NCBI RefSeq assembly: GCF_003751225.1
Contig: NZ_RJKE01000001.1
Span: forward strand, 5,456,001-5,520,000
Length of the DNA: 64,000 bases
DNA from: Actinocorallia herbida
Lineage (GTDB): Bacteria; Actinomycetota; Actinomycetes; Streptosporangiales; Streptosporangiaceae
Direction: 5' to 3'
Shown here: piece by piece, positions 1 through 64,000 of the stretch
Position numbering within the stretch: the first letter of the stretch is position 1
Layout: each line of letters starts with the position of its first letter
Program-made: the position numbers and the translations under genes
The notes under the pieces: model-generated
Told to the model about the DNA's origin: nothing
The model's database searches: none
Seen by the model: only the letters and a program-made list of their open reading frames with translations

Positions 1-875
1 TCTGGTCGATCAACCACGTGTACGCCACCGACAACATGAAGGGCCGGGTGTTCTGCGCGGGCGACGCCGTGCACCGGCACCCGCCGATGAACGGGCTCGG
101 CTCGAACACCTCCATCCAGGACGGTTACAACCTGTGCTGGAAGCTCGCCCTCGTCCTGCGCGGGCAGGCCGGTCCGGAACTGCTGGAGACCTACCGGGCC
201 GAACGCGTCCCGGTCGCGGAGCAGATCGTGAAGCGCGCGGGCACGAGCAACGCGCTCATCCCGGGGCTCTTCCAGGCGCTCGACCTGCCCGCCGCGCCCG
301 ACGAGCACACGATGGCGCGCGCCGTCGCCGGTCTTGAGGAGGCCACCCCGGAGGGCACCGGGCGGCGCCGCGCGTTCGAGAAGGCGATGCACGCGACCCT
401 CATCGGCTTCAACGCGCACGGTGTGGAGACCAACCAGCGCTACCGGTCGAGCGCGATCCTCGACGAGGGCGCGGCCGAGCCGCCCGCGCCGCGCGACGAG
501 GAGGTCTACCACCACGCCTCGACGCACCCGGGCCGCCACCTCCCGCACGTCTGGCTGACCAGGGACCAGCGCCGCGTCGCGCTGTTCGACCTGTGCGGCA
601 AGGGCGGCTTCACCCTGCTGACGGGCCCGCGCGGCGCGGCCTGGCAGGAGGCCGCGGCCAAGGCCGCCGCCGTCCTCGGCGTCCCCGTCCGTGTCCGCAC
701 GATCGGCCTGGGCTGCGACTACGAGGACTCCTACGGCGACTACGGAGCGGTCTGCGGTGTCGAGGAGGACGGCGCCCTGCTCGTCCGCCCCGACCACATG
801 ATCGCCTGGCGGGCCGCGACCTCCGCCGGGGCCGCCGGCCTCGGCTCCGCCCTCTCCGGCCTCCTGTCCCGCTGA
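1..875 (+). CDS. FAD-dependent aromatic (phenol-type) monooxygenase, C-terminal part
   Basis: The gene enters from the left edge; the frame is open from base 3 and ends with TGA at 873-875, leaving about 290 residues. Near its visible start it has the class A flavin monooxygenase GD motif (GDAVHRHPP) followed by the NGLGSNTSIQD stretch that closes the FAD site, as in phenol and dichlorophenol hydroxylases of the PheA/TfdB type. The last 150 residues match the thioredoxin-like tail of that family. It should ortho-hydroxylate a phenolic substrate with NAD(P)H and O2 in the cytosol. The N-terminal dinucleotide-binding motif lies outside the window, so the exact substrate class is inference. Confidence 0.85.
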   Translation, partial: WSINHVYATDNMKGRVFCAGDAVHRHPPMNGLGSNTSIQDGYNLCWKLALVLRGQAGPELLETYRAERVPVAEQIVKRAGTSNALIPGLFQALDLPAAPDEHTMARAVAGLEEATPEGTGRRRAFEKAMHATLIGFNAHGVETNQRYRSSAILDEGAAEPPAPRDEEVYHHASTHPGRHLPHVWLTRDQRRVALFDLCGKGGFTLLTGPRGAAWQEAAAKAAAVLGVPVRVRTIGLGCDYEDSYGDYGAVCGVEEDGALLVRPDHMIAWRAATSAGAAGLGSALSGLLSR

Positions 876-881
876 CCCCTT

Positions 882-909
882 CCTTGCGGCCCGGCCCCGG
901 GCCGCAAGG
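882..909 (+). terminator. Hairpin after the flavin monooxygenase
   Basis: Thirteen-base arms 882-894 and 897-909 are perfectly complementary around a two-base centre, seven bases after the stop codon. There is no T-run, which is common for actinobacterial terminators. Confidence 0.7.
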
Positions 910-982
910 AACCCCTGCCCGGGGTGTTGACCTGCCGGCTGTCGAGTGTTCAGCCCGGCACCCATCCGCGACCCGTGTGGTG

Positions 983-1014
983 AGGTGCTCCTCCCAGCGC
1001 TGGGAGGAGCACCT
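983..1014. terminator. Perfect 16-bp palindrome between convergent genes
   Basis: Arms 983-998 and 999-1014 are fully complementary. It lies between the monooxygenase stop and the pntB stop, so it could end transcription from both sides. It is the second hairpin in this 158-base gap. Confidence 0.65.
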
Positions 1015-1033
1015 GTCCGTTGCCAGGCCGGGG

Positions 1034-2458
1034 TCAGACGGGGACGGCGGCGAGGGCGCCGACGATCTCGTCGATTCTGGTCTTGGCGTCGCCGAAGAGC
1101 ATGGTGGTGTTGTCGCGGAAGAAGAGGGGGTTCTGGACGCCGGCGTAGCCGCTGGCCATGGAGCGCTTGAAGACGACGACGTGGGCGGCGTCCCACACGC
1201 GCAGGACGGGCATGCCGGCGATGGGGCTCGAGGGGTCGTCCATGGCGGCGGGGTTGACGGTGTCGTTGGCGCCGATGACGAGGACGACGTCGGTGGCGGC
1301 GAGGTCGTCGTTGATCTCGTCCATCTCCAGCACGATGTCGTAGGGCACCTTGGCTTCGGCGAGGAGGACGTTCATGTGGCCGGGGAGGCGGCCGGCCACG
1401 GGGTGGATGCCGAACCGCACGTCGACGCCGCGGTCCCGCAGGATGCGGGTCAGCTCGGCCACCGGGTACTGGGCCTGGGCGACGGCCATGCCGTAACCGG
1501 GGGTGATGACGACGCTGGAGGCGGACAGGAGCAGGTCGGCCGTCTCCTCCGCGGAGATCTCCCGGTGCTCGCCCTGCTCGCCGCCGTCCGTGCCCTTGGG
1601 CGCCTCGATGCCGAAGCCGCCCGCGATGACGGACAGGAAGGAGCGGTTCATCGCCTTGCACATGATGAAGGAGAGGTAGGCGCCGGAGGAGCCGACGAGC
1701 GCGCCGGTGATGATGAGCAGGTCGTTGGACAGCAGGAAGCCGCTGGCCACCGCGGCCCAGCCGGAGTAGCTGTTGAGCATGGAGACCACGACGGGCATGT
1801 CGCCGCCGCCGATCGAGGCGACCAGGTGCCAGCCGAACAGCAGCGCGATCGCCGTCACCACGATGATGGCCCACAACTGAGGGTCGATCACGAACCAGAC
1901 CGTCAGCACGGCGAAGGCGAGCAGCGCGGCGAGGTTCAGGAGGTTCTTGCCGGGCAGCACCAGCGGCGCCGACTTCATCTTCGCGCTGAGCTTCAGGTAA
2001 GCGACGATCGAGCCGGTGAAGGTGACCGCGCCGATGAAGATCCCGGCGAACACCTCCGCGTGGTGGATGCGCAGCAGCGCGCCCGTGAAGTGGCCGAGCC
2101 CCTGGTCCTCGACCTCGATGTACGACGCCCAGCCGACCAGCACGGCGGCGAGCCCCACGAACGAGTGCAGGAGCGCGATCAGCTCGGGCATCCCCGTCAT
2201 CTGGACGACCCGGGCCCGCCACAGCCCGATGGCGCCGCCGATGACGAGCGCGACGGTGAGGACCAGCGCGGTCGTGCCGCGCACCGTGCTGTCGTGCAGC
2301 ACCAGCCCGGTGGTGGCGGCGAGCGCGACGACCATGCCGGCGAGGCCGTAGGCCCAGCCCTGCTTCGCGGTCTCGTGCCTGCTCAGTCCGGCGAGGGACA
2401 GGATGAACAGCAGCGCGGCGATGAGGTACGCCGCGGTGGCGATCGAGGCTGCGGACAC
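1034..2458 (-). CDS. pntB: NAD(P) transhydrogenase subunit beta
   Basis: PntB forms half of the membrane channel and the NADP(H) domain of the proton-translocating transhydrogenase, which makes NADPH from NADH at the expense of the proton gradient. The 474-residue product has about eight hydrophobic segments in residues 1-270. The soluble NADP domain follows with [10 protein letters not shown] and the [22 protein letters not shown] block, length as in E. coli PntB. Translation starts at GTG (2456-2458), one base after the pntA stop, so the genes are coupled. NADPH supply would serve the many monooxygenases downstream, but that link is inference. Confidence 0.95.
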
Positions 2459-2459
2459 G

Positions 2460-4013
2460 TCAGTTCCCCTTGCTGAACATGGTGAGCATGCGCCGGGTCA
2501 CCGCGAAGCCACCGAAGATGTTGATGGAGGCCAGCAGGATCGCCACCCCGGCGAGGACCTGGATCAGCGGCACGTCGAGGCCGACCTGGACGAGCGCGCC
2601 GACGACGATCACGCCGGAGACGGCGTTCGTGACGCTCATCAGGGGCGTGTGCAGGGCGTGGTGGACCTTGCCGATCACGTAGTAGCCGATCACGACGGCC
2701 AGCGTCAGCACGGTGAAGTGCTGCGGGATCGGGGCTGGCGCGAAGGCGGTGACCAGGCCGAACAGGCCGGTGGCGGTGAAGACCATGGCGAGCTTCGCGG
2801 CGGCCGACAGCGGCTTCTTCTCCCGCCCGACCGGTGCCTCCGCCTGGGCGGGCGCCGCGGCGGGGGCGGCGCTGATCTGGACCGGGGGCGGCGGCCACAG
2901 CGTCTCGCTCCGCCCCCACCCGGTGGCGCGCACGACGGTCATGCCGCGCTGGACGACGTCGTCCAGGTCGAGGACGACCTCGCCGTCCTTGTCCGGTGTG
3001 AGCAGTTTCAGCAGGTTGACGATGTTCGTGCCGTACAGCTGGCTGGCCTGGGTGGGCAGCCGGCCCGCGAGGTCGGTGTAGGCCAGGATCGTCACGCCGC
3101 CCTCGGTGACGATCTTCTCGCCGGGGACGCTGCCCTCGACGTTGCCGCCCATCGCGGCGGCCATGTCCACGATCACCGACCCCGGCTTCATCGCGGCCAC
3201 ATCGGCCGCCGTGATCAGCCTCGGCGCGGGACGGCCGGGGATCAGCGCGGTGGTGATGACGATGTCGACGTCGGCGGCCTGGTCCGCGTAGAGCTTCGCC
3301 GCGGCCTCGTCGTAGAGCTCCGAGGTCGCCTTGGCGTAGCCGTCGCTGGACTGCTGGGCCTCTTCGTCGACCAGCACGGGCAGGAACTCCCCGCCCAGGG
3401 ACTTCACCTGCTCGGCCACCTCAGGGCGCGGGTCCGTCGCCCGCACGATGGCGCCCAGGCTGGAAGCCGCACCGATCGCGGCCAGCCCCGCCACACCGGC
3501 ACCCGCGACCAGCACCTTCGCCGGAGGCACCTTGCCGGCCGCGGTCACCTGACCGGTGAAGAAACGGCCGAACTCGTGCGCGGCCTCCACCACCGCCCGG
3601 TAGCCGGCGATGTTCGCCATGCTCGACAGGACGTCGAGGGACTGGGCCCGGCTGATCCGCGGCACCGCGTCCATCGCCAGCGCCGTGACATCCCGTGCCG
3701 CCAGCTCGTCCACGAGATCGGGATTGAGCGCCGGAGCGAGCGTCGAGATCAGCAGCGCGCCCTCCTTGAGCCTGCCCGCCTCGCCGACCGCCGGACCGTT
3801 GACGCGCAGGACGACGTCCGCGCCCCACCCGTCCTCGGCGGTGCCGATTCCGGCCCCGGCCTCGATGTACGCCGCGTCGGTGAACGCGGAGAGCGCACCG
3901 GCCCCGGCCTCGACCACCACGTCGTATCCCAGCCCGACGAGTTGACGGACGGTGGCGGGCGTCGCGGCGACGCGCGTCTCCCCCGTCTGCTCGCGGGTCA
4001 CTCCTATGAGCAT
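2460..4013 (-). CDS. pntA: NAD(P) transhydrogenase subunit alpha (fused A1+A2)
   Basis: This is the NAD(H) domain plus membrane anchor of transhydrogenase. Residues 1-370 are the alanine dehydrogenase/PNT-type domain, starting [19 protein letters not shown] and containing the Rossmann motif [14 protein letters not shown] proline/alanine-rich linker follows at about 370-395, then several hydrophobic helices to residue 517. The single-chain form resembles E. coli PntA; many actinobacteria split it into pntAa and pntAb. It is the first gene of the pntAB operon and ends one base before the pntB start. Confidence 0.95.
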
Positions 4014-4069
4014 CGACCTACTCCTTCACGACCAAGGCATTGCCACGCTTGCGATCAATGGGACATAGC

Positions 4070-4108
4070 AAAAGGTCTGGCGCCGGCCCCTCGGGCCGGT
4101 GCCAGACC
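4070..4108 (-). terminator. Rho-independent terminator of the cyclase gene
   Basis: Arms 4074-4089 and 4093-4108 form a 16-bp stem with one G-T pair and a three-base loop. On the minus strand it is followed by TTTT (4070-4073). It lies 13 bases after the cyclase stop and separates that gene from pntA. Confidence 0.85.
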
Positions 4109-4121
4109 GGGTTCACGCGCC

Positions 4122-5108
4122 TCAGTACAGGAGGAGCGGGTTGATCAGCACGCCGGTGGACCGGTGGATCGCCGTCGGCGCGGCGACGAGCAGGCCCGTC
4201 GACGTGCCCGCGGCCTTCAGCTGGGCGGCGGCGGGGCCGAGGAGGCAGTTGTCGACGAGGCAGAGCCCGATCGCGTAGATCAGGTTGTGCACTTCGAGCG
4301 AGCCGGACGGGTTGTCGCGCGCGTCGTGGAAGTCCCAGAGCACCAGGCCGGGGTCCTGCTCCGCGATCCACTGGGCGCCGTCCTCGCCGATGCCGGGACG
4401 GCGGACGGCGGCGGCGCCGCTGGGGTACACGTGGCCCGCGGCCTCGTACCGGTCGCGGCCCTGGTAGATGATCAGGGCGTCGCCCGGTTCGAGCGTCACG
4501 CCCGCCGCGGCGACCGCCGCGTCCAGTTCGGCGGCCGTCACCGGTTCCTCCGCGGCGATCCACTCCACGCCCCGGACGGCGGTGACGTCGAGCAGCACGC
4601 CGCGGGTCGCGATGCCGTGCTGCGCCCAGTTGACCATCGTGTCCTCGTCGGTCTCCGAGGCCGAGGCGGGGATGGGGCCGTGCCAGCTGGCATCCGCGCC
4701 GATGTGCGCGAGCCCGTCGAGATGGGTGTTGTGGACGCCGTGCGCGTCGTACTTGATCACGTCGCCGCCGTGCGCGTAGCGGCCGTGCAGGCCGATCTGC
4801 ACCTCGAGTTCGACGCCGCCGTGGCCGTCGGGCATTTCCGCCATGCCCAGCCGCTGCCAGTCGCGCTTCTCCGCCTCGGCCGCCTCCCGGCGCTGCTTGA
4901 GGACCGCGGGTCGGGTCTCGACCTCGCGTTCGAGCGAGATCGCCCTTCCGAGCTTGACCTGGGCCACGCCGCGCAGGCGGGCCGCCTCGTCGATGAGCGC
5001 CACCGAGCCGCGGCACTGGGCCTCTTCGGCGTGGCGGGCGGCGTCGTGCGCGTTCCCGATCTTACGCAGCCAAGGGGCGAGCGGATCGGGCCCGAGGTCG
5101 TCTGTCAT
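4122..5108 (-). CDS. Cyclase-family metal-dependent hydrolase (kynurenine formamidase-like)
   Basis: The 328-residue product carries the cyclase-family (PF04199) metal signature, here N127-T-H129-L-D131-G-L-A-H135, which corresponds to the usual HxGTHxDxPxH. Family members hydrolyse amides, lactones or cyclic ketones, so ring or lactone opening is a plausible role beside the oxygenases. An in-frame ATG exists at 5156, but I chose 5108. It has AGGGAG six bases upstream, and it puts the shared upstream element at 5182 the same distance away as in the 16-kb twin promoter. It is divergent from the P450 operon. The substrate is unknown. Confidence 0.8.
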   Translation of the reverse strand: MTDDLGPDPLAPWLRKIGNAHDAARHAEEAQCRGSVALIDEAARLRGVAQVKLGRAISLEREVETRPAVLKQRREAAEAEKRDWQRLGMAEMPDGHGGVELEVQIGLHGRYAHGGDVIKYDAHGVHNTHLDGLAHIGADASWHGPIPASASETDEDTMVNWAQHGIATRGVLLDVTAVRGVEWIAAEEPVTAAELDAAVAAAGVTLEPGDALIIYQGRDRYEAAGHVYPSGAAAVRRPGIGEDGAQWIAEQDPGLVLWDFHDARDNPSGSLEVHNLIYAIGLCLVDNCLLGPAAAQLKAAGTSTGLLVAAPTAIHRSTGVLINPLLLY

Positions 5109-5423
5109 CTCATGCTCCCTGTCTTCCAGGAGGTCTCGCCACCCGAAGTCCATCACGTCTAACAGAACGTCAGAACGCTACAACGCAACACTCGGAGGAT
5201 TCTGCCCGCGCCCGGAAGCGTCTGTCAACGGCTCAGCCAGCGGCACATGGGGGCCGCAAGAAGACGGCACTCCTTGACACTCGGTACAGATGGGATCATT
5301 CTATGTCTAGCGCACAACCGTACGTGTGTTCGGTAGAACGAAACGACGGGGAGCCGGTATGACTTAAGGGGTGACGGCTCGGTCGCAGAGCCGGAACACA
5401 CACCTTCCAGGAAAGGGGTACGG
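5109..5423. promoter_or_regulatory. Divergent promoter region, cyclase / P450 operon
   Basis: For the P450 operon a plus-strand promoter TTGACA (5274-5279), 17-base spacer, CATTCT (5297-5302) is visible. Downstream of it lies the palindrome GTTC-GGTA-GAAC (5328-5339), next to ACGTGTGTTC and AACGAAACG. On the cyclase side the element AACGCAACACTC (5182-5193) is followed by ATTCTG (5199-5204). The same set, with nearly the same spacing, occurs at 16072-16382, which suggests one regulator for both. Confidence 0.6.
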
Positions 5424-6713
5424 ATGAGCACCGTGGAGATCGACCCGACGGCGATCGACTTCTTCACCGACGCCGAGGTCGCCGAGAACACGGCGCCCTA
5501 CTTCGATCACATGACCGCCAACCACCCGGTGTGGCGCGAGTCGAAGTACGGCGTCGTGATCGTCACCGGGTACGAGGAGGCGCTGAAGGTCTACCACCAC
5601 CCGGAGATCTACTCCTCGATCAACCGGACCGGCGGGCCCGTCCTGGACCTCCCGTTCGAGCTCGTCGGCGACGATCTGACGGAGCTCCTCGAGCAGTACC
5701 GGGAGCACTTCCCGCAGAACGACCAGATCGTGACGTTCGACCCGCCGATGCACACCGATCACCGGGCGCTGCTGATGGGCCTGATCACGCCCAAGCGGCT
5801 CAAGGAGAACGAGGAGTTCCTCAAGGTCACCGCGGACCGCTTCCTCGACGAGCTCCTGCCCGCGGGGCAGAGCGAGTTCATCTGGGGATACGCGAAGCGG
5901 TACGCCATCCTCGCGGTCGCCGACCTGCTCGGGGTGCCCGAGAGCGACCACCCGATGCTGATCGAACTGCTGGCCACCAAGGGACCGGTCCTCGGGAACC
6001 TGAAGCTGCAGACCTCCCACCACAACACCCTCGAGCGGCTGTACGGCTACTTCATCGAGAAGATCGAGGAGCGGCGCGCGAACCCCACCGAAGACATCCT
6101 CACCGGGATGGCGCTGGCCACCTTCCCCGACGGCACGCTCCCCGAGCCGATCGACGTCGCCCGGATCGCCTCGAACCTCTTCGCGGCCGGCAACGAGACG
6201 ACGGTCCAGCTGCTCGGCATCTCCCTCGCCCGGCTCGCCGAGGACCAGCCGCTCCAGGACCTGCTGCGCGAGAACACGGCGCTGATCCCGAAGTTCATCG
6301 AGGAGGTCCTGCGGATCGAGGCCCCGATCCGGGGCTCGTTCCGCCTCACCAAGGTCGCGACCAGCATCGGCGGTCTCGACCTGGCGCCCGGCACCGTCGT
6401 CATGCTCCTGCACGGCGCGGCGGGCCGCGACGCGCGGGTCTTCGACAACCCGGCCGAGTTCGACGTCAATCGCGCTAACGCCCGGCAGCACCTCGCGTTC
6501 GGCCGCGGCATCCACACCTGCCCCGGCGCCCCGCTCGCCCGCGCGGAAGCGGTGTTCTCCCTCCGGCGGCTGCTGGAGCGCACCGAGCGCATCGAGCTGT
6601 CCGAGGAGCACCACGGCCCGGCCGGCGACCGCCGCTGGGACGTCATGCCCAGCTACAAGTTCCGCGGCCACAACACCCTCCACCTCACCTACACCGAGCG
6701 GGAGGGCAACTGA
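5424..6713 (+). CDS. Cytochrome P450 (bacterial class I)
   Basis: The 429-residue soluble P450 has the I-helix oxygen-activation motif A255-G-N-E258-T-T260 and the haem loop FGRGIHTCPG with the axial ligand Cys366. It should hydroxylate a hydrophobic substrate with electrons from the ferredoxin encoded immediately downstream. The ATG at 5424 follows AGGAAAGG. The stop TGA (6711-6713) shares its last base with the ferredoxin ATG. It heads an operon running to 9714 (P450, ferredoxin, DUF35, thiolase-fold enzyme, CoA-transferase), which points to catabolism of an oxidised acyl or alicyclic compound. CYP family not assigned. Confidence 0.95.
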   Translation: MSTVEIDPTAIDFFTDAEVAENTAPYFDHMTANHPVWRESKYGVVIVTGYEEALKVYHHPEIYSSINRTGGPVLDLPFELVGDDLTELLEQYREHFPQNDQIVTFDPPMHTDHRALLMGLITPKRLKENEEFLKVTADRFLDELLPAGQSEFIWGYAKRYAILAVADLLGVPESDHPMLIELLATKGPVLGNLKLQTSHHNTLERLYGYFIEKIEERRANPTEDILTGMALATFPDGTLPEPIDVARIASNLFAAGNETTVQLLGISLARLAEDQPLQDLLRENTALIPKFIEEVLRIEAPIRGSFRLTKVATSIGGLDLAPGTVVMLLHGAAGRDARVFDNPAEFDVNRANARQHLAFGRGIHTCPGAPLARAEAVFSLRRLLERTERIELSEEHHGPAGDRRWDVMPSYKFRGHNTLHLTYTEREGN

Positions 6714-6910
6714 TGGCAGCCGAGATCACGGTCGACCGCGACCGGTGCATGGGCTCCGGGCAGTGCACCTTCTACGCACCCAACACCTTCGACCTCGATG
6801 ACTCCGACATCGCGGTCGTCACGGATCCGCACGGCGACAGCGACGAGAAGATCAAGATGGCCATCACCGTGTGCCCGACCCGGTCCATCGAGCGCGTCGC
6901 CCCCGAATAG
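6713..6910 (+). CDS. Single-cluster ferredoxin, P450 partner (Ser at the variable position)
   Basis: This 65-residue ferredoxin has the reduced motif C-M-G-S-G-Q-C followed by VCPT near the C-terminus, so only three cysteines occupy cluster positions and the usual fourth is Ser. Mycobacterial P450 ferredoxins of the C-x2-X-x2-C-xn-CP type hold a [3Fe-4S] or unusual [4Fe-4S] cluster. Its ATG overlaps the P450 stop by one base, so expression is coupled. The electron source is probably the reductase at 14845-16071 or FprA at 24859-26181. Confidence 0.93.
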   Translation: MAAEITVDRDRCMGSGQCTFYAPNTFDLDDSDIAVVTDPHGDSDEKIKMAITVCPTRSIERVAPE

Positions 6911-6928
6911 AAGACACGAAGGAGCGGC

Positions 6929-7321
6929 ATGACCGTCCAACCCGAGGCGCAGATCTCCGCGCCCATCGCCGACCTGGAGAGCGACAGCCTCCTCGGCGAC
7001 TTCCCCGAAGGCCCGCGCCTCGTCGGGACACTGTGCGCGCAGTGCGGCCAGACGATGATCGGCACCCGGGTCGCGTGCAGCACGTGCGTCAGCCGTGACG
7101 TCTCGCGCATCGCGCTCCCGGCGACCGGGGTCCTGTACTCCTTCACCCGGCTCCACGTCGGCGGCACCGACGTCCGCCCGATCGGCTACGTGGACCTCGA
7201 CGACGGCGTGCGCACGCTCGCCGATCTCCGCGAGGACGGCGCGCCCCTCCAGCCCGACGTCCGCGTCGCCCTCGGGGTCGACGGCGACGGCTGGTTCTTC
7301 GCCCCCGCCGCCGACGACTGA
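6929..7321 (+). CDS. DUF35 zinc-ribbon/OB-fold protein, thiolase partner
   Basis: The 130-residue product has a zinc ribbon (C36-x2-C39 and C50-x2-C53) followed by an OB-fold ending in GWFFAPA. DUF35 proteins pair with thiolase-fold enzymes; in steroid side-chain catabolism the Ltp2 aldolase needs its DUF35 partner for activity. The thiolase-fold gene begins 15 bases downstream, which fits a two-subunit enzyme. The start at 6929 is preceded by GAAGGAG. Confidence 0.85.
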   Translation: MTVQPEAQISAPIADLESDSLLGDFPEGPRLVGTLCAQCGQTMIGTRVACSTCVSRDVSRIALPATGVLYSFTRLHVGGTDVRPIGYVDLDDGVRTLADLREDGAPLQPDVRVALGVDGDGWFFAPAADD

Positions 7322-7336
7322 TCAAGGAAGACCCCC

Positions 7337-8485
7337 ATGACTGAGAACGTGTACGTCGTCTCGGCGGCGATGATCCCCTTCGGCAAGCACCGGACCTCCT
7401 CCTACGTGGGTCTCGCGGTGTCGCCGCTCATCGACGCCCTCCAGAGCGCCGGCGTCCAGAAGTCCGACGTCGACGCCGTCTACGTCGGCCACGCCTACGG
7501 CGGCATGATGACGGGCCAGCGGATCACCAAGGAGATCGGCCTCGGCACCGTCCCCACCGTCAACATCGACAACGCCTGCTCGGGCGGCGCGACCGCGCTG
7601 CACGAGGCGTGGATGGCCATCGGCCAGGGCCTCATCGACGTCGCCGTCGTCATCGGCGTCGAGAAGCTGACGCAGTTCGGCGGAGGCACCCTGCCGCTGT
7701 CCCCCGAGGACCGCGAGGTCAAGCAGGGCATCGTCATGCCGGCCGTCTACGCGATGCGCGCGACCCGCTACCTGCACGACACCGAGGCGACGGTCGAGGA
7801 CCTCGCGCTGGTCAGCGTGAAGGCGCGCAGGCACGGCGCGCTGAACCCCTTCGCGCAGTTCCGCAAGGAAGTCACCGTCGAGGAGGTCCTCGCGGCGCGG
7901 TCCATCGCCGATCCCCTGACCCTGCTCATGTGCTGCCCGACCGGGGACGGCGCCGCCGTCATCGTGCTGGCCTCCGAGCGCGCCAGGAACCGCCTGGGCA
8001 CTCCGCGCGGCATGCGGGTCGCGGCGTCGGTCCTGCACTCGGGCCAGGTCGCCGAGGGGTACCGGGACATGACGAAGCCGGAGATCACCTACGAGTCGGC
8101 GCACGACGCCTACGCGCAGGCCGGGATCGGTCCCGGCGAGCTGGACATGATCGAGACGCATGACGCGTTCTCGATCGCCGAACTCGTCTACTACGAGGCG
8201 CTCGGCCTGACGGAGAAGCAGAGCGCGGTGGCGCTCCTGCGCGACGGCAGGACGACCTTCGGCGGCGATGTCGTGGTGAACCCGAGCGGCGGCCTCCTCG
8301 CCAAGGGCCACCCGGTCGGCGCGAGCGGCGTCGCCCAGGTCGCCGAGGCGTTCTGGCAGCTCACCGGCCAGGCCGGCGCGCGGCAGGTCACGGACGCGCG
8401 CTGGGCCCTGACGCACGTCACCGGCGGCGGCACCGCCGGACTGGACCACGGCGCGTGCACGATCCACATCTTCGAGGCGGCATGA
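7337..8485 (+). CDS. Thiolase-fold (lipid-transfer-type) enzyme, possible retro-aldolase
   Basis: The 382-residue protein has the thiolase nucleophile region DNAC81SGG, an E-T-H275-D-A-F segment in place of NEAF, and GHP at 324-326. The C-terminal CxG cysteine of true thiolases is absent: the position reads VTGGG (361-365). With the adjacent DUF35 gene, this resembles the SCP-x/Ltp group, which includes steroid side-chain retro-aldolases (Ltp2) as well as thiolases. It probably cleaves a C-C bond in an acyl-CoA, either thiolytically or by retro-aldol. It overlaps the CoA-transferase start by ATGA. Confidence 0.85.
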   Translation: MTENVYVVSAAMIPFGKHRTSSYVGLAVSPLIDALQSAGVQKSDVDAVYVGHAYGGMMTGQRITKEIGLGTVPTVNIDNACSGGATALHEAWMAIGQGLIDVAVVIGVEKLTQFGGGTLPLSPEDREVKQGIVMPAVYAMRATRYLHDTEATVEDLALVSVKARRHGALNPFAQFRKEVTVEEVLAARSIADPLTLLMCCPTGDGAAVIVLASERARNRLGTPRGMRVAASVLHSGQVAEGYRDMTKPEITYESAHDAYAQAGIGPGELDMIETHDAFSIAELVYYEALGLTEKQSAVALLRDGRTTFGGDVVVNPSGGLLAKGHPVGASGVAQVAEAFWQLTGQAGARQVTDARWALTHVTGGGTAGLDHGACTIHIFEAA

Positions 8486-9714
8486 CCACGATCATCGAGC
8501 GCCCGCCGCTGGAAGGCCTGCGCGTCCTCGATCTCACCACCTTTCTCTCCGGGCCTTCGGCGACCCAGCTGCTGGGGGACCTGGGCGCGGAGATCATCAA
8601 GGTCGAATCCCTCGACGGCGATTCGAGCCGGGCGATCGTCGGGCCGACGGTGCTCGGGGAGACCGCCTACTTCCTCGCCAACAATCGCAACAAGCGAAGC
8701 GTTGCGATCAACCTGAAGTCGCCACGGGGCCTCGAGGTGCTGAAGCGCCTGATCTCCCGCGTCGACGTGGTCATCGAGAACTTCCGGCCGGGGGTCACCG
8801 CGCGCCTCGGCATCGATCCGAAGACGATCACCGCGGAGCAGCCCGCGCTCATCTGGGCCTCCATCAGCGGCTTCGGACAGGACGGGCCGCTGCGCGACCG
8901 GCCGGCCTACGACATGATCGTGCAGGCGCTCAGCGGGGTGATGAGCCTCAACGGCCATCCCGGATCCCCGGCCGCCCGGCTCGGGATCCCGGCGGGCGAC
9001 GTCGTGGCGGGCCTGTACGCCGTGATCGGCCTCCTCGCCGCCCTCGACGCCCGCCACAAGACGGGCCGGGGCAGGATCATCGACGTCTCGATGCTCCGCG
9101 GCCAGCTCTCCATGCTGTCCTACCAGGCCCTTTACACCTCGCTCAAGGGTGTTGCCCCGGGCCCGCAGGGGGCCGGCCACGACTCGATCGCCACCTACCG
9201 CTCCTTCCGGGGCGGCGACGGGCGGGAGTTCGTGGTCACCGCGAACACGCCGCGGATGTGGGAGGGCCTCTGCCGCGTCCTGGGCGTCGGCGAACTGGTC
9301 GGTGACGAGCGCTTCCTGGACGCCGCGAGCCGGCTCAGGAACAAGGAGGCGCTCTGGGAGATCCTGGAGGCGCGGTTCGCCGAGCGCCCCGCCGCCGAAT
9401 GGATCGACCTGCTGGCCGAGGCATCCGTTCCCGTCGCCTCGGTGAAGAACGTCCTCGAAGCGCTCACCGACGCCCGGGCCGCCAAGGACGGCAGCATGGT
9501 CCTCGTCGAGAGCGACGAGGCCTCCTTCGAGAACGTCGCGACCCCCATCCGCTTCGTCGACACCGAAGACGTCCCGCCGACCTACCCCCCGGCCCTCGGC
9601 GGCGACACCTTCGACATCCTCGTCGGCGAACTCGGCATCCCCGAAGCGGAGCTGGAGTCCTTGATCGCCGACCGCGTCGTCATCGCGACCCCCCAGAAGG
9701 AACGCGTCGCGTAA
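8482..9714 (+). CDS. CaiB/BaiF family (class III) CoA-transferase
   Basis: The 410-residue product belongs to the formyl-CoA transferase fold. It shows LRVLDLTTFLSGPSATQLLGD at the start, the NKRSVAINLKSPRG loop, and GIPAGDVVAGLYAV, where the Asp is the expected catalytic residue forming the acyl anhydride. It would move CoA between carboxylic acids and so activate the pathway acid without ATP. I chose ATG 8482 because it overlaps the upstream stop as ATGA; an in-frame start nine codons earlier lies inside the previous gene. Last gene of the P450 operon. Confidence 0.9.
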   Translation: MTTIIERPPLEGLRVLDLTTFLSGPSATQLLGDLGAEIIKVESLDGDSSRAIVGPTVLGETAYFLANNRNKRSVAINLKSPRGLEVLKRLISRVDVVIENFRPGVTARLGIDPKTITAEQPALIWASISGFGQDGPLRDRPAYDMIVQALSGVMSLNGHPGSPAARLGIPAGDVVAGLYAVIGLLAALDARHKTGRGRIIDVSMLRGQLSMLSYQALYTSLKGVAPGPQGAGHDSIATYRSFRGGDGREFVVTANTPRMWEGLCRVLGVGELVGDERFLDAASRLRNKEALWEILEARFAERPAAEWIDLLAEASVPVASVKNVLEALTDARAAKDGSMVLVESDEASFENVATPIRFVDTEDVPPTYPPALGGDTFDILVGELGIPEAELESLIADRVVIATPQKERVA

Positions 9715-9739
9715 CCCGCCGCACGTCTCCGGATCTTCG

Positions 9740-9774
9740 GGGCCCGGTCCGACCATCCAGCGGACCGGGCCCTT
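9740..9774. terminator. Terminator between CoA-transferase and OYE genes
   Basis: Arms 9740-9750 and 9762-9772 (GGGCCCGGTCC and its complement) pair perfectly around an 11-base loop, followed by TT. The flanking genes converge. Confidence 0.75.
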
Positions 9775-9812
9775 CGCACGTCGCCGTCACCGCCCGGTAC
9801 GGTGCCGCACCT

Positions 9813-10919
9813 TCACCGAGCGAGGGTGGCGGCCGTGCGCTCGTAGGGCCGGTAGGTCAGGTAGCCCTCGTCGCCGCCCTGGTAGAAGGTGGCCTCGTCG
9901 GCCGGGGCGATCGGGGCGCCGGTGCGCAGGCGCTCGACGAGGTCGGGATTGGCGAGATAGGCGCGGCCGAAGCTGATCAGCTCGGCGCCGAGGCCGAGCC
10001 AGTGCTCCGCCGCGGCGAGGTCGGTCTGCGCCGCGCCCATCGGCATCACCGGGTTCATGATGAGCGTGCCCGGCCAGGCCCGGCGCAGGGCGAGCAGGGA
10101 AGGCTCGTCCACCGTCGCCTCCAGGTGGACGTAGGCGAGTCCGAGGCGGGCGAGCTCGCCGAGCAAGGCGGTGTAGAGGCCGAGGACGTCGTCCTCCGCC
10201 ACGCCCCAGAAGGCCGCGCCGGGCGAGAGGCGGATCCCGGTCCTGGAGGCGCCGACGGCCTCGGCGGTGGCGGTCGCGGCCTCGACGGCGAACCGGATCC
10301 GGTTTCGCACCGAGCCGCCGTAGCGATCGGTGCGCAGGTTGGCGTTGGACGAGAGGAACTGCGAGATCAGGTAGCCGTTCGCGCCGTGCAGTTCCACCCC
10401 GTCGAAGCCCGCGTCGACCGCGCGGCGGGCGGCGTCCGCATAGGAGCCTGCGTGTTCGGGCACCTCGTGGGTCTCCAGCGCCCGCGGCACCGGCGCGGGC
10501 CGCGGACCTGCCGGGGTGAACACGGCGCCGACGGCGGGCACGGCCGAGGGCCCGACCGGCTGCGCTCCCGTGGTGTCCGGATGCGAGACCCGGCCTCCGT
10601 GCATCAGCTGGGCGAAGATCCGGCCGCCGTTGGCGTGCACGGCGGCGGTCACCTGGCGCCACGAGTCCGTCTGCGCGTCGGTGTGCAGGCCGGGGGTGCC
10701 CGGGCTCGACTGGCCGATCAGGCTCGGCTGGACCCCTTCGCTGACGATCAGCCCGGCGGTGGCGCGCTGGGCGTAGTAGGCGGCCATCGACGCGGTCGCC
10801 AGTCCTCCGGCGGCGGCGCGCGCCCGCGTCATCGGGGCCATCACCACCCGGTTGGGCAGCGTCAGCCCGCCGAGGCGGTATCCGGTGAGCAGCGTGCTCG
10901 GTGCGGTGGTCGTGGTCAT
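9813..10919 (-). CDS. Old yellow enzyme family NADH:flavin oxidoreductase
   Basis: This 368-residue FMN enzyme has the family N-terminus (LPNRVVMAPMTRARA), LIVSEG, and the H-G-A-N-G-Y-L-I-S-Q-F segment with the RYGGS loop. OYE proteins reduce alpha,beta-unsaturated carbonyls, nitroesters or quinones with NAD(P)H. It diverges from a MerR regulator 129 bases away, which suggests induction by an electrophile. It is not part of the flanking operons; a role in reducing enone intermediates is possible but unproven. Confidence 0.92.
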   Translation of the reverse strand: MTTTTAPSTLLTGYRLGGLTLPNRVVMAPMTRARAAAGGLATASMAAYYAQRATAGLIVSEGVQPSLIGQSSPGTPGLHTDAQTDSWRQVTAAVHANGGRIFAQLMHGGRVSHPDTTGAQPVGPSAVPAVGAVFTPAGPRPAPVPRALETHEVPEHAGSYADAARRAVDAGFDGVELHGANGYLISQFLSSNANLRTDRYGGSVRNRIRFAVEAATATAEAVGASRTGIRLSPGAAFWGVAEDDVLGLYTALLGELARLGLAYVHLEATVDEPSLLALRRAWPGTLIMNPVMPMGAAQTDLAAAEHWLGLGAELISFGRAYLANPDLVERLRTGAPIAPADEATFYQGGDEGYLTYRPYERTAATLAR

Positions 10920-10980
10920 GCGAAGCCCTTCGTTCGAAGTCGCGGACCCTGCTCGCGAGCCCGTCCTTCGGCTACGCTAA

Positions 10981-11016
10981 AACCTCACATTGACGTCAGA
11001 TGCAAGCTATGTGACC
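10981..11016. promoter_or_regulatory. Operator candidate between OYE and MerR genes
   Basis: The gap holds the perfect palindrome TGACGTCA (10991-10998) and outer inverted arms TCACAT (10985-10990) and ATGTGA (11009-11014). On the minus strand TTGCAT followed after about 18 bases by TTTAGC could be the OYE promoter, long-spaced as MerR-type promoters are. Promoter assignment is tentative. Confidence 0.4.
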
Positions 11017-11048
11017 GAGATCTTTCGATTGTTCGACGGGAGGACGCC

Positions 11049-11459
11049 ATGCGGATCGGTGAGCTCGCGGACCGCACCGGGGTGAGTGTCAGGTCGCTGC
11101 GCTACTACGAGGAGCAGGGCCTGCTGCACAGCACCCGCACCACCAGCGGCCAGCGCCGCTACGCCGGCCCCGCGGTGGAACGGGTGCTGTTCCTCCAGCG
11201 CCTGTACGCGGCGGGACTGTCCAGCCGCACCATCGCCGAGCTGCTGCCCTGCGTCGACGCTCCCAGCGAGGACCACTCCGTGGCCGCCCTGGACCGGATG
11301 GAACAGGAGCGCGCGAAGCTCGACGCCCACATCACGGACCTCGTCGGCACCCGGGACGCCCTCGACGCCCTCATGTCCGTCGCCCGCGACGCCCTCGCCG
11401 CCCTGCGCACGCCCGGCCGCCGGCCTGATCACGACAGGTCGGGGGTCACCACGGGATGA
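11049..11459 (+). CDS. MerR family transcriptional regulator
   Basis: The 136-residue protein has the winged helix MRIGELADRTGVSVRSLRYY with EEQGLL, the MerR hallmark, then a coiled-coil dimerisation helix at about 75-125. No cysteine cluster for metals is evident; the only cysteine sits near residue 68. MerR proteins of this small type activate a neighbouring promoter on binding a small molecule. The neighbouring OYE gene is the obvious target. Start supported by GGGAGGACGCC upstream. Confidence 0.92.
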   Translation: MRIGELADRTGVSVRSLRYYEEQGLLHSTRTTSGQRRYAGPAVERVLFLQRLYAAGLSSRTIAELLPCVDAPSEDHSVAALDRMEQERAKLDAHITDLVGTRDALDALMSVARDALAALRTPGRRPDHDRSGVTTG

Positions 11460-11672
11460 CGCCGTCGTCCTCGAAGAACGCACCGGCCGGGCCCCGTCGG
11501 GCCGGCCCCGTTGGTCCTGAGATCGCGCGGCCACCCGGCTGTGACCGGTGCGCAGGCCCTGGTTCCCGAAGCCACGGCGAGGTTCCCCGGGGCGGGGCGG
11601 TTTTTGCCATGGCGGTGCCGCCGCCTGGGCGTTCGCGGGCCTGAACACGGGAACTTCCAGGGAGAGTTGTTC

Positions 11673-11771
11673 ATGCGATGGTCGATCTTCGGGGCCCCGC
11701 ACATGCCGCTGGAACGCCGCGCCGGAGCCCGGGTCCCCAGAAATCGCGGCGGTGATGCCCGGGGGTCGTGA
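11673..11771 (+). CDS. Possible 32-codon leader ORF before the PAS kinase
   Basis: ATG 11673 is preceded by GGGAGAG with about six bases spacing. The frame ends TGA at 11769-11771, sharing its last base with the kinase ATG (TGATG). The peptide is basic and recognised as nothing. The 311-base gap 11460-11770 holds no other gene I can support. It could be a translational-coupling leader, or chance. Confidence 0.3.
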   Translation: MRWSIFGAPHMPLERRAGARVPRNRGGDARGS

Positions 11772-13000
11772 TGGACGAGATGGACTTCTTCGACGTGTTC
11801 GATGCCGCTCCGGTCGCACTGGCGGTGCTGTCGACGGATCTGCGGTTCGTCGCGGTGAACCGGGCCCATGAGGAGTTGTTCGGCCGGTCGCGCGAGCAGT
11901 GCGTCGGCCGTCCCGCCTTCGAGGTGTTCCCGAGTAGGACCTGGCAGCACGGCAAGCAGGCGCTCAAGGAGTCGATGGAGCGGGCGGTGGCCGGCGGGGA
12001 GTGCGGGGCCGAGATCACGCTGATGCAGCGCTACGACATCGAGACGGCGGGCGCGGGAGGGACGTTCGAGGAGAGGTACTGGACCTCGGCCAACTGCCCG
12101 GTGAGGAACCGCGACGGTGAGATCTGCGGCCTGGTCGTGCGGCTGCAGGAGGTGACCTCCTTCGTCGACTCGATGCACGGGCGGGGCAGGTCGGAGTTCT
12201 CCCGTGCCGGACTGTCGCACGCGGCCGCGGTCGAGGCGCAGCTGTTCGCCCAGACCGGGCAGTTGCAGGAGCTCAACCAGCGGCTGCGCAACGCCGAGGC
12301 CCACCACCGCCACCTCGCCGAAGGGCTGCAGGAGATGGTGCGGCATCAGCGCCAGGCGGTCGCCGACACCTCCCATGACCTGCGCAGCCCCCTCACCGGC
12401 CTGCGGACCAGGCTGGAAGACGCCCTCGCCGACCCCGACTGCGACCCCCACGAGATCCTCCAGGCCGCCCTGCACGACGCCGAACGGCTCGGCGACATCA
12501 TCAGCGACCTCCTGGAGCTGGGCCGTCTGGAGTCCGGCGCGCCCGCGGCGACCGAGCCGATCGACCTCGCCCGCCTGCTGCGCACCGAGATCGCCCATCG
12601 CGACCCCGCCACCACGACCACCACCTACCTGACACCCGGCATCGTGGTGGACACCTCGGAGATCCGCCTCACCCGCCTGGTGGACAACCTGCTGGCCAAC
12701 GCCGAACGCCACACCCGCTCCCACATCGACGTGCGCCTCACCACCGATGACGGGCACGCCGTGCTGGAGGTCATCGACAACGGCCCCGGCATCCCCGCCG
12801 CCGACCGGGAGAAGGTCTTCGACCGTTTCTTCCGCCGTCCCGACGCCCGCGCCGCCGACCCGGGCGGCAGCGGCCTGGGCCTGCCGATCTCCCGCCAGAT
12901 CGCCGAAGCCCACGGCGGAACCCTGCTCGCCACCGACCGCGCCGACGGCGTCCCCGGAGCCCGCCTAGTCCTCCGTCTCCCCCTGCACCACCGCCCCTGA
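11771..13000 (+). CDS. Cytosolic PAS-domain sensor histidine kinase (orphan)
   Basis: The 409-residue protein has an N-terminal PAS domain (about 5-115), a coiled coil (about 150-195), and a HisKA box TSH202DLRSPLTGL. The HATPase domain follows with N-box NLLANAERH, DNGPGIP and GGSGLGLPIS. There is no membrane segment, so the signal is intracellular. No response regulator gene adjoins, making it an orphan kinase. A GTG three bases upstream is an alternative start. The PAS ligand is unknown. Confidence 0.9.
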   Translation: MDEMDFFDVFDAAPVALAVLSTDLRFVAVNRAHEELFGRSREQCVGRPAFEVFPSRTWQHGKQALKESMERAVAGGECGAEITLMQRYDIETAGAGGTFEERYWTSANCPVRNRDGEICGLVVRLQEVTSFVDSMHGRGRSEFSRAGLSHAAAVEAQLFAQTGQLQELNQRLRNAEAHHRHLAEGLQEMVRHQRQAVADTSHDLRSPLTGLRTRLEDALADPDCDPHEILQAALHDAERLGDIISDLLELGRLESGAPAATEPIDLARLLRTEIAHRDPATTTTTYLTPGIVVDTSEIRLTRLVDNLLANAERHTRSHIDVRLTTDDGHAVLEVIDNGPGIPAADREKVFDRFFRRPDARAADPGGSGLGLPISRQIAEAHGGTLLATDRADGVPGARLVLRLPLHHRP

Positions 13001-13062
13001 GCGGCGAGGGCCGCAGGGCACCGGCCGTCCGGACCCGGTACCCCGCGGTCGCGGGACGTGCG

Positions 13063-13518
13063 CTACTCGGGGCGGTGGGCGTCGGCGACGGCCTGGATGT
13101 CGGTGAGGAAGCGGAGGACGACGGCGAGATCGGCGTCGGAGTAGGCGGCCAGCGCGGTCAGGGCGTCGGAGATCACGGGGGCGAAGAAGTCCTCGCCGAG
13201 GGCGGTGGCCTGCCCGGTGACCTCGATGAGGACGCGGCGGCGGTCCCGGGGGTCGCGCGCGCGGCGGATGTGGCCGAGGCGCTCCAGCCGGTCGAGGAGG
13301 GCGGTCGTGCCCGCCGAGTTCAGGCCCAGCGCGGCGCCGAGTCGGCCCGGGGTCGCGGGGGCGCCCGAGCGCGCGGCGTCGAGCAGGGCGATCAGCGCGC
13401 GCAGGTCGGTCGGATGGAGGCCGTGGCGGTGCGCGAACGCGGCCCCGAGCAGGTGCAGGTCGACGGTGACGGCCCGCAGCCCGTGCACGACCGGCATCCC
13501 GCGTTCAGCATCGCCCAT
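13063..13518 (-). CDS. MarR family transcriptional regulator
   Basis: The 151-residue winged-helix protein shows the MarR pattern: LHPTDLRALIALL, the recognition helix around LGLNSAGTTALLDRLERLGHI, and the wing RARDPRDRRRVLIEVT. Start 13518 has GAAGGGG upstream; ATG 13545 is in frame but lacks a site. It diverges from an alpha/beta hydrolase, with a clear palindromic operator between. It probably represses that hydrolase and itself until an aromatic or lipophilic ligand binds. Confidence 0.92.
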   Translation of the reverse strand: MGDAERGMPVVHGLRAVTVDLHLLGAAFAHRHGLHPTDLRALIALLDAARSGAPATPGRLGAALGLNSAGTTALLDRLERLGHIRRARDPRDRRRVLIEVTGQATALGEDFFAPVISDALTALAAYSDADLAVVLRFLTDIQAVADAHRPE

Positions 13519-13547
13519 GCCTACCCCTTCCGGTGTCCCGCGCATAT

Positions 13548-13582
13548 TATCTCGTTGAGCGAGATACTTGGCAGGCGAGATA
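13548..13582. promoter_or_regulatory. MarR operator with three half-sites
   Basis: TATCTCG (13548-13554), five-base spacer, CGAGATA (13560-13566) is a perfect inverted repeat. A further direct copy CGAGATA lies at 13576-13582, three bases before the hydrolase ribosome site GGAGGA. All lie between the divergent MarR and hydrolase starts. Confidence 0.75.
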
Positions 13583-13596
13583 TCGGAGGAGAATTC

Positions 13597-14448
13597 GTGG
13601 CCGACGACCCGGCCCGCTTCCGCGCGGCGTACGACGCCGTGCTGGGCCTGTGGGGAACGCCCGTGGAGACCGTCGAGGTCGAATCCGACCACGGCACGAC
13701 GCGGGTCGCCGTCTGCGGCCCGCCCGACGGCGAACCGCTCGTGCTGCTGCACGGCGGCGGCGCCACCTCGGCCGTCTGGTTCGCGAACGCGGCGGAACTC
13801 GGACGGACCCGCCGCGTCTACGCCGTCGACCGGATCGGTGAGCCGGGCCGGAGCACGCCCGGCGCGGGCCGCCCGCGTACCGCGGCCGACCTCCTCGGCT
13901 GGCTCGACACCGTCCTCACCGGCCTCGGCCTGCGCCGCGCCGACCTCTGCGGCCACTCCTACGGGGGCTGGATCGCCCTGGCGTACGCGCTGCGCAGCCC
14001 GGAACGGGTGCGCTCGCTCGTCCTGCTCGACCCCACCCAGTGCCTCGCCGGCTTCCGGGCCGGCTACCTACTGCGCGCGCTCCCGCTGCTGCTGCGCCCG
14101 ACCGCCCGCCGCGCCGAGGAGTTCCTGGCGTGGGAGACGGGCGGCGTCCCCCTCGAACCCGCGTGGGTGCGGCTCTACGGCCTCGCGGCGGAGTTCCCCG
14201 GCACCCGGATCGTCCCCGCCCGCCGCTTCACCCGCCGCGAACTGCGCTCCCTCGCCGTCCCCGCCCTCGTCCTCCTCGCCGGACGCGGCCGGGCCCACGA
14301 CGCCCGCCGCGTCGCAGCCGCCTCCACCCGCCTCCTCCCCGGCGCCCGCACTCGCGTCCTCCCCTCCCTCACCCACCACGCCATCCCCTACACGGACGCC
14401 CCCACCCTCAACCACACCATCCTGGACTTCCTCACCACCCGCCGTTGA
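13597..14448 (+). CDS. Alpha/beta hydrolase
   Basis: The 283-residue protein has the oxyanion HGGG motif (LVLLHGGGATSAVW), the nucleophile elbow GHSYGG, and a catalytic His near the C-terminus (LTHHAIPY). It is likely an esterase, lactonase or C-C hydrolase. The start is GTG 13597 with GGAGGA six bases upstream. Codons toward the 3' end are extremely CCC/CTC-rich. Regulated by the divergent MarR protein through the operator 13548-13582. Confidence 0.88.
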   Translation: MADDPARFRAAYDAVLGLWGTPVETVEVESDHGTTRVAVCGPPDGEPLVLLHGGGATSAVWFANAAELGRTRRVYAVDRIGEPGRSTPGAGRPRTAADLLGWLDTVLTGLGLRRADLCGHSYGGWIALAYALRSPERVRSLVLLDPTQCLAGFRAGYLLRALPLLLRPTARRAEEFLAWETGGVPLEPAWVRLYGLAAEFPGTRIVPARRFTRRELRSLAVPALVLLAGRGRAHDARRVAAASTRLLPGARTRVLPSLTHHAIPYTDAPTLNHTILDFLTTRR

Positions 14449-14509
14449 GCAGAAGCGGCCGGGTGCCGCCCTCCCCCTGGGGCCGGTGAGGCCTACTGGA
14501 GCCCCCCCG

Positions 14510-14743
14510 TCACCACCCGGTGCGGTGCCGCACCCAGTGGAGGGCCGCGGCGGCGGCCCTCGCCTGGTAGGGGCGCAGATTCGGGACGGCGGGCGGGGCG
14601 GGGCAGCGGGCACAGTAGCCCGCGAACGCCACCGCGTATGAGGTGACCGCGTCGCGGGGAACTCCGGTCGCGGCGACCGCTTCACGAAGCGGCGATGGCA
14701 GATCCTCCCAGGCGGCCCTCTGTGCGGTGGCCGTGTTCCCCAT
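14510..14743 (-). pseudogene. Internally deleted aminoglycoside phosphotransferase-like relic
   Basis: The 77-codon frame begins like the N-terminus of actinobacterial APH-family proteins (RAAWEDLPSPLREAVAATG). It then jumps to a typical APH C-terminus (PAPPAVPNLRPYQARAAAAA, ALHWVRHRTGW). The ATP and HxD catalytic regions, about 200 residues, are missing. I read it as a deletion remnant. An intact small protein of unknown role is the alternative. Family assignment rests on recalled sequence patterns. Confidence 0.45.
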
Positions 14744-14844
14744 GGCCAAGGGATACCGCCTCAGGAGGCGGGAAGCCCGGCGGACGCGCGGGATCGGCGG
14801 CCCGGGGCACTTCTAGGAGCGGCCCCGGGACAAGGGGGTGTCGG

Positions 14845-16071
14845 TCAGAGGAGTTTCTGGATGGCGTTGGCGATGTCCTGGGCCGGGGTGGCCGCGGGGA
14901 GGAGGCGGCGGGCCTGGTTGAGGGCGCGGACCCAGTTGACGGTGACGGCCCCGCAGGCGGCGCCGGTGGCGGTGGCGTGGATGACGGCCACCTTGCCGTT
15001 CTCCGCGAGGTCGCCTATGACGAGGGAGGTGCCTTCGGGGTCGCGGCGGCCGAAGGCGTTGACCTTCCAGTCGTACTGGTCGGACCACACGTAGTCGGTG
15101 GGCTCGTAGGCGTCCTGAAGGCCCTTGGTGATGGCCTCGGCGACGTAGCGCGCCTGGTCGCTGGCGTTGGTCCAGTGCTCGGCGCGGACGCCGTGGCCGC
15201 GGCCCGGGTGGGGCCAGTGGGCGACGTCGCCGACCGCATAGACGTCGTCGGCGCCGAGGGCGCGGAGGAAGCCGTCCGTGGCGACGCCGTTGTCGAGGTT
15301 CAGGCCCGAGCCGGCGAGCCAGCCCGTCGAGGGGACGGAACCGATGCCGACGACCACCGTGGAGGCCGGGAGGCGCTCGCCGTTGTCGAGTTCGACGGTC
15401 AGCTCCCCCGGCGTGCCCTCGATCCCCACGACGCCGGCGCCGAACCGGGTCTCGGTGCCGTTGCGGCGGTGCAGGTCGACCAGGCCGCCCGCGATCTCCG
15501 GTCCGACGAGCCGCGCCATCGGCTCCGGCACCGGGTCGACGATCGTGACGGCGCAGCCGTATCCGCGCGCGGCGGCGGCGATCTCGGTCCCGATGAAGCC
15601 GCCGCCGACCACGACGACGGGCTCCCCGAGCGCGAGCCGCGCGGCGATCGACCGCGCGTCGTCCAGGGTCCGCAGCTGGTGGACGCCCTCCGGAAGCCAC
15701 GGGGACGGGCGGGCGGCGGCCCCGGTGGCGATCACCAGCACGTCGTAGGGCACGGTCGTGCCGTCGCCGAGGCGCACGGACCGGGCCGCGGTGTCGAGGC
15801 CGACCGCGGCGGCGCCGAGCCGGAGTTCGACCGCCAGTTCGGCGAACTCGGCGGGGCCGGCCAGCCGGATCTCGTCGACCGACGCCTGCGACCACTCCCC
15901 CTTGAGCAGGCTCTTCGACAGCGGCGGGCGGTCGTAGGGCAGCTCGGCCTCCGCCCCGATGAGGGTGATGGGGCCGGTGTGGCCGAGGGTCCGAAGGCTC
16001 TGCGCGGTCCTCGTCCCGGCGAGCGACGCGCCGACGATGACTACGTGGCGGTGGGCAGCGGCTTCGGTCAT
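14845..16071 (-). CDS. FAD-dependent ferredoxin reductase (rhodocoxin/putidaredoxin reductase type)
   Basis: The 408-residue flavoprotein has the N-terminal FAD motif HVVIVGASLAGTRTAQSLR, an ATG motif (LVIATGAAARP), the NAD motif VVVGGGFIGTEIAAAA, and YAVGDVA for the FAD ribityl site. It should pass electrons from NAD(P)H to the small P450 ferredoxins, completing a class I P450 chain. It diverges from an SDR/CMD operon through a promoter region that closely mimics the one before the P450 operon at 5.1-5.4 kb. That supports joint regulation. Confidence 0.93.
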   Translation of the reverse strand: MTEAAAHRHVVIVGASLAGTRTAQSLRTLGHTGPITLIGAEAELPYDRPPLSKSLLKGEWSQASVDEIRLAGPAEFAELAVELRLGAAAVGLDTAARSVRLGDGTTVPYDVLVIATGAAARPSPWLPEGVHQLRTLDDARSIAARLALGEPVVVVGGGFIGTEIAAAARGYGCAVTIVDPVPEPMARLVGPEIAGGLVDLHRRNGTETRFGAGVVGIEGTPGELTVELDNGERLPASTVVVGIGSVPSTGWLAGSGLNLDNGVATDGFLRALGADDVYAVGDVAHWPHPGRGHGVRAEHWTNASDQARYVAEAITKGLQDAYEPTDYVWSDQYDWKVNAFGRRDPEGTSLVIGDLAENGKVAVIHATATGAACGAVTVNWVRALNQARRLLPAATPAQDIANAIQKLL

Positions 16072-16382
16072 CGTCCGGGTCCTTCGGGGTCTGGGTTGAT
16101 GGGGGCGCGCGCCATGCGACTTCTCTTAAAGAGAACAGGCGGTCCATATAACGCAACATTCCCATTCTGGCCACCCGTCGCCCCAGTGTCAACGAAGTAC
16201 TGCGCGGACGCCCGGATCCCCCACCTACGAGAGCTTGACATCTCACTCTGTGTCACGCCATTCTGGGCAGATCCTCAACAACAGAACACACGTTTCGTTG
16301 TTCGAGGCAAGCTAGGGAAAGATTGGGGACGTATCTCGATGACCAAGGCGCACACCTTCCCGCCCGTTCCGCGAGGTGGCCG
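16072..16382. promoter_or_regulatory. Divergent promoter region, ferredoxin reductase / SDR
   Basis: On the plus strand TTGACA (16235-16240), 18-base spacer, CATTCT (16259-16264), then GAACACACGT (16284-16293) merging into CGTTTCGTTGTTCG. On the reductase side AACGCAACATTC (16150-16161) followed by ATTCTG (16164-16169). An extra palindrome TTCTCTT-A-AAGAGAA sits at 16121-16135. The order and spacing mirror 5109-5423. Confidence 0.6.
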
Positions 16383-17138
16383 ATGACGAGCGCAGGCCGC
16401 GTCGCCGTCGTCACCGGAGGAGCCGCGGGCATCGGCCTGGCGATCTCCGAGCGCCTCGCGCAGGACGGGTTCAAGGTCGCCATCCTCGACGTCGTCGACG
16501 GAGCCGCCGAGCAGGCCGCCAAGTCGATCGAGGCGGCCGGCGGGGTCGCCCGCGGCTACCGCGCCGACGTCAGCGACCGCGCGGCGGTCGACGCGGCGCT
16601 CGCCGAGGCCCGCGCCGAACTCGGGCCGCCGGCCGCCGTCGTGGCCAACGCCGCCGTCGCCCTGCAGCAGTCCTTCCTCGACATGACGCTGGAGCAGTGG
16701 AACGCCACGCTGGCGATCAACCTGACCGGGACGTTCAACGTCGTCCAGTCCGCGCTCCCCGATCTCGTCGAGGCGGGCTGGGGGCGGGTCGTGCTGATCT
16801 CCTCCTCCAGCGCGCAGCGCGGCGCCCCGCGGATGGCCCACTACGCGGCGTCCAAGGGCGGCCAGATGGCCCTGACCAAGGCCCTCGCCGTCGAGTTCGC
16901 CAAGACGGGCGTCACCGTCAACACCGTCGCCCCCTCCTCGATCGACACCCCGAGCGTGCAGAAGAAGCGCGCAGCGGGCGCCATGCCGTCGGCCGAGGAC
17001 ATGGCCAAGTACATCCCCGTCGGGCGGATGGGGACCGGCGCGGACATCGCCGCCGCGGTCGCCTACCTCGCCTCCGACGAGGCCTCCTACGTGACCGGCC
17101 AGACCATCAGTGTCAACGGCGGTTCCTTCATTGGGTGA
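16383..17138 (+). CDS. Short-chain dehydrogenase/reductase (FabG-like)
   Basis: The 251-residue classical SDR has TGGAAGIG for NAD(P) binding, NAAVAL at the NNAG position, a Ser-rich active-site strand (LISSSSAQRG) and Y-A-A-S-K. It oxidises or reduces a hydroxyl/keto group. ATG 16383 has GAGG seven bases upstream; an earlier in-frame ATG at 16323 would add 20 unusual residues. It is followed after four bases by the CMD-family gene. It is likely an alcohol dehydrogenase step of the pathway. Confidence 0.92.
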   Translation: MTSAGRVAVVTGGAAGIGLAISERLAQDGFKVAILDVVDGAAEQAAKSIEAAGGVARGYRADVSDRAAVDAALAEARAELGPPAAVVANAAVALQQSFLDMTLEQWNATLAINLTGTFNVVQSALPDLVEAGWGRVVLISSSSAQRGAPRMAHYAASKGGQMALTKALAVEFAKTGVTVNTVAPSSIDTPSVQKKRAAGAMPSAEDMAKYIPVGRMGTGADIAAAVAYLASDEASYVTGQTISVNGGSFIG

Positions 17139-17142
17139 TCAC

Positions 17143-17748
17143 ATGAACCAGCGGCGTATCCCGCCCCGTCCCGTCGACGACTGGACCGAGGAGGTCGACG
17201 AGGCCTTCTCCGTGCTCCGCGCCCACGTGCCCGGCGGCCAGGCCGCCGCGCCCGGTCCGGCGACCCGGCCGCAGTCCAACATCCTGGGCATCTACGCCTG
17301 GCATCCCGACTTCATCCGCGGCTGGATGCCCTTCTCCAACCACCTGCGCCACTCCACGCTCTCCGACCGGGTGCGCGAGATGGCGATCATCCGGACGACC
17401 TGGCTCGGGTTCGGCGAGTACGAGTGGGCGCAGCACGTGCGGATGAGCCGCGCGGGCGGGTACCTCACCGACGCCGAGATCGACGCGCTGTCCGAGGGCC
17501 CCGACGCGGCCGAGTGGTCCGCGCCGGACGCCGCGATCGTCCGGGCCGTCGACGAGCAGTACGGCGCCAAGAACATCGCGGACGCCACCTGGAGTGAGCT
17601 GGAGGCGCAGTTCTCCCGGGCGCAGCTCCTCGACTTCGTGTTCACCGTGGGCACCTACGACATGCACTGCACCGCGTTCAACGTGCTCGGCCTGGAGCTC
17701 GACGCGGGCATGACGGGATTCCCCGAAGGCCACCGGCGCACCCCCTGA
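17143..17748 (+). CDS. Carboxymuconolactone decarboxylase (CMD) family protein
   Basis: The 201-residue protein has the CMD helical core: REMAIIRTTWLGFGEYEWAQ, then H and VRMSRAGGYLTDAEI. The usual E-x-x-C-x-x-H peroxidase-type cysteine is absent (EYEWAQH), so it is not an AhpD-like peroxidase. Proteins of this subgroup sit in many catabolic operons, but their reaction is not established. It is coupled to the SDR four bases upstream. Confidence 0.85.
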   Translation: MNQRRIPPRPVDDWTEEVDEAFSVLRAHVPGGQAAAPGPATRPQSNILGIYAWHPDFIRGWMPFSNHLRHSTLSDRVREMAIIRTTWLGFGEYEWAQHVRMSRAGGYLTDAEIDALSEGPDAAEWSAPDAAIVRAVDEQYGAKNIADATWSELEAQFSRAQLLDFVFTVGTYDMHCTAFNVLGLELDAGMTGFPEGHRRTP

Positions 17749-17760
17749 AAGCGGCGATGC

Positions 17761-17814
17761 GACGAGGGTCCGGCTTGCCCCGGCCGCGCCGGTCCGGGCG
17801 GCCGGGCCCTCGTC
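17761..17814 (+). terminator. Terminator of the SDR/CMD operon
   Basis: Arms 17761-17773 and 17802-17814 form a 13-bp stem (one G-T pair) enclosing further GC-rich pairing. It begins 13 bases after the CMD stop. Confidence 0.7.
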
Positions 17815-17860
17815 CATCGCACCCTCTGCCTCCCCCGCCGTCCTGGTAGATTGATGGATC

Positions 17861-18571
17861 ATGTCCCCACCCTCCCCTGAGCGGTCCGTGCGGCGCAGCA
17901 GCGCCCGGACCGGCGGAGAGCGCAAGAACAACCGCGGTGAGGCGACCCGGCAGGCGATCCTCCTGGCGGCCGAGCGGCTCTTCGCCGAGCGCGGCATCTC
18001 CGCGGTGCCGCTGCGCGACATAGGCCTCGCCGCCGGCCAGCGCAACCACGCCGCCGTGCAGTACCACTTCGGCGAACGCGAGGAGATCGTCAAGGCGATC
18101 ATGGAGTTCCGCGGCGCCCAGAGCGAGGACCACCGCACCGAGACGGTCACCGACCTCCTGCTCGGCGGCACCGTGCCCACGCTCCAGGACGTCGTCAGCG
18201 CCTTCGTCCGCCCGCTGGCCATCCACATCCAGCCGGACAACAACTACCTTTCCTTCCTCTCCCTCTACATCACCGAGGAGGGCGGCTACGAGAGCCTCGG
18301 CGACGTGCACACCGGCGGCTCGGTGATCACCTTGCGTAGCCTGCTCGGCCGCCTCGCACCGCAGGTCCCCGAGGCCGTGCTGGAAGAGCGCTGGTGGGTG
18401 ACCCTCACGAGCGCCGTCCACGCCCTGGCCCGCTACCAGACCTCCCAGCGCAAGCGCGCCCACCTGCCCGCCGACATCGACGTCCTCATCGAGGACCTCG
18501 TCATGTACCTCAGCGCCGGCCTCGCCGCCCCGGTCGCCGAGCGCGACCCGCGAGCGGGCAAGCCCGACTGA
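17861..18571 (+). CDS. TetR family transcriptional regulator
   Basis: The 236-residue protein has a basic N-terminal tail then the TetR HTH at about 27-75 (ILLAAERLFAERGISAVPLR, with QYHFGEREEIVKAIM). The ligand domain is helical. It lies within the catabolic block between the SDR/CMD operon and the Ddn/SDR/BVMO genes, so a pathway acyl-CoA or lactone is a plausible effector. Start ATG 17861; no strong ribosome site precedes it. Confidence 0.9.
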   Translation: MSPPSPERSVRRSSARTGGERKNNRGEATRQAILLAAERLFAERGISAVPLRDIGLAAGQRNHAAVQYHFGEREEIVKAIMEFRGAQSEDHRTETVTDLLLGGTVPTLQDVVSAFVRPLAIHIQPDNNYLSFLSLYITEEGGYESLGDVHTGGSVITLRSLLGRLAPQVPEAVLEERWWVTLTSAVHALARYQTSQRKRAHLPADIDVLIEDLVMYLSAGLAAPVAERDPRAGKPD

Positions 18572-18609
18572 CCCCGGCGGGAGCCGAGCCCCGCGGCGGG
18601 GGCCCAAGG

Positions 18610-18629
18610 GGCCCGCCAGAAGGCGGGCC
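18610..18629 (+). terminator. Terminator after the TetR gene
   Basis: GGCCCGCC (18610-18617), AGAA loop, GGCGGGCC (18622-18629), then T. Confidence 0.65.
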
Positions 18630-18672
18630 TACCCTTCGCACAGGACCCATGCTCCTCGCTCCGGGAGGCCCC

Positions 18673-19206
18673 ATGGCAGCGCGCGACGCCGTTCCGCACG
18701 TCGACCCGCGAGTCCCGCGCGGCGTGCTCTACCGGGTCTACGTGAGGCTTCTCGGCGGCCGGGCCGCGCGATGGCTCTTCGCCCGAAGGGGCATGTGGAA
18801 GGCCGACGTCGCGTTGATGAGGCTGACCCGCAACCGCCTCGGCCTGGGACTCCTGCTCCCGACGGGCCTCCTGCAGACCCGGGGCGCCCGCACCGGCGCG
18901 GTCCGCCGGAACACCGTCATCTACTTCCACGACGGCGACCGGATCACCGTCGTCGCCTCGTTCGCGGGCGCGCCGACCGACCCCGCCTGGTGCCACAACG
19001 CCCGCGCCCACCCCGGCGTCCTGTTCAACGGCCTGCCGTTCCGCGCCCAGGTCGTCCGGGACGAGGCGGCACGCGAACGGCTCTGGGAACTCGCCGACCA
19101 GGTCTTCCCCGTCTACGCCGTCTACCGCGAGCAGGCCGCCCGCGCGGGCCGCGCCATCCCCATCCTCCAGCTCACCCCGACCGACCCCCGGGCCGCGCCC
19201 GACTGA
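18673..19206 (+). CDS. Deazaflavin (F420)-dependent nitroreductase family protein (Ddn-like)
   Basis: The 177-residue protein has the split-barrel Ddn fold (PF04075): LLLPTGLLQTRGARTGAVRR, NTVIYF, RITVVASFAGAPTDPAWCHN, and P-G-V-L-F-N-G. Relatives use F420H2 to reduce enones, quinones or nitro groups. GGGAGG stands just before ATG 18673; ATG 18649 is in frame but less well placed. It is monocistronic and probably needs F420, consistent with the LLM enzymes at 47.7-49.6 kb. Confidence 0.85.
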   Translation: MAARDAVPHVDPRVPRGVLYRVYVRLLGGRAARWLFARRGMWKADVALMRLTRNRLGLGLLLPTGLLQTRGARTGAVRRNTVIYFHDGDRITVVASFAGAPTDPAWCHNARAHPGVLFNGLPFRAQVVRDEAARERLWELADQVFPVYAVYREQAARAGRAIPILQLTPTDPRAAPD

Positions 19207-19324
19207 CGGTCTTGATGGGCCTTTCCGCACGAAGCCGTTCCGGGTCGAGTACCGCGACGGCCCGGACGGGCCGTGGAAGCTCGCCGGAACGGTCTCCTCG
19301 ACCGAGTCCGATCCCGGGCGCGCG

Positions 19325-19355
19325 AAAAGGCGTCACCGAAGTGCCCGGTGACGCC
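19325..19355 (-). terminator. Rho-independent terminator of the 19-kb SDR
   Basis: GGCGTCACC (19329-19337), nine-base loop, GGTGACGCC (19347-19355). On the minus strand it is followed by TTTT. Confidence 0.8.
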
Positions 19356-19375
19356 CTGCGCAGCCGTCCGGGACG

Positions 19376-20302
19376 CTACGGGCGCATGAAGCGGCCCGCC
19401 CAGTCGTAGAGGTTCTCCGGGATGTAGTAGCCGGTCTGGTCGTTGATCTCGGCCCAGTGCTCGGCGATGTCCTCGATGGTCGGGTCGCCCTCGGTGGCGT
19501 GGCCGGGGGTGACGGCGAGGAACCAGCGGGCGAAGCGACGGGCGCCGGCGACGAGGATCTCGCCGTTGACCTGGCAGTCCTCGTGCGCGAGGTAGGCCAT
19601 CATCGGCGCGACCAGCTCGGTGCGCATCGCCTGGAGCTGAGCCTCGTCCTGCGGGGTCGTGGTGATGTTCGGCTTCGCCGCCGACGTGCTCGGGCGGGTG
19701 ATCGCGTTCGGCGCGAGGCAGTTGACGAGGATGCCGTGCTTGGCGGCCTCCATCGCGAGGCTCCGGGTGAACCCGATGAGGGCGCCCTTGGCCGTCGCGT
19801 ACGCGAGGTTGTCGGGGAGCCCGAACATGCCGGTGGACGTCGTGGTGATCACGCGGCCGTAGCCCTGCTTCACCATGTGCGGCCAAGCGGCGCGGGTGGT
19901 GTGCCAGGTGCCGCGCAGGTGCACGTCGAGGGTGCGCTCGAGATTGTCGGCGTCGGCCTCCGGGAACGTGGCGAAGCGGGAGATGCCCGCGTTGTTCACG
20001 ATGATGTCGACCCGCCCGAACTCGGCGACCGCGGTGTCCACGAGAGCGTGGCAGCCCTGCTCCGAGCCCACGTCGCTGGTGTCGGCGACGGCGGTGCCGC
20101 CCTTGGCGGTGATCTCGGCGACGACGTCGTTGGCCGGCCCCCTGTCGCTGCCCTCGCCCTCCTTGGTCCCGCCCAGGTCGTTGACGACGACCTTCGCGCC
20201 GCGTTCGGCGAGCAGCAGCGCGTGCGCGCGGCCGAGGCCGCGTCCCGCGCCGGTCACTACGGCGACGCGTCCGTCGAATCGGAAGTCAGGGGTGCTGCTC
20301 AT
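19376..20302 (-). CDS. SDR of the MFE-2/17-beta-HSD4 type (3-hydroxyacyl-CoA dehydrogenase-like)
   Basis: The 308-residue protein has TGAGRGLGRAHALLLAERGA followed by VVVNDLGG, the signature of the (3R)-hydroxyacyl-CoA dehydrogenase domain of peroxisomal MFE-2, then NNAGISR and YATAK. A C-terminal extension beyond 250 residues is typical of that group. It could oxidise a hydroxyacyl-CoA or an alicyclic alcohol to the ketone used by the BVMO. GGAGG is six bases before ATG 20302, so I prefer it to ATG 20305. It diverges from the BVMO under a matched pair of promoters. Confidence 0.9.
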   Translation of the reverse strand: MSSTPDFRFDGRVAVVTGAGRGLGRAHALLLAERGAKVVVNDLGGTKEGEGSDRGPANDVVAEITAKGGTAVADTSDVGSEQGCHALVDTAVAEFGRVDIIVNNAGISRFATFPEADADNLERTLDVHLRGTWHTTRAAWPHMVKQGYGRVITTTSTGMFGLPDNLAYATAKGALIGFTRSLAMEAAKHGILVNCLAPNAITRPSTSAAKPNITTTPQDEAQLQAMRTELVAPMMAYLAHEDCQVNGEILVAGARRFARWFLAVTPGHATEGDPTIEDIAEHWAEINDQTGYYIPENLYDWAGRFMRP

Positions 20303-20330
20303 CATGCTCCTCCAAGGTGATAGCCGCTGG

Positions 20331-20359
20331 ATCTAATCACATGTGCTCATAAGTATCAA
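20331..20359 (-). promoter_or_regulatory. Promoter of the SDR with operator in the spacer
   Basis: On the minus strand TTGATA (20359-20354), a 17-base spacer, and TTAGAT (20336-20331). The spacer carries GCACATGTG in the same register as GCACTTGTG in the opposite promoter. Confidence 0.65.
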
Positions 20360-20399
20360 TGCCCATAGAGCCGGTCTGACCAGCTAAATCCGGTAAGCA

Positions 20400-20428
20400 T
20401 TGGCTTTTTTCAGCACTTGTGCTTAGAT
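20400..20428 (+). promoter_or_regulatory. Promoter of the BVMO operon with operator in the spacer
   Basis: TTGGCT (20400-20405), 17-base spacer, TTAGAT (20423-20428). The palindrome AGCACTTGTGCT (20412-20423) fills the spacer end. This is the mirror arrangement of the SDR promoter. Confidence 0.65.
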
Positions 20429-20433
20429 AACGC

Positions 20434-20453
20434 CCTGCCGTCAGGACGGCAGG
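20434..20453 (+). promoter_or_regulatory. Leader hairpin before the BVMO ribosome site
   Basis: CCTGCCGTC (20434-20442) and GACGGCAGG (20445-20453) pair perfectly over a two-base turn. It lies between the promoter and GAGGAGGA (20458-20465). It could stabilise the mRNA or act as an attenuating structure. Confidence 0.45.
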
Positions 20454-20465
20454 CACTGAGGAGGA

Positions 20466-22112
20466 ATGATCAAGATGGCTGGACAGCACGACCACGACGT
20501 CGACGTCGAAGTTCTGGTGATCGGTGCCGGCGTGGTCGGCATCTACGCGCTCTACCGCGCGCTCGACGCCGGCTTCTCCGCGCAGACGCTGGAGGCGGGA
20601 GACGGCGTCGGCGGTGTCTGGTACTGGAACCGCTACCCGTCCGCGCGGTTCGACTCAGAGAGCTACACCTACGCGTACATCTTCTCCAAGGAGCTCTTCG
20701 ACGAGTGGCGCTGGAAGGAGGAGTTCGCGACCCAGCCTGAGATCGAGAGCTACCTCAACCACGTCGTGGACCGCTTCGACCTGCGGCAGCACATCCGGAC
20801 GGGTGAGAAGGTCGTCTCCGCCGACTTCGACGAGACCGCGCACGTGTGGACGGTGAGGACCGCGAAGGGCTCCGTCGTCCGGGCCCGCTGGATCATCTCC
20901 GCGACCGGCGGCCTGTCCGTCCCGAACTACCCCGACATCGACGGCCTCGCCGACTTCCAGGGGCAGGCCCACCACACCGGCGCGTGGCCGCACACCCCCG
21001 TCGACTTCGCGGGCAAGCGCGTCGCCATCATCGGCAACGGCCCGAGCGGCGCCCAGCTGCTGCCCGCGATCGTGGACACCGTCGCCCAGGTCGACCTCTA
21101 CCAGCGCACCCCCACCTGGACCACCCCGCTCAACAACAAGCCGCTCACCGACGAGCGCCAGGCGTGGCTCAGCGACAACTGGGACGACGTCGTCAAGATC
21201 CTCACCACCTCGCCGACCGGCTTCATGCACGAGCCCGCCGGAAAGTTCTCCACCGCGGACTCCCCCGAGGAGCGCCAGGCCTTCTACGAGAAGATCTGGA
21301 AGAGCCCCGGCTTCGCCAAGCTCACGTCGAACTACTACGACATGACGACGAACCGCGAGGTCAACCTCGAGTTCTGCGACTTCCTCGCGGGCAAGATCCG
21401 GGCGATCGTCAAGGACCCGGTGACCGCCGAGCGGCTGATCCCGAAGGACCACCTCTTCGGCGCCAAGCGCCCGCCGTTCGTCACGGACTACTTCGAGTCC
21501 TTCAACAAGCCGAACGCCTCCCTCATCTCGCTGAAGGAGACCCCGTTCGTGCGGGTCGACGCCACCGGCATCGAGACCACCGAGAAGCACCGCGAGTACG
21601 ACATCATCGTCTTCGCCACCGGCTTCGACTTCGGCACCGGCGCGCTCACCCGCATGGGCGTCAAGGGCCGTGAGGGCCTCGACCTCAGCACCGACTGGGA
21701 GGACGGGCCGTCGGACTTCGCCGGCTTCAGCGCCCACCGGCTGCCGAACTTCTTCTTCCCGGGCGGTCCGCACGGCGCCGGCGGCGGCAACTACCCGCGG
21801 TACTCCCAGGACCAGGTCGACTGGATCACCGGCACCCTCGTGCACGCCCGCGAGCACGGCTTCGACCTGTTCGAGCCGACCGCCGCGCAGGAGGACCAGT
21901 GGATGACCATGGTCGAGACGCTGGCCCCGCAGTCGATCTTCTCCGCCGAGCACAGCCACTACTACGGCGCCAACGTCGAGGGCAAGGTCCGCAAGTTCCT
22001 CCTCAACCCCGGCGGCCGCGGCAAGCTGCACGAGATCCTCGGTGAGATGACCTCGACCGAGGACTACAACGGCGCCTTCGCCCCCGCGACCGAGCCCGTC
22101 AGCGCGTCCTAG
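20466..22112 (+). CDS. Baeyer-Villiger monooxygenase (type I, FAD/NADPH)
   Basis: The 548-residue protein has two Rossmann motifs (GAGVVG 20-25 and GNGPSG 190-195) flanking the BVMO fingerprint FQGQAHHTGAWP (164-175). Length and layout match cyclohexanone-monooxygenase-type enzymes. It converts a ketone to an ester or lactone using NADPH and O2. It heads an operon with a VOC protein and a dimeric-barrel protein and diverges from an SDR, giving an alcohol-to-ketone-to-lactone logic. ATG 20466 follows GAGGAGG closely; ATG 20475 is an alternative. Confidence 0.95.
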   Translation: MIKMAGQHDHDVDVEVLVIGAGVVGIYALYRALDAGFSAQTLEAGDGVGGVWYWNRYPSARFDSESYTYAYIFSKELFDEWRWKEEFATQPEIESYLNHVVDRFDLRQHIRTGEKVVSADFDETAHVWTVRTAKGSVVRARWIISATGGLSVPNYPDIDGLADFQGQAHHTGAWPHTPVDFAGKRVAIIGNGPSGAQLLPAIVDTVAQVDLYQRTPTWTTPLNNKPLTDERQAWLSDNWDDVVKILTTSPTGFMHEPAGKFSTADSPEERQAFYEKIWKSPGFAKLTSNYYDMTTNREVNLEFCDFLAGKIRAIVKDPVTAERLIPKDHLFGAKRPPFVTDYFESFNKPNASLISLKETPFVRVDATGIETTEKHREYDIIVFATGFDFGTGALTRMGVKGREGLDLSTDWEDGPSDFAGFSAHRLPNFFFPGGPHGAGGGNYPRYSQDQVDWITGTLVHAREHGFDLFEPTAAQEDQWMTMVETLAPQSIFSAEHSHYYGANVEGKVRKFLLNPGGRGKLHEILGEMTSTEDYNGAFAPATEPVSAS

Positions 22113-22149
22113 CGCTTAAGCCGGACCGAAGAGCACTGAAGGAGAGCCG

Positions 22150-23064
22150 GTGACCGGAACCGAACGTCCGTACCGGGTGCGGATGCTGCACCACCCCACG
22201 ATCCACGTGCCGAGCCTGGCGAAGGCCGAGGACTTCTTCGCCCGGGTCTTCGGCCGCCCGAGCACCAACTTCGCCGTCGTCATGCCGGAGCCGCCCGCGC
22301 CCGGCCACTCCGTCGGGTACTCGACGTTCACCTCGATCGGCGACGTGCTCATCGACAGCCTCGCCCCGAAGCTGTACCTCACCGGCGGGGTCCAGCGGTA
22401 CCCGGACGTCGCCACGCCGCGGTTGAAGACGACCGGCTGGTACGTCGACGGGGTCAAGGAGCTGTACAAGGAGCTGCGCGCCCAGGGCTTCCGGCTCGTC
22501 GACTCGCGCGGCGACCTCCTCGACGCCGACGAGTGGCCGGGCGGCTTCTCCCCGTTCCACACCCTGGAGGACGACGCCGGCCTGCGGTACCGGTTCTTCG
22601 AGACGTTCCCCTTCCCCCTCGATCCGAGGGTGGCCGAGGGGTGGACGCTCCCGGAGGCGGACGACGCCGACCCTCTCGGCATCGAGCACGCCGCGTACCA
22701 CACCGTCCTGACCCACCGCCCGGAGCGCGTGGCCGATCTCCTGGTGGACGTGCTCGGCGGCGAGGTCGTCCGCACCGGGCGCGACGACCTGCGCCGGGTC
22801 TCCGGGCCGTACGTGCCGCTCGCCGACGCCGTCTTCCACCTGGCCGCACCGGACCCCGGCACGGCGCCCGCGCCGGGCCCACTGGACGCCTACCACGCGA
22901 TCACGTGGAAGGTGGCCGATCTCGACCGAGCCGCGAGGCACCTCGACGCCGAGGGCGTGCGCATCGCGCACCGCTCGGACACGGCCCTGGTGACCGACGC
23001 GGCGACCAGCCTCGGGGTCCCCTGGGGCTTCACCACCGAATCCATGGAGAGTGATCCGCGATGA
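22150..23064 (+). CDS. VOC (glyoxalase/extradiol dioxygenase superfamily) two-domain protein
   Basis: The 304-residue protein has two vicinal-oxygen-chelate halves. The first starts at MLHHPTIHVPSLAKAEDFF and ends near FRFFETF-like LRYRFFETFPF. The second covers about residues 180-290 (EHAAYHTVLTHRPERVADLL). It may be a ring-modifying or lactone-handling metal enzyme; no substrate can be named. Start GTG 22150 with GGAGAG upstream. The stop overlaps the next ATG (ATGA). Confidence 0.75.
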   Translation: MTGTERPYRVRMLHHPTIHVPSLAKAEDFFARVFGRPSTNFAVVMPEPPAPGHSVGYSTFTSIGDVLIDSLAPKLYLTGGVQRYPDVATPRLKTTGWYVDGVKELYKELRAQGFRLVDSRGDLLDADEWPGGFSPFHTLEDDAGLRYRFFETFPFPLDPRVAEGWTLPEADDADPLGIEHAAYHTVLTHRPERVADLLVDVLGGEVVRTGRDDLRRVSGPYVPLADAVFHLAAPDPGTAPAPGPLDAYHAITWKVADLDRAARHLDAEGVRIAHRSDTALVTDAATSLGVPWGFTTESMESDPR

Positions 23065-23375
23065 CCGAATCCCAGCCGAAGCGCGAGGCCCTGCTCGCGC
23101 TGACCAACCCGGTCGAAGGCAAGGACGCGGAGTTCAAGGAGTGGTACTGGGGCACCCACATCCCCGAGATCCTCGCCCTTCCCGGCTTCGTCGCCGCCCG
23201 CCGTTACCGGGCCGCCGACAGCGCCCCCGACGGCCCGCACCGGTACACCACGATCTACGAGGTGGAGGGCTCGGCCACCGAAGCGCTGGACAGGCTGTTC
23301 ACCGCCGGGCTGGGCATGAGCGACACCCTCGACCTCACGACCCTCGTCATGATCCCGCTCGTCGCGGAGGGCTGA
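23061..23375 (+). CDS. Dimeric alpha/beta-barrel protein (EthD-like)
   Basis: The 104-residue protein has the short ferredoxin-like dimer pattern: EFKEWYWGTHIPEILALPGF, then RRYRAA and YTTIYEVEG. It is clearly related to the protein at 43337-43669, which also ends a catabolic operon. EthD-like and NIPSNAP-like proteins of this fold are accessory or small-isomerase proteins in degradation pathways; the function is unknown. It is joined to the VOC gene by ATGA. Confidence 0.8.
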   Translation: MTESQPKREALLALTNPVEGKDAEFKEWYWGTHIPEILALPGFVAARRYRAADSAPDGPHRYTTIYEVEGSATEALDRLFTAGLGMSDTLDLTTLVMIPLVAEG

Positions 23376-23412
23376 CACCCGTCCGCGGCCGCCGGCCCTT
23401 CGGCAAGCGCGA

Positions 23413-23467
23413 AAGGCGTCCTCGGAAGCGAGCGATCCTCGGATCGGCTCGCTTCCGAGGACGCCTT
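23413..23467. terminator. Long bidirectional terminator
   Basis: A perfect 21-bp stem (23413-23433 with 23447-23467) and 13-base loop lies between the convergent BVMO operon and IclR gene. It has A and T ends on either side. Confidence 0.85.
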
Positions 23468-23512
23468 CGTCCTCTGTCCCGAGGGCTCAGGCCCGTCGTG
23501 GGACGCGTTCGG

Positions 23513-24331
23513 TCACCGCGTTTCGAGATGGGCCTCGGCTCCGGTGAAGCGGCGCGTCAGGAGTTCCGCGGAGTGCTTCACCAGGACGGTGAGCTCCGAG
23601 GTGGTGGTGGCATTGAACCGGGTCTCGGGGATGGTGATGCCGACGTCGCCGATGACGACGCCCGCGGGGCCCATCACCGGGGCGGCGACCGCGATCGCGC
23701 CGTCGATCCGCTCTCCATGGGAGATGGCGCAGCCGTCCCTGCGGATCTGGGCGAGCCGCTCGGCCAGCCGATCGGCGTTGACGAGGGTCCGCTCGGTGAG
23801 GGCTTCCAGACCGGCCTGCACGATCTCCGTCTGGGTCTCCGGCGGCAGGAACGCCAGGATCGCCAGCCCGCTCGCGCCCGCGTGCAGCGGAAGCCAGACG
23901 CCCTGCGGAACGGTGTAGCGCAGCGGATGCGGGGACTCCACGGACACCGCGAACATCAACTGCCGGCGCTGGTCGTTGTAGACGGCGAAGAACGACGACT
24001 CGCCGCTGCTTTCGGTCAGGCCGGCCAGGATGTCGTTGGCGGCCTCGCGGATCGGGAAGCGGGTGTTGGTGGTCCAGGCCAGCCGCAGGAACTCCATGCC
24101 CAGCCGGTAGCTGCCCGCGGGGGTGCGGGCCACCATGCCCAGGTCTTCCAGATTGCCCAGGAGCCGGTGCGCGGTGCTGGCGCTGACGCCGAGGCGGCTC
24201 GCGAGCTCCCGCACCCCGTAGGTCTGCTTGCCGCTGTCGACCATCAGCGTGATGATCTCGATCCCCCGGGCCAGGGGGTGCCGTTGGCGGTCTGGAGCGT
24301 CCGCGACGACCTCGTTTGCCTGCGTCTCCAC
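23513..24331 (-). CDS. IclR family transcriptional regulator
   Basis: The 272-residue protein has an N-terminal winged helix (RGIEIITLMVDSGKQTYGVR, ELASRLGVSASTAHRLLGNLEDLGMV) and the IclR effector domain. The effector part includes ISHGERIDGAIAVAAPV and a domain end at about 260. I chose GTG 24331, which has GGAGGAG about seven bases upstream and gives family-typical length. It is placed inside the catabolic block and is the best candidate regulator of the GTTC-N4-GAAC sites found before its own gene, the P450 operon and the fdxA-fprA operon. Confidence 0.9.
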   Translation of the reverse strand: METQANEVVADAPDRQRHPLARGIEIITLMVDSGKQTYGVRELASRLGVSASTAHRLLGNLEDLGMVARTPAGSYRLGMEFLRLAWTTNTRFPIREAANDILAGLTESSGESSFFAVYNDQRRQLMFAVSVESPHPLRYTVPQGVWLPLHAGASGLAILAFLPPETQTEIVQAGLEALTERTLVNADRLAERLAQIRRDGCAISHGERIDGAIAVAAPVMGPAGVVIGDVGITIPETRFNATTTSELTVLVKHSAELLTRRFTGAEAHLETR

Positions 24332-24858
24332 GCCTCTGCTCCTCCTCCACGCCGACCGGCACCGCCGCGCGGACGTCCGTCCAGCCGGAGGCCAGGCGAG
24401 GGCTATCCCCCACAACCGAATGGCAGTTCTCTTGAACCAAACAGTAGCAGGAATCCGTGGCATATGCCTTGACCATCCGATGGGCGCTTCGTCACTCGCC
24501 GGCCATTCACACCGGCCCGGAGATGCGTATCGGAGGCTCGTCGAAGAATAGGCGACCACCCTATGCCGATTCACCATGACCGCGCGGGCGTCAGGGCTCC
24601 GACCAGGGCTGCAAGCGGAAGAAATTCTTCCGGATATGTGCCGGTCCTCGTCGGGGCCGTGGCTCGGAAGGCACATCGAGAGGCAGCTCGGTCGTGCGAC
24701 CGGTACAACATCCAATGGCCTCGGCCGAGCCGTTTCCCATTCCGCGGACCATCTCGCGGACATGACCGTGCCTCCCCGGGCCTGGCACTCGTTCTCCAGA
24801 CCCGGGGAGGCTCATCTCGCCAAGGGGCGCGCCGCGCGCGGCGCGCGCGAGGCCGCGC
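24332..24858. promoter_or_regulatory. Gene-free upstream region of iclR with two palindromes
   Basis: I see no convincing gene in these 527 bases. They hold GTTC-TCTT-GAAC (24426-24437), likely an IclR autoregulatory site, and a perfect 17-base palindrome of CGGAAGAA and its complement about a central A (24616-24632). The fprA terminator lies at 24771-24810, and a CGCG-rich run follows at about 24825-24850. Confidence 0.5.
24771..24810 (-). terminator. Terminator of the fdxA-fprA operon
   Basis: CCTCCCCGGG (24771-24780) pairs with its complement at 24801-24810; inner CTGG/CCAG adds pairs. It begins about 48 bases after the reductase stop. Confidence 0.65.
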
Positions 24859-26181
24859 TCAGGCGATTCCGGCGGCCACCAGCATCTCCGCGCGGTCGTA
24901 GAGCTTGACCCGCTCTCTTCCGCAGGCCGCGCCGAGCTCGCGCTCGGCGGTCTCGATCGCCCTCCACCGGCTCCAGTCCACCACCCGCACGCCGCGGGAC
25001 TCCAGCAGATCGTCGATCGGCCCCGCACCGCCCTCCGGCGCGCGGAGGGCCGCGGCGTCCGCCAGGACGGCCGCCGCGGTCTCGCTCGCGCACAGCCGGT
25101 TCGTGCCGATCACGCCGCTCGGCCCGCGCTTGACCCAGCCGACCACATAGAGGCCGTCGACGACCTCGTCCCCGTCCGTCACGCGCGAGTCGCGATGCGG
25201 GATCCGGCCGATCCCGTCGTCGAACGGCGCCCCGGTGATCTGCACGCTGCGGTAGCCGACGGCGGGCAGGACCAGGCCGGCCCCGAGGTCCTCGACGATC
25301 GTGGGGTCCGACGTGCGGGCGAGGCGCATCACGCCCACCGACGATTCGCCGACGAAGCCCACCGGCGTCCTGTCGAACAGGAAGCGGATGGAGCGTGATC
25401 GCCCCTGCGGCTTCCGGTCCGCGATCTTCTGGAGCGTGGCCAGCAGGCGCTTGACCGGGGGCCTGCCCGCCACGTAGGCCTGCCGCTCCTCCGAAAGGAC
25501 CAGTTCCGCGGGGTCGACGATGACGTCCGCGCCCTCGACCTCCGCCAGTTCCAGCAGCTCTTTGTTCGTGAACTTGGCGAATTCCGGCCCGCGGCGCCCG
25601 ACGACGCAGATCTCGCGCACGCGATGGCCGGCCAATGCCTCGATGACATGCGCCGGCACATCGGTGCGGCGCAGCTCGTCCGGCGTGCGGACGAGCATGC
25701 GCGCCACATCGAGTGCGACGTTCCCGACGCCGACGACGACCGCGCGATCCGCCGCGAGAAGGGAGGTGTCAAAGGTCGCGTCGGGGTGCCCGCTGTACCA
25801 GGACACGAAATTGCGCGCCGCGATGACCCCGCGGAGGCCCTCGCCCTCCACGCCCAGGGGGCGGTCGAGCGGCGCCCCTACCGCGAGCACGACCGCGTCG
25901 TAATGCGCCCGGAGCTCCTCGACCGTGACGTCCGAACCGACCGTCACATTGCCGAGGAACCGCACTTTGGGCGACTCGAAGATCTCGCCCAGCGAGCCGA
26001 CGATCGACTTGATCTTCTGGTGGTCGGGTGCGACGCCGTAGCGGACCAGCCCGAACGGGGTGGGCAGGCGTTCGAACACGTCGATGGAGACGTCCTGGCC
26101 TGCCTCGTCCGCCAGGATCTCGGCGCAGAACGCGCCGGCGGGACCGGACCCGACGACGGCGACCTTGAGCGCGCGCCCCAT
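24859..26181 (-). CDS. fprA: Ferredoxin-NADP+ reductase (adrenodoxin reductase family)
   Basis: The 440-residue flavoprotein starts with VAVVGSGPAGAFCAE (GxGxxG at 11-16), then FGLVRYGVAPDHQKIKSI, and VVVGVGNVALDVARML for NADPH. A C-terminal GWVKRGPSGVIGTNR signature is specific to FprA/adrenodoxin reductase. It moves electrons between NADPH and ferredoxin. Its ATG shares a base with the FdxA stop (TGATG), so the pair is one unit and a second electron supply for the P450s. Confidence 0.93.
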   Translation of the reverse strand: MGRALKVAVVGSGPAGAFCAEILADEAGQDVSIDVFERLPTPFGLVRYGVAPDHQKIKSIVGSLGEIFESPKVRFLGNVTVGSDVTVEELRAHYDAVVLAVGAPLDRPLGVEGEGLRGVIAARNFVSWYSGHPDATFDTSLLAADRAVVVGVGNVALDVARMLVRTPDELRRTDVPAHVIEALAGHRVREICVVGRRGPEFAKFTNKELLELAEVEGADVIVDPAELVLSEERQAYVAGRPPVKRLLATLQKIADRKPQGRSRSIRFLFDRTPVGFVGESSVGVMRLARTSDPTIVEDLGAGLVLPAVGYRSVQITGAPFDDGIGRIPHRDSRVTDGDEVVDGLYVVGWVKRGPSGVIGTNRLCASETAAAVLADAAALRAPEGGAGPIDDLLESRGVRVVDWSRWRAIETAERELGAACGRERVKLYDRAEMLVAAGIA

Positions 26182-26498
26182 CAGCCGGCCTTGCGCGGAA
26201 GCGCGGCGACGAACTCGACGTCGCGGTCGATCTTGCCCAGCTTGCGGGCGCCCTTGACGTCCATGCCCTCGAAGAATTCCGCGTTGAAGTCCACGAATTG
26301 CTCGTCCGCGCCGGTCACGTCGCCGTCGTAGCGAATCGCGGAGACGGGGCACACCTCCTCGCAGGCGCCACAGTCGATGCACTGGTCCGGATTGATGTAC
26401 ATCATCCGGCCGCCCTCGTAAATGCAGTCGGCCGGGCACACCTGAACGCAGCTCTTGTCCTGGATGTCGACGCATGCCTGCGTCACCACGAAGGTCAC
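26181..26498 (-). CDS. fdxA: Seven-iron ferredoxin (3Fe-4S/4Fe-4S)
   Basis: The 105-residue protein has cysteines at 9, 17, 21, 25, 40, 43, 46 and 50 in the FdxA layout C-x7-C-x3-CP and CIDCGACEEVCP. This is expected to hold one [3Fe-4S] and one [4Fe-4S] cluster. The C-terminal tail of about 50 residues is usual for actinobacterial FdxA. First gene of the fdxA-fprA operon; the palindrome GTTCAACGGAAC lies 95 bases upstream. Confidence 0.93.
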   Translation of the reverse strand: MTFVVTQACVDIQDKSCVQVCPADCIYEGGRMMYINPDQCIDCGACEEVCPVSAIRYDGDVTGADEQFVDFNAEFFEGMDVKGARKLGKIDRDVEFVAALPRKAG

Positions 26499-26592
26499 TT
26501 CTTCTCCCTCAATTCTTGTCCTCGATGGAAGGGCGGGCCGGGACAGGACAGGTGTTACCGGCAGCGGGCTACCTTCACCCGGAGACTGCTCC

Positions 26593-26604
26593 GTTCAACG
26601 GAAC
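26593..26604. promoter_or_regulatory. GTTC-N4-GAAC site upstream of fdxA
   Basis: GTTC-AACG-GAAC, extended by C and G to a 14-base inverted repeat. It lies in the 266-base gap 26499-26764 between fdxA and the TetR gene, and matches the sites at 5328 and 24426. Confidence 0.45.
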
Positions 26605-26672
26605 GAGCGATCCCTTCAACGAAGTCAGTGTGGGGCGCGTCGCACTACGTGTCAAGCAGCGGGTACGCCGAA

Positions 26673-26709
26673 GCGACCGGACGGGGCGGGGAGCCGGCCG
26701 TCCGGTCGC
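26673..26709 (-). terminator. Terminator of the 27-kb TetR gene
   Basis: GCGACCGGACGG (26673-26684) pairs perfectly with 26698-26709 around a 13-base loop, 55 bases after the TetR stop. Confidence 0.7.
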
Positions 26710-26764
26710 GCGGTGGTGAGGCGTGCCGGGCCGGGCGGGGCGCATCGGCCGCCGCCCGGAGAGC

Positions 26765-27415
26765 TCACGCGTTGTCGAAGTCGCCTTCCGCGACCGACCA
26801 GCCCAGCTCCTCCGTCGACACCGGAGCCCCGGGCAGGACGCTGCCAGGGACGGCGCGCAGCCCGTCCAGGGCCAGTAGCAGTGAGCGCTCCGAGCGCACC
26901 TGCCCCGCGGGGTCGGACGAGGCCAGGTGGGTCCCGAGCACGATGGACACGAGGATGAGCACGTCGCCCGGGCCGACGTCGGCCCGGATGGAGCCCTCGG
27001 CCTGGGCGTCCCGTACGAGTTCGTCGAGGGCCGCCATCATGTCGCGGTGCACGTCGCGCGACTCCGGCGCGGCGTGCACCATCGTCCACGCACGGCCCGA
27101 CGGGAACGCCAGGTGCCAGGTCACCCGGAGGTCCTCCGAACGCGTGACGAGCCTGGTGAACGCCTCCCAGGCGTTCGGTTCCTCGTCCCGCGCGGCCCGC
27201 AGATCGGTGAGAACGGAGCCGAAGACCTGTGCGGCGACCGCCGCGATCAGCTCGCCGCGATCGGGAAAACGCCGGTACAGGGTGCCGACACCTACACCGG
27301 CGCGCCGGGCGATGTTCTCCATGGGCACGTCCAGGCCGGACTCGACGAAGATCTCCTTCGCCGTGGCGATGATCAGATCGCGGTTCCGGCGAGCGTCGGC
27401 GCGCAATACGGCCAC
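26765..27415 (-). CDS. TetR family transcriptional regulator
   Basis: The protein has the TetR HTH (LIIATAKEIFVESGLDVPME, then NIARRAGVGVGTLYRRFPDRGEL) and a helical ligand domain. GTG 27415 has GGAG seven bases upstream, giving 216 residues; ATG 27433 is in frame but has no ribosome site and abuts a palindrome. It diverges from the second P450/ferredoxin operon, its likely target. Confidence 0.9.
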   Translation of the reverse strand: MAVLRADARRNRDLIIATAKEIFVESGLDVPMENIARRAGVGVGTLYRRFPDRGELIAAVAAQVFGSVLTDLRAARDEEPNAWEAFTRLVTRSEDLRVTWHLAFPSGRAWTMVHAAPESRDVHRDMMAALDELVRDAQAEGSIRADVGPGDVLILVSIVLGTHLASSDPAGQVRSERSLLLALDGLRAVPGSVLPGAPVSTEELGWSVAEGDFDNA

Positions 27416-27433
27416 TTGGGCACTCCTCGTCAT

Positions 27434-27449
27434 CGAGCGACGACGCTCG
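27434..27449. promoter_or_regulatory. TetR operator candidate
   Basis: CGAGCG (27434-27439), ACGA, CGCTCG (27444-27449): a perfect inverted repeat in the gap between TetR and the P450 gene. Confidence 0.45.
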
Positions 27450-27553
27450 GACTGTGATTCGGGTCTCGATGTGGACAACGGGATGTGACTGGGCTTACCC
27501 TCCAGCAACCGGACGAATTTCTTCCACTTACGTTCCACCCCTGGGAGTACCGT

Positions 27554-28720
27554 ATGACGAAGGCGACGATTTCGCTGAGGCGGCCCGATCCGTACAACCC
27601 GCCCAAAGAGCATGTGGAGCTGCAGGCCGAGGCGCCGATCAGCCGGGTGAAACTGACCGATGGCCGCGAGCTGTGGCTGCTGACCCGGCACGAACACGTC
27701 AGGGCCATGCTCAGCGACACCCGGTTCAGCTCGGACCGCCGGGACCCCCGGCACCCGAGCCACAGCCCCTACATGAGCGGGCACCGCCAGCAGCTGATCG
27801 AGATGGACCCGCCGGACCACACCCAGCTGCGGCGCTCGATCGTCGGCGAGTTCACGGTGACCCGTCTGGCCGCGTGGCGCCCGCGCATCCAGGAGATCGT
27901 CGACGAGGCCATCGACGCCATGCTCGCCGGCCCCTCGGAAGTCGACCTCGTCGAGGCGCTCTCCCTGCCGGTGCCGTCCATGGTCATCTCGGAGATGCTC
28001 GGCGTCCCCTACGCCGACCACGACTTCTTCCAGGAGAACAGCGCGGACTTCATCCGCGCCGACACCACTCCCGAGGAGCGGGGAGCCGCGTACGGCCGAC
28101 TCAAGGAGTACGTCGCTGGCCTCGTGCAGCGCAAGATCGAATCCCCCGGCGAGGACCTGCTCAGCCGCCAGCTCGCCGCCGGCATGGCGCCGGAGGAGGC
28201 CGTGTCGGTCGGCTTCCTGCTGCTGATCGCCGGGCACGAGACGACCGCGAACATGATCTCCCTGTCGGTGGCCACGCTGCTCGACAAGCGGGAGCACCTG
28301 CAGGCCCTGCGCGACGACCCGCAGCTCACGGTCGGTGCGGTGGAGGAGCTGCTGCGGTACTTCACCATCGCGGAGATCGGCGCGGCCCGACTGGCCACCG
28401 AGGACGTCGAGATCGGCGGTGTGCTGGTCCGCGCCGGCGAGGGCGTCTTCGGCCTGACGAACACGGCCAACCGCGACGCCACGGTGTTCCCGGAGCCGGA
28501 CGACATCGACTTCACCCGCATGGCGCGCAACCACCTCGCCTTCGGATTCGGGCCGCACCAGTGCCTCGGCCAGAACCTCGCCCGCCTCGAACTGGAGATC
28601 GTCCTGGCCACCGTCGTGCGCCGGATCCCGACCCTGCGCCTCGCGGTGCCGTTCGACGAGATCCCCTTCAAGGAGAACGGCCCCAACTACGGCGTCTACG
28701 AACTGAAGGTGGCCTGGTGA
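27554..28720 (+). CDS. Cytochrome P450 (second)
   Basis: The 388-residue P450 has A226-G-H-E229-T-T231 in the I helix and the haem loop FGFGPHQC337LG. Of the possible starts I chose ATG 27554, with GGGAG six bases upstream; a GTG at 27485 would add 23 residues. The ferredoxin gene overlaps its stop (GTGA). It is probably repressed by the divergent TetR protein. The sequence differs clearly from the 5.4-kb P450, so a separate substrate or position is likely. Confidence 0.94.
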   Translation: MTKATISLRRPDPYNPPKEHVELQAEAPISRVKLTDGRELWLLTRHEHVRAMLSDTRFSSDRRDPRHPSHSPYMSGHRQQLIEMDPPDHTQLRRSIVGEFTVTRLAAWRPRIQEIVDEAIDAMLAGPSEVDLVEALSLPVPSMVISEMLGVPYADHDFFQENSADFIRADTTPEERGAAYGRLKEYVAGLVQRKIESPGEDLLSRQLAAGMAPEEAVSVGFLLLIAGHETTANMISLSVATLLDKREHLQALRDDPQLTVGAVEELLRYFTIAEIGAARLATEDVEIGGVLVRAGEGVFGLTNTANRDATVFPEPDDIDFTRMARNHLAFGFGPHQCLGQNLARLELEIVLATVVRRIPTLRLAVPFDEIPFKENGPNYGVYELKVAW

Positions 28721-28920
28721 CCATGCGCATCATCGCCCAGCAGGACCGCTGCGTCGGCGCGGGCCAGTGCGTCCTCGTCGACCCCGAGGCCTTCGACCAG
28801 AACGACGACGACGGGACCGTCATCGTGCTGCGCCCGGACCCGCGGACCGACGCCGAGATCGGCCGCGCCAGGGAGGCCGTGAACGTCTGCCCCGGGCGGA
28901 CCCTCTCCCTGGAACCGTAG
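28717..28920 (+). CDS. Single-cluster ferredoxin (Ala at the variable position)
   Basis: The 67-residue ferredoxin has C-V-G-A-G-Q-C and VCPG, the three-cysteine P450 ferredoxin pattern with Ala at the fourth ligand place. I chose GTG 28717, which forms GTGA with the P450 stop and has GAAGG seven bases upstream; ATG 28723 is equally possible in frame. It serves the P450 upstream. Confidence 0.92.
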   Translation: MTMRIIAQQDRCVGAGQCVLVDPEAFDQNDDDGTVIVLRPDPRTDAEIGRAREAVNVCPGRTLSLEP

Positions 28921-29072
28921 GAGACCCGGCCACCGGGGACGGACCTCCGCCGGCCTTCCCCGGACGAGGCCGCTCCGCGAAGCACCCGACGCGGTGGCAC
29001 CGCTCCACCGGTTCGGCGCCATGACTCCGCCGACCGGTCCGCACCACCTCCACCCCCGCTTCGCGCATGCCC

Positions 29073-29104
29073 AAGGGCGTCACCGAACCTTCGGTGACGC
29101 CCTT
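29073..29104 (+). terminator. Terminator of the second P450 operon
   Basis: A perfect 15-bp stem (29073-29087 and 29090-29104) with a two-base turn. The stem core GGCGTCACCGA is also seen in the terminator at 19329. Confidence 0.75.
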
Positions 29105-29154
29105 CGCCGCGTGAGCCGGGGCCCGTGCTCCGCCCGGCTCGATGAACCCTCCGA

Positions 29155-29298
29155 CGCCGGGCTCCCCAGCTGACGAACGCGGTGGCCACGGGCGCGCGAC
29201 CGGCCGACCGCACCCTGTGGCCCGTCGCGACAGGGCTCCTGCTCGCGACCGCCCTGCCGACCGCGGCCACGGTCGTCTTCCGGCGCCGGGAACTCTGA
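29155..29298 (+). pseudogene. Possible C-terminal remnant of an ABC-2-type permease
   Basis: In the 493-base gap 28921-29413 one frame encodes a hydrophobic stretch (LWPVATGLLLATALPTAATV) ending FRRREL and stop. This resembles the last helix of drug-export ABC-2 permeases. A stop lies just upstream, so it is at best a fragment. Low confidence. Confidence 0.25.
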
Positions 29299-29413
29299 GG
29301 CGCACGGACCTACTGCGATCTACGTAGTGGAGGTGCCTGCATCTGCACGATTACGGAACGGAGCGATCGGGCGAGGGTGGTGGAGTACCCGAGAGATGTG
29401 GAGTGCTTCACCG

Positions 29414-31663
29414 ATGGCTACTTTCCTTGATCGCCTGGGCCGCCTGTCGTTCCGATGGCGGTGGCTCGTCGCGGTGCTGTGGGCGGTGGTCCTGGGCCTG
29501 ACCGGTTTCGCTTCGACGAAGGCGTCGGAGGCCCCGCCTGAGACGGGGTCGATGCCCGGCATCGAGGCGCAGGACGCCTATGAGCTGCTCGGCGAGCGGT
29601 TCCCGGGGAACGCGGACGCCGCGGGGAGCGCGACGGCGAAGATCGTGTTCGTGGCGCCGGACGGCCAGACGGTGACGGCGTCGGCCAACCGCGCGGTGAT
29701 CGAGAACGCGGTCGCCGAGGCGGGGCAGGGCGACCAGGTCACCGGCGCGGTGAGCCCGTTCGCGGCCGGGACGGTGAGCCCGGACGGCTCCACGGCGTAT
29801 GCGACGGTCGTCTACAGCGAAGCGAAGAGCGAGCTGACCGACGCGACGAAGGACCACCTCCAGGAGGTGGTCGACGAGGCGCGCTCGGCCGGCCTGACGG
29901 TGGACGTCGCGGGGTCCTTGCTGTCCTCGGAGTCCGCCGGCGGGACGACGGAGATGCTGGGCATCGGCATCGCGGCGCTGGTGCTGCTGATGACGTTCGG
30001 ATCCTTGGCGGCCGCCGGCCTGCCGCTGCTGACGGCGTTGCTCGGGGTCGGGATCAGCATGGTCGCGATCATGGCGCTGGGCGGGGTGTTCGGCCTGTCG
30101 ACGGCCTCCAGCAGCCTGGCGTCGATGCTGGGGCTGGCGGTCGGGATCGACTACGCCCTGTTCGTGGTCTCCCGCTACCGGGAGGAGCGCGGCCGCGGCC
30201 TGGCGCCGAAGGACGCGGCCGGGCTCGCGGTCGGCACGGCGGGATCGGCCGTGGTCTTCGCCGGCCTCACGGTGATCATCGCGCTGGCCGGGCTGACGGT
30301 GGTCGGGGTGCCGACCCTGACGAAGATGGGCCTGACGGCGGCGGCGACGGTCGGCCTGGCGGTGCTGGTCGCCCTGACCATGGTGCCCGCCCTCCTGGGG
30401 TTCCTCCCCAACGCCGTCCTGTCCCGCAAGACGCGCAAGGCGATCAAGAACGGCACTTTCACCCCGAGCAGCGTCGGCAGGAGCAGGGAGAACGGCGGAG
30501 CTCGCTGGGCGCGGTTCGTGCTGCGCCGTCCGCTTCTGGTCCTGCTCGCCTCCATCGTGGGCCTGGGCGTCATCGCGCTGCCGGTCATGGACCTCCAACT
30601 CGGCATGCAGGGCGATGAGTCGAAGTCGACGCGGACGACCGAGCGCCGCGCCTACGACGAGCTCGCCGACGGGTTCGGTCCGGGCTTCAACGGGCCGCTC
30701 ACCATCGTGGTGGACGTGAAGGACTCCGCGACGCCCAAGAAGGACGTCAAGCGGATCTCCGCGGGCATCGCCGCGACGCAGGGGATCGTCGAGGTCTCCA
30801 CCGCCCGCTTCAACCCCGCGGGCGACACCGCGACGTTCACCGCGACCCCGTCGACGTCGCCGACCAGCGAGCAGACCGCGGACCTGGTGAACACCATCCG
30901 CGACCAGCGGGCCGCCACCCAGGCCGGCACGGGCGCGCGGTTCCTGGTGTCGGGCACCACCGCGGTCGACATCGACGTCGCGGCGAAGATGCAGGGCGCG
31001 CTCATCCCGTATCTGGCGGTCGTGCTGGGGCTGGCGTTCCTGCTCCTGCTCGTGGTGTTCCGGTCGGTGCTCGTGCCGATCAAGGCGGCGCTGGGCTTCC
31101 TGCTGTCGGTGCTGGCCTCGCTCGGCGTGGTCGTGGCGGTGTTCCAGTGGGGCTGGGCCGCGGACCTGATCGGCCTCAACCAGACCGGCCCGATCATGAG
31201 CACCATGCCGATCATCCTCATCGGGATCGTGTTCGGCCTCGCGATGGACTACGAGGTGTTCCTGGTGTCCCGGATGCGGGAGGCCTACAGCCACGGCGAA
31301 GGCGCGCGCCCGGCGGTCGTGTCGGGCTTCCGGCACAGCGCCCGCGTGGTGGTCGCCGCCGCCCTGATCATGATCGCGGTGTTCTCCGGCTTCGTCGGCG
31401 GCGGCATGGCCCTCATCAAGATGATCGGGCTCGGGCTGGCCGCGGCCGTCCTGCTCGACGCGTTCGTCGTCCGGATGGCGCTCGTGCCCGCCGTGCTCGC
31501 GCTCCTGGGCGACAAGGCGTGGTGGCTGCCCCGCCGGCTGGACCGGATCCTGCCGAAGGTCGACATCGAAGGCGAAGCCCTCACCGCCGCCGTCCCGGCA
31601 CCCGCCGAACCCGCCGCCGAGAGCGGAGACGCGGGCACTGCTGCCGACCAGGTGCTGACCTGA
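29414..31663 (+). CDS. MMPL/RND family exporter
   Basis: The 749-residue membrane protein has an N-terminal helix (about 15-38), an external loop to about 200, and two six-helix blocks. These carry the MMPL motifs GIDYALFVVSRYREE and A-M-D-Y-E-V-F-L-V-S-R. It is likely a proton-driven exporter of lipids or drugs. I chose ATG 29414; an in-frame start at 29327 would add 29 residues without membrane character. A two-component system follows 106 bases downstream and may sense the exported compound. Confidence 0.93.
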   Translation: MATFLDRLGRLSFRWRWLVAVLWAVVLGLTGFASTKASEAPPETGSMPGIEAQDAYELLGERFPGNADAAGSATAKIVFVAPDGQTVTASANRAVIENAVAEAGQGDQVTGAVSPFAAGTVSPDGSTAYATVVYSEAKSELTDATKDHLQEVVDEARSAGLTVDVAGSLLSSESAGGTTEMLGIGIAALVLLMTFGSLAAAGLPLLTALLGVGISMVAIMALGGVFGLSTASSSLASMLGLAVGIDYALFVVSRYREERGRGLAPKDAAGLAVGTAGSAVVFAGLTVIIALAGLTVVGVPTLTKMGLTAAATVGLAVLVALTMVPALLGFLPNAVLSRKTRKAIKNGTFTPSSVGRSRENGGARWARFVLRRPLLVLLASIVGLGVIALPVMDLQLGMQGDESKSTRTTERRAYDELADGFGPGFNGPLTIVVDVKDSATPKKDVKRISAGIAATQGIVEVSTARFNPAGDTATFTATPSTSPTSEQTADLVNTIRDQRAATQAGTGARFLVSGTTAVDIDVAAKMQGALIPYLAVVLGLAFLLLLVVFRSVLVPIKAALGFLLSVLASLGVVVAVFQWGWAADLIGLNQTGPIMSTMPIILIGIVFGLAMDYEVFLVSRMREAYSHGEGARPAVVSGFRHSARVVVAAALIMIAVFSGFVGGGMALIKMIGLGLAAAVLLDAFVVRMALVPAVLALLGDKAWWLPRRLDRILPKVDIEGEALTAAVPAPAEPAAESGDAGTAADQVLT

Positions 31664-31680
31664 CCGTCGCGGCCGTTCCC

Positions 31681-31715
31681 GGCCCGCCCGCGCGATCGCC
31701 TCGCGCGGGCGGGCC
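31681..31715 (+). terminator. Terminator after the MMPL gene
   Basis: Perfect 14-bp arms 31681-31694 and 31702-31715, seven-base loop, then TCCTC. Confidence 0.75.
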
Positions 31716-31769
31716 TCCTCGACCTTCCGCCCCAGGTGAACGATCATGAGCGGAGAAGGGAGAACGCGT

Positions 31770-32978
31770 GTGACGAGCCGGACCGGCTGGCGCCGCTATG
31801 CCGAGCGGCACCCCCGAAGGGTGGACACGGTCCTGGTCGCGCTGCTGTGCGCGATCTCGGGGCCCGCCGCGTTCTACAGCAGCGTCTCCTACACCCCTGA
31901 CCTGTCGGGCTGGTGGGTCGGCGTCCTGGCGGCCGTCGCCTCGCTCGCGCTGCTGTGGCGCCGCAGCCTGCCCGGCCCCGTCGTCGCGGTCACCGCGATG
32001 TGCGCGGGGGCGTCCGCCGGGATCGGCTGCCTGCTCACCCCGCTGCTGCTCGCCCCCGTCATGGTCGCCCTGTACGAGCTGTCCACCCGCTCCTCCCGCC
32101 GGACGGCGGCGCTGTACTGCGCGGGTTGCGCGCTCGTCATCATCCCGGCGGCGTTCTTCGGGCACCGCGCGGCCTACCCCTGGCCGCTGACCACCATCAA
32201 CCCCGCCCTGTGCCTGCTGCTGCCCGTCGTCATCGGCTCCACCGCCCGGCTGCGCGCCGCCTATCTGGAGGCCGTCGAAGCCCGCGCCGAGTACGCCGAG
32301 AAGACCCGCGAGGACGAGGCCCGCCACCGCGTCGCCGAGGAACGCCTGCGCATCGCCCGCGAACTCCACGACGTCGTCGCCCACCACCTCACCCTCGCCT
32401 CCGCCCAGGCCACCACCGGCGCCTACCTCGCCCGCACCGGCACCGGGGACCCCGAGCGGTTCCTCACCGAACTGTCGGCCACCACGACCACCGCGCTGCG
32501 CGAGCTCAAGGCCACCGTCGGGCTGCTCCGCCAGGACGACGCCTCCCCCGAGCAGGACTCGCCGCTGGAGCCCGCGCCCGGCCTCGACCGGCTCGCCGAC
32601 CTCACCGGCTCCTTCGCCGCCGCCGGCCTCGATGTCGGCGTCCGCGTGGACGGAACGCCGAGGCCCCTGTCGCCCGGCATCGACCTGACCGCGTACCGGA
32701 TCATCCAGGAAGCCCTCACCAACGTCGCCAAACACGCCGCCACCACGACCGCGACGGTCCGCCTCACCTACGGGGCCGACCGGCTCACCCTCGCCGTCAC
32801 CAACGGCGCGGCGCAGGACGACGGCCCCGTCCTGGCGACCGCGGCGCCGGGGCGGGGAGGGTTCGGGCTGATCGGCATGCGCGAGCGCGCCCGCACCGCC
32901 GGAGGCACCCTGCACGCGGGACCCGACCCCGGCGGCGGCTACACCGTCACCGCCGAACTGCCCATACACACCACCTGA
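31770..32978 (+). CDS. Membrane sensor histidine kinase (NarL/DesK class)
   Basis: The 402-residue protein has about five membrane helices in residues 15-150, a HisKA_3 box ERLRIARELH200DVVAHHLT, and a HATPase with EALTNVAKHA and GFGLIGMRERA. I chose GTG 31770, which has GAAGGGAG seven bases upstream; ATG 31746 is in frame without a good site. The response regulator starts 12 bases after the stop. The signal is probably membrane stress or a drug, given the exporters on both sides. Confidence 0.92.
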   Translation: MTSRTGWRRYAERHPRRVDTVLVALLCAISGPAAFYSSVSYTPDLSGWWVGVLAAVASLALLWRRSLPGPVVAVTAMCAGASAGIGCLLTPLLLAPVMVALYELSTRSSRRTAALYCAGCALVIIPAAFFGHRAAYPWPLTTINPALCLLLPVVIGSTARLRAAYLEAVEARAEYAEKTREDEARHRVAEERLRIARELHDVVAHHLTLASAQATTGAYLARTGTGDPERFLTELSATTTTALRELKATVGLLRQDDASPEQDSPLEPAPGLDRLADLTGSFAAAGLDVGVRVDGTPRPLSPGIDLTAYRIIQEALTNVAKHAATTTATVRLTYGADRLTLAVTNGAAQDDGPVLATAAPGRGGFGLIGMRERARTAGGTLHAGPDPGGGYTVTAELPIHTT

Positions 32979-32989
32979 CAGAAGGCCCG

Positions 32990-33682
32990 ATGACCGACCC
33001 GACCATCCGCGTCCTGCTCGCCGACGACCAGGCCCTCCTGCGCACCACCTTCCGGATGCTCCTGGACGCCGTCCCCGGCATCGACGTAGTCGGCGAGGCC
33101 GCGGACGGCCGGACCGCCGTCACTCAGGCCCGCACGCTGCGACCCGACGTCATCGTCATGGACATCCGCATGCCCGGCACCGACGGGCTCGCCGCCACCC
33201 GCGCCATCTGCGCCGACCCCGACCTGGCCGCCACCCGCATCCTCATCCTCACCACCTTCGAAACCGACGAATACGTCGCCCAGGCCCTTTACGCAGGCGC
33301 CAGCGGCTTCCTCGGCAAGGGCGTCTCCGCCGACGACCTCATCGCCGCCCTCCGAACCGTCGCAGCGGGCGACTCCCTCCTGTCGCCCACCGCCACCCGC
33401 GCCCTCATCGGCCAGTTCCTCTCCCGCCCGCAACCACCCCCCACCGAACCGCCGGCAGACCTCGCGGACCTCACCACCCGCGAACGCCAGATGATGGCCC
33501 TGGCCGCCCAAGGCCTCACCAACACCGAGATCGCCGACCGGCTCACCCTCAGCCCGCTCACCGTCCGCACCCACATCCACCGCGCCATGACCAAACTCGG
33601 CGCCCGCGACCGCACCCAGCTCGTCGTCATCGCCTACCGGACCGGCCTCGTCCGCCCCTCCCCCGATCCACCGGCCTCTTAG
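32990..33682 (+). CDS. NarL/FixJ family response regulator
   Basis: The 230-residue protein has a receiver domain with the acidic pair D12-D13, phospho-acceptor D58 in VIVMDIRMPG, and a LuxR-type HTH (LTTRERQMMALAAQGLTN, TEIADRLTLSPLTVRTHIHR). It is the cognate partner of the kinase upstream. Likely targets are the MMPL gene and/or the MFS gene downstream, whose promoter carries a conspicuous repeat at 34000-34032. Confidence 0.93.
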   Translation: MTDPTIRVLLADDQALLRTTFRMLLDAVPGIDVVGEAADGRTAVTQARTLRPDVIVMDIRMPGTDGLAATRAICADPDLAATRILILTTFETDEYVAQALYAGASGFLGKGVSADDLIAALRTVAAGDSLLSPTATRALIGQFLSRPQPPPTEPPADLADLTTRERQMMALAAQGLTNTEIADRLTLSPLTVRTHIHRAMTKLGARDRTQLVVIAYRTGLVRPSPDPPAS

Positions 33683-33999
33683 GGGGCCTCGCACACGAGG
33701 TGCAGCCCGCTACACCACTGATCGGGGCACGCTCCGTGTTCGCGGGATCGCCCGGACGGCATCGTGGAGAGCGGAACACCACGAGCACCTCCACCTCATC
33801 CGAAAGGGACGCCCCGTGTCCTCGCCGTCCTGGCCCACCTCGAGCTCTGACGTCCCGCGAAGCCCGTCCGACGGCTGCCGGCGGTCCGGCGGAATTCGGC
33901 TGTAATCCATCGGGGCGCGACGTGCGCGGTTTTCCGGCTTCGGTGGCGCTGTGAGAAGACCCACGCACTCCGTGACGTCGCGGGCCACGCCGCCAAGGT

Positions 34000-34032
34000 C
34001 ATATGCATGATACAAGACATATGCATCATACA
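34000..34032. promoter_or_regulatory. AT-rich tandem repeat upstream of the MFS gene
   Basis: CATATGCATGATACA (34000-34014) and CATATGCATCATACA (34018-34032) differ at one base and are spaced 18 bases apart. They stand in the 418-base gap 33683-34100, where I see no gene. It looks like a double operator. Confidence 0.6.
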
Positions 34033-34100
34033 TACACGCCCGACTTCCGCCCTGCGGGCTCGTCCGCGCAGGCCGGACTCACGGTCACGAGGAACACCGA

Positions 34101-35555
34101 ATGAAGACTCCCCGATCATCGGCGCGCTCAGGCGGCGTGGTGGCCACCCTGGCCCTCGCCGGCACGACGGCCGCCATCATGCAGACGCTGGTGACCCCGC
34201 TCATCGCGGAACTGCCGAAGATCCTGCACACCTCCGCGTCCAACGCCACCTGGGTCATCACGGTCACCCTGCTCGTGGGGGCCGTCTGCGTGCCCGTCAC
34301 CGGACGCCTCGGCGACCTGCTGGGCAAGCGGCGCATGCTCCTCGCGTGCGCGGTGCCGCTCGTGGCGGGCTCGGTGGTCTGCGCGCTGGCGTCGTCCATC
34401 ATCCCCATGATCGTCGGACGCGGCCTCCAGGGCGTCGGCATGGGCATGGTGCCGCTCGGCATCGCCCTGCTGCGCGACGTCGTCGCGCAGGAGAAGCTCA
34501 GCTCGTCCATCGCGCTGGTCAGCGCGTCCATGGGCATCGGCGGCGGCCTCGGCCTGCCGATCGCCGCGGCCGTCGCCGAGTACGCCAACTGGCGGGTGCT
34601 GTTCTGGGCGTCCGCGGTCCTGGCCCTCGGCATCGGCGTGCTGATCTGGCTGACGATCCCCGACGTCCCCGCCGCCGCCAAGGGCGAGCGCTTCGACTAC
34701 CCCGGCGCGGTCGGCCTCGGCATCGGCCTGGTCTCCCTGCTGCTCGCCGTCTCCAAGGGCGCCGACTGGGGCTGGGGCTCGGCGACGACGCTCGGCCTGT
34801 TCGCCGCCGCCCTCGTCGTCCTGCTGGCGTGGGGCGTGTGGGAGGTCCGCACCCGGCAGCCGATCATCGACCTGCGCACCACCGCGCGCCCCCGCGTGCT
34901 GCTGACGAACATCGCCTCGATCTTCGTCGGGTTCGGCATGTACGCGGCGCTGCTGATCGTGCCGCAGCTGCTCCAGTTCCCCGCCGAGACCGGCTACGGC
35001 CTCGGCCAGTCGATGCTCGCCGCGGGCCTGTGGATGGCGCCCGGCGGCATCATGATGATGGTCGTCTCCCCCTTCGGCGGCAAGCTCTCCAACGCCCGCG
35101 GCCCCAAGTTCACCCTGATCTGCGGCGTCCTGGTCCTCGCCGTCGGGTACGGCGCCTGCCTGCTGCTGATGGGCCACGCGTGGGGGCTCATGATCGCCGT
35201 AATGATCATCAACAGCGGTGTCGGGCTGGCCTACGGCGCGATGCCCGCCCTGATCATGGGGTCCGTCCCGTTGACCGAGACGGCGTCCGCCAACGCCTTC
35301 AACACCCTCATGCGCTCGCTGGGCACCTCGGTCGGATCCGCGGTGATCGGCGTCGTGCTGGCCCAGCTGACCATCTCCGCAGGCGGCTACACGCTCACCT
35401 CGGAGAACGGCTTCCGGGTCGGCCTCGCGATCGGCGCCGGGGTCGCCCTGCTGTCCGCCGTCATCGCCGCGACGATCCCGTCCGCCCGCCGCGACCGCGC
35501 CGCCGTCCAGGAGACCGCGCCGGCCTCGGCCGGTCCCGTCCCCGTCGACGCCTGA
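34101..35555 (+). CDS. MFS drug exporter (DHA2, 14-TM type)
   Basis: The 484-residue protein has regularly spaced hydrophobic helices, the motif A region GRLGDLLGKRRMLL, the antiporter motif C-like segment GIGGGLGLPIAAAVAE, and a length typical of 14-helix DHA2 exporters (EmrB/QacA-like). It should expel amphipathic drugs with proton exchange. GAGGA lies about eight bases before ATG 34101. An ADH gene follows after 91 bases. Confidence 0.93.
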   Translation: MKTPRSSARSGGVVATLALAGTTAAIMQTLVTPLIAELPKILHTSASNATWVITVTLLVGAVCVPVTGRLGDLLGKRRMLLACAVPLVAGSVVCALASSIIPMIVGRGLQGVGMGMVPLGIALLRDVVAQEKLSSSIALVSASMGIGGGLGLPIAAAVAEYANWRVLFWASAVLALGIGVLIWLTIPDVPAAAKGERFDYPGAVGLGIGLVSLLLAVSKGADWGWGSATTLGLFAAALVVLLAWGVWEVRTRQPIIDLRTTARPRVLLTNIASIFVGFGMYAALLIVPQLLQFPAETGYGLGQSMLAAGLWMAPGGIMMMVVSPFGGKLSNARGPKFTLICGVLVLAVGYGACLLLMGHAWGLMIAVMIINSGVGLAYGAMPALIMGSVPLTETASANAFNTLMRSLGTSVGSAVIGVVLAQLTISAGGYTLTSENGFRVGLAIGAGVALLSAVIAATIPSARRDRAAVQETAPASAGPVPVDA

Positions 35556-35646
35556 CCGCACCGCGCAGCGTCCATCAGGACGGACCGACCCCGCGCGGGA
35601 CCGGCCCTTCCCACGAACCGGACCACCACCGAAACGGAGCAAGACC

Positions 35647-36594
35647 ATGAAGGCCTGGCAGTTCACCGACACCGGCAAGCCGCTGCGACTCGTCGAGGTG
35701 CCCGACCCGGTTCCGGGCGCGGGCGAGGTCGTCGTCGACGTCCGCACCTCGGGCCTCTGCCACTCCGACATCTCGATCATGCACCATCCCGCCGCGAAGC
35801 AGGCGCTGGCGTTCGTGCCGCTGACCCTCGGCCACGAGATCGCCGGAGTCGTCTCGGCCGTCGGACCGGACGTGACCGAGTGGAAGACCGGCGACCGCGT
35901 CGGCGTGTGGGCGACGCCGCGCACCGGCACGATCCCCGGCTACACCCGCCAGGGCGGCTACGCCGAACGCCACCTCGCCCCCGCCTCCGACCTGACCGCC
36001 CTTCCCGACGGCCTGGACTTCGCCCTCGGCTCCGTGGGCACGGACGCGGGCCTGACCGCCCACCACGCGATCGTGGGACGCGGCCAGGTGCGCGCGGGAA
36101 TGAAGGTCGGCGTCATCGGCATCGGCGGCCTCGGCCAGATCGGCGCCAGGATCGGCGTCCTGCACGGCGCCGAGGTGCACGTCGCCGAGCCGAAGCGCGA
36201 CGTCTGGCACCTGGCCGAGAGCGTCGGCGCCTCGTCCGTCGTCGCCGACGCGGCGGAGTGGCGCGGCAAGGACTTCGACCTCATCGTCGACTACGCCGGA
36301 TACGACACCACCCAGCCCGCCCTCGAAGCCGTCCGTTTCGGAGGCCGCGTCGTCCAGGTCGGCGTCGGCAAGCCGCTGGGCACGATCAACCTCGCCGTCC
36401 TGCTCCGCGAGAAGGACCTGCTGGGCTCCTTCGGCGGCACCCTGGACGACATGGCCGCCGTCTACGCCCTCATGGCCTCGGGCGACCTGGCCCCCGTCCA
36501 CTCCGAGATCCCGTTCGAGGCCCTCAACGAGGGCCTCGACCGCCTCGAAAAAGGCACCGTCGAAGGCCGCCTCGTCGCCCGCGTCAGCCCCTGA
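35647..36594 (+). CDS. Zinc-type alcohol dehydrogenase (MDR) lacking the structural-zinc loop
   Basis: The 315-residue protein has the catalytic zinc residues GLCHSD and GHE and the Rossmann motif GIGGLGQIG. The four-cysteine structural zinc lobe is missing: after GDRVGVW the chain reads directly into a short basic loop and GGYAE. It is also 25-30 residues shorter than typical. It oxidises an alcohol or reduces an aldehyde with NAD(P). It follows the MFS gene and may be co-transcribed. Confidence 0.9.
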   Translation: MKAWQFTDTGKPLRLVEVPDPVPGAGEVVVDVRTSGLCHSDISIMHHPAAKQALAFVPLTLGHEIAGVVSAVGPDVTEWKTGDRVGVWATPRTGTIPGYTRQGGYAERHLAPASDLTALPDGLDFALGSVGTDAGLTAHHAIVGRGQVRAGMKVGVIGIGGLGQIGARIGVLHGAEVHVAEPKRDVWHLAESVGASSVVADAAEWRGKDFDLIVDYAGYDTTQPALEAVRFGGRVVQVGVGKPLGTINLAVLLREKDLLGSFGGTLDDMAAVYALMASGDLAPVHSEIPFEALNEGLDRLEKGTVEGRLVARVSP

Positions 36595-36625
36595 CCCCGC
36601 CCCGCGCCGCCCTCAAACCTGAGGA

Positions 36626-36669
36626 CCGGGGGTGCTCCCGGCCCGTGTACGGGCCGGGAGCACCCCCGG
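36626..36669. terminator. Very long perfect terminator
   Basis: A 21-bp perfect stem (36626-36646 and 36649-36669) with a two-base turn, placed between the convergent ADH and HATPase genes. Confidence 0.85.
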
Positions 36670-36673
36670 GATG

Positions 36674-37075
36674 TCAGGACGGGGCGAGTTCGAACCAGAC
36701 GGTCGTTCCAGTCATGGTGGTCTCGGCGGACCAGGTACGGGCGAGGGCGGACAGGAGCAGGAGACCTCGGCCGTCCTCGTCGGTTTCGGCGGCGTTCCTG
36801 CCCGTGGGGGTTCCCTGTCCCTGATCGGTGCATTCGAAGCGGATCGTCTTGGTGCTGCGGCGCAGGACGACGCTGATGACGGCGTCGGGGCCGTGCAGCA
36901 CCGAGTTGGTGACGACCTCCGAGGCCAGCAGTTCCAGGGTGCCTGCGTCGTCGACGAAGGAGCGCAGCCAGCGCCGGACCAGGCGCGGCGCTCGGGCGTC
37001 GGCCCGGAGGTCGAGGCGGCCGACCTCTTCACCGGAGAGGCAGCCGTCCTCCTCGTCGGGCATGGGCGCGGTCAC
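36674..37075 (-). CDS. HATPase-domain anti-sigma-factor-like kinase (RsbW/AbaA-type)
   Basis: The 133-residue single-domain ATPase of the GHKL type has LASEVVTNSVLHG (N box), CTDQGQG and DGRGLLLLSALA. Stand-alone proteins of this kind act as anti-sigma or differentiation switches in streptomycetes. GTG 37075 overlaps the upstream stop as GTGA; ATG 37063 is an alternative. It forms a two-gene operon with the small protein upstream and diverges from an XRE regulator. Confidence 0.85.
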   Translation of the reverse strand: MTAPMPDEEDGCLSGEEVGRLDLRADARAPRLVRRWLRSFVDDAGTLELLASEVVTNSVLHGPDAVISVVLRRSTKTIRFECTDQGQGTPTGRNAAETDEDGRGLLLLSALARTWSAETTMTGTTVWFELAPS

Positions 37076-37347
37076 CGGCCGTACGCCGGATGGAGGGCCT
37101 GGGCCGACCACGAAGGCGGCGCGACCTGGCGGGCGGATACGGCGGCTCGTCCGGCTTCGAGTCGCCTGGCGAGGTCTGCGGGCGTGAGCGCTTCGACGAG
37201 ACGGTCATCGGTGAGCGCCCAGAAGTGCCCGGTGGCGTTGCCGAACCAGATCAGCGCGCCGGGGAAGCGCGCCTTCAGCAGGGCGAGCGCCTCTCGAAGG
37301 GCGCGCGTTTCAGCGGGCCGGGGTGGCGCGGTCGTAGCATGACACAT
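37072..37347 (-). CDS. Small hypothetical protein of a whiJ-like locus
   Basis: The 91-residue protein has an amphipathic helix (TRALREALALLKARFPGALI) and WFGNATGHFWALT. I do not recognise a named domain. Position between an XRE regulator and a HATPase gene resembles the whiJ/abaA-like trios of actinomycetes, where a small acidic or basic partner binds the HTH protein. Overlaps the HATPase by four bases. Confidence 0.7.
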   Translation of the reverse strand: MCHATTAPPRPAETRALREALALLKARFPGALIWFGNATGHFWALTDDRLVEALTPADLARRLEAGRAAVSARQVAPPSWSAQALHPAYGR

Positions 37348-37552
37348 GGGTCAGACCTCCAGTGTCCGGCCAAGGCCCCGGGTTCCCCGCTGCTCGAACA
37401 GCGGGCCGGGGCCGTTGCGGTCATCGCGGTGAGTTTCTTTTCGGTCACTTCCAGTAGATGACCGCTCCTGGGTGGGCCGCTAGAGGACACTGGGAGGACA
37501 AGGTCCACAGCAGAACGGTCGGCGGCCCAGACCACGGTGATCGGGGGCATGG

Positions 37553-38752
37553 ATGCGCGGTTCAGCTGGGGATCGATTGCGCGCCGAACGGAACACTCGC
37601 CGCTGGACCCAGCGCGCGCTGGCTCGGGAGCTTCACCGCGCTGCCGGAACCGTCTATCCGCCGGTCGAGTCCATGATCCGGATGATCCGCGGTTGGGAGG
37701 CCGGCGACCACCGTCCCGGAACCGAATGGCAACGCGCCTACTCGGTGGCGTTCGGCATCCCCGAGGACCTGCTGTTCGCGCAGGAGGCCGCGGCGCCGGG
37801 CTACGTGCCGCTGCTGGTGCAGTCCCCGTTCTCAGTCGGAGGGGACGTCGCTCGTGCGCGGCTTACCGTCGACGAGGCCGAACGGCTCCTTGCGGACCTC
37901 TATCGGCGCGAAGCGGCCGAAGGCGGCAACGCGCTCTGCCGGACGGTCGGCGAACACGTCTCCGCCGCTACCCGCGTCTTCAACCACGGTTCGATCGGCC
38001 TGTCATCCGAGCGAAGGCTCTTCGGCTCCATCGCGGGACTCTCCCAGATGGCCGGATGGCTGGCAGTCGACGCCAACCGGCACGGCGACGCCAACCGCTA
38101 TCTCGGTGCCGCTCTCTACTCTGCCTACGAGATAGACGACCTCAGCCTGGCCTCCCACGTCATGGGCTACCTCAGCCTTAGCGCCTTCTATCAGGACAAT
38201 CCACGTAAAGCCCTCTCCCTCGCCAAAGCCGGAGCGGACCTGGCCACCGCCGACGCCCAGCCACAAGCCGTCGCGATCCTGCACACCCGCGCCGCCCGCG
38301 CCCACGCCCGGCTCGGCGAAGACGAAGACTGCAAGCGCCGCCTCGACCAGGCCACCACCGCGCTGGACAGTCGTGGAGCAAGCCGCGAGCCCCCGCAATG
38401 GGCCGGCTACATCAGCACCCTGGAGATGACCGCACAGCAAGGCGCCTGCCACCTCGATCTGGGCGACGCCGCATCCGCGATCACCGCGACCACCGAGGCG
38501 ATTCGCCTGATCGAGACCCGGCACCCCCATCACGTCCGAGACCTCGCGCATTACAAGATCCGCCTCGCCACCGCCTACGCCCGCTCGGGAGAGCCCGAGC
38601 ACGCCGCCGAGCTCGCCGACCAGGCGCACGCCATCACCCGACGCATCGGCTCAGCCCGCGTCGATGGCCGCCTCCGCGAACTCCTCCGCACCCTGGACGG
38701 CTATGACTCCCCGGGCGTGCGCAAAGTCGTCGAACGCCTCATGGCCCGCTGA
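37553..38752 (+). CDS. XRE-type HTH regulator with TPR-like C-terminal domain
   Basis: The 399-residue protein begins with a helix-turn-helix (RLRAERNTRRWTQRALAREL and a segment ending MIRGWEAGDHRPG). It continues with about 300 residues of helical repeats (SLASHVMGYLSLSAFYQDNP, AVAILHTRAARAHARLGEDE), like TPR-containing streptomycete regulators. It diverges from the HATPase/small protein pair. Its 3' end overlaps the convergent HAD gene by 14 bases. Confidence 0.88.
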   Translation: MRGSAGDRLRAERNTRRWTQRALARELHRAAGTVYPPVESMIRMIRGWEAGDHRPGTEWQRAYSVAFGIPEDLLFAQEAAAPGYVPLLVQSPFSVGGDVARARLTVDEAERLLADLYRREAAEGGNALCRTVGEHVSAATRVFNHGSIGLSSERRLFGSIAGLSQMAGWLAVDANRHGDANRYLGAALYSAYEIDDLSLASHVMGYLSLSAFYQDNPRKALSLAKAGADLATADAQPQAVAILHTRAARAHARLGEDEDCKRRLDQATTALDSRGASREPPQWAGYISTLEMTAQQGACHLDLGDAASAITATTEAIRLIETRHPHHVRDLAHYKIRLATAYARSGEPEHAAELADQAHAITRRIGSARVDGRLRELLRTLDGYDSPGVRKVVERLMAR

Positions 38753-39440
38753 GATCAAGCACGGCCCGCACTGTCGTGGCGGTATCGGACAGATCAGCCA
38801 GCACGTGATCCGCGCCCGCCCTCTTCAGCTCATCAACGGTGCTGGTGCCGGTCGCCACGCCCACGACCCGGGCTCCTCCCTCGCGTCCGGCCCGCACATC
38901 GTCCAAGGTGTCGCCGATCAGAACCGTCGACTCCTCGTCGAACATCTCCCCGTACTTCGCCGCCGCCCGCTCCCGCGCCAGCTTCACCAACGGCGGCCGA
39001 TCCAGATCGTCCATCCCATAAGCCCCCACAGAGAAGTCCACGAACTCCGCCAGCCCGAACGCCCCCAGCTTCGTCCGCGCGATCGCCTCGGTGTTCCCCG
39101 TCAGCAACGACTGCACCACATCACCCCGCCCCGCCAGCACACCCAGCACCTCGCGCGCCCCCTCCCGCACGAACCCCCGGCCCGCAATCTCCGCGCTCCG
39201 CACCACGTACTCCCGCGAAACAGCCTCCGCCACCGCCTCCACAAGCTCCGCATCCACCTCCAGCCCATGCACCCGCAGCACATCTGTGATGATCGCCCGC
39301 TCCGTCCGGCCACCCATCACCGCCATCGTCGCCAACTCCACCCCCGTCAACGACAGCAGCACCCCGCCGTAGATCTCCCGGGTAAGCCCCTTGATCGAGA
39401 CAAGCGTGTGATCGACATCCCACAGCACAAGAGTCCGCAC
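38739..39440 (-). CDS. HAD family phosphohydrolase
   Basis: The 233-residue protein has motif I WDVDHTL, motif II LLTGNT, motif III lysine in PPLVKLARERA, and motif IV VLIGDTLDDVRAG, with a helical cap between. It is a phosphoglycolate-phosphatase-like enzyme; no substrate can be named. I chose GTG 39440; ATG 39479 is in frame. An unusual same-strand overlap with the reading frame of the upstream VOC gene is described there. Confidence 0.9.
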   Translation of the reverse strand: MRTLVLWDVDHTLVSIKGLTREIYGGVLLSLTGVELATMAVMGGRTERAIITDVLRVHGLEVDAELVEAVAEAVSREYVVRSAEIAGRGFVREGAREVLGVLAGRGDVVQSLLTGNTEAIARTKLGAFGLAEFVDFSVGAYGMDDLDRPPLVKLARERAAAKYGEMFDEESTVLIGDTLDDVRAGREGGARVVGVATGTSTVDELKRAGADHVLADLSDTATTVRAVLDLSGP

Positions 39441-40026
39441 CCCCCGATCGTACGAGTGGCACCAGGCTCCAGGCCGCATCCCTGAACGTGCGGCCCTCTG
39501 AGTCAGGCCCGCGCCGCGCGGGCCGGTTCACGTGGGCCGGCGCGGCGCGGTTCTGCGGGCCTCCGCGGCCGCCGGTGGCCGTCCAGTGTTCGTCGGTCAT
39601 CCAGATGTACTCCAGGTAGTGGCCGATGGTGTCGCGGGCGTCGAGGTAGAGGAAGTTGAGGGCGCCTTCGACCTTTCCCTCCATCACCACCGGGAGGTCC
39701 TGCGCGTCCACGCGTCGGCGGAAGTCCGCCCAGTCCGGCACGCGGGAGCAGGTGTGGTGGAAGCTCAGCCCGTCGTCGGCGGGGAGCAGCGGGGTGTAGA
39801 TCCCCACGGTGTCGACCAGCGGCTGGACGAACTCGTACTGGAGGTCGCCGACCCAGATGAAGGCGAGCTTGTTGGCCTGGTCCTTGACGCCGTCGGCGGT
39901 GGTCACCTGGTAGGGGATCTCGACCTGCCTGATGGCGCGGACGTCGGCGCGCGCGGTGAACTCCGCGACCGCCTTGTCGACGTCCCTCGTGAGGTAGGCG
40001 TTCTGGAAGAGGTGGCCCTCGAACAT
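39121..40026 (-). CDS. VOC-like protein whose frame runs into the HAD gene (probable frameshift)
   Basis: Residues 1-155 look like a single VOC domain (HLFQNAYLTRDVDKAVAEF, QYEFVQPL, LSFHHTC, EYIWMTDEHW). After about 39560 the frame has no stop and reads a low-complexity glycine/alanine tail, antiparallel in sense to no known domain, overlapping the HAD gene by 320 bases in another frame. A one-base slip near 39560 would restore the neighbouring frame, which ends at 39503. The genuine protein probably ended there. It follows the kinase gene by 45 bases. Confidence 0.65.
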   Translation of the reverse strand: MFEGHLFQNAYLTRDVDKAVAEFTARADVRAIRQVEIPYQVTTADGVKDQANKLAFIWVGDLQYEFVQPLVDTVGIYTPLLPADDGLSFHHTCSRVPDWADFRRRVDAQDLPVVMEGKVEGALNFLYLDARDTIGHYLEYIWMTDEHWTATGGRGGPQNRAAPAHVNRPARRGPDSEGRTFRDAAWSLVPLVRSGGADSCAVGCRSHACLDQGAYPGDLRRGAAVVDGGGVGDDGGDGWPDGAGDHHRCAAGAWAGGGCGACGGGGGGCFAGVRGAERGDCGPGVRAGGGARGAGCAGGAG

Positions 40027-40071
40027 CGTTGCTCCTTCCGGGGTGGGTTTCGGGGTGGGACCTCGGCGCGG

Positions 40072-41106
40072 TCAGCGGCCGACCAGGTCCAGCGTCTCCT
40101 TGAGCAGCGCCGGGAGCGCGGGGCGCATCCGGCCCAGGGCGTCGGTGACGCGCCGGCCGTCCTTGTCGGCGCGTTTGAGGAGGAGGCCCGTGAGACCGGC
40201 CTCCTTGTAGCGGGTGAGCGCGCGGAACCAGTCGAGGTCCGGCAGGCTCCGGCCGATCGCCGCTTCGTAGACCCCGACGAGTTCGGGCCCCGACGGCGTC
40301 CCGGCGGGTGCGCCCGGCGCGATCGCCGGATGCCCGGAGCCGTCCGTGAAGTACTCCATCCACGTCACGTCGACGCGGGGGTCGCCGACCGACCAGATCT
40401 CCCAGTCGATGACGGTGTTGAGCCGGTCGCCCTCGCACAGTGTGTTGCCGAGCCGGAAGTCCCCGTGGTTGACCACGGGATGCAGCGGCTCCGGCATCGT
40501 CGCGTGCAGGGCTTGCGCGCAGGCGAGGTAGTCGCCGCTCAGCTCTTCGGGCAGGGTCGCGAAGGCGCGGGTCCACCGGTCGATCTCCGCGGCGAGGCCG
40601 ACGACCGGCTCGTCCGCCAGGCCGACGTCCCGGGGGTCGATCCGGTGCAGGTCGGCGAGGACTCCGGCGGCGTCGAGGTAACGCGCCCGCACCGTCGCGG
40701 GCGCGGGCCGCTGCTCCTCGGGGAGCAGCACCGGCTCCAGGCACTCTCCCGGGACCAGGTTCATCGCCATGAACGGCGGGACCTCGGGCGGTGCCCCCGC
40801 GTCGGCGAAGAGCACGTCGGGGGCCAGCGACCGGCTCCTTCCCTGCACCGCCTTCTGCAGCCGCGCCTGGCGGAGGACGTCCCGGTTGCGGACCGGCGCC
40901 AGTCCGGGCGGCGCGACCTTCAGCACGAGGGAGGCGTCGTCGCGCCCGGCCTCCGCGACGTCGACGACGAAGGTCAGGCTGGACGTGCCGCCGGTCAGCG
41001 GGCGCAGGCCCGCGACCTCCGCGCCGGGCCGCCAACCGCGTGCCGACGCGGCCACCCGCTCCCTCAGCTCGGCCAGCAACACCTCGTCCACCTGGCGGAC
41101 CGCCAT
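40072..41106 (-). CDS. APH-fold kinase of the acyl-CoA-dehydrogenase-associated type (LvaA/ACAD10-11 kinase-like)
   Basis: The 344-residue protein has a kinase N-lobe (LTGGTSSLTFVVDV, LVLKVAPP), the catalytic N-H-G-D-F-R-L-G-N loop, and the metal motif VIDWEIWSVGDPRVD. Relatives fused or adjacent to acyl-CoA dehydrogenases (human ACAD10/11, LvaA of Pseudomonas) phosphorylate the hydroxyl of 4-hydroxyacyl-CoA. It diverges from such a dehydrogenase here. I chose ATG 41106 over a TTG at 41148. Confidence 0.88.
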   Translation of the reverse strand: MAVRQVDEVLLAELRERVAASARGWRPGAEVAGLRPLTGGTSSLTFVVDVAEAGRDDASLVLKVAPPGLAPVRNRDVLRQARLQKAVQGRSRSLAPDVLFADAGAPPEVPPFMAMNLVPGECLEPVLLPEEQRPAPATVRARYLDAAGVLADLHRIDPRDVGLADEPVVGLAAEIDRWTRAFATLPEELSGDYLACAQALHATMPEPLHPVVNHGDFRLGNTLCEGDRLNTVIDWEIWSVGDPRVDVTWMEYFTDGSGHPAIAPGAPAGTPSGPELVGVYEAAIGRSLPDLDWFRALTRYKEAGLTGLLLKRADKDGRRVTDALGRMRPALPALLKETLDLVGR

Positions 41107-41148
41107 CTGCCCCAACCCCTCTCGGCTCCAGCGCCCTTGATCTGACAA

Positions 41149-41199
41149 TCAGCTATCTTCTAGTATTTAGTTAAACGATTCAAGACGCTGGAGTTGCGC
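41149..41199. promoter_or_regulatory. AT-rich divergent promoter, kinase / ACAD
   Basis: The short gap contains TTTAGTTAAA (41166-41175), whose core TTAGTTAA also forms the perfect palindrome at 59000-59013. It probably holds an operator for both genes. Confidence 0.4.
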
Positions 41200-42501
41200 A
41201 TGTGGGATTTCTCGACCGATCCGGAGTTCCAGAAGAAGCTGGACTGGATGGCGCGGTTCGTCCGCGAGGAGTGTGAGCCCCTCGACCTCCTCTTCCCGCA
41301 CGGCGGGGACCCGTACGACACCGAGAACAAGGCCGCGCGGGCCATCCTCAAGCCGCTCCAGGAACAGGTGAAGGCGCAGGGCCTGTGGGCCTGCCACCTC
41401 GGTCCGGAGCTCGGCGGCGCGGGCTTCGGCCAGGTGAAGCTCGCGTTGATGAACGAGATCATCGGCAGGTCCTACTGGGCCCCGACGGTCTTCGGCACCG
41501 CCGCCCCGGACACCGGCAACGCCGAGATCCTCGCGCTGTTCGGCACCGAGGAGCAGAAGAAGCGCTACCTCCAGCCCCTGCTCGACGGCACGATCGTGTC
41601 GTCCTTCTCGATGACGGAGCCGCACGCCGGCGCCGACCCGAAGGAGTTCGTCTGCCGGGCATACCGGGACGGCGACGCGTGGGTCATCGACGGCGAGAAG
41701 TGGTTCTCCTCGAACGCCCGCTACGCGTCCTTCCTGATCGTCATGGCGGTGACCGACCCCGACGCCAAGCCGCACGAGCGCATGTCGATGCTCGTCGTGC
41801 CGACCGACACCCCCGGCGTCGAGATCCTCCGCAACGTCGGCACGATCAACGAGCGCGACGAGCTCGACGAGGGCATCCACGGCTACATCCGCTACAACCA
41901 GGTGCGGGTGCCGCTCGACGCGATGCTGGGCGAGCCGGGCGAGGGCTTCAAGGTCGCCCAGGCCCGTCTCGGCGGCGGCCGGGTGCACCACGCGATGCGG
42001 ACCGTGGGCAAGACCCAGCGGGCCTTCGACATGATGTGCGAGCGCGCGCTCTCCCGCCGGTCCCAGGGCAAGACCCTCGCTGAGCACCAGTTCGTCCAGG
42101 GGTTCATCGCCGAGTCGGCGATCCAGCTCCAGCAGTTCCGGCTGCTCGTCCTGCACACGGCCTGGGTCATCGACAACGAGCCGCACGGAGCGGCCCGCCC
42201 GTACATCGCGATGTGCAAGGTGGCGACGGCCCAGTTGCAGCACGACATCATCCAGAAGGCCCTGCACCTGCACGGCTCGCTGGGCGTGACCCACGAGACC
42301 CCGCTCGGCGAGTGGTGGGCGGCGGTGCCCCACCTCGCCCTGGCCGACGGCCCGACCGAGGTGCACAAGGCGTCGCTCTCCAAGCAGATCCTGAAGGGCT
42401 ACCGGCCCGCGCCCGGCCTCTTCCCGACCGAGCACGTGCCGACCCGCCGGGCCCAGGCCCGCGAGCGCCACGCCGCCGTCCTCAAGGAGTACGGACTGTG
42501 A
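41200..42501 (+). CDS. Acyl-CoA dehydrogenase, ACAD10/11 (LvaC-like) type
   Basis: The 433-residue flavoprotein has the ACAD middle domain (SFSMTEPHAGADP, WVIDGEKWFSSNARYASF) and the C-terminal LHLHGSLGVTHETPL. The ADGPTEVH segment has Asp where MCAD has its catalytic Glu, as in ACAD10/11 relatives. With the divergent kinase it may convert 4-phosphohydroxyacyl-CoA to 3-hydroxyacyl-CoA. GGAG is six bases before ATG 41200. The SDR downstream overlaps by GTGA. Confidence 0.9.
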   Translation: MWDFSTDPEFQKKLDWMARFVREECEPLDLLFPHGGDPYDTENKAARAILKPLQEQVKAQGLWACHLGPELGGAGFGQVKLALMNEIIGRSYWAPTVFGTAAPDTGNAEILALFGTEEQKKRYLQPLLDGTIVSSFSMTEPHAGADPKEFVCRAYRDGDAWVIDGEKWFSSNARYASFLIVMAVTDPDAKPHERMSMLVVPTDTPGVEILRNVGTINERDELDEGIHGYIRYNQVRVPLDAMLGEPGEGFKVAQARLGGGRVHHAMRTVGKTQRAFDMMCERALSRRSQGKTLAEHQFVQGFIAESAIQLQQFRLLVLHTAWVIDNEPHGAARPYIAMCKVATAQLQHDIIQKALHLHGSLGVTHETPLGEWWAAVPHLALADGPTEVHKASLSKQILKGYRPAPGLFPTEHVPTRRAQARERHAAVLKEYGL

Positions 42502-43259
42502 CCGCAGCCAAGACCCCCGCGGAGCTCTTCGATCTCACCGGCAAGGTCGCGCTGGTCACCGGCGGAAGCCGCGGGCTGGGACGCGAGATGGTCCTCGGCT
42601 TCGCGCACGCGGGCGCCGACGTGGTGATCGCCAGCCGCAAGCTCGACAACTGCAAGGCGCTCGCCGAGGAGGTCGAGGCGCTCGGCGTGCGCGCGCTCCC
42701 CGTGGCGGCCCACGTCGGGCGCTGGGAGGAGTGCGACGCGCTGGTCGAGCAGGCGTACTCGCACTTCGGGAAGCTGGACATCCTGGTCAACAACGCGGGC
42801 ATGTCCCCGCTCGCGCCCTCCTCGGCCGAGACGTCGGAGGACCTCTTCGACAAGGTGATCGGGGTCAACTTCAAGGGCCCGTTCCGGCTCGCCTCGCTCA
42901 TCGGGCAGCGGATGTTCGACGGAGACGGCGGCTCGATCATCAATGTGTCGTCGAGCGGCGCCCTGTTCCCGACGCCGCGGTTCGGTCCGTACGCGGGAGC
43001 CAAGGCGGGCCTGAACGCGCTCACCTCGGTCTTCGCCCGCGAGTTCGCGCCGAAGGTGCGCGTGAACACCCTGTCGGCCGGTCCCTTCCTGACCGACATC
43101 GCCAAGCACTGGCCCGACGAGAGCCAGCGCACGTGGAAGAACGCGGCAGGACGCCCGGGATCCCCGGAGGAGGTCGTTTCCACGGCCCTCTACCTGGCCT
43201 CCCCCGCGTCCAGCTACACGACGGGCGCGCTGATCCGCGTCGACGGCGGCCTGCACTAG
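42498..43259 (+). CDS. Short-chain dehydrogenase/reductase
   Basis: The 253-residue classical SDR has TGGSRGLG, NNAG, a Ser-rich strand (INVSSSGALF) and Y-A-G-A-K. It starts at GTG 42498, overlapping the dehydrogenase stop as GTGA. A 3-hydroxyacyl-CoA dehydrogenase role would follow naturally from the kinase/ACAD pair, but substrate is inference. Confidence 0.92.
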   Translation: MTAAKTPAELFDLTGKVALVTGGSRGLGREMVLGFAHAGADVVIASRKLDNCKALAEEVEALGVRALPVAAHVGRWEECDALVEQAYSHFGKLDILVNNAGMSPLAPSSAETSEDLFDKVIGVNFKGPFRLASLIGQRMFDGDGGSIINVSSSGALFPTPRFGPYAGAKAGLNALTSVFAREFAPKVRVNTLSAGPFLTDIAKHWPDESQRTWKNAAGRPGSPEEVVSTALYLASPASSYTTGALIRVDGGLH

Positions 43260-43336
43260 ACAGCGGCGCACCATCCAGCGGGCAGCGGGATCGCAGCGCG
43301 GTTCCGCTGCTCGCCATGCCCCACCGAGGAGGACCC

Positions 43337-43669
43337 ATGACGAAGACCATCCTGCACGTCGAGGCCCAGCCCGTGAGCCGCGACCCGGACATCCTGGCTG
43401 AGTTCGACCGCTGGTACGACGAGGTGCACCTGCCGGAGCTCCTGGCCATCGACGGCGTCGTCGCCGCCTGCCGCTACGCCCCCGCCGAACCCGGTGACCC
43501 CTACATCGCCCACTACGAGATCGAGGGAACCCCCGCGGAGGTGGTCGCCCGCATCCGGAAGGCCGCCGCAGGCGACATGAACTTCTCCGACACCCTCGTC
43601 CGCGACCCCCTCCCCCGCATCCAGGTCTACGAGATCGTCGCCGAGCAGCAGGCCGCGCCGAACGTGTGA
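43337..43669 (+). CDS. Dimeric alpha/beta-barrel protein (EthD-like), paralogue of 23061-23375
   Basis: The 110-residue protein shares the pattern EFDRWYDEVHLPELLAIDGV, then CRYAPAE and IAHYEIEG with the protein ending the BVMO operon. Start ATG 43337 has GAGGAGGA upstream. Its role is unknown. Its presence at the tail of two operons suggests a shared accessory function such as protecting or isomerising a reactive intermediate. Confidence 0.8.
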   Translation: MTKTILHVEAQPVSRDPDILAEFDRWYDEVHLPELLAIDGVVAACRYAPAEPGDPYIAHYEIEGTPAEVVARIRKAAAGDMNFSDTLVRDPLPRIQVYEIVAEQQAAPNV

Positions 43670-44210
43670 CGGCCTGACCTCGACGAACGGCTCGCCTCTC
43701 ACCCGGATCATCACCCATGTGGAGGTCGGGAACGATCCTGGCCTCCCACACTCCGCCTCTGAAGCGGGCGGGTCAGCACAGCGCACTTCACGCGTGATCG
43801 CACCGGCTCCCTCGGGGCGGAGCAGCACCCGGAAACAGCTCCGGCGCGGTCGAGGCGTTCGCCGCCGAGCACGCCGTCGCCTTCCGCGCCACCGAATATG
43901 CCCCCGTTCTCGTCGCGTCGCCACACGAAAGGATCGCGTTCGTCCGCGAGTTCTGTGACCATGGTCGAGGCTTCGGTCGCAAGATGACCGGGGAACCACG
44001 GGGACTCACGCGAATAGCCGAGATATCGCGACCCACTACGGCAAGGCTCCCGAGAACAGACGGGCCTCGCCGGTCACGCCATCCCCCGCCTTCCAGCACA
44101 TCCCCGATGTACATTTCCTGTCGAATGTCAAGAACCACGCAGTTTCTCGGTAGGCGATTCATGCCGGTACTGACAAGAATTCGATGGCGAATGCGGCGCA
44201 TAGTCGGCGG
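43670..44210. other. Gene-free or degraded stretch
   Basis: I can support no gene here. A minus-strand frame of 83 codons (43711-43962) and a plus-strand frame around 43800-43990 are open, but neither has a recognisable domain or a good ribosome site. It may be decayed sequence plus the promoter of the secreted protein at 44211. Confidence 0.4.
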
Positions 44211-44573
44211 ATGAGAAACCACCGCGTAGGCGCCGCCGCCGCCATGCTGGCCCTCACCGGAGTGCTGACGCTGAACGCCGCCCCGGCCCAAGCGGCGCCC
44301 GAGCCCGAGCGCAAGAGCACTTCCCAGGTCCGGGGGCCCGCGAAGCCCACCGAGGCGGAGCGCAACGAGATCATCGCCAAGCTCAGGAAGCTGAACGCCC
44401 CGGAAACCGCGATCACCGCCGTGAAGAGCGGCACGTACATCGGCTGGGACGATAAAGGGCCGTATCTGCATGGCTGGGCCCCCTACTGCGACATCCACCT
44501 CTTCATCCCCATCGAATGGATCTTCCTCATCCCAGGCGCCAGCATCGGCGGAAGCGGCTGCTGGACCTTCTAG
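44211..44573 (+). CDS. Small secreted protein of unknown function
   Basis: The 120-residue product starts with a Sec signal peptide: basic MRNHR, a hydrophobic core AAAAMLALTGVLTL, and a cleavage site APAQA-A near residue 28. The mature part has a charged helix (TEAERNEIIAKLRKLNAPE) and a hydrophobic tail with two cysteines (one in PYCDIHLF, one in GSGCWTF) that could form a disulfide. I know no family. ATG 44184 is an alternative start but would bury the signal. Confidence 0.7.
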   Translation: MRNHRVGAAAAMLALTGVLTLNAAPAQAAPEPERKSTSQVRGPAKPTEAERNEIIAKLRKLNAPETAITAVKSGTYIGWDDKGPYLHGWAPYCDIHLFIPIEWIFLIPGASIGGSGCWTF

Positions 44574-44725
44574 TACGGGTCGAACCCGGTGGTGAAACAC
44601 CCGATCTCATCACCGACGCGGCGGAACCCGTGCAGTATGGATACTCAGCGGTTCGGGGGCCGTCGGATATGGATCGAGGGGCGGGGCGCACGGATTCGGT
44701 GAGCGTTTCCGGGTGCGCGATTGGG

Positions 44726-44758
44726 CTTCCCGCCCAGGGGGCGTCCTGGGCGGGAGCC
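44726..44758 (-). terminator. Terminator of the orphan binding-protein gene
   Basis: CCCGCCCAGG (44729-44738) pairs perfectly with 44745-44754 around a six-base loop. It lies 11-15 bases after the stop. Confidence 0.7.
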
Positions 44759-44768
44759 GTTCTTGGGG

Positions 44769-46322
44769 TCAGCCCAGGAGGCCTACCTTGCGGAGGTCGA
44801 AGGTGCCGGTGTAGTAGGAGGCGCCCATTTCGTCGGCGCCCACTACGGCGTCGCTGAACATCATCATGGTCGGCGGCTGGCACAGGTAGAGGTCGAAGGC
44901 TTCGCTGTTCGCGACGGCCGAGGCCTTCTCCAGGGACGCGGTGACGTCCGCTTCGGTCGCGTTGGGGTCGGAGGCCGCCTCAAGGCTCTCGGCGAACTCG
45001 GCGGGGACCTTGCCGGGGTACAGGCGCGGGCTCAGGTAGTTCGACGACAGCGTGACGATCGGCGTCGCGTTCGCGAGGCGGTACTGCAGGTAGCTGTCGT
45101 ATCCGTTCTTGGTGTAGAGCGCGGCGATCTGGGAGATGTCCTGCGGGTCGATCGTGACCTTCACCCCGACCTCGGCGAGCTGGGCCTGGAGGGCGGTCGC
45201 GATCGAGCTCTCCGGGGACAGGCCTGACCCGAACAGCAGGTCGATGGAGAAGCCGTCGGCGTGACCCGCCTCGGCGAGGAGCGCCTTGGCCTTGGCCGGG
45301 TCGTAGGCGTAGTCGACGGGCGGGGTCGCGAGGTGGCCGGGGACGCCCTCGGGCAGGGGCTGGACGTTGGTCTTGCAGTAGCCGCCGAGCAGGGACTTGT
45401 TGATCGCCTCGCGGTCGATGGCGTAGTTGAGCGCCTGGCGCACCTTGACGTCGTCGAGCGGGGGCTTGCTCCCGTTGAGGAAAAGGGCGAAGGAGCTGCC
45501 GGGGGGATAGGCGAAGGTCTTGAAGCCCTCGCCCAGGGCGTCGGCCTTCGCGGCCATGCCCACGTGGTCGAAGGCGAGGTCGATCTGGCCTGAGCGGAGG
45601 GCGTTGAGACGGGCGTTGTCGTCCGTCATGGCGAGGAGCCTGAGCGTCTTCGCTCGGCCGTCCTCGGGGTTCCAGTAGCCGTCGCGGCGCTGGAAGACGG
45701 CCAGCTCGCCGAGCTTCAGCTCGGTCAGCTCGTAGGGGCCCGAGCCGACGGGGCGCACGTCGAGATCGGCGTTGCCGAGCGCCTTGGGCGAGACGATCGA
45801 GGCCGCCGTGCCGGCGAGCAGGTAGGGGAGTTCCGCGGCCTTGCGCTTGGTGTGGATCCGGACCGCGAGCGGCCCGGTGACCTCGACCGACTCCATCGAG
45901 ACGAACCGGTGCGCGACGGTCGACTCCGGATCGAACGCCGCACGGTCGAGGCTCGCCTTCACGGCCGCCGCGTCCAGGGCGGCGCCGTCGGAGAACGTCA
46001 CCCCTTCGCGGAGCCGGAAGTCGATGGACAGGCCGTCCTCGGCGAACGTCCACGAGGTGGCGAGCATCGGTTCGAGCTCCAGCCCGGGGTCGATCTTGGT
46101 GAGCCGGTCGTAGACCAGCGACGCGTAGGTGAACTGCGCGACGTCGCTGCCGCCCTTGTGCGGGTCGATCGGCAGCGCCGGCACGTTGATGCCGACCCTC
46201 AGTTCGGCCGACCGGTCGACCTCCCCGGTCCGCGGCGCGGCGGTGCCGCCTCCCCCGCAGGCCGACACCAGCAGGCTCAGCGCGACCGCCACCGCACCGA
46301 ACCGTCTCTTCCGGATACCCAA
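44769..46322 (-). CDS. ABC transporter substrate-binding lipoprotein, family 5 (orphan)
   Basis: The 517-residue lipoprotein has a basic start, a hydrophobic core and the lipobox VSAC22GGG, then the SBP family 5 fold (LYDR-like SLVYDRLTKIDPGLELEPML, RLREGVTFSDGAALDAAAVK). I chose TTG 46322: GAGAGGA is seven bases upstream and it gives a normal signal peptide; ATG 46367 would add 15 residues before it. It is closely paralogous to 59866-61431 but has no permease or ATPase neighbours. Confidence 0.9.
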   Translation of the reverse strand: MGIRKRRFGAVAVALSLLVSACGGGGTAAPRTGEVDRSAELRVGINVPALPIDPHKGGSDVAQFTYASLVYDRLTKIDPGLELEPMLATSWTFAEDGLSIDFRLREGVTFSDGAALDAAAVKASLDRAAFDPESTVAHRFVSMESVEVTGPLAVRIHTKRKAAELPYLLAGTAASIVSPKALGNADLDVRPVGSGPYELTELKLGELAVFQRRDGYWNPEDGRAKTLRLLAMTDDNARLNALRSGQIDLAFDHVGMAAKADALGEGFKTFAYPPGSSFALFLNGSKPPLDDVKVRQALNYAIDREAINKSLLGGYCKTNVQPLPEGVPGHLATPPVDYAYDPAKAKALLAEAGHADGFSIDLLFGSGLSPESSIATALQAQLAEVGVKVTIDPQDISQIAALYTKNGYDSYLQYRLANATPIVTLSSNYLSPRLYPGKVPAEFAESLEAASDPNATEADVTASLEKASAVANSEAFDLYLCQPPTMMMFSDAVVGADEMGASYYTGTFDLRKVGLLG

Positions 46323-46385
46323 GGCACAGTCCTCTCTCAGCACAGCCGCACCGCACGGCTGTGTCACACCTCACATCATTGCGGG

Positions 46386-46408
46386 TTACTGAGGGAATTC
46401 ATATACCT
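46386..46408 (-). promoter_or_regulatory. Conserved 23-base element upstream of the orphan SBP gene
   Basis: Starts TTACTGA and contains TCATATA on the plus strand. It matches 61501-61523 at 19 of 23 bases, 64 bases from the start codon compared with 70 there. Probably a promoter/operator duplicated with the gene. Confidence 0.6.
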
Positions 46409-46585
46409 AATTAGCCTCTATCTCTTCCAGCCTTCCCGAGACCCCACACGCGCTGGAGGCCCCACCACCACTCCACGAACAGGCCGTCGTCAATAGCCGC
46501 CCGCTTCTGATCGTTATGCACCGTGGCATCCGACCGTGCGAAGCTCGGCGGTAGCCCTCATCCACCTCTAGCCCCTGGAGACCCG

Positions 46586-47146
46586 ATGGCCCCCGTATTC
46601 GTACGGCGCGCGTTCGCCCTGGGCGTGCTCCTCGCAACGGTCGTCCCGGCGATCCCCGCCGAAGCGCGGGAGGCCACCGGCTGTGTGGTGGGCAAGTGGC
46701 GATTGGTCTCCGTCAAGGGCTATTACCGTTCCGACGACGGTGACCGTATCGACCGGTCCGGCGCATCGGGCGTCCGGTTGACCATCGGCAAGAAGAAGGC
46801 CTTCTTCACGTTCACCGGATCCAAGCCGCTCATGTTCCACGGAACCTTCGCCGCTACGGGACCGACCTCTTGGAAGGTCGTGTACCGGGGCAAGCTTCAG
46901 ATCGGGGTGTCCTCGACGGCGAAGCTCCTGTCCTTCAAGGACACGTCCGCACGTGGGAACGCCACTTCGACGTCCGACGGTGACACCACCCCACTCGCCG
47001 GTGAACTCCGCAAAGGGGTTCGCGAGTACCTCGTCCCCGACGGATCCCGCTACACCTGCACGAAGCAGCGCCTCGTCACCAAGGTGAAGCTGAACATGCT
47101 CGGCGTCCGCACCGGCGACACGCTCACTTTCCGTCGAATCCCCTGA
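46586..47146 (+). CDS. Secreted lipocalin-like protein
   Basis: The 186-residue product has a signal peptide (VRRAFALGVLLATVVPAIPA, cut near AEA-R) and a mature beta-rich domain starting CVVGKWRLVSV with repeated strands (VRLTIGKKKAFFTF, SWKVVYRGKL). This recalls lipocalin-like small-molecule binders. Two cysteines may pair. ATG 46586 follows GGAG. Function unknown. Confidence 0.7.
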   Translation: MAPVFVRRAFALGVLLATVVPAIPAEAREATGCVVGKWRLVSVKGYYRSDDGDRIDRSGASGVRLTIGKKKAFFTFTGSKPLMFHGTFAATGPTSWKVVYRGKLQIGVSSTAKLLSFKDTSARGNATSTSDGDTTPLAGELRKGVREYLVPDGSRYTCTKQRLVTKVKLNMLGVRTGDTLTFRRIP

Positions 47147-47206
47147 TCTGAGGCATCCTGCTGCGGTGCGCTTCTGCCGTCGTCGCCGACACACCGGCCG
47201 CATGGG

Positions 47207-47620
47207 CTAGCGTCGGGTGCCCGGAGCGAAGGTGTTGATGGCGGTCACGAGTTCGGCGAAGAGGGTGTCGTAGGTGTCGGCGCGGTCTTCGGCTAGGTGG
47301 TCGGGGAGGAGGTCGGTGACCCATATGAGGCGGGTTCGGCCGTTTGCTTCGGCCTCGATGCGCATCTCCGCGTGGTGGTGTTCCGCGCCGTTGAGGCCCG
47401 GGACTGTGTAGGTCGCGCGGCGGCGCTCTGGATCGACGGTCACGTTTCGCTCCCATAGCTCCGTGCCGTCGTGCAGGGTGACTACGCGGTACTCGCCCTC
47501 CTGCCGCTCGGCGCGGCACATGGAGAACACGTGTACCTCCGACCGCGTGTAGCGGTCCAGGAAGTCCCAGGCCTCGTCGGCCGTGACGTCGAGGTGGGCG
47601 GATCTGTGGATGGATCCCAT
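47207..47620 (-). CDS. SRPBCC (polyketide cyclase/START-like) protein
   Basis: The 137-residue protein has the SRPBCC layout: SIHRSAHLDVTADEAWDFL at the start, a beta sheet with ATYTVPGLNGAEHHHAEMRI, and a final amphipathic helix (YDTLFAELVTAINTF). It binds a hydrophobic ligand in a helix-grip pocket. It is the last gene of the acyl-CoA dehydrogenase/LLM operon, 34 bases after the LLM stop. Confidence 0.8.
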   Translation of the reverse strand: MGSIHRSAHLDVTADEAWDFLDRYTRSEVHVFSMCRAERQEGEYRVVTLHDGTELWERNVTVDPERRRATYTVPGLNGAEHHHAEMRIEAEANGRTRLIWVTDLLPDHLAEDRADTYDTLFAELVTAINTFAPGTRR

Positions 47621-47654
47621 CGGCGGTTCCCTTCGGTCTCTTGTCGCGCGCCGG

Positions 47655-48563
47655 TCAGGGGAGGAAAGCCTCGGCGTAGGTGTGGAGGGCGTCGACCGTG
47701 CGCTGCACGGTGTCGCCGGGTGGGCGGACGACGAAGGCGTCGACGCCCGCGTCGGTGAGGCGGCCGAGGTGGTCGCGATGCTCCTCCACGGAGCCGCCGC
47801 GTAGCAGGAAGCCGGTCTGCGGGGTGTGCGCCTGGATCGTGAGGGCCGAGCCGTCGCCGTGGTGGGCGGCCGCCTTCTCCCGTACCTCCGCGATCCTCGC
47901 GGCGAGCTCCTCGATCGTGCCGATTCCGGCGGTCCGGGAGGCCTTTGCGGCCTCCGGGCTCACGAGAAGGGGGCTCCAGCCCTGGTTGAGGGCCGCGCGG
48001 GCGCGGGCTCGCGCGCTGTTGCCGCCGATCAGGACGGGCGGGCCGCCCGCCTGGGCCGGCAGGGGCAGGGAGGCGGTGTTCCGGGCGCTGAAGTGGCCGC
48101 CTTCGTGGGAGAACGGGGCTCCGGACCACGCCGCGCGCATCAGCTCCAGGCCCTCGTCGAAGAGTTCGTTGCGACGCTCCAGGTCGGTGTTCAGCGCGAG
48201 GAACTCCGAGCGGAGGTAGCCGGTTCCGGCGACGACGGTCACCCGGCCGTCCGAGAGGAGGTCGACCGTGCTGAGCGCCTTCGCGGCGAGGAGCGGGTGG
48301 TGGTAGGGCAGGACGAGCAGATAGGTCATCAGCCGCACCCGCGTGGTCACCGCGGCGCAGAAGGCCAGCGCCGAGGTCTGGTCGAGCGACTCGTGCCCGC
48401 CCGTCTCGACCCATTTGTGGGGCGGGGCGGGATGCTCGCTGAACGCGAGCGCGTCGAAGCCGAGTTCCTCGACGGTCCGGGCGACCCGGGTCATCCCGGG
48501 CGCGCCCACGAGGGCCGGGTCGTACCCGACGGTGTGCAGGGGATAGTCGACGGTGAACCTCAT
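47655..48563 (-). CDS. LLM-class flavin/F420-dependent oxidoreductase
   Basis: The 302-residue protein has the luciferase-like TIM-barrel pattern: LGFDALAFSEHPAPP, TTRVRLMTYLLVLPYHHPLLAA, and GRVTVVAGTGYLRSEF with LIGGNS. Members use F420H2 or FMNH2. ATG 48563 overlaps the preceding LLM stop by ATGA. Likely an oxidation or reduction step in the operon's acyl pathway; cofactor choice is inferred from the family. Confidence 0.88.
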   Translation of the reverse strand: MRFTVDYPLHTVGYDPALVGAPGMTRVARTVEELGFDALAFSEHPAPPHKWVETGGHESLDQTSALAFCAAVTTRVRLMTYLLVLPYHHPLLAAKALSTVDLLSDGRVTVVAGTGYLRSEFLALNTDLERRNELFDEGLELMRAAWSGAPFSHEGGHFSARNTASLPLPAQAGGPPVLIGGNSARARARAALNQGWSPLLVSPEAAKASRTAGIGTIEELAARIAEVREKAAAHHGDGSALTIQAHTPQTGFLLRGGSVEEHRDHLGRLTDAGVDAFVVRPPGDTVQRTVDALHTYAEAFLP

Positions 48564-49594
48564 GCGGGCTCCCCCGTCCCGTCGCCGAGCAGAGCGAGGC
48601 TCGCCTGCGCGTAACGCCGGCCGCGGCGCTCGCTCACCAGGAACGAGGGCGGCGCGAGAAAGGCGATGTCGCGGGGCAGGGAGTCCCCCCGGCGCGCGAG
48701 TGCGGCACGTCCGTCGGCGGTCGAGCCGTAAACGGCGACCGCGTCGAGCATGTCGTCGGTGACGGCCCTGCCCATCGCGGCGAAGTCCCGCCGGGCGAAC
48801 GCCTCGCGGATCTCTGCTACCTGGGCCGTCCACCCGTGGTGCTCGACGTACGGGTCGTAGGTCTTCACCGTCAGGTAGAAGGCGATCATCCGGCGGGCGT
48901 CCTCGGCGGCCCGTTCCGGGTCCGCGTCGTCGATCGCGGTGATCACCCAGCCGTGCTCCAGCGGCGCCCTGTCGTGCTCGGCTTCGGCGGCGCCCTTCTC
49001 CAGCGCGGGCCGGACCACGTCGTCCCACCAGGTCCGGGTGAACAGGCCGTGGCCGATCACGCCGTCGGAGACCCTGGCCGCTGCCGCCGCCATCCCCTTG
49101 TTGAACCCGGCGAGGAGGACGGGCGCGTCGATGCGGCCCAGGACGGGCGCGCCCACCGTCGCGTCGATCCGGTAGAACTCGCCCTCGTAGCGGACGGGAG
49201 CGCCGTTCTCGGCGTGCAGCCAGGCGCGGATCGCGCCGACGAGGTCGGACATCCGCGCCACCGGCCGGTCCGCCTCCACGCCGAACCAGTCGCGGTTGAT
49301 CCGGAAGGCGCCGGAGCCCAGGCCGAGGAAGACCCGGCCCTCGGCGTGCCGCCAGGCGCTGCGGATCCCCGCGGCGTGCGCGTACGGGGTGCGCGCGAAC
49401 GCGTAGGCGATGCCCGGCCCTATCTCGGCCCGCTCCGTGCAGATCGCCATCTCGGCCAGCATCGAGTACGCCTCGTGGTCGACGAACTCGCCGCTGCAGA
49501 ACGCGCTGATGCCCGCCTGCTCGGCGGCGCGCGCCACTTCCGCGCCCCGCCAGGGCATGCCGTACCCTCGCGGGCCCCGCGCCACCGCCGTCAT
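48560..49594 (-). CDS. LLM-class oxidoreductase (second of pair)
   Basis: The 344-residue protein shows GISAFCSGEFVDHEAYSMLA, ERAEIGPGIAYAFARTPYAH and GRVFLGLGSG. This is the luciferase-like fold with a C-terminal extension typical of F420-dependent members of TIGR03857-like groups. ATG 49594 overlaps the upstream dehydrogenase stop by ATGA. Paired LLM genes in one operon suggest two sequential steps or a heteromer. Confidence 0.87.
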   Translation of the reverse strand: MTAVARGPRGYGMPWRGAEVARAAEQAGISAFCSGEFVDHEAYSMLAEMAICTERAEIGPGIAYAFARTPYAHAAGIRSAWRHAEGRVFLGLGSGAFRINRDWFGVEADRPVARMSDLVGAIRAWLHAENGAPVRYEGEFYRIDATVGAPVLGRIDAPVLLAGFNKGMAAAAARVSDGVIGHGLFTRTWWDDVVRPALEKGAAEAEHDRAPLEHGWVITAIDDADPERAAEDARRMIAFYLTVKTYDPYVEHHGWTAQVAEIREAFARRDFAAMGRAVTDDMLDAVAVYGSTADGRAALARRGDSLPRDIAFLAPPSFLVSERRGRRYAQASLALLGDGTGEPA

Positions 49595-50778
49595 CGCTTG
49601 TCCCGGGGAAGTCCGAGGGCGCGCTCGGCGACGACGGTCTTGAGCACCTCGTTCGCCCCTCCGGCGATCGTGTACGCACGGGAGTAGAGGAACGCGTCCT
49701 GCCACCACCCGTCCGCGTACGCGTGCGGGTCCCCTTCCACCGCGAGGCCGTCGACGCCCTGGAGTTCGACGCCGAGCTCGGCGGCGGCCAGGTTCACCTC
49801 GCTGTAGAAGACCTTGGCCAGCGGCGCGTCGGCGGCGTCCTCCGTGCCGCCCACGATCCGCGACTTGACGGCCTTGCTCATCATGTCCGTGACGTGCACC
49901 CGGGTCGCGAGCCGCCCGAGGCGCTGCCTCGTCGCGGCGTCCTCCAGGGCGGGACGCCCGCGGACCGTCGTCCGCCGGGCCAGCTCCACGAGGTCGTCGA
50001 GCTGGGCGTAGAGCTCCACCGCCCGCGCGCCGACGCCGCTGCGCTCGTGGCCGAGGCTGACGTTGGCGACGCGCCAGCCGTCGTCGACCTTGCCGATCAC
50101 CTGGTCCGCGGGGATGCGCACGTTCTCCAGGAAGACCTCGTTGAAGTCGTTCGTCCCGGTGATCTCACGCAGGGGCCGCACGTCGATGCCCGGCGTGCGC
50201 ATGTCGACGACGAAGGCGGTGATGCCCGCCTGCTTGGCGGTGTCCTGGTTCGTGCGCGCCAGCAGGTAGCCCATGTCGGCGTGGTGGCCGTTGGTCGTCC
50301 ACACCTTCTGGCCGTCCACCACGTAGTGGTCGCCTTCGAGCCGGGCCTTGGTGCGCAGGGCGGCGAGGTCGCTGCCCGCCTCCGGCTCGCTGAACATCTG
50401 GCACCACAGGTCGGCGCCGGACCTGATCCGCGGAAGGAAGCGCGCCTTCTGCTCCGGCGTGCCGAACGCGAGGAGCGCTCCGGAAGCCAGGGCGCCCGCT
50501 CCGATCTCGCCCCACGCGCGGGCGCGCGCGAGTTCCTCGGCGACGATGAACCCGTGCTCGGGGCGGGCTTCGGGACGTCCGCCGTGCTCCACCGGCCAGC
50601 TCTGCCCCAGGTAGCCGGCCGCGTAGAGCCGCGCGATCCAGGCCCGGATCGCCGGCACCTGGTCCGGTTCGGGTGCCCGCACTCCGGTGTGCGGGCGGAT
50701 GCCGGGCGAGTGCTCGGCGACGAAGGCCCGGACCTCGGCCCGGTAGGCCTCCAGTTCAGGGCTGAACTCGAACTTCAT
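49591..50778 (-). CDS. Acyl-CoA dehydrogenase without the canonical C-terminal Glu
   Basis: The 395-residue protein has QMFSEPEAGSDLAALRTKA, HYVVDGQKVWTTNGHHADM, and a C-terminal YTIAGGANEVLKTVVAERAL. Ala occupies the usual catalytic Glu position. Such chains occur in heteromeric alpha2beta2 ACADs of steroid catabolism (FadE26-29 type), where the base is in one subunit. Third of three tandem ACAD genes. Confidence 0.9.
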   Translation of the reverse strand: MKFEFSPELEAYRAEVRAFVAEHSPGIRPHTGVRAPEPDQVPAIRAWIARLYAAGYLGQSWPVEHGGRPEARPEHGFIVAEELARARAWGEIGAGALASGALLAFGTPEQKARFLPRIRSGADLWCQMFSEPEAGSDLAALRTKARLEGDHYVVDGQKVWTTNGHHADMGYLLARTNQDTAKQAGITAFVVDMRTPGIDVRPLREITGTNDFNEVFLENVRIPADQVIGKVDDGWRVANVSLGHERSGVGARAVELYAQLDDLVELARRTTVRGRPALEDAATRQRLGRLATRVHVTDMMSKAVKSRIVGGTEDAADAPLAKVFYSEVNLAAAELGVELQGVDGLAVEGDPHAYADGWWQDAFLYSRAYTIAGGANEVLKTVVAERALGLPRDKR

Positions 50779-50804
50779 GCTCTTCTTCTCCTCTTCGGTG
50801 CCGG

Positions 50805-51995
50805 TCAGCGCGGGGGCATCGCCGGGTCGTGCGGCAGGCCCAGCACCTGTTCGGCGATGGTGTTCAGCTGGATCTCCCGGGTGCCCGCGCCGATCGTCGA
50901 GGCGCGGGTCCGCAGGAACCCGTGGAGCCAGCGCGACCGCTGCACCGACTGCGCCGCCGACTTGCCGAGCAGCGCAGCGGGGCCGAGCAGGTCGAGCGCG
51001 AACTCGTGGATCTCCTGCTCGAACGCGCTGATGAGCAGGCGGGAGACGGAGGAGGCGGCTCCGGGCTCTCCCTTGGCGAGAATGTCGGAGATGATCCGCT
51101 GCGCGTTGTAGCGGATGATGCGGACCTGGATCTCCAGGTCGGTGAACCGGGCGCGGACCAGGGGGTCGGCGAGCAGGCCGCGCTCGCGGGCGAGGTCCTC
51201 CAGCTCCGTCAGCACCCTGCGGTACAGGGCCGCCTGGTTCATGGCGCCCGCGGCACGTTCGTGCCCCAGGCTCGTGCGGACGAGGGGCCAGCCCTCGTTC
51301 TCCTCGCCGATCCGGTCCGCCACCGGCACCCGCACGTCGTCGAAGTAGACCTCGGCGAAGGCGTGGCCGCCGGTCAGGTCGCGCAGCGGCCGGACCTGCA
51401 CGCCCCGCGCGCGGGCGTCGACGACGAGATAGGTGATGCCCTTCTGCCTGCTCTGCGGGGTCCCGGTGCGGACGAGGGTGAAGAACAGGTCGGCGTCGCC
51501 GGCGTGCGTCGTCCAGACCTTCTGGCCGTTCACGACGTACTCGTCGCCGTCCCTGCGGGCCGTGGTCCGCAGGGACGGCAGGTCGGAGCCCGCGCCCGGC
51601 TCCGAGTACCCCTGCGCCCAGACCTTGTCGCCCCGCAGCATCGGGCCCAGCCAGCGGTCCCGCTGCTCCCGGGTGCCGTACTTGATGATCGTCGGGGCGA
51701 CGATGCCCAGACCGGTGCCCAGCGGCCCCGGGACCCGCGCGCGGGCGAGTTCCTCCTGGTAGATCACCTGGTGGGCGAACGACAGCTCCATCCCGCCGAA
51801 CTCGCGGGGCCAGCCCGGACCGGCGTAGCCGTGGTCGAACATCGTCGCCAGCCAGCGCCTGTTCCAGGCGAACCGCTCGGCGGGGTCCTTCGGCGCCCGG
51901 CCCGGGTGGTGGTCGGTGAAGAAGGCGCGCAGCCTCGTCCGGAACTCCTCGCCGGTCTCCGCGGGCGCGGGGTTCGCGCGTTCCTGAAGGGTCAT
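50805..51995 (-). CDS. Acyl-CoA dehydrogenase (FadE-like, Gly at the Glu position)
   Basis: The 396-residue protein has GYSEPGAGSDLPSLRTTA, the FAD-binding WTTHAGDADLFF region, and the C-terminal STIGAGTREIQLNTIAEQVL where Gly replaces the MCAD-type Glu. A glutamate elsewhere may serve. It forms an operon with the ACADs on both sides, consistent with heteromer assembly. Start ATG 51995 follows GAGGACGGG. Confidence 0.9.
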   Translation of the reverse strand: MTLQERANPAPAETGEEFRTRLRAFFTDHHPGRAPKDPAERFAWNRRWLATMFDHGYAGPGWPREFGGMELSFAHQVIYQEELARARVPGPLGTGLGIVAPTIIKYGTREQRDRWLGPMLRGDKVWAQGYSEPGAGSDLPSLRTTARRDGDEYVVNGQKVWTTHAGDADLFFTLVRTGTPQSRQKGITYLVVDARARGVQVRPLRDLTGGHAFAEVYFDDVRVPVADRIGEENEGWPLVRTSLGHERAAGAMNQAALYRRVLTELEDLARERGLLADPLVRARFTDLEIQVRIIRYNAQRIISDILAKGEPGAASSVSRLLISAFEQEIHEFALDLLGPAALLGKSAAQSVQRSRWLHGFLRTRASTIGAGTREIQLNTIAEQVLGLPHDPAMPPR

Positions 51996-52005
51996 CGTCC
52001 CGTCC

Positions 52006-53121
52006 TCAGATCTCGACCAGGTCGGCGAACCTGGCGCGCTGCCGCGCCGGGGTGCCGAACAGCAGCTCCGACGACTTCGCGCGCCGGAGGAAGAGGTGGG
52101 CGTCGTGCTCCCAGGTGTAGCCGATGCCTCCGTGGATCTGGATGCACTCCTTGGCGGCATGCGTGAACACCTCCGAGCAGTACGCCTTGGCCAGGGCCGC
52201 CGCCGCCGCGCCCTCGGCGCCGGGCTCGGCGACGGCGAAGCCCGCGTGGTAGGCGGCCGACCGGCCCGCCTCGATCTCGATCAGCAGGCCGGCGCACTTG
52301 TGCTTGACCGCCTGGAACGAGCCGATCGGCCTGCCGAACTGCTCGCGGACCTTGGCGTACTCGACGGCGAGTTCGAGGCAGCGCGCCGCTCCCCCGATCT
52401 GCTCCGCGGCCAGGGACGCCAGTACGAGGTCGCGGACCCGCGGCAGCCATCCGCCGGAGGGCCGGTCTCCGCCGACGCGGATCGCCGGCGCCGCGTCGAG
52501 GACGACCTCGGCCATGCCCCTGGTCAGGTCCAGCGACTCGAGCTCGGTGCGCACGACCCCGGCGGCGTCGCCCTCGACCCCGAACAGGCCGATGCCGTCC
52601 TCGGCCCGTGCCACGACGAGCAGCAGGTCGGCGGTGTGCCCGTCGAGGACGAAGAGCTTGGTCCCGGTCAGCGCCCAGCCGTCCCCGGCCGGCTCCGCGA
52701 TCGTCGCGATCTCCGTGCGGGCGCCGGTTCCGCCGTGCTCGGCGACGGCGAGGGTGGCGGTGAGCGAACCGTCCGCGATGCCCGGGAGCCAGCGCCGCCT
52801 GGCCTCCTCGTCGTCCGACGCGGTCAGGGTCTGCCCGGCGAGGGCGACGGTGGAGAAGTACGGCGCGACCAGCAGGACGCGTCCCATCTCCTCCAGGACG
52901 ATCCCCAGTTCCGTCGGGCCGAAGCCGGATCCGCCGTACTCCTCCGGGATCGCGATCCCCTGGAGGCCGAGCTGCCCGGCCATCTGGAACCAGACCTCGT
53001 CGTCGCGGCCGAGCCCGTCCCGGATCAGCCGCCGGACCTCGTGGCTCGGAGACCGCGCCTGAAGGAACCGGCGGACGAGTTCCCGCAGGTGCTCGTGGTC
53101 CTCGGTGAAGCCGATGCTCAT
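52006..53121 (-). CDS. Acyl-CoA dehydrogenase, small-subunit type (FadE27/29-like)
   Basis: The 371-residue protein has LQGIAIPEEYGGSGFGPTEL, GRPIGSFQAVKHKCAGL and ECIQIHGGIGYTWEHDAHLF. This matches the shorter partner chain of mycobacterial heteromeric ACADs acting on sterol-derived CoA thioesters. The start is ATG 53121 with GAGAGGG upstream. It opens the six-gene operon and diverges from an SDR across a palindrome. Confidence 0.9.
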   Translation of the reverse strand: MSIGFTEDHEHLRELVRRFLQARSPSHEVRRLIRDGLGRDDEVWFQMAGQLGLQGIAIPEEYGGSGFGPTELGIVLEEMGRVLLVAPYFSTVALAGQTLTASDDEEARRRWLPGIADGSLTATLAVAEHGGTGARTEIATIAEPAGDGWALTGTKLFVLDGHTADLLLVVARAEDGIGLFGVEGDAAGVVRTELESLDLTRGMAEVVLDAAPAIRVGGDRPSGGWLPRVRDLVLASLAAEQIGGAARCLELAVEYAKVREQFGRPIGSFQAVKHKCAGLLIEIEAGRSAAYHAGFAVAEPGAEGAAAAALAKAYCSEVFTHAAKECIQIHGGIGYTWEHDAHLFLRRAKSSELLFGTPARQRARFADLVEI

Positions 53122-53183
53122 CACGGGCCCTCTCCTGATGTCGCTCCGAAGGGAGCCTAACATCCGTATAGTGAACTCATTCA

Positions 53184-53199
53184 ACTCTAATGATAGAGT
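53184..53199. promoter_or_regulatory. Operator candidate between ACAD operon and SDR
   Basis: ACTCTA (53184-53189), ATGA, TAGAGT (53194-53199): a perfect inverted repeat in the AT-rich divergent gap 53122-53238. Confidence 0.5.
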
Positions 53200-53238
53200 G
53201 ATGATTACACACTGATTCATCGCGAAAGAAGAAGAGCC

Positions 53239-54018
53239 ATGGACATCAGAGACGCGGTGGCCCTCGTCGCGGGTGGCGGAGGCGGGTTCGGCGGCGCGAC
53301 CGTCCGGCGCCTGCACGCCGCCGGCGCGAAGGTCGTCATCTGCGACCTCGACGAGGCCAAGGGCAAGACCGTCGCGGACGAACTCGGCGACGGAGCGGTC
53401 TTCGTCCAGACCGATGTCACCGACGAGGACAGCGTCCGGTCCGCGATCGACACCGCCGCCGGACTCGGCCCGCTGCGCATCGCCGTCGTCGCGCACGGCG
53501 GACGCGGCGGCCCGCGGACCCTGGACCGGGAGAGCCGGCCGGCCCCTCAGGCGTCCTTCACCAAGCCGATCGACCTCTTCCTGGGCGCCACCTACAACAT
53601 CGACCGACTGGCCGCCGCCGCGATGGCCCGCACCGAGCCCCTGGAGCACGGCGAGCGGGGCGTCATCATCAACACGGCCTCGATCGCCGCCTTCGACGGC
53701 ACCATCGGCCAGGCCGCGTACGCCGCCGCCAAGGGCGGGATCACCGCCATGACGCTGCCGCTCGCCCGAGACCTCGCACCCGTCGGGATCCGGGTGGTCA
53801 CCATCGCCCCGGGCACGTTCCTCACGCCCGCCTTCGGCGACGCGGACCCCGTGCAGCTCGACGCGTACTGGGGCGCGGCGGTGCCATTCCCCAAGCGGAT
53901 GGGGCGCGCCGAGGAATACGCGCAACTCGCGCAGCACATCGCGGAGAACGTCTACCTCAACGGTGAGACCATCCGCCTCGACGGTGCGTTGCGTTTCACA
54001 CCCAAGGGAGGCGGCTGA
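53239..54018 (+). CDS. SDR, HSD10-like 3-hydroxyacyl-CoA dehydrogenase
   Basis: The 259-residue protein has a Gly-rich [15 protein letters not shown] motif, [18 protein letters not shown], then A-A-A-K. The layout is that of HSD10/type II 3-hydroxyacyl-CoA dehydrogenases (FDGQ-QAAY-like context). It likely oxidises a beta-hydroxyacyl-CoA to the beta-keto form, matching the ACAD operon that diverges from it. Confidence 0.9.
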
Positions 54019-54089
54019 CCGACAATTGCCGGTGGAAACAGCATGATAGGTTTGATGATTGAAGACAATGACGAGCGAGGATGCCCATC

Positions 54090-54890
54090 ATGAGTGTGAC
54101 GAGCGGCTCAGGCCGGCAGGTCGGTACGGTACTTCGCGCGCCCAAGACCGCTGAACTGATCGCGACTCACCTTCGTCGCCAGATCGTCCGGGGCGAACTC
54201 AAGCCGGGCAAGACCCTTCCTCCAGAGATCCAGCTCATGGAGCAGTTCGGCGTCTCGCGTCCGACACTTCGTGAGGCCTTCCGCATCCTGGAGGCGGAGA
54301 CGCTCATCAACGTCCGCCGGGGCAGCCGCGGCGGAGCCCAGGTCATGGCTCCCGACATCTCGGTCGCCGCCCGGTACATCGGCGTGATCCTCCAGGTGGA
54401 GGGCACCACGATCGACGACGTCTACCAGGCCCGGATGGTCTCCGAGCCCGCCTGCGCCCGGCTCCTCGCCGAGAACCGCACCGACGAGGTCATCGCCGAC
54501 CTCTCGCGGGTGGTCGAGGCGCTGGAGGCCGAGGTCGACGCGCAGGAGACCTTCGTTCCCGACCCCGACGTCTGGTCCAGCCTGACCTATCGTTTCCACG
54601 AGCTCATCCTGCAGAACTGCGGCAACAGGACCCTCGCCCTGCAGGGGGCGGTCCTCCAGGACATCGTCGCCACCCACCTCCGGACCCGCATCGCCTCGGG
54701 CTACGGGGAGCACGACACCCCTGAGCGCTTCCAGCGCGCCATTCGCTCTTACCGGAAGTTCATCCGCCTGATCACCGAAAAGGACGCCGAGGGGGCCGAA
54801 GAGCTGTGGCGCTCCCACATGGAGGCCGCGGCCCAGTACCTCCTCAAGGATGATCTCAGGACGAAGCCGGTCGTTGATCTTTTCTCCTGA
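54090..54890 (+). CDS. FadR/GntR family regulator
   Basis: The 266-residue protein has a GntR winged helix (LRRQIVRGELKPGKTLPPE, FGVSRPTLREAFRILEAE) and an FCD-type C-terminal domain with metal-binding-like histidines (RFHELIL, SHMEAAAQYLL). It probably senses an acyl-CoA or acid and controls nearby fatty-acyl or aldehyde genes. I prefer ATG 54090 (GAGG nine bases upstream) to ATG 54081. Confidence 0.9.
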   Translation: MSVTSGSGRQVGTVLRAPKTAELIATHLRRQIVRGELKPGKTLPPEIQLMEQFGVSRPTLREAFRILEAETLINVRRGSRGGAQVMAPDISVAARYIGVILQVEGTTIDDVYQARMVSEPACARLLAENRTDEVIADLSRVVEALEAEVDAQETFVPDPDVWSSLTYRFHELILQNCGNRTLALQGAVLQDIVATHLRTRIASGYGEHDTPERFQRAIRSYRKFIRLITEKDAEGAEELWRSHMEAAAQYLLKDDLRTKPVVDLFS

Positions 54891-54920
54891 CCAAATAGCC
54901 ATAAATCGCCCTAAATAGCA

Positions 54921-54954
54921 CGTCACTCACCAGAGGTGACGCGCAAGGTCTTTT
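54921..54954 (+). terminator. Weak terminator after the FadR gene
   Basis: CGTCAC (54921-54926) with GTGACG (54936-54941), then a TTTT run at 54951-54954. The stem is only six base pairs. Confidence 0.4.
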
Positions 54955-55068
54955 CGGCTGCCCTCAGCCGCCCCCTTGAAACGTTCCCGTGCGCTCGGCC
55001 TATTTCGGCCTGCCCGGAATCGGGTTCGAGCACGCCGGGACATTCTCTGATCGAACAAGGATCTCGGC

Positions 55069-56526
55069 ATGCTGACCTACCCCCTGTACATCGATGGAAA
55101 GTGGTGCCGGAGCGACGGCGACGCCGTCCTCACCGTGCTGAACCCGGCGACCGAAGAGGTCATCGGCTCCGTTCCCGAGGCCACCGTCTCGGACGTGGAC
55201 CGGGCGGTCGCCGCCGCGCGGCGGGCGTTCGACGAAGGACCGTGGCCCCGGCTCGGCGTCCGGGAGCGTTCCGCGGCGATGCTCCGGTTCGCCGACGCGC
55301 TGGACCGGCGCGCCGACGCGCTCAAGGAACTCGCCGTCCGGGAGGCCGGGTCCACCCGCGCGCTCGCCGACACGCTCCAGGTCGCCGTTCCCCTTCACCA
55401 TTTCCGTGACATGGCCGAGCGGGTGATGCTCCAGTTCCCGTTCGAGAAGCCCATGCCGCCCACGATCGGCCCGGCCATCTCCCAGGGCGTGGTCCGCCGC
55501 GAGCCCTACGGCGTCGCCGCGCTCATCTCGGCCTACAACTTCCCGCTGTTCCTCAACATCCTGAAGCTCGCGCCCGCGCTCGCCGCGGGATGCACCGTGG
55601 TCCTCAAGCCGGCGCCGACCACTCCCCTTGAGGCCTTCGTCCTCGGCGAGATCGCGGACGAGGCCGGCCTGCCCCCCGGCGTGCTCAACATCGTCACCGG
55701 CGACGCCGCGGCAGGGCAGGCCCTCACGAGCCACCCGGGCGTGGACATCGTCAGCTTCACCGGCTCCGACACCGTCGGCAGGCTGGTCTACGCCCAGGCC
55801 GCGCCGACCCTGAAGAAGGTGGTCCTGGAGCTGGGCGGCAAATCCGCCAACATCATCCGCGAGGACGCCGACCTGACGCGCGCGGTGCGGAGCACGATCG
55901 TGGGCATGACCACGCACGCCGGACAGGGCTGCTCCCTGCTGACGCGGACCCTGGTCCACGAGTCCCGGGCGGCGGAACTCGTCGGCCTGATGACCGAAGC
56001 CCTCGATCAGGTGACCGTCGGAGATCCGGCCGACCCCGCGACCACGATGGGACCCCTGATCAGCGCGGCGCAGCGGGCGAAGGTCGAGGGCCTGATCCGG
56101 TCCGGACGCGACGAGGGCGCCCGCCTCGCCTTCGGCGGCGGCCGGCCCGCGGGGCTCGACCGGGGCTTCTTCGTGGAACCGACCCTCTTCGTCGACGTCG
56201 GCAACCGGATGACCGTCGCGCAGAAGGAGTTCTTCGGCCCCGTCGGCGTCGTCATCCCCTTCAAGGACGACGACGAGGCGGTCCGCCTGGCCAACGACAG
56301 CGAGTTCGGGCTCGGCGGCGGTGTCTGGTCGGCCGACCCGGCCGACGCCTACCGCCTGGCCACCCGCCTCCGCACCGGCACGGTCTCCATCAACGGCGGC
56401 GGGAACCCCACCAGCCCGCACACCGCGTTCGGCGGCTACAAGCAGAGCGGCCTCGGCCTGGAGCGCGGCGAGTACGGCCTCGACGAGTTCCTGCTCTCCA
56501 AGAGCATCATCTGGAGTGCCCGCTGA
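55069..56526 (+). CDS. Aldehyde dehydrogenase
   Basis: The 485-residue enzyme has the ALDH signature: E254 in VVLELGGKSAN, catalytic C288 in GQGCS, N157 in AYNFP and K180 in VVLKPAP. It oxidises an aldehyde to the acid with NAD(P). AAGGA is about seven bases before ATG 55069. It stands between the FadR gene and the third P450 cluster, and could finish an alcohol-aldehyde-acid series started by the P450. Confidence 0.94.
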   Translation: MLTYPLYIDGKWCRSDGDAVLTVLNPATEEVIGSVPEATVSDVDRAVAAARRAFDEGPWPRLGVRERSAAMLRFADALDRRADALKELAVREAGSTRALADTLQVAVPLHHFRDMAERVMLQFPFEKPMPPTIGPAISQGVVRREPYGVAALISAYNFPLFLNILKLAPALAAGCTVVLKPAPTTPLEAFVLGEIADEAGLPPGVLNIVTGDAAAGQALTSHPGVDIVSFTGSDTVGRLVYAQAAPTLKKVVLELGGKSANIIREDADLTRAVRSTIVGMTTHAGQGCSLLTRTLVHESRAAELVGLMTEALDQVTVGDPADPATTMGPLISAAQRAKVEGLIRSGRDEGARLAFGGGRPAGLDRGFFVEPTLFVDVGNRMTVAQKEFFGPVGVVIPFKDDDEAVRLANDSEFGLGGGVWSADPADAYRLATRLRTGTVSINGGGNPTSPHTAFGGYKQSGLGLERGEYGLDEFLLSKSIIWSAR

Positions 56527-56534
56527 GACGACCG

Positions 56535-56564
56535 AACCCGGGTGCCGCGTGCGGCACCCGGGTT
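56535..56564. terminator. Terminator between convergent ALDH and P450
   Basis: Perfect 14-bp arms 56535-56548 and 56551-56564 with a two-base turn; ends in TT. Confidence 0.85.
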
Positions 56565-56585
56565 CTCTCCTGCGCGGTGGACCGC

Positions 56586-57791
56586 TCAGGCCCGCTGGGC
56601 GTCCCAGACCAGCGGGACGGTGTTGAGCCCGGAGCTGCGGCCGAACTCGACGATCTCCGCGCCCTCCCCGAGACGGTATTCGGGGATCGTCTTGTGCCAC
56701 TCCTCCAACGCGATCCGCAGTTCGCGCCGGGCGAGGTGCGAGCCCAGGCAGCGGTGGGGTCCCGCGCCGAAGGCGAGATGGTTGTTCGGGGTCCGGTCGA
56801 GCCTGATCTCGGTGGGGTCCTCGAACGCGGCCCCGTCCCGGCTGGACATCTTGAGGGGCAGCTGCACCATGGAGCCCGCGGCGATGGGGCAGCCCGCCAC
56901 CTCGATGTCCTTCGTGACCTTGCGGGAGGGGATGACGAACGCGGTGGCCCGCAGCAGTTCCTCGATCGCGGAGGGGATCAGCGCCGGGTCGTCGACGATC
57001 CGCTGCCGGTCCTCCTGATGGGTGGCGAAGTGGTGGAAGAAGTAGCCGAGGGCCGCGGCGACGGTGTCGAGTCCGGCCATGAACATGAACTGGCAGTACG
57101 ACTGGAGTTCGTCGTCGGTCACCGGCCGGCCGTCGACCTCGAACGCGAGGGCCTGCGTGATCAGGTCGTCCTGGGGGTTCACCCGCCGGTCCTCGATCAG
57201 CGTGAGGAAGTACGCCCGCACCGCCTGCATCGCCGCCAGACGGCGCCGCGTCACCTCCTCCGGGTCGCCGAGCGAGTGGTTGAGGTCGTCCTCCCACCGC
57301 ATGAACTGGTCGACGTCCTTCTCGGGAAGGCCCATCAGCTTGAGGAAGATCGCGGTGGGGAATCGGAGGGCGAAGTCCTCGACCAGATCGCAGGAACCGG
57401 CGGCCGCGATGGAGTCGATGATCTCCCGGGCCGTGGCGCGCACGCTGTCGTCGAGCTTCTCGATGGCCCGGGGGGAGAAGAACGGGCCGAGCTCGCGCCG
57501 CCACTGGCGGTGCTCGTCGCCGCCGATCATGTGCGGAATCCACTTGTAGGTGGGGTTCGGCTCCAGCACCGTGACCGCCTCGGTGGAGAAGGTCTCGTGG
57601 TCCTGGTAGGCGGCGAGGATGTCCTCGTGCCGGGTGAGGACGTAATAGCCCTGCGCGAAGGTGTTCTTGATGACCGGCGCCTCCGCCTGCAGCTCGTCAT
57701 AGAACTGCGTCCACTCCCCCATGGGGCGGAGCTCCAGCGGCGAGTAGGTGTGGACGGGGCAGCCCGCGGTGTTCTCTTGAGTGGGACTCAT
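56586..57791 (-). CDS. Cytochrome P450 (third)
   Basis: The 401-residue P450 has the I-helix motif A-G-L-D-T-V, an ExxR-bearing IEELLRATA segment, and the haem loop FGAGPHRC348LGSHLA. ATG 57791 has GGAG six bases upstream; ATG 57803 is in frame. It is the last gene of a ferredoxin/mycofactocin-type SDR operon, which suggests hydroxylation then oxidation of a terpenoid-like substrate. Confidence 0.94.
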
Positions 57792-57865
57792 GTTTCGCTC
57801 CATGCGTGAGGTGGGGAGGTGAGGAACGAGCGCCGTCTACGCGCCCCCGACGCGCGGCGCCTGCG

Positions 57866-58054
57866 CTACTCCAGGCGGATGGCGCGTTCCGGGCAGGCGG
57901 CGGAGGCCTTGCGCGCGGCCTCCTCCGCACCCTGCGGCACCTCGAACTCGGCCCTGAGCGCGTACGCCATGTCGTCGATCTGGAACAGCTCGGGATCCTT
58001 GTCGTAGCACCGGGCATGCCCTGAGCATTTGGCCAGGTCGATGAGGACCTTCAT
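57866..58054 (-). CDS. Single-cluster ferredoxin (His at the variable position)
   Basis: The 62-residue ferredoxin has C-S-G-H-A-R-C and ACPE, the three-cysteine motif with His at the fourth place. That is the best-known variant of actinobacterial P450 ferredoxins. GAGAGG is seven bases before ATG 58054. Partner of the P450 74 bases downstream. Confidence 0.93.
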   Translation of the reverse strand: MKVLIDLAKCSGHARCYDKDPELFQIDDMAYALRAEFEVPQGAEEAARKASAACPERAIRLE

Positions 58055-58077
58055 CGCGTTTCCTCTCGTTCTGCGGA

Positions 58078-58941
58078 TCAGGAACCGGCGAGCGCCGGCT
58101 TGTGCGGGATCGCCGCGCCCGCGTCGATCGTCATCTGCAGGCCGGTGACGTACTGGGCGTCGTCGGAGGCGAGGAAGACGACCGCCTTGCTGATGTCCTC
58201 CGGCTCCACCCACGGGACGGGCATCTTCTGGTTGAGGTAGAACGCCTGCACCGCCTCGTCGCGCGTGGGCTCCGCGAGGTCGGGTCGGAAGACCCGGTAC
58301 ATCGGGGCGCTGTGCAGCATGTCGGTGTTGCAGTTGCACGGGTGGATCGCGTTCGCCCGGATCGAGACCGGCGCCAACTGCAGGGCCAGGTCGTGCATGT
58401 AGCGCGCCACGCCCTTCTTCGCGTGGGAGTAGCCCGCGCCGCCCGGACCGTGCGCCGGGTTGTCCGTGGCGCCCTTGGTCATCGCCGCCACCGAGCCCGT
58501 CGCGATGATCGACGCGCCGGAGACCAGGTGGGGGTAGGCGGCGCTCACGGTGTTGATGACGCCCACCAGGTCGACGTCCACGGCGTCGATGAACGCCTGC
58601 GGCGGAAGGCCCCCGCCGAGCGGGCAGATGCCGGCGTTGGCGACGACGACGTCCAGCCGTCCGAATGCGCGCACGCCCTCGTCGATCGCCGCGCGCAGCT
58701 GCGAGGCCTCCCGCACGTCGGCGAGCGCGGTGTGGCAGCGGCGCCCGTGCTTCTCGACGGAGCTCTTCGTCTCTTCGAGATCGGCCGGCGTCGCGAGCGG
58801 GTACTCGTTGGTCTCGATGTCCGCGCAGATGTCGAGGGCGATGATGTCCGCGCCCTCCGCCGCCAACGCCAGCGCATGGCTGCGGCCCTGCCCTCGGGCC
58901 GCCCCGGTGATCACCGCGACCCTGCCGTCGAGTTTGCCCAT
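58078..58941 (-). CDS. Mycofactocin-coupled SDR (carveol dehydrogenase-like)
   Basis: The 287-residue protein has TGAARGQGRSHALALAAEGA, then DIIALDIC and the insertion containing YPLATPADLEET. This matches the SDR subfamily tied to the redox cofactor mycofactocin (carveol dehydrogenase relatives); their NAD is not exchanged but re-oxidised by mycofactocin. ATG 58941 follows GGGAG. It heads the SDR/ferredoxin/P450 operon. No mft biosynthesis genes occur in the window. Confidence 0.88.
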   Translation of the reverse strand: MGKLDGRVAVITGAARGQGRSHALALAAEGADIIALDICADIETNEYPLATPADLEETKSSVEKHGRRCHTALADVREASQLRAAIDEGVRAFGRLDVVVANAGICPLGGGLPPQAFIDAVDVDLVGVINTVSAAYPHLVSGASIIATGSVAAMTKGATDNPAHGPGGAGYSHAKKGVARYMHDLALQLAPVSIRANAIHPCNCNTDMLHSAPMYRVFRPDLAEPTRDEAVQAFYLNQKMPVPWVEPEDISKAVVFLASDDAQYVTGLQMTIDAGAAIPHKPALAGS

Positions 58942-58999
58942 GTCGGCTCCCTGGATCCGTCGGTCGGTTGGCCCCGCCATACCCGCACCGTAAAGAACA

Positions 59000-59013
59000 A
59001 TTAGTTAACTAAT
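59000..59013. promoter_or_regulatory. Perfect 14-bp palindrome upstream of the third P450 operon
   Basis: ATTAGTTAACTAAT, 59 bases before the SDR start, in AT-rich sequence. A related TTTAGTTAAA lies at 41166-41175. Likely a TetR- or FadR-type operator. Confidence 0.55.
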
Positions 59014-59080
59014 GAGATTGAATACTAATATGACCGCGATCACATGGTCAAGGGATCAGCCGTTCCGGTGAGCGCCGCGC

Positions 59081-59818
59081 CTACCCCGCGAACCGGTCCC
59101 GCCACCGCTCGACGAGCCGCTCGGAGACGCCGTGCCGGACGAGCCAGCCGCCCGCCCCTCCCGGGTGCGACTCGAACACCTCGACGACCCTCGCGATGGC
59201 GTCCTCGGGCGTGCGGTCCCAGTGCGAGGGCAGCGGTCTGCTCCGCTCGGTCCGCAGCCCCTTGGCGAGCCATCGACGCTCCAGCGCGGGCATGTTGGCG
59301 GCGCTCGCCCGGTAGTCGGCGACCACGGCGTCCGCCGCCACCCCGGCGGCGAGCAGCAGCGCCGCCGTGACGATCCCCGTCCGGTCCTTGCCCGCGGCGC
59401 AGCAGACCAGGACCGGGCCGTCGTGGCCCATCACCGCCGCGACCGCCCCGGCCACCCGCTCGGGCACCGACCGGACGATGAAGGAGTAGATCTCCCCCAG
59501 GTCGCCCCGCCCCCGGATGTTCTCCGGCATCATCGCGGCGTGCACCGGATGCCGGAGGTGGGCCACCTCGGCCCCGCCCCAGGGCGGCCCGGCGCGGGCC
59601 ACCTCGCGGTCTCCGCGCAGGTCGACGAGCGCCGCCGGAGGCCAGACGGGCAGGTCCGCGGGGACCGCGTCGCCGGGAAGCGGCGCGTCCCCGCGGTACA
59701 GCACCCCGGAGCGGGTGAGGCCGCCTCCCCGGAGGGCGAGCCCGCCGAGATCCCGGAGGTTGACCGGCGCGCCGGTCGAGTGCCGGATCGGACGGTCCGA
59801 CGGGACGGTGGTCGACAT
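59081..59818 (-). CDS. Tyrosine phosphatase (PtpB-type dual phosphatase)
   Basis: The 245-residue protein has NLRDLGG near residue 20 and the P-loop C140-A-A-G-K-D-R146-T, the CX5R site of the MptpB family (also active on phosphoinositides). It sits 47 bases after the binding-protein gene on the same strand, so it may be read through from the transporter operon. Its cellular role here is not evident. Confidence 0.9.
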   Translation of the reverse strand: MSTTVPSDRPIRHSTGAPVNLRDLGGLALRGGGLTRSGVLYRGDAPLPGDAVPADLPVWPPAALVDLRGDREVARAGPPWGGAEVAHLRHPVHAAMMPENIRGRGDLGEIYSFIVRSVPERVAGAVAAVMGHDGPVLVCCAAGKDRTGIVTAALLLAAGVAADAVVADYRASAANMPALERRWLAKGLRTERSRPLPSHWDRTPEDAIARVVEVFESHPGGAGGWLVRHGVSERLVERWRDRFAG

Positions 59819-59865
59819 CGTCTTTGCTCCTCAGGTGGTCCCGGACGGCCTCGCCCTCCGATGGG

Positions 59866-61431
59866 TCAGTCCTTCGTCACGCTGACGGCCCGCAGGTCGA
59901 GCACGCCCGTGTAGTACGCGACGCCCATGTCCTTCGCGCCGACGACCTTGTCGTTGTAGGCGATCTGGGTCGGCAGGTCGCAGATGAAGACGTCCAGCGC
60001 CTGCTCGTTCGCGACCGACGAGAACTTCTCCAGTGCCGCGGTGACGTCGGCCTCGGGCGCCGTCGGGTCGGAGGCCGCCGCGATGCTCTCGGTCAGTTCC
60101 GCCGGCACGGGGCCGGGGAAGTAGCGCTTGTTCAGGAAGTTCGTCGACAGCGTCGAGATCGGCGTCGCGCTGCCGAGCCGGGTCGTCATGAGGCTGTCGT
60201 AGTCGTCCTGGCTGTAGAGCGTCGCGAACTGCCCGGGGTCGACCTCGCGGATGTCGGCCTTGACCCCGACCTCGGCCAGCTGCGCCTGGAGCGCGGTGGT
60301 GATCTCGGTCTGCGGCTGGAGGCCGGAGCCGATGAGGATGTCCATCTCGAAGCCGTCGGGGTGCCCTGCCTCGGCGAGAAGCCGCTTGGCCTTCGCCAGA
60401 TCACGGCCGTAGGGCGCCGCCGGGTTCTTCAGGTAGCCCCGGGTCCCCGCGGTGAGCGGCTGCACGCCCGGCGCGCAGTAGCCGTTCAGCAGACCTTCGT
60501 TGATGGCGGGCCGGTCCACCGCGTAGTTGAGCGCCTGGCGGACCTTGGGGTCGTCCAGCGGCTCGTTGCCGGTGTTGAGGAGCAGGGCGTAGGTCGCACC
60601 CGCCGGATAGCTGTAGAAGTCGAAGCCCGATCCGAGCTTGGACGTCAGGTTCGCCTGGCCGAGCTTGGAGGCGATCAGGTCGACCTGTCCCGAGCGCAGC
60701 GCGTTGAGCCGCGCGTTGTCGTCGGTCAGGCCGACGATCTTGATCGTCTCGACCTTGGCGTCGTCGGGGTTCCAGTAGCCGTCCCTGCGCTGGAAGGTCG
60801 CCGCCTCCCCGAGCTTCAGGTCGGTGAGCACGTAAGGTCCCGAGCCGACCGGCTTCACGTCGAGGTCGGGGTTCTGCAGCGCCTTCGGGGAGATGATCGA
60901 CGCCCCGGTGCCGGCCAGCAGGTAGGGCAGGTCGGCCGCCTTGCGGTTGGTGCGGATCCTGACCGTGGACGCGTCGACGGCCTCCACCGAGTCGACCATG
61001 GTGAACTTGGGCGCGACCGTGGATTCCGGATCCTTGAACGCCCGGTCCAGGCTCGCCTTCACCGCCGCCGCGTCGAGGGCGGCGCCGTCGCTGAAGGTCA
61101 CCCCTGCGCGCAGCTTGAAGTCGACCGCCATGCCGTCGGCGGCGAACTCCCACGATTCGGCGAGCATCGGCGCGAGCTTGAGGCCCGGCTCGATCCTGGT
61201 CAGCCGGTCGTAGACCAGGGACGAGTAGCTGAACTGCGCGACGTCGCTGGGCGCCTTGTGCGGGTCCATCGGGGGCGCCGCGATCGTGTAGCCGACGTTC
61301 AGCACGCCGTTCGGGTCGGCCGTCCCGTCCCCTGCGGAGCCGCCGTCCGTGCCGCCGCCGCAGGCGGCCAGCGAGAGCAGCAGCGCCGCGGCGGCGGCGA
61401 TCCCGCCGAATCGCTCGCTTGTTCTTCTCAT
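59866..61431 (-). CDS. ABC transporter substrate-binding lipoprotein, family 5
   Basis: The 521-residue lipoprotein has a signal with lipobox LAAC24GGG and an SBP family 5 fold. It shares long matching stretches (for example VTFSDGAALDAAAVKASLDR) with the orphan at 44769-46322. It lies downstream of dppB- and dppC-like permeases, so it is the receptor of this importer, for peptides, nickel complexes or other small amphipathic solutes. Confidence 0.93.
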   Translation of the reverse strand: MRRTSERFGGIAAAAALLLSLAACGGGTDGGSAGDGTADPNGVLNVGYTIAAPPMDPHKAPSDVAQFSYSSLVYDRLTRIEPGLKLAPMLAESWEFAADGMAVDFKLRAGVTFSDGAALDAAAVKASLDRAFKDPESTVAPKFTMVDSVEAVDASTVRIRTNRKAADLPYLLAGTGASIISPKALQNPDLDVKPVGSGPYVLTDLKLGEAATFQRRDGYWNPDDAKVETIKIVGLTDDNARLNALRSGQVDLIASKLGQANLTSKLGSGFDFYSYPAGATYALLLNTGNEPLDDPKVRQALNYAVDRPAINEGLLNGYCAPGVQPLTAGTRGYLKNPAAPYGRDLAKAKRLLAEAGHPDGFEMDILIGSGLQPQTEITTALQAQLAEVGVKADIREVDPGQFATLYSQDDYDSLMTTRLGSATPISTLSTNFLNKRYFPGPVPAELTESIAAASDPTAPEADVTAALEKFSSVANEQALDVFICDLPTQIAYNDKVVGAKDMGVAYYTGVLDLRAVSVTKD

Positions 61432-61500
61432 GAGAGTCCTCTTATCCAGAGCGCCCGTATCGGGCGGGGTGTCGGCTCCGTCGCGGTGGACACTAGTAGC

Positions 61501-61523
61501 TTACTGAACGAAATCATATATCT
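61501..61523 (-). promoter_or_regulatory. Conserved 23-base element upstream of the binding-protein gene
   Basis: Plus-strand start TTACTGA, then TCATATA. Agrees with 46386-46408 at 19 of 23 positions and at a similar distance to the start codon. It lies in the 94-base gap between permease and binding protein, so the receptor may have its own promoter. Confidence 0.6.
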
Positions 61524-61525
61524 CT

Positions 61526-62434
61526 TTAAGATTTTTCCTGGTCGGACCTGGAACGACCGCCGCCCTGGCCTTCGAGCGCGTCGCGCAGGGCGTCGCCGAG
61601 GGTGGAGAAGGAGAGGATCGTCAGCGCGACCATGACGGTCGGGGCCGCGAGCGAGTACGGCGAGTCGTAGATGTGGTCGAACGCGTCGCGCAGCAGCGTG
61701 CCCCAGCTCGACTGGGGAGCCTGGACGCCCAGGCCCAGGAAGCTCAGGCTCGCCTCCGCGATCACGATGACGCCCGCCGCGAAGCTGATCTGGACGAGCA
61801 GCGGCGAGCCGGCGTTGGGCAGCACATGCCGCCAGAGGATGCGCCACGGGGAACAGCCCAGCGAGCGGCACGCCTCGATGTAGGTCTCCGACGAGACCGA
61901 CTGCGCCGCCCCGCGCGCCAGCCGGAACTGGGGCGGCGCCAGCACGATGCCGAGCGCGAGCATGGCGTTGGTCAGTCCCGGGCCGAGGATGCCGACGATG
62001 GCGATCGCCAGGATGAGCGGCGGCAGCGCGAGGATCGCGTCCGAGACCCGGCTCAGCACGGCGTCGACCGCACCGCCCGCGTATCCCGCGAGCAGGCCGA
62101 GCGGGACCCCCAGGACCGACGCCAGCACCAGGGCCTCCAGCACGGCGAGCAGCGTCACCCTGGTCGACGAGACCAGGCGGCTGAACAGGTCCCGGCCGAA
62201 GTTGTCCGTGCCCAGCCAGTGGTCGCCGGACGGTCCCTGCAACTGCAGCGCCAGGTTCTGGCGGTCCGGATCGTGCGTGGCGATCCACGGCGCGAACAGC
62301 GCGACGAGCGCGAGCACCAGGAGGAAGGCCGCGGCGGCGGCCGCGGCCCGGTCGGTCATCAGGTGCCGCAGCACACGCCCGCGCGGCGCCCGGGGCTTGC
62401 GGAGGGCGGGGGCCTCCGCGCTCTTGAGCTTCAT
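61526..62434 (-). CDS. Dipeptide-type ABC permease (DppC-like)
   Basis: The 302-residue protein has about six helices and the HWLGTDNFGRDLFSRLV periplasmic segment of DppC proteins. The cytoplasmic EAA loop is YIEACRSLGCSPWRILWRHV. It pairs with the DppB-like gene 12 bases upstream to form the channel. Imports the solute delivered by the lipoprotein. Confidence 0.93.
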   Translation of the reverse strand: MKLKSAEAPALRKPRAPRGRVLRHLMTDRAAAAAAAFLLVLALVALFAPWIATHDPDRQNLALQLQGPSGDHWLGTDNFGRDLFSRLVSSTRVTLLAVLEALVLASVLGVPLGLLAGYAGGAVDAVLSRVSDAILALPPLILAIAIVGILGPGLTNAMLALGIVLAPPQFRLARGAAQSVSSETYIEACRSLGCSPWRILWRHVLPNAGSPLLVQISFAAGVIVIAEASLSFLGLGVQAPQSSWGTLLRDAFDHIYDSPYSLAAPTVMVALTILSFSTLGDALRDALEGQGGGRSRSDQEKS

Positions 62435-62446
62435 TGATCCGTCCCA

Positions 62447-63391
62447 TCAGGCTCTGAGTCGGGGGTTGAAGAATCCGTAGGACAGGTCGGTCAGGATGTT
62501 GACCACCACGACGATCAGCGCGCTGGTCAGCACCACGCCGAGGATCATGGGCAGGTCCCGCTGGATCACGGCGTTGACCGCGAGGGCGCCGAATCCCGGC
62601 ATCGCGAAGACGAACTCCACGGTGACGCTGCCCGCGAGCAGCCGGTTGACCTGGAGGCCCAGCACCGTCGCGATCGGCACGCCCGCGTTCTTCAGGGCGT
62701 GCTTGAGGAGCACCGAGCGCTCATGGACCCCCTTCGCCCGGACTGTGCGGATGTAGTCCTTGCTCTGGGCATCGACGAGCGCGCCCCTGGTCTGGCGGGC
62801 CAGTTCCGCGACCGGGATGGCCGCGACCGCGATGGCCGGGAGGACGAGGTTGCGCAGCCAGCCGCCCAGGCCGCCCTCGGACAGCGGTACGTAGCCCGTC
62901 GCGGGCAGCGCGCCGAGGTTGACCGCGAACAGCAGCACCAGGACCAGGCCGACGACGAACGGGGGCAGCGCCATGGCGAGCGAGGCGAACGCGCTGAGCA
63001 GCCGGTCGACGGCGGAGCCCGGGCGGCGGGCCGCGAAGATGCCCAGCGGCAGGCCGATGACGACCACGAGGAGCAGCGCGGCGAGACCGAGCGAGGCGGT
63101 GACCGGGAGCCGCTCCAGCACGGTGTCGGTGACCGACTGGGAGCTGAAGAGCGACTGGCCGAGGTCTCCGTGCACGGCCGAGGTGAGCCAGTCCCAGTAG
63201 CGGAGCAGCACCGGCTGGTCGAGGCCGAGCCGTCCGCGGAGCTCGGCGATCTGCTCGGCGGAGGCGTTCTCCCCCGCGAGGGTCGCGGCGGCGTCGCCCG
63301 GCATCAGGTCGAGCAGCAGGAACACCAGCAGGCTGATGGCGAGAAGGAGCGGCACGGCGCTGACGAGCCGGCGCACGGCGAGCATCAACAT
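62447..63391 (-). CDS. Dipeptide-type ABC permease (DppB-like)
   Basis: The 314-residue protein starts with a first helix [20 protein letters not shown]. It has the DppB-type periplasmic region and the EAA loop [20 protein letters not shown], ending with [11 protein letters not shown]-like [11 protein letters not shown]. The ATPase gene ends ten bases upstream, so translation is coupled along the operon. Confidence 0.93.
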
Positions 63392-63401
63392 GACGCCTCC
63401 G

Positions 63402-64000
63402 TCAGGTGAGGTGGGGGTGGGTCACGGCATCGTCGGCGCCCGCGGACCCGGGCCAGCGGGACACCCGCGTCGGTCGCGGCTCGGGGATGGCCGACAGCAG
63501 TTTGCGGGTGTAGGCGTGCGCGGGTTCGGCGAAGATCTCCTCGGCCGTCCCCGTCTCGACGATCGCGCCCTGCGACATCACCGCGACGCGGTGCGCGAGG
63601 AAGCGGACGAGCGAGAGGTCGTGCGAGATGAACAGATAGCTCAGGCCGCGCTCGGCCTGGAGGTCGAGCAGCAGGTTCAGCACCTGCGCCTGGATCGAGA
63701 CGTCCAGCGCGGCGACCGGCTCGTCGCAGACGATGAACTCCGGGTCCGTGGCCAGCGCGCGCGCTATCGCGATGCGCTGCAACTGGCCGCCGGAGAACTC
63801 CCGCGGGTAGCGGTCCAGGTGGTCCGCGCGCATGCCGACCCTCTGGAGCAGGTCGAGGACGCGGTGTTCCAGCTCGGCGCCCTTGAGCCCCTTGTGCAGG
63901 CGGAGCGGCTCGGCGACGGCCGCGCCGACCGTCATCCGCGGGTCGAGCGAGCTGAACGGGTCCTGGAAGATCATCTGCATGTGGCTGCGCATCGAGCGCA
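63402..64000 (-). CDS. ABC transporter ATPase (DppF/OppF-like), C-terminal part
   Basis: The gene runs in from the right edge; about 199 residues are visible. Seen are the Q loop [12 protein letters not shown], signature [15 protein letters not shown], Walker [11 protein letters not shown], and the H loop [16 protein letters not shown], then the oligopeptide-type C-terminal HAYTRKLL. Walker A is outside the window. It could be DppF or the second half of a DppD-DppF fusion. Confidence 0.92.

Follow-up and report, generated by a model that had tools for sequence, protein, structure and literature searches.

A conserved 38-bp tandem operator at divergent promoters of an Actinocorallia herbida catabolic island, with an IclR-family protein as its putative repressor

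The stretch of Actinocorallia herbida DNA analysed here (the window, 64,000 nucleotides) carries a gene island for transport, a P450 with electron donors, and dehydrogenases for alcohols and aldehydes; a Baeyer-Villiger monooxygenase (BVMO) and thiolase/CoA-transferase genes lie nearby. In window numbering, the genes that concern us are the following.

1034-2458, minus strand: PntB, after the cyclase gene
2460-4013, minus strand: PntA, after the cyclase gene
4122-5108, minus strand: 'putative cyclase', PF04199 (Pfam)
5424-9714, plus strand: P450 operon (P450, small Fe-S ferredoxin, OB-fold protein, BbsB-like thiolase, type III CoA-transferase)
14845-16071, minus strand: ferredoxin reductase (Pfam/NCBIfam)
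16383-17138, plus strand: SDR (SDR1)
17110-17748, plus strand: carboxymuconolactone-decarboxylase-like protein (CMD)
17861-18571, plus strand: TetR-family regulator (PsrA-like), rival candidate binder, without an operator unit upstream
23513-24331, minus strand: IclR-family regulator (Pfam, NCBIfam), proposed binder of all operator arrays
about 26502 to 24859, minus strand: second ferredoxin/FAD reductase operon, its putative ferredoxin read off the translation

The closest solved relative of the P450 is CYP150A6; for the cyclase, a search at E 1e-5 yielded no solved relative. The IclR gene, whose open reading frame extends to 24763, probably starts at a GTG, judging by alignment with Streptacidiphilus.

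The cyclase and P450 genes diverge from the gap 5109-5423, and the ferredoxin reductase and SDR1 genes from the gap 16072-16382. The preliminary description had read these gaps as twin divergent promoters of one regulon that share a series of words at similar distances. All of the words are present where they had been placed: AACGCAACAYTC at 5182 and 16150, ATTCTG at 5199 and 16164, TTGACA-N17-CATTCT at 5274 and TTGACA-N18-CATTCT at 16235, GAACACACGT at 16284 (plus) and 5331 (minus), and CGTTTCGTT at 16291 (plus) and 5345 (minus). The arithmetic of the distances is also correct (74 and 79 bases from the shared element to the minus-strand starts, 92 and 85 to TTGACA, 122 and 119 from the -10 to the plus-strand starts). 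Each of TTGACA-N17/18-CATTCT and AACGCAACAYTC has just two occurrences in the 64 kb window, one per gap, and four of the eight TTGACA hexamers lie inside the two gaps. Overlooked at first was a minus-strand promoter in each gap, TTGACA-N18/N17-CAGAAT; these two are the best of three promoter-like matches between 4900 and 16600, where 0.3 are expected, and the plus-strand CATTCT hexamers score under the limit of the promoter scan and are absent from its list. With the minus-strand promoters in place, ATTCTG becomes their -10 read backwards, and AACGCAACA, previously taken for an upstream element, lies downstream of the minus-strand -10 as part of that promoter's operator. The shared words are therefore real but not separate elements; they are pieces of one tandem operator present in two orientations.

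This operator spans 38 bp just downstream of the -10 and consists of two 17-bp units, GTTCnGTT-N-AACnGAAC, with centres 21 bp apart, so that four alternating half-sites (boxes 1-4) make two 17-bp palindromes. The 21-bp period was first spotted by eye in five cyclase and ferredoxin reductase sites and later built into the array search. Most promoters of the set combine a TTGACA-like -35 with a CAnnnT-type -10, and the operator starts within a few bases. We accepted 10 operators in this genome and 26 across three genomes, the other two being Streptacidiphilus jeojiense and Arthrobacter sp. B2a2-09. The promoters and arrays at the genes listed above, together with one gap that holds a different motif, are as follows.

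5152-5189, minus strand: array at the cyclase promoter, with strong boxes 1 and 3
5199-5228, minus strand: promoter of the cyclase gene, then PntA and PntB, TTGACA-N18-CAGAAT (promoter scan)
5274-5302, plus strand: P450 operon promoter, TTGACA-N17-CATTCT, kept in both orthologous loci
5307-5344, plus strand: array at the P450 promoter, with strong boxes 2, 3 and 4
16120-16157, minus strand: array at the ferredoxin reductase promoter
16164-16192, minus strand: ferredoxin reductase promoter, TTGACA-N17-CAGAAT
16235-16264, plus strand: SDR/CMD operon promoter, TTGACA-N18-CATTCT
16271-16308, plus strand: array at the SDR promoter, its boxes 2 and 3 forming an inverted pair with N4 spacing
20329-20430: a different motif, TSAGCACWNGTGMTTAGAT, at 20349 (minus) and 20410 (plus) within the SDR2/FMO divergent gap
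24405-24442, minus strand: array of the IclR gene, without TTGACA upstream
26588-26625, minus strand: operator array of the second ferredoxin/FAD reductase operon
26655-26627, minus strand: TTGACA-N17-CACACT preceding that operon

The catabolic island has four divergent promoter pairs, including those of the two gaps; the regulon here comprises all four, the IclR gene and the second ferredoxin/reductase operon. One regulon with twin promoters, as first proposed, thus holds in that the same operator recurs in two other actinobacterial genera, but the regulon is larger than two gaps: two MFS transporters, an aldehyde dehydrogenase, an alcohol dehydrogenase, the second ferredoxin/reductase operon and the IclR gene join it. 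The idea that the two gaps unite the P450 operon with its electron supply stands.

The arrays are tightly linked to promoters. TTGACA lies 24-45 nt upstream of 19 of the 26 arrays, compared with a fraction of 0.0009-0.00185 of random positions, and a TTGACA at five of six matches lies upstream of 22 of the 26 (0.028-0.065 at random positions). In 18 of the 19 sites the array starts 30-39 nt past the first T of TTGACA, and in the remaining one 25 nt past it, which places the array over the expected transcription start site. At the IclR genes that were scored alone, the promoters have no TTGACA. Because 14 of the 26 arrays and two IclR units (window and Streptacidiphilus) supplied the scoring matrix of the array search, only the remaining arrays count as its finds. 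Shifted readings of accepted arrays also exceed the top shuffled score and were not counted separately; Arthrobacter 55899, 1934 and 79160, with lower array scores, were excluded from the 26. Some further places above the top shuffled score were not counted as operators: window coordinates 222951 (24.0) and 61498 (19.7), both lacking an upstream TTGAC promoter, Streptacidiphilus 91351 (15.0) and 18767 (12.2), and Arthrobacter 105932 (17.5).

Could chance, together with generic promoter hexamers, explain the likeness of the two gaps? Aligned locally without guidance, the gaps are consistent with this: the score of 20 is reached in 150 of 500 dinucleotide shuffles and so is not significant, and the global alignment score is reached in 215 of 500. 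Conservation in two other genera, the linkage to TTGACA and an out-of-sample genome search contradict it, and we regard it as extremely improbable. For that search, a sequence-only model trained on the 16 arrays of Streptacidiphilus and Arthrobacter was run on the whole 9.8 Mb genome, where 150 of 529 first-look candidates were scored. The seven best of the model's 10 rows were six island operators, and the first other row came at E 0.9; later rows fall inside open frames, with no TTGAC promoter in their 3 kb loci. Four of the 10 arrays (SDR1, IclR, aldehyde dehydrogenase and alcohol dehydrogenase) were not reported by the model search. Two patterns composed after the sites had been seen carry less weight than the model search for that reason: AACNGNACNNNNGTTYNGTW without mismatch occurs at exactly two places in 9.8 Mb, both in the gaps (13 rows genome-wide at ≤1 mismatch; reversed control 0), and GTTSCGTTRTAN10GTTCNSTT at ≤2 mismatches at exactly two places genome-wide, again both in the gaps (control 0). 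The combined pattern TTGACA-CAnnnT-AACR returned five rows (four places), only one of them in the gaps, and was dropped as too loose. In a search of the window only, an unexplained place at 59046 (E 0.021) ranked beside SDR1.

Alignment with orthologous loci, which the preliminary description had called for, found promoters and operator kept in both other genera. Of 20 window genes, 16 have orthologues in the Streptacidiphilus jeojiense cluster and 13 in that of Arthrobacter sp. B2a2-09, with proteins 64-90% identical; the underlying scan used exact peptide words and reaches close relatives only. A third locus from the same scan, in Sulfitobacter (32% identity), was discarded as not orthologous. 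Promoter and operator lie upstream of the P450, cyclase, ferredoxin reductase and SDR1 genes in all three genomes. The weakest conserved site is the Arthrobacter cyclase (array score 19.2), where the -35 is TTGACG; Streptacidiphilus keeps TTGACA. Operators stay with their genes where divergent pairs have split: the ferredoxin reductase and SDR1 genes are about 89 kb apart in Streptacidiphilus, the Arthrobacter ferredoxin reductase adjoins an IclR gene, and the ferredoxin reductase gene has TTGACA in both genomes amid other gene neighbourhoods.

The island itself is rare and probably laterally transferred. A P450 match at E 1e-60 was found in 13 of 149 relatives' genomes, the window's own included, and the best match outside the window among those relatives is 54% identical. 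The cyclase gene was absent from all 29 other P450 loci fetched (flanks of about 1.5 kb), IclR and TetR orthologues were found only in the own genome among 396 sampled phylum genomes (cut-offs 1e-70 and 1e-45), and matches to the P450, IclR, thiolase and BVMO in a plasmid collection were all below 60% identity. With the cluster found in three genomes only, co-occurrence of the regulators was judged in these, and since IclR and TetR genes are both present in all three, it cannot tell them apart.

The half-sites are used unevenly. Box 2 is weak in the cyclase and most ferredoxin reductase operators, leaving boxes 1 and 3 as a direct repeat, and in all three genomes the N4 palindromes of the SDR1 operators have stayed strong. 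A division into two operator types, palindrome and direct repeat with one regulator each, was dropped when both proved to be one array. The unit is close to the GTT-11-AAC subgroup of IclR-family group 1, for which the consensus GTTYCRYW3RYGRAAC is given (Suvorova and Gelfand 2021, PMC8222616). Beyond the resemblance of the unit GTTCnGTT-N-AACnGAAC, tandem centres at 21 nt and catabolic plus transport targets are shared with that subgroup as described there, and the spacing falls within the 18-22 nt given for tandem sites of this type, although second units are weak in some sites. Three alternating boxes are on record for the family (PMC8222616); unlike the subgroup as presented there, the sites here have up to four boxes, gene-specific box pairs and a P450/BVMO/thiolase island, and no regulon of such content was found in the sections of PMC8222616 drawn on here. 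The three-box operators of PcaU, PobR and HmgR, catabolic regulators of the IclR family like the proposed binder here, likewise combine a palindrome with an external direct repeat of the half-site (PMC8222616), although, compared with what is given there, the box sequence here differs.

The published consensus also finds the arrays. Used unaltered at ≤2 mismatches, it gave 14 matches in 772 kb against a shuffled expectation of 3.2, and 12 of the 14 lie inside the 26 arrays; at ≤3 mismatches there were 48 matches, 17 of them in arrays, against a shuffled expectation of 28. It fits the set and not each site: no array is exact and several have at least four mismatches in both units, among them the window cyclase array (5 and 6), the window IclR array (6 and 4) and that of the second Arthrobacter IclR gene (6 and 8).

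The preliminary description had named both the IclR and the TetR protein as candidate regulators, and the evidence favours IclR. A unit lies upstream of all four IclR genes of the three genomes and of none of the three TetR genes, with the limits that, of the four, the window and Streptacidiphilus units were already in the scoring matrix, one is an array shared with the divergent SDR1 gene, and the fourth scores 13.5 per unit, inside the shuffled range. STAHRL in the recognition-helix region is common to the four IclR proteins. A PsrA-like TetR protein might instead bind the arrays as AACnGAAC-N4-GTTCnGTT palindromes. In each of the three genomes its gene is close to SDR1/CMD, PsrA is the best NCBIfam match of the protein (at 62 bits, against a cut-off of 300), and the PsrA box as given in PMC3510223, G/CAAACN2-4GTTTG/C, has an inverted AAC-N4-GTT core that resembles boxes 2-3, the N4 pair of the SDR1 sites. 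The only strict PsrA box in 772 kb sits in an array (Arthrobacter 53296), yet the other 25 of the 26 arrays are without one, box 2 is weak where noted above, and the sections of PMC3510223 drawn on here describe no 21-bp tandem of 17-bp units for PsrA. The TetR gene is moreover a conserved neighbour of SDR2, and the SDR2/FMO divergent gap, which lacks an operator array, holds the different palindrome TSAGCACWNGTGMTTAGAT, possibly the TetR site. Regulation of the arrays by TetR instead of IclR is therefore quite improbable.

Both proteins could act in a two-signal switch in which every array answers to IclR, with TetR working at the SDR2/FMO gap and perhaps also at the N4 palindromes. Two distinct motifs recur within one gene cluster, and the strong SDR1 palindromes are kept throughout; however, the array accounts for the SDR1 site without a second protein, TetR binding is putative everywhere, and TSAGCACWNGTGMTTAGAT was picked by eye from the SDR2/FMO gaps of the three genomes. 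We consider this arrangement rather unlikely; it overlaps with a single IclR repressor, and the likelihoods attached to the readings are not meant to add up.

One IclR repressor acting on the arrays of four divergent pairs is, as a whole, the explanation we hold to be probable, and the protein encoded at 23513-24331 is most likely the putative repressor of the set. It would bind the 38-bp operators and so cover the start site, a dimer of dimers along one face of the DNA being the probable form. That the operators sit downstream of the -10 points to repression; PcaU and PobR can activate as well. Predicted targets are the P450/ferredoxin/thiolase operon, the cyclase-transhydrogenase operon, the ferredoxin reductase, SDR/CMD, the second ferredoxin/reductase operon, the two MFS transporters, the aldehyde and alcohol dehydrogenases and iclR itself, the downstream genes of each operon presumably being co-transcribed. 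A pathway metabolite would act as inducer, releasing IclR and turning the operons on. For this uncharacterised catabolic island, a pattern seen by eye thereby becomes a regulon that can be tested, with a named regulator to start from, and the operator is a tag for finding more genes of the pathway.

More tentatively, and with considerable doubt, one IclR regulator may read every half-site arrangement, the choice being fixed per gene and conserved across genera. Its own gene would then use boxes 1-2 as a group 1 palindrome, SDR boxes 2-3 as a group 2 palindrome, and the cyclase and ferredoxin reductase the 21-bp direct repeat of boxes 1 and 3, as if the promoter selected how the protein dimerises and in this way set the strength or signal response. 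One genome thus offers box arrangements for testing the proposed alternative dimerisation of IclR proteins.

The preliminary description had proposed the gaps 5109-5423 (left, cyclase/P450) and 16072-16382 (right, ferredoxin reductase/SDR-CMD) as twin divergent promoters of one regulon. All words that it listed are present in both gaps exactly as stated. Each gap additionally contains a minus-strand promoter TTGACA-N18/17-CAGAAT and hence forms a divergent pair of promoter-like sites, and four of the eight TTGACA words in the 64 kb window fall within the 626 bases of the two gaps. Direct alignment of one gap with the other is no better than with shuffles, so evidence from outside was needed for the claim. 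The genes concerned are as follows.

Left pair, minus strand: PF04199 cyclase (cyc), then transhydrogenase PntA and PntB
Left pair, plus strand: P450 (nearest solved structure CYP150A6), small ferredoxin, OB-fold protein, thiolase (close to benzoylsuccinyl-CoA thiolase BbsB), type III CoA-transferase
11040-14448, between the two operons: MerR regulator, PAS histidine kinase, alpha/beta hydrolase
Right pair: ferredoxin reductase on the minus strand; SDR (SDR1) and CMD on the plus strand
Right of the second pair: PsrA-like TetR (17861-18571, plus), F420H2-dependent quinone reductase-like protein
Beyond TetR: second SDR (SDR2), divergent from a type I Baeyer-Villiger monooxygenase (FMO)
Further right: glyoxalase-fold protein, IclR gene (23513-24331, minus)

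A scan of one genome per species across 84,980 species, by a method that detects close relatives only, returned two P450 orthologues, in Streptacidiphilus jeojiense (85%) and Arthrobacter sp. B2a2-09 (77%), which carry 16 and 13, respectively, of 20 window genes looked for. Among 149 relatives (own genome counted) the best P450 match outside the window is 54% identical, and no orthologue of IclR or TetR is present in the 395 other genomes among the 396 sampled from the phylum. This patchy spread, with hosts in Streptomycetaceae and Micrococcaceae, suggests that the cluster was acquired by lateral transfer. Gene order varies: the ferredoxin reductase lies ~89 kb from the SDR in Streptacidiphilus and adjoins an IclR gene in Arthrobacter. 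Despite this reordering, alignment with the orthologous loci, the check that had been proposed, shows for both regions that each gene retains its promoter and the stretch following the -10 in all three genomes. Within the Arthrobacter cluster, two genes (L054:14000-15050 and L055:2800-3930) encode IclR proteins of the same group, ~66% and ~64% identical to that of the window.

What is conserved beyond the -10 is a 38-bp array made up of four 8-bp boxes that alternate, GTTCnGTT-N-AACnGAAC, 4 bases, GTTCnGTT-N-AACnGAAC, with the centres of its two 17-bp units 21 bp apart. The words AACGCAACA, GAACACACGT and CGTTTCGTT, previously taken as separate elements, are real but are pieces of this array on either strand. 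A scan covering 464 kb of the window's genome and two contigs of the other species gave 10 accepted arrays in the former, 9 in Streptacidiphilus and 7 in Arthrobacter; five more places outscored the shuffles but were not counted as operators. Six of the ten are additions to those in the two gaps.

Upstream of the IclR gene
26588: upstream of a second ferredoxin/reductase operon
Outside the window, 8 kb to the left: divergent pair MFS transporter/aldehyde dehydrogenase
Outside the window, 45 kb to the right: divergent pair MFS transporter/alcohol dehydrogenase

Spacing between arrays in the four divergent pairs is 149-159 bp, and no operator was found upstream of the MerR and PAS histidine kinase genes. 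The regulon is real and larger than proposed.

A model trained solely on the 16 Streptacidiphilus and Arthrobacter arrays was run on the whole 9.8 Mb genome. Rows 1-7 of 10 are six island places (E 3.5e-5 to 0.29), and the last three are two places in open frames (E 0.9 and above). Four of the ten accepted arrays went unreported in this search; two of these lie in the window, and both were recovered by a window-only search. Ranking beside them there is a lone unexplained match at 59046-59071 (E 0.021), away from accepted arrays. In the other two genomes, both of which trained the model, 20 of 21 rows fall on the single cluster-bearing contig. With the strict unit pattern GTTYNSTTNAANNGAWC, the 9.8 Mb yield two places, one upstream of the IclR gene and one at the right-hand MFS promoter (control 0). 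Of the 26 arrays, 19 (among them three of the six new ones) have TTGACA 24-45 nt upstream, which holds for no more than 0.2% of random positions. From the first T of TTGACA to the start of the array the distance is 30-39 nt in 18 of these 19 cases and 25 nt in the remaining one; the array thus covers the expected start site, a position that fits repression.

According to Suvorova and Gelfand (PMC8222616), a main IclR-family motif is GTTYCRYW3RYGRAAC, tandem sites lie 18-22 nt apart and three-box sites combine both half-site arrangements. By sequence the operator is of this known type, and the regulon a further example. With the consensus unaltered as given there, 12 of 14 matches with up to two mismatches in 772 kb lie within arrays (shuffles expect 3.2 matches); with up to three, 17 of 48 do (28 expected). 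The unit is found upstream of all four IclR genes (the matrix was built with two of these units; a third is shared with SDR1, and the fourth is weak) and of none of three TetR genes. The operator is thus typical of the IclR family and its regulator likely the IclR protein; that there is one regulon with this protein as its predicted repressor we consider quite probable. Binding of the arrays by the PsrA-like TetR protein instead is improbable: the strict PsrA box (PMC3510223) occurs in just one of 26 arrays, and the TetR genes lack the unit. However, that occurrence is the sole strict match in 772 kb, and several arrays, including that of the window's cyc, fit the IclR consensus poorly, which slightly lowers confidence in the IclR protein and slightly raises it in TetR. 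The array is absent from the SDR2/FMO divergent gap (20306-20465), where a different palindromic motif selected by eye, TSAGCACWNGTGMTTAGAT, occurs once per direction, twice per genome, in all three genomes; as a guess, it is possibly a TetR protein site.

Scored box by box, orthologous promoters across genomes are closer than others (mean distance 8.0 versus 9.9; 42 of 5,000 label shuffles reach as low), a likeness owed in part to plain sequence ancestry, judging by array identities of 62% versus 50%. Boxes 2-3 are kept at 3/3 SDR sites, 1-2 at two of three scored IclR sites, 1 and 3 at 5/6 cyclase and reductase sites, and 2-4 at 3/3 P450 sites. Because box use differs by gene and recurs in orthologous promoters, we tentatively suggest that one IclR regulator might read several arrangements of the same half-site, the choice being fixed per gene and conserved across genera.

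The MFS transporters paired with the aldehyde and alcohol dehydrogenases (L063:10425-11889 and L066:5304-6767, loci of the window's own genome) are paralogues ~117 kb apart, with an array at both, and the translation suggests a further TetR-like open frame near the left one (L063:8510-9150).
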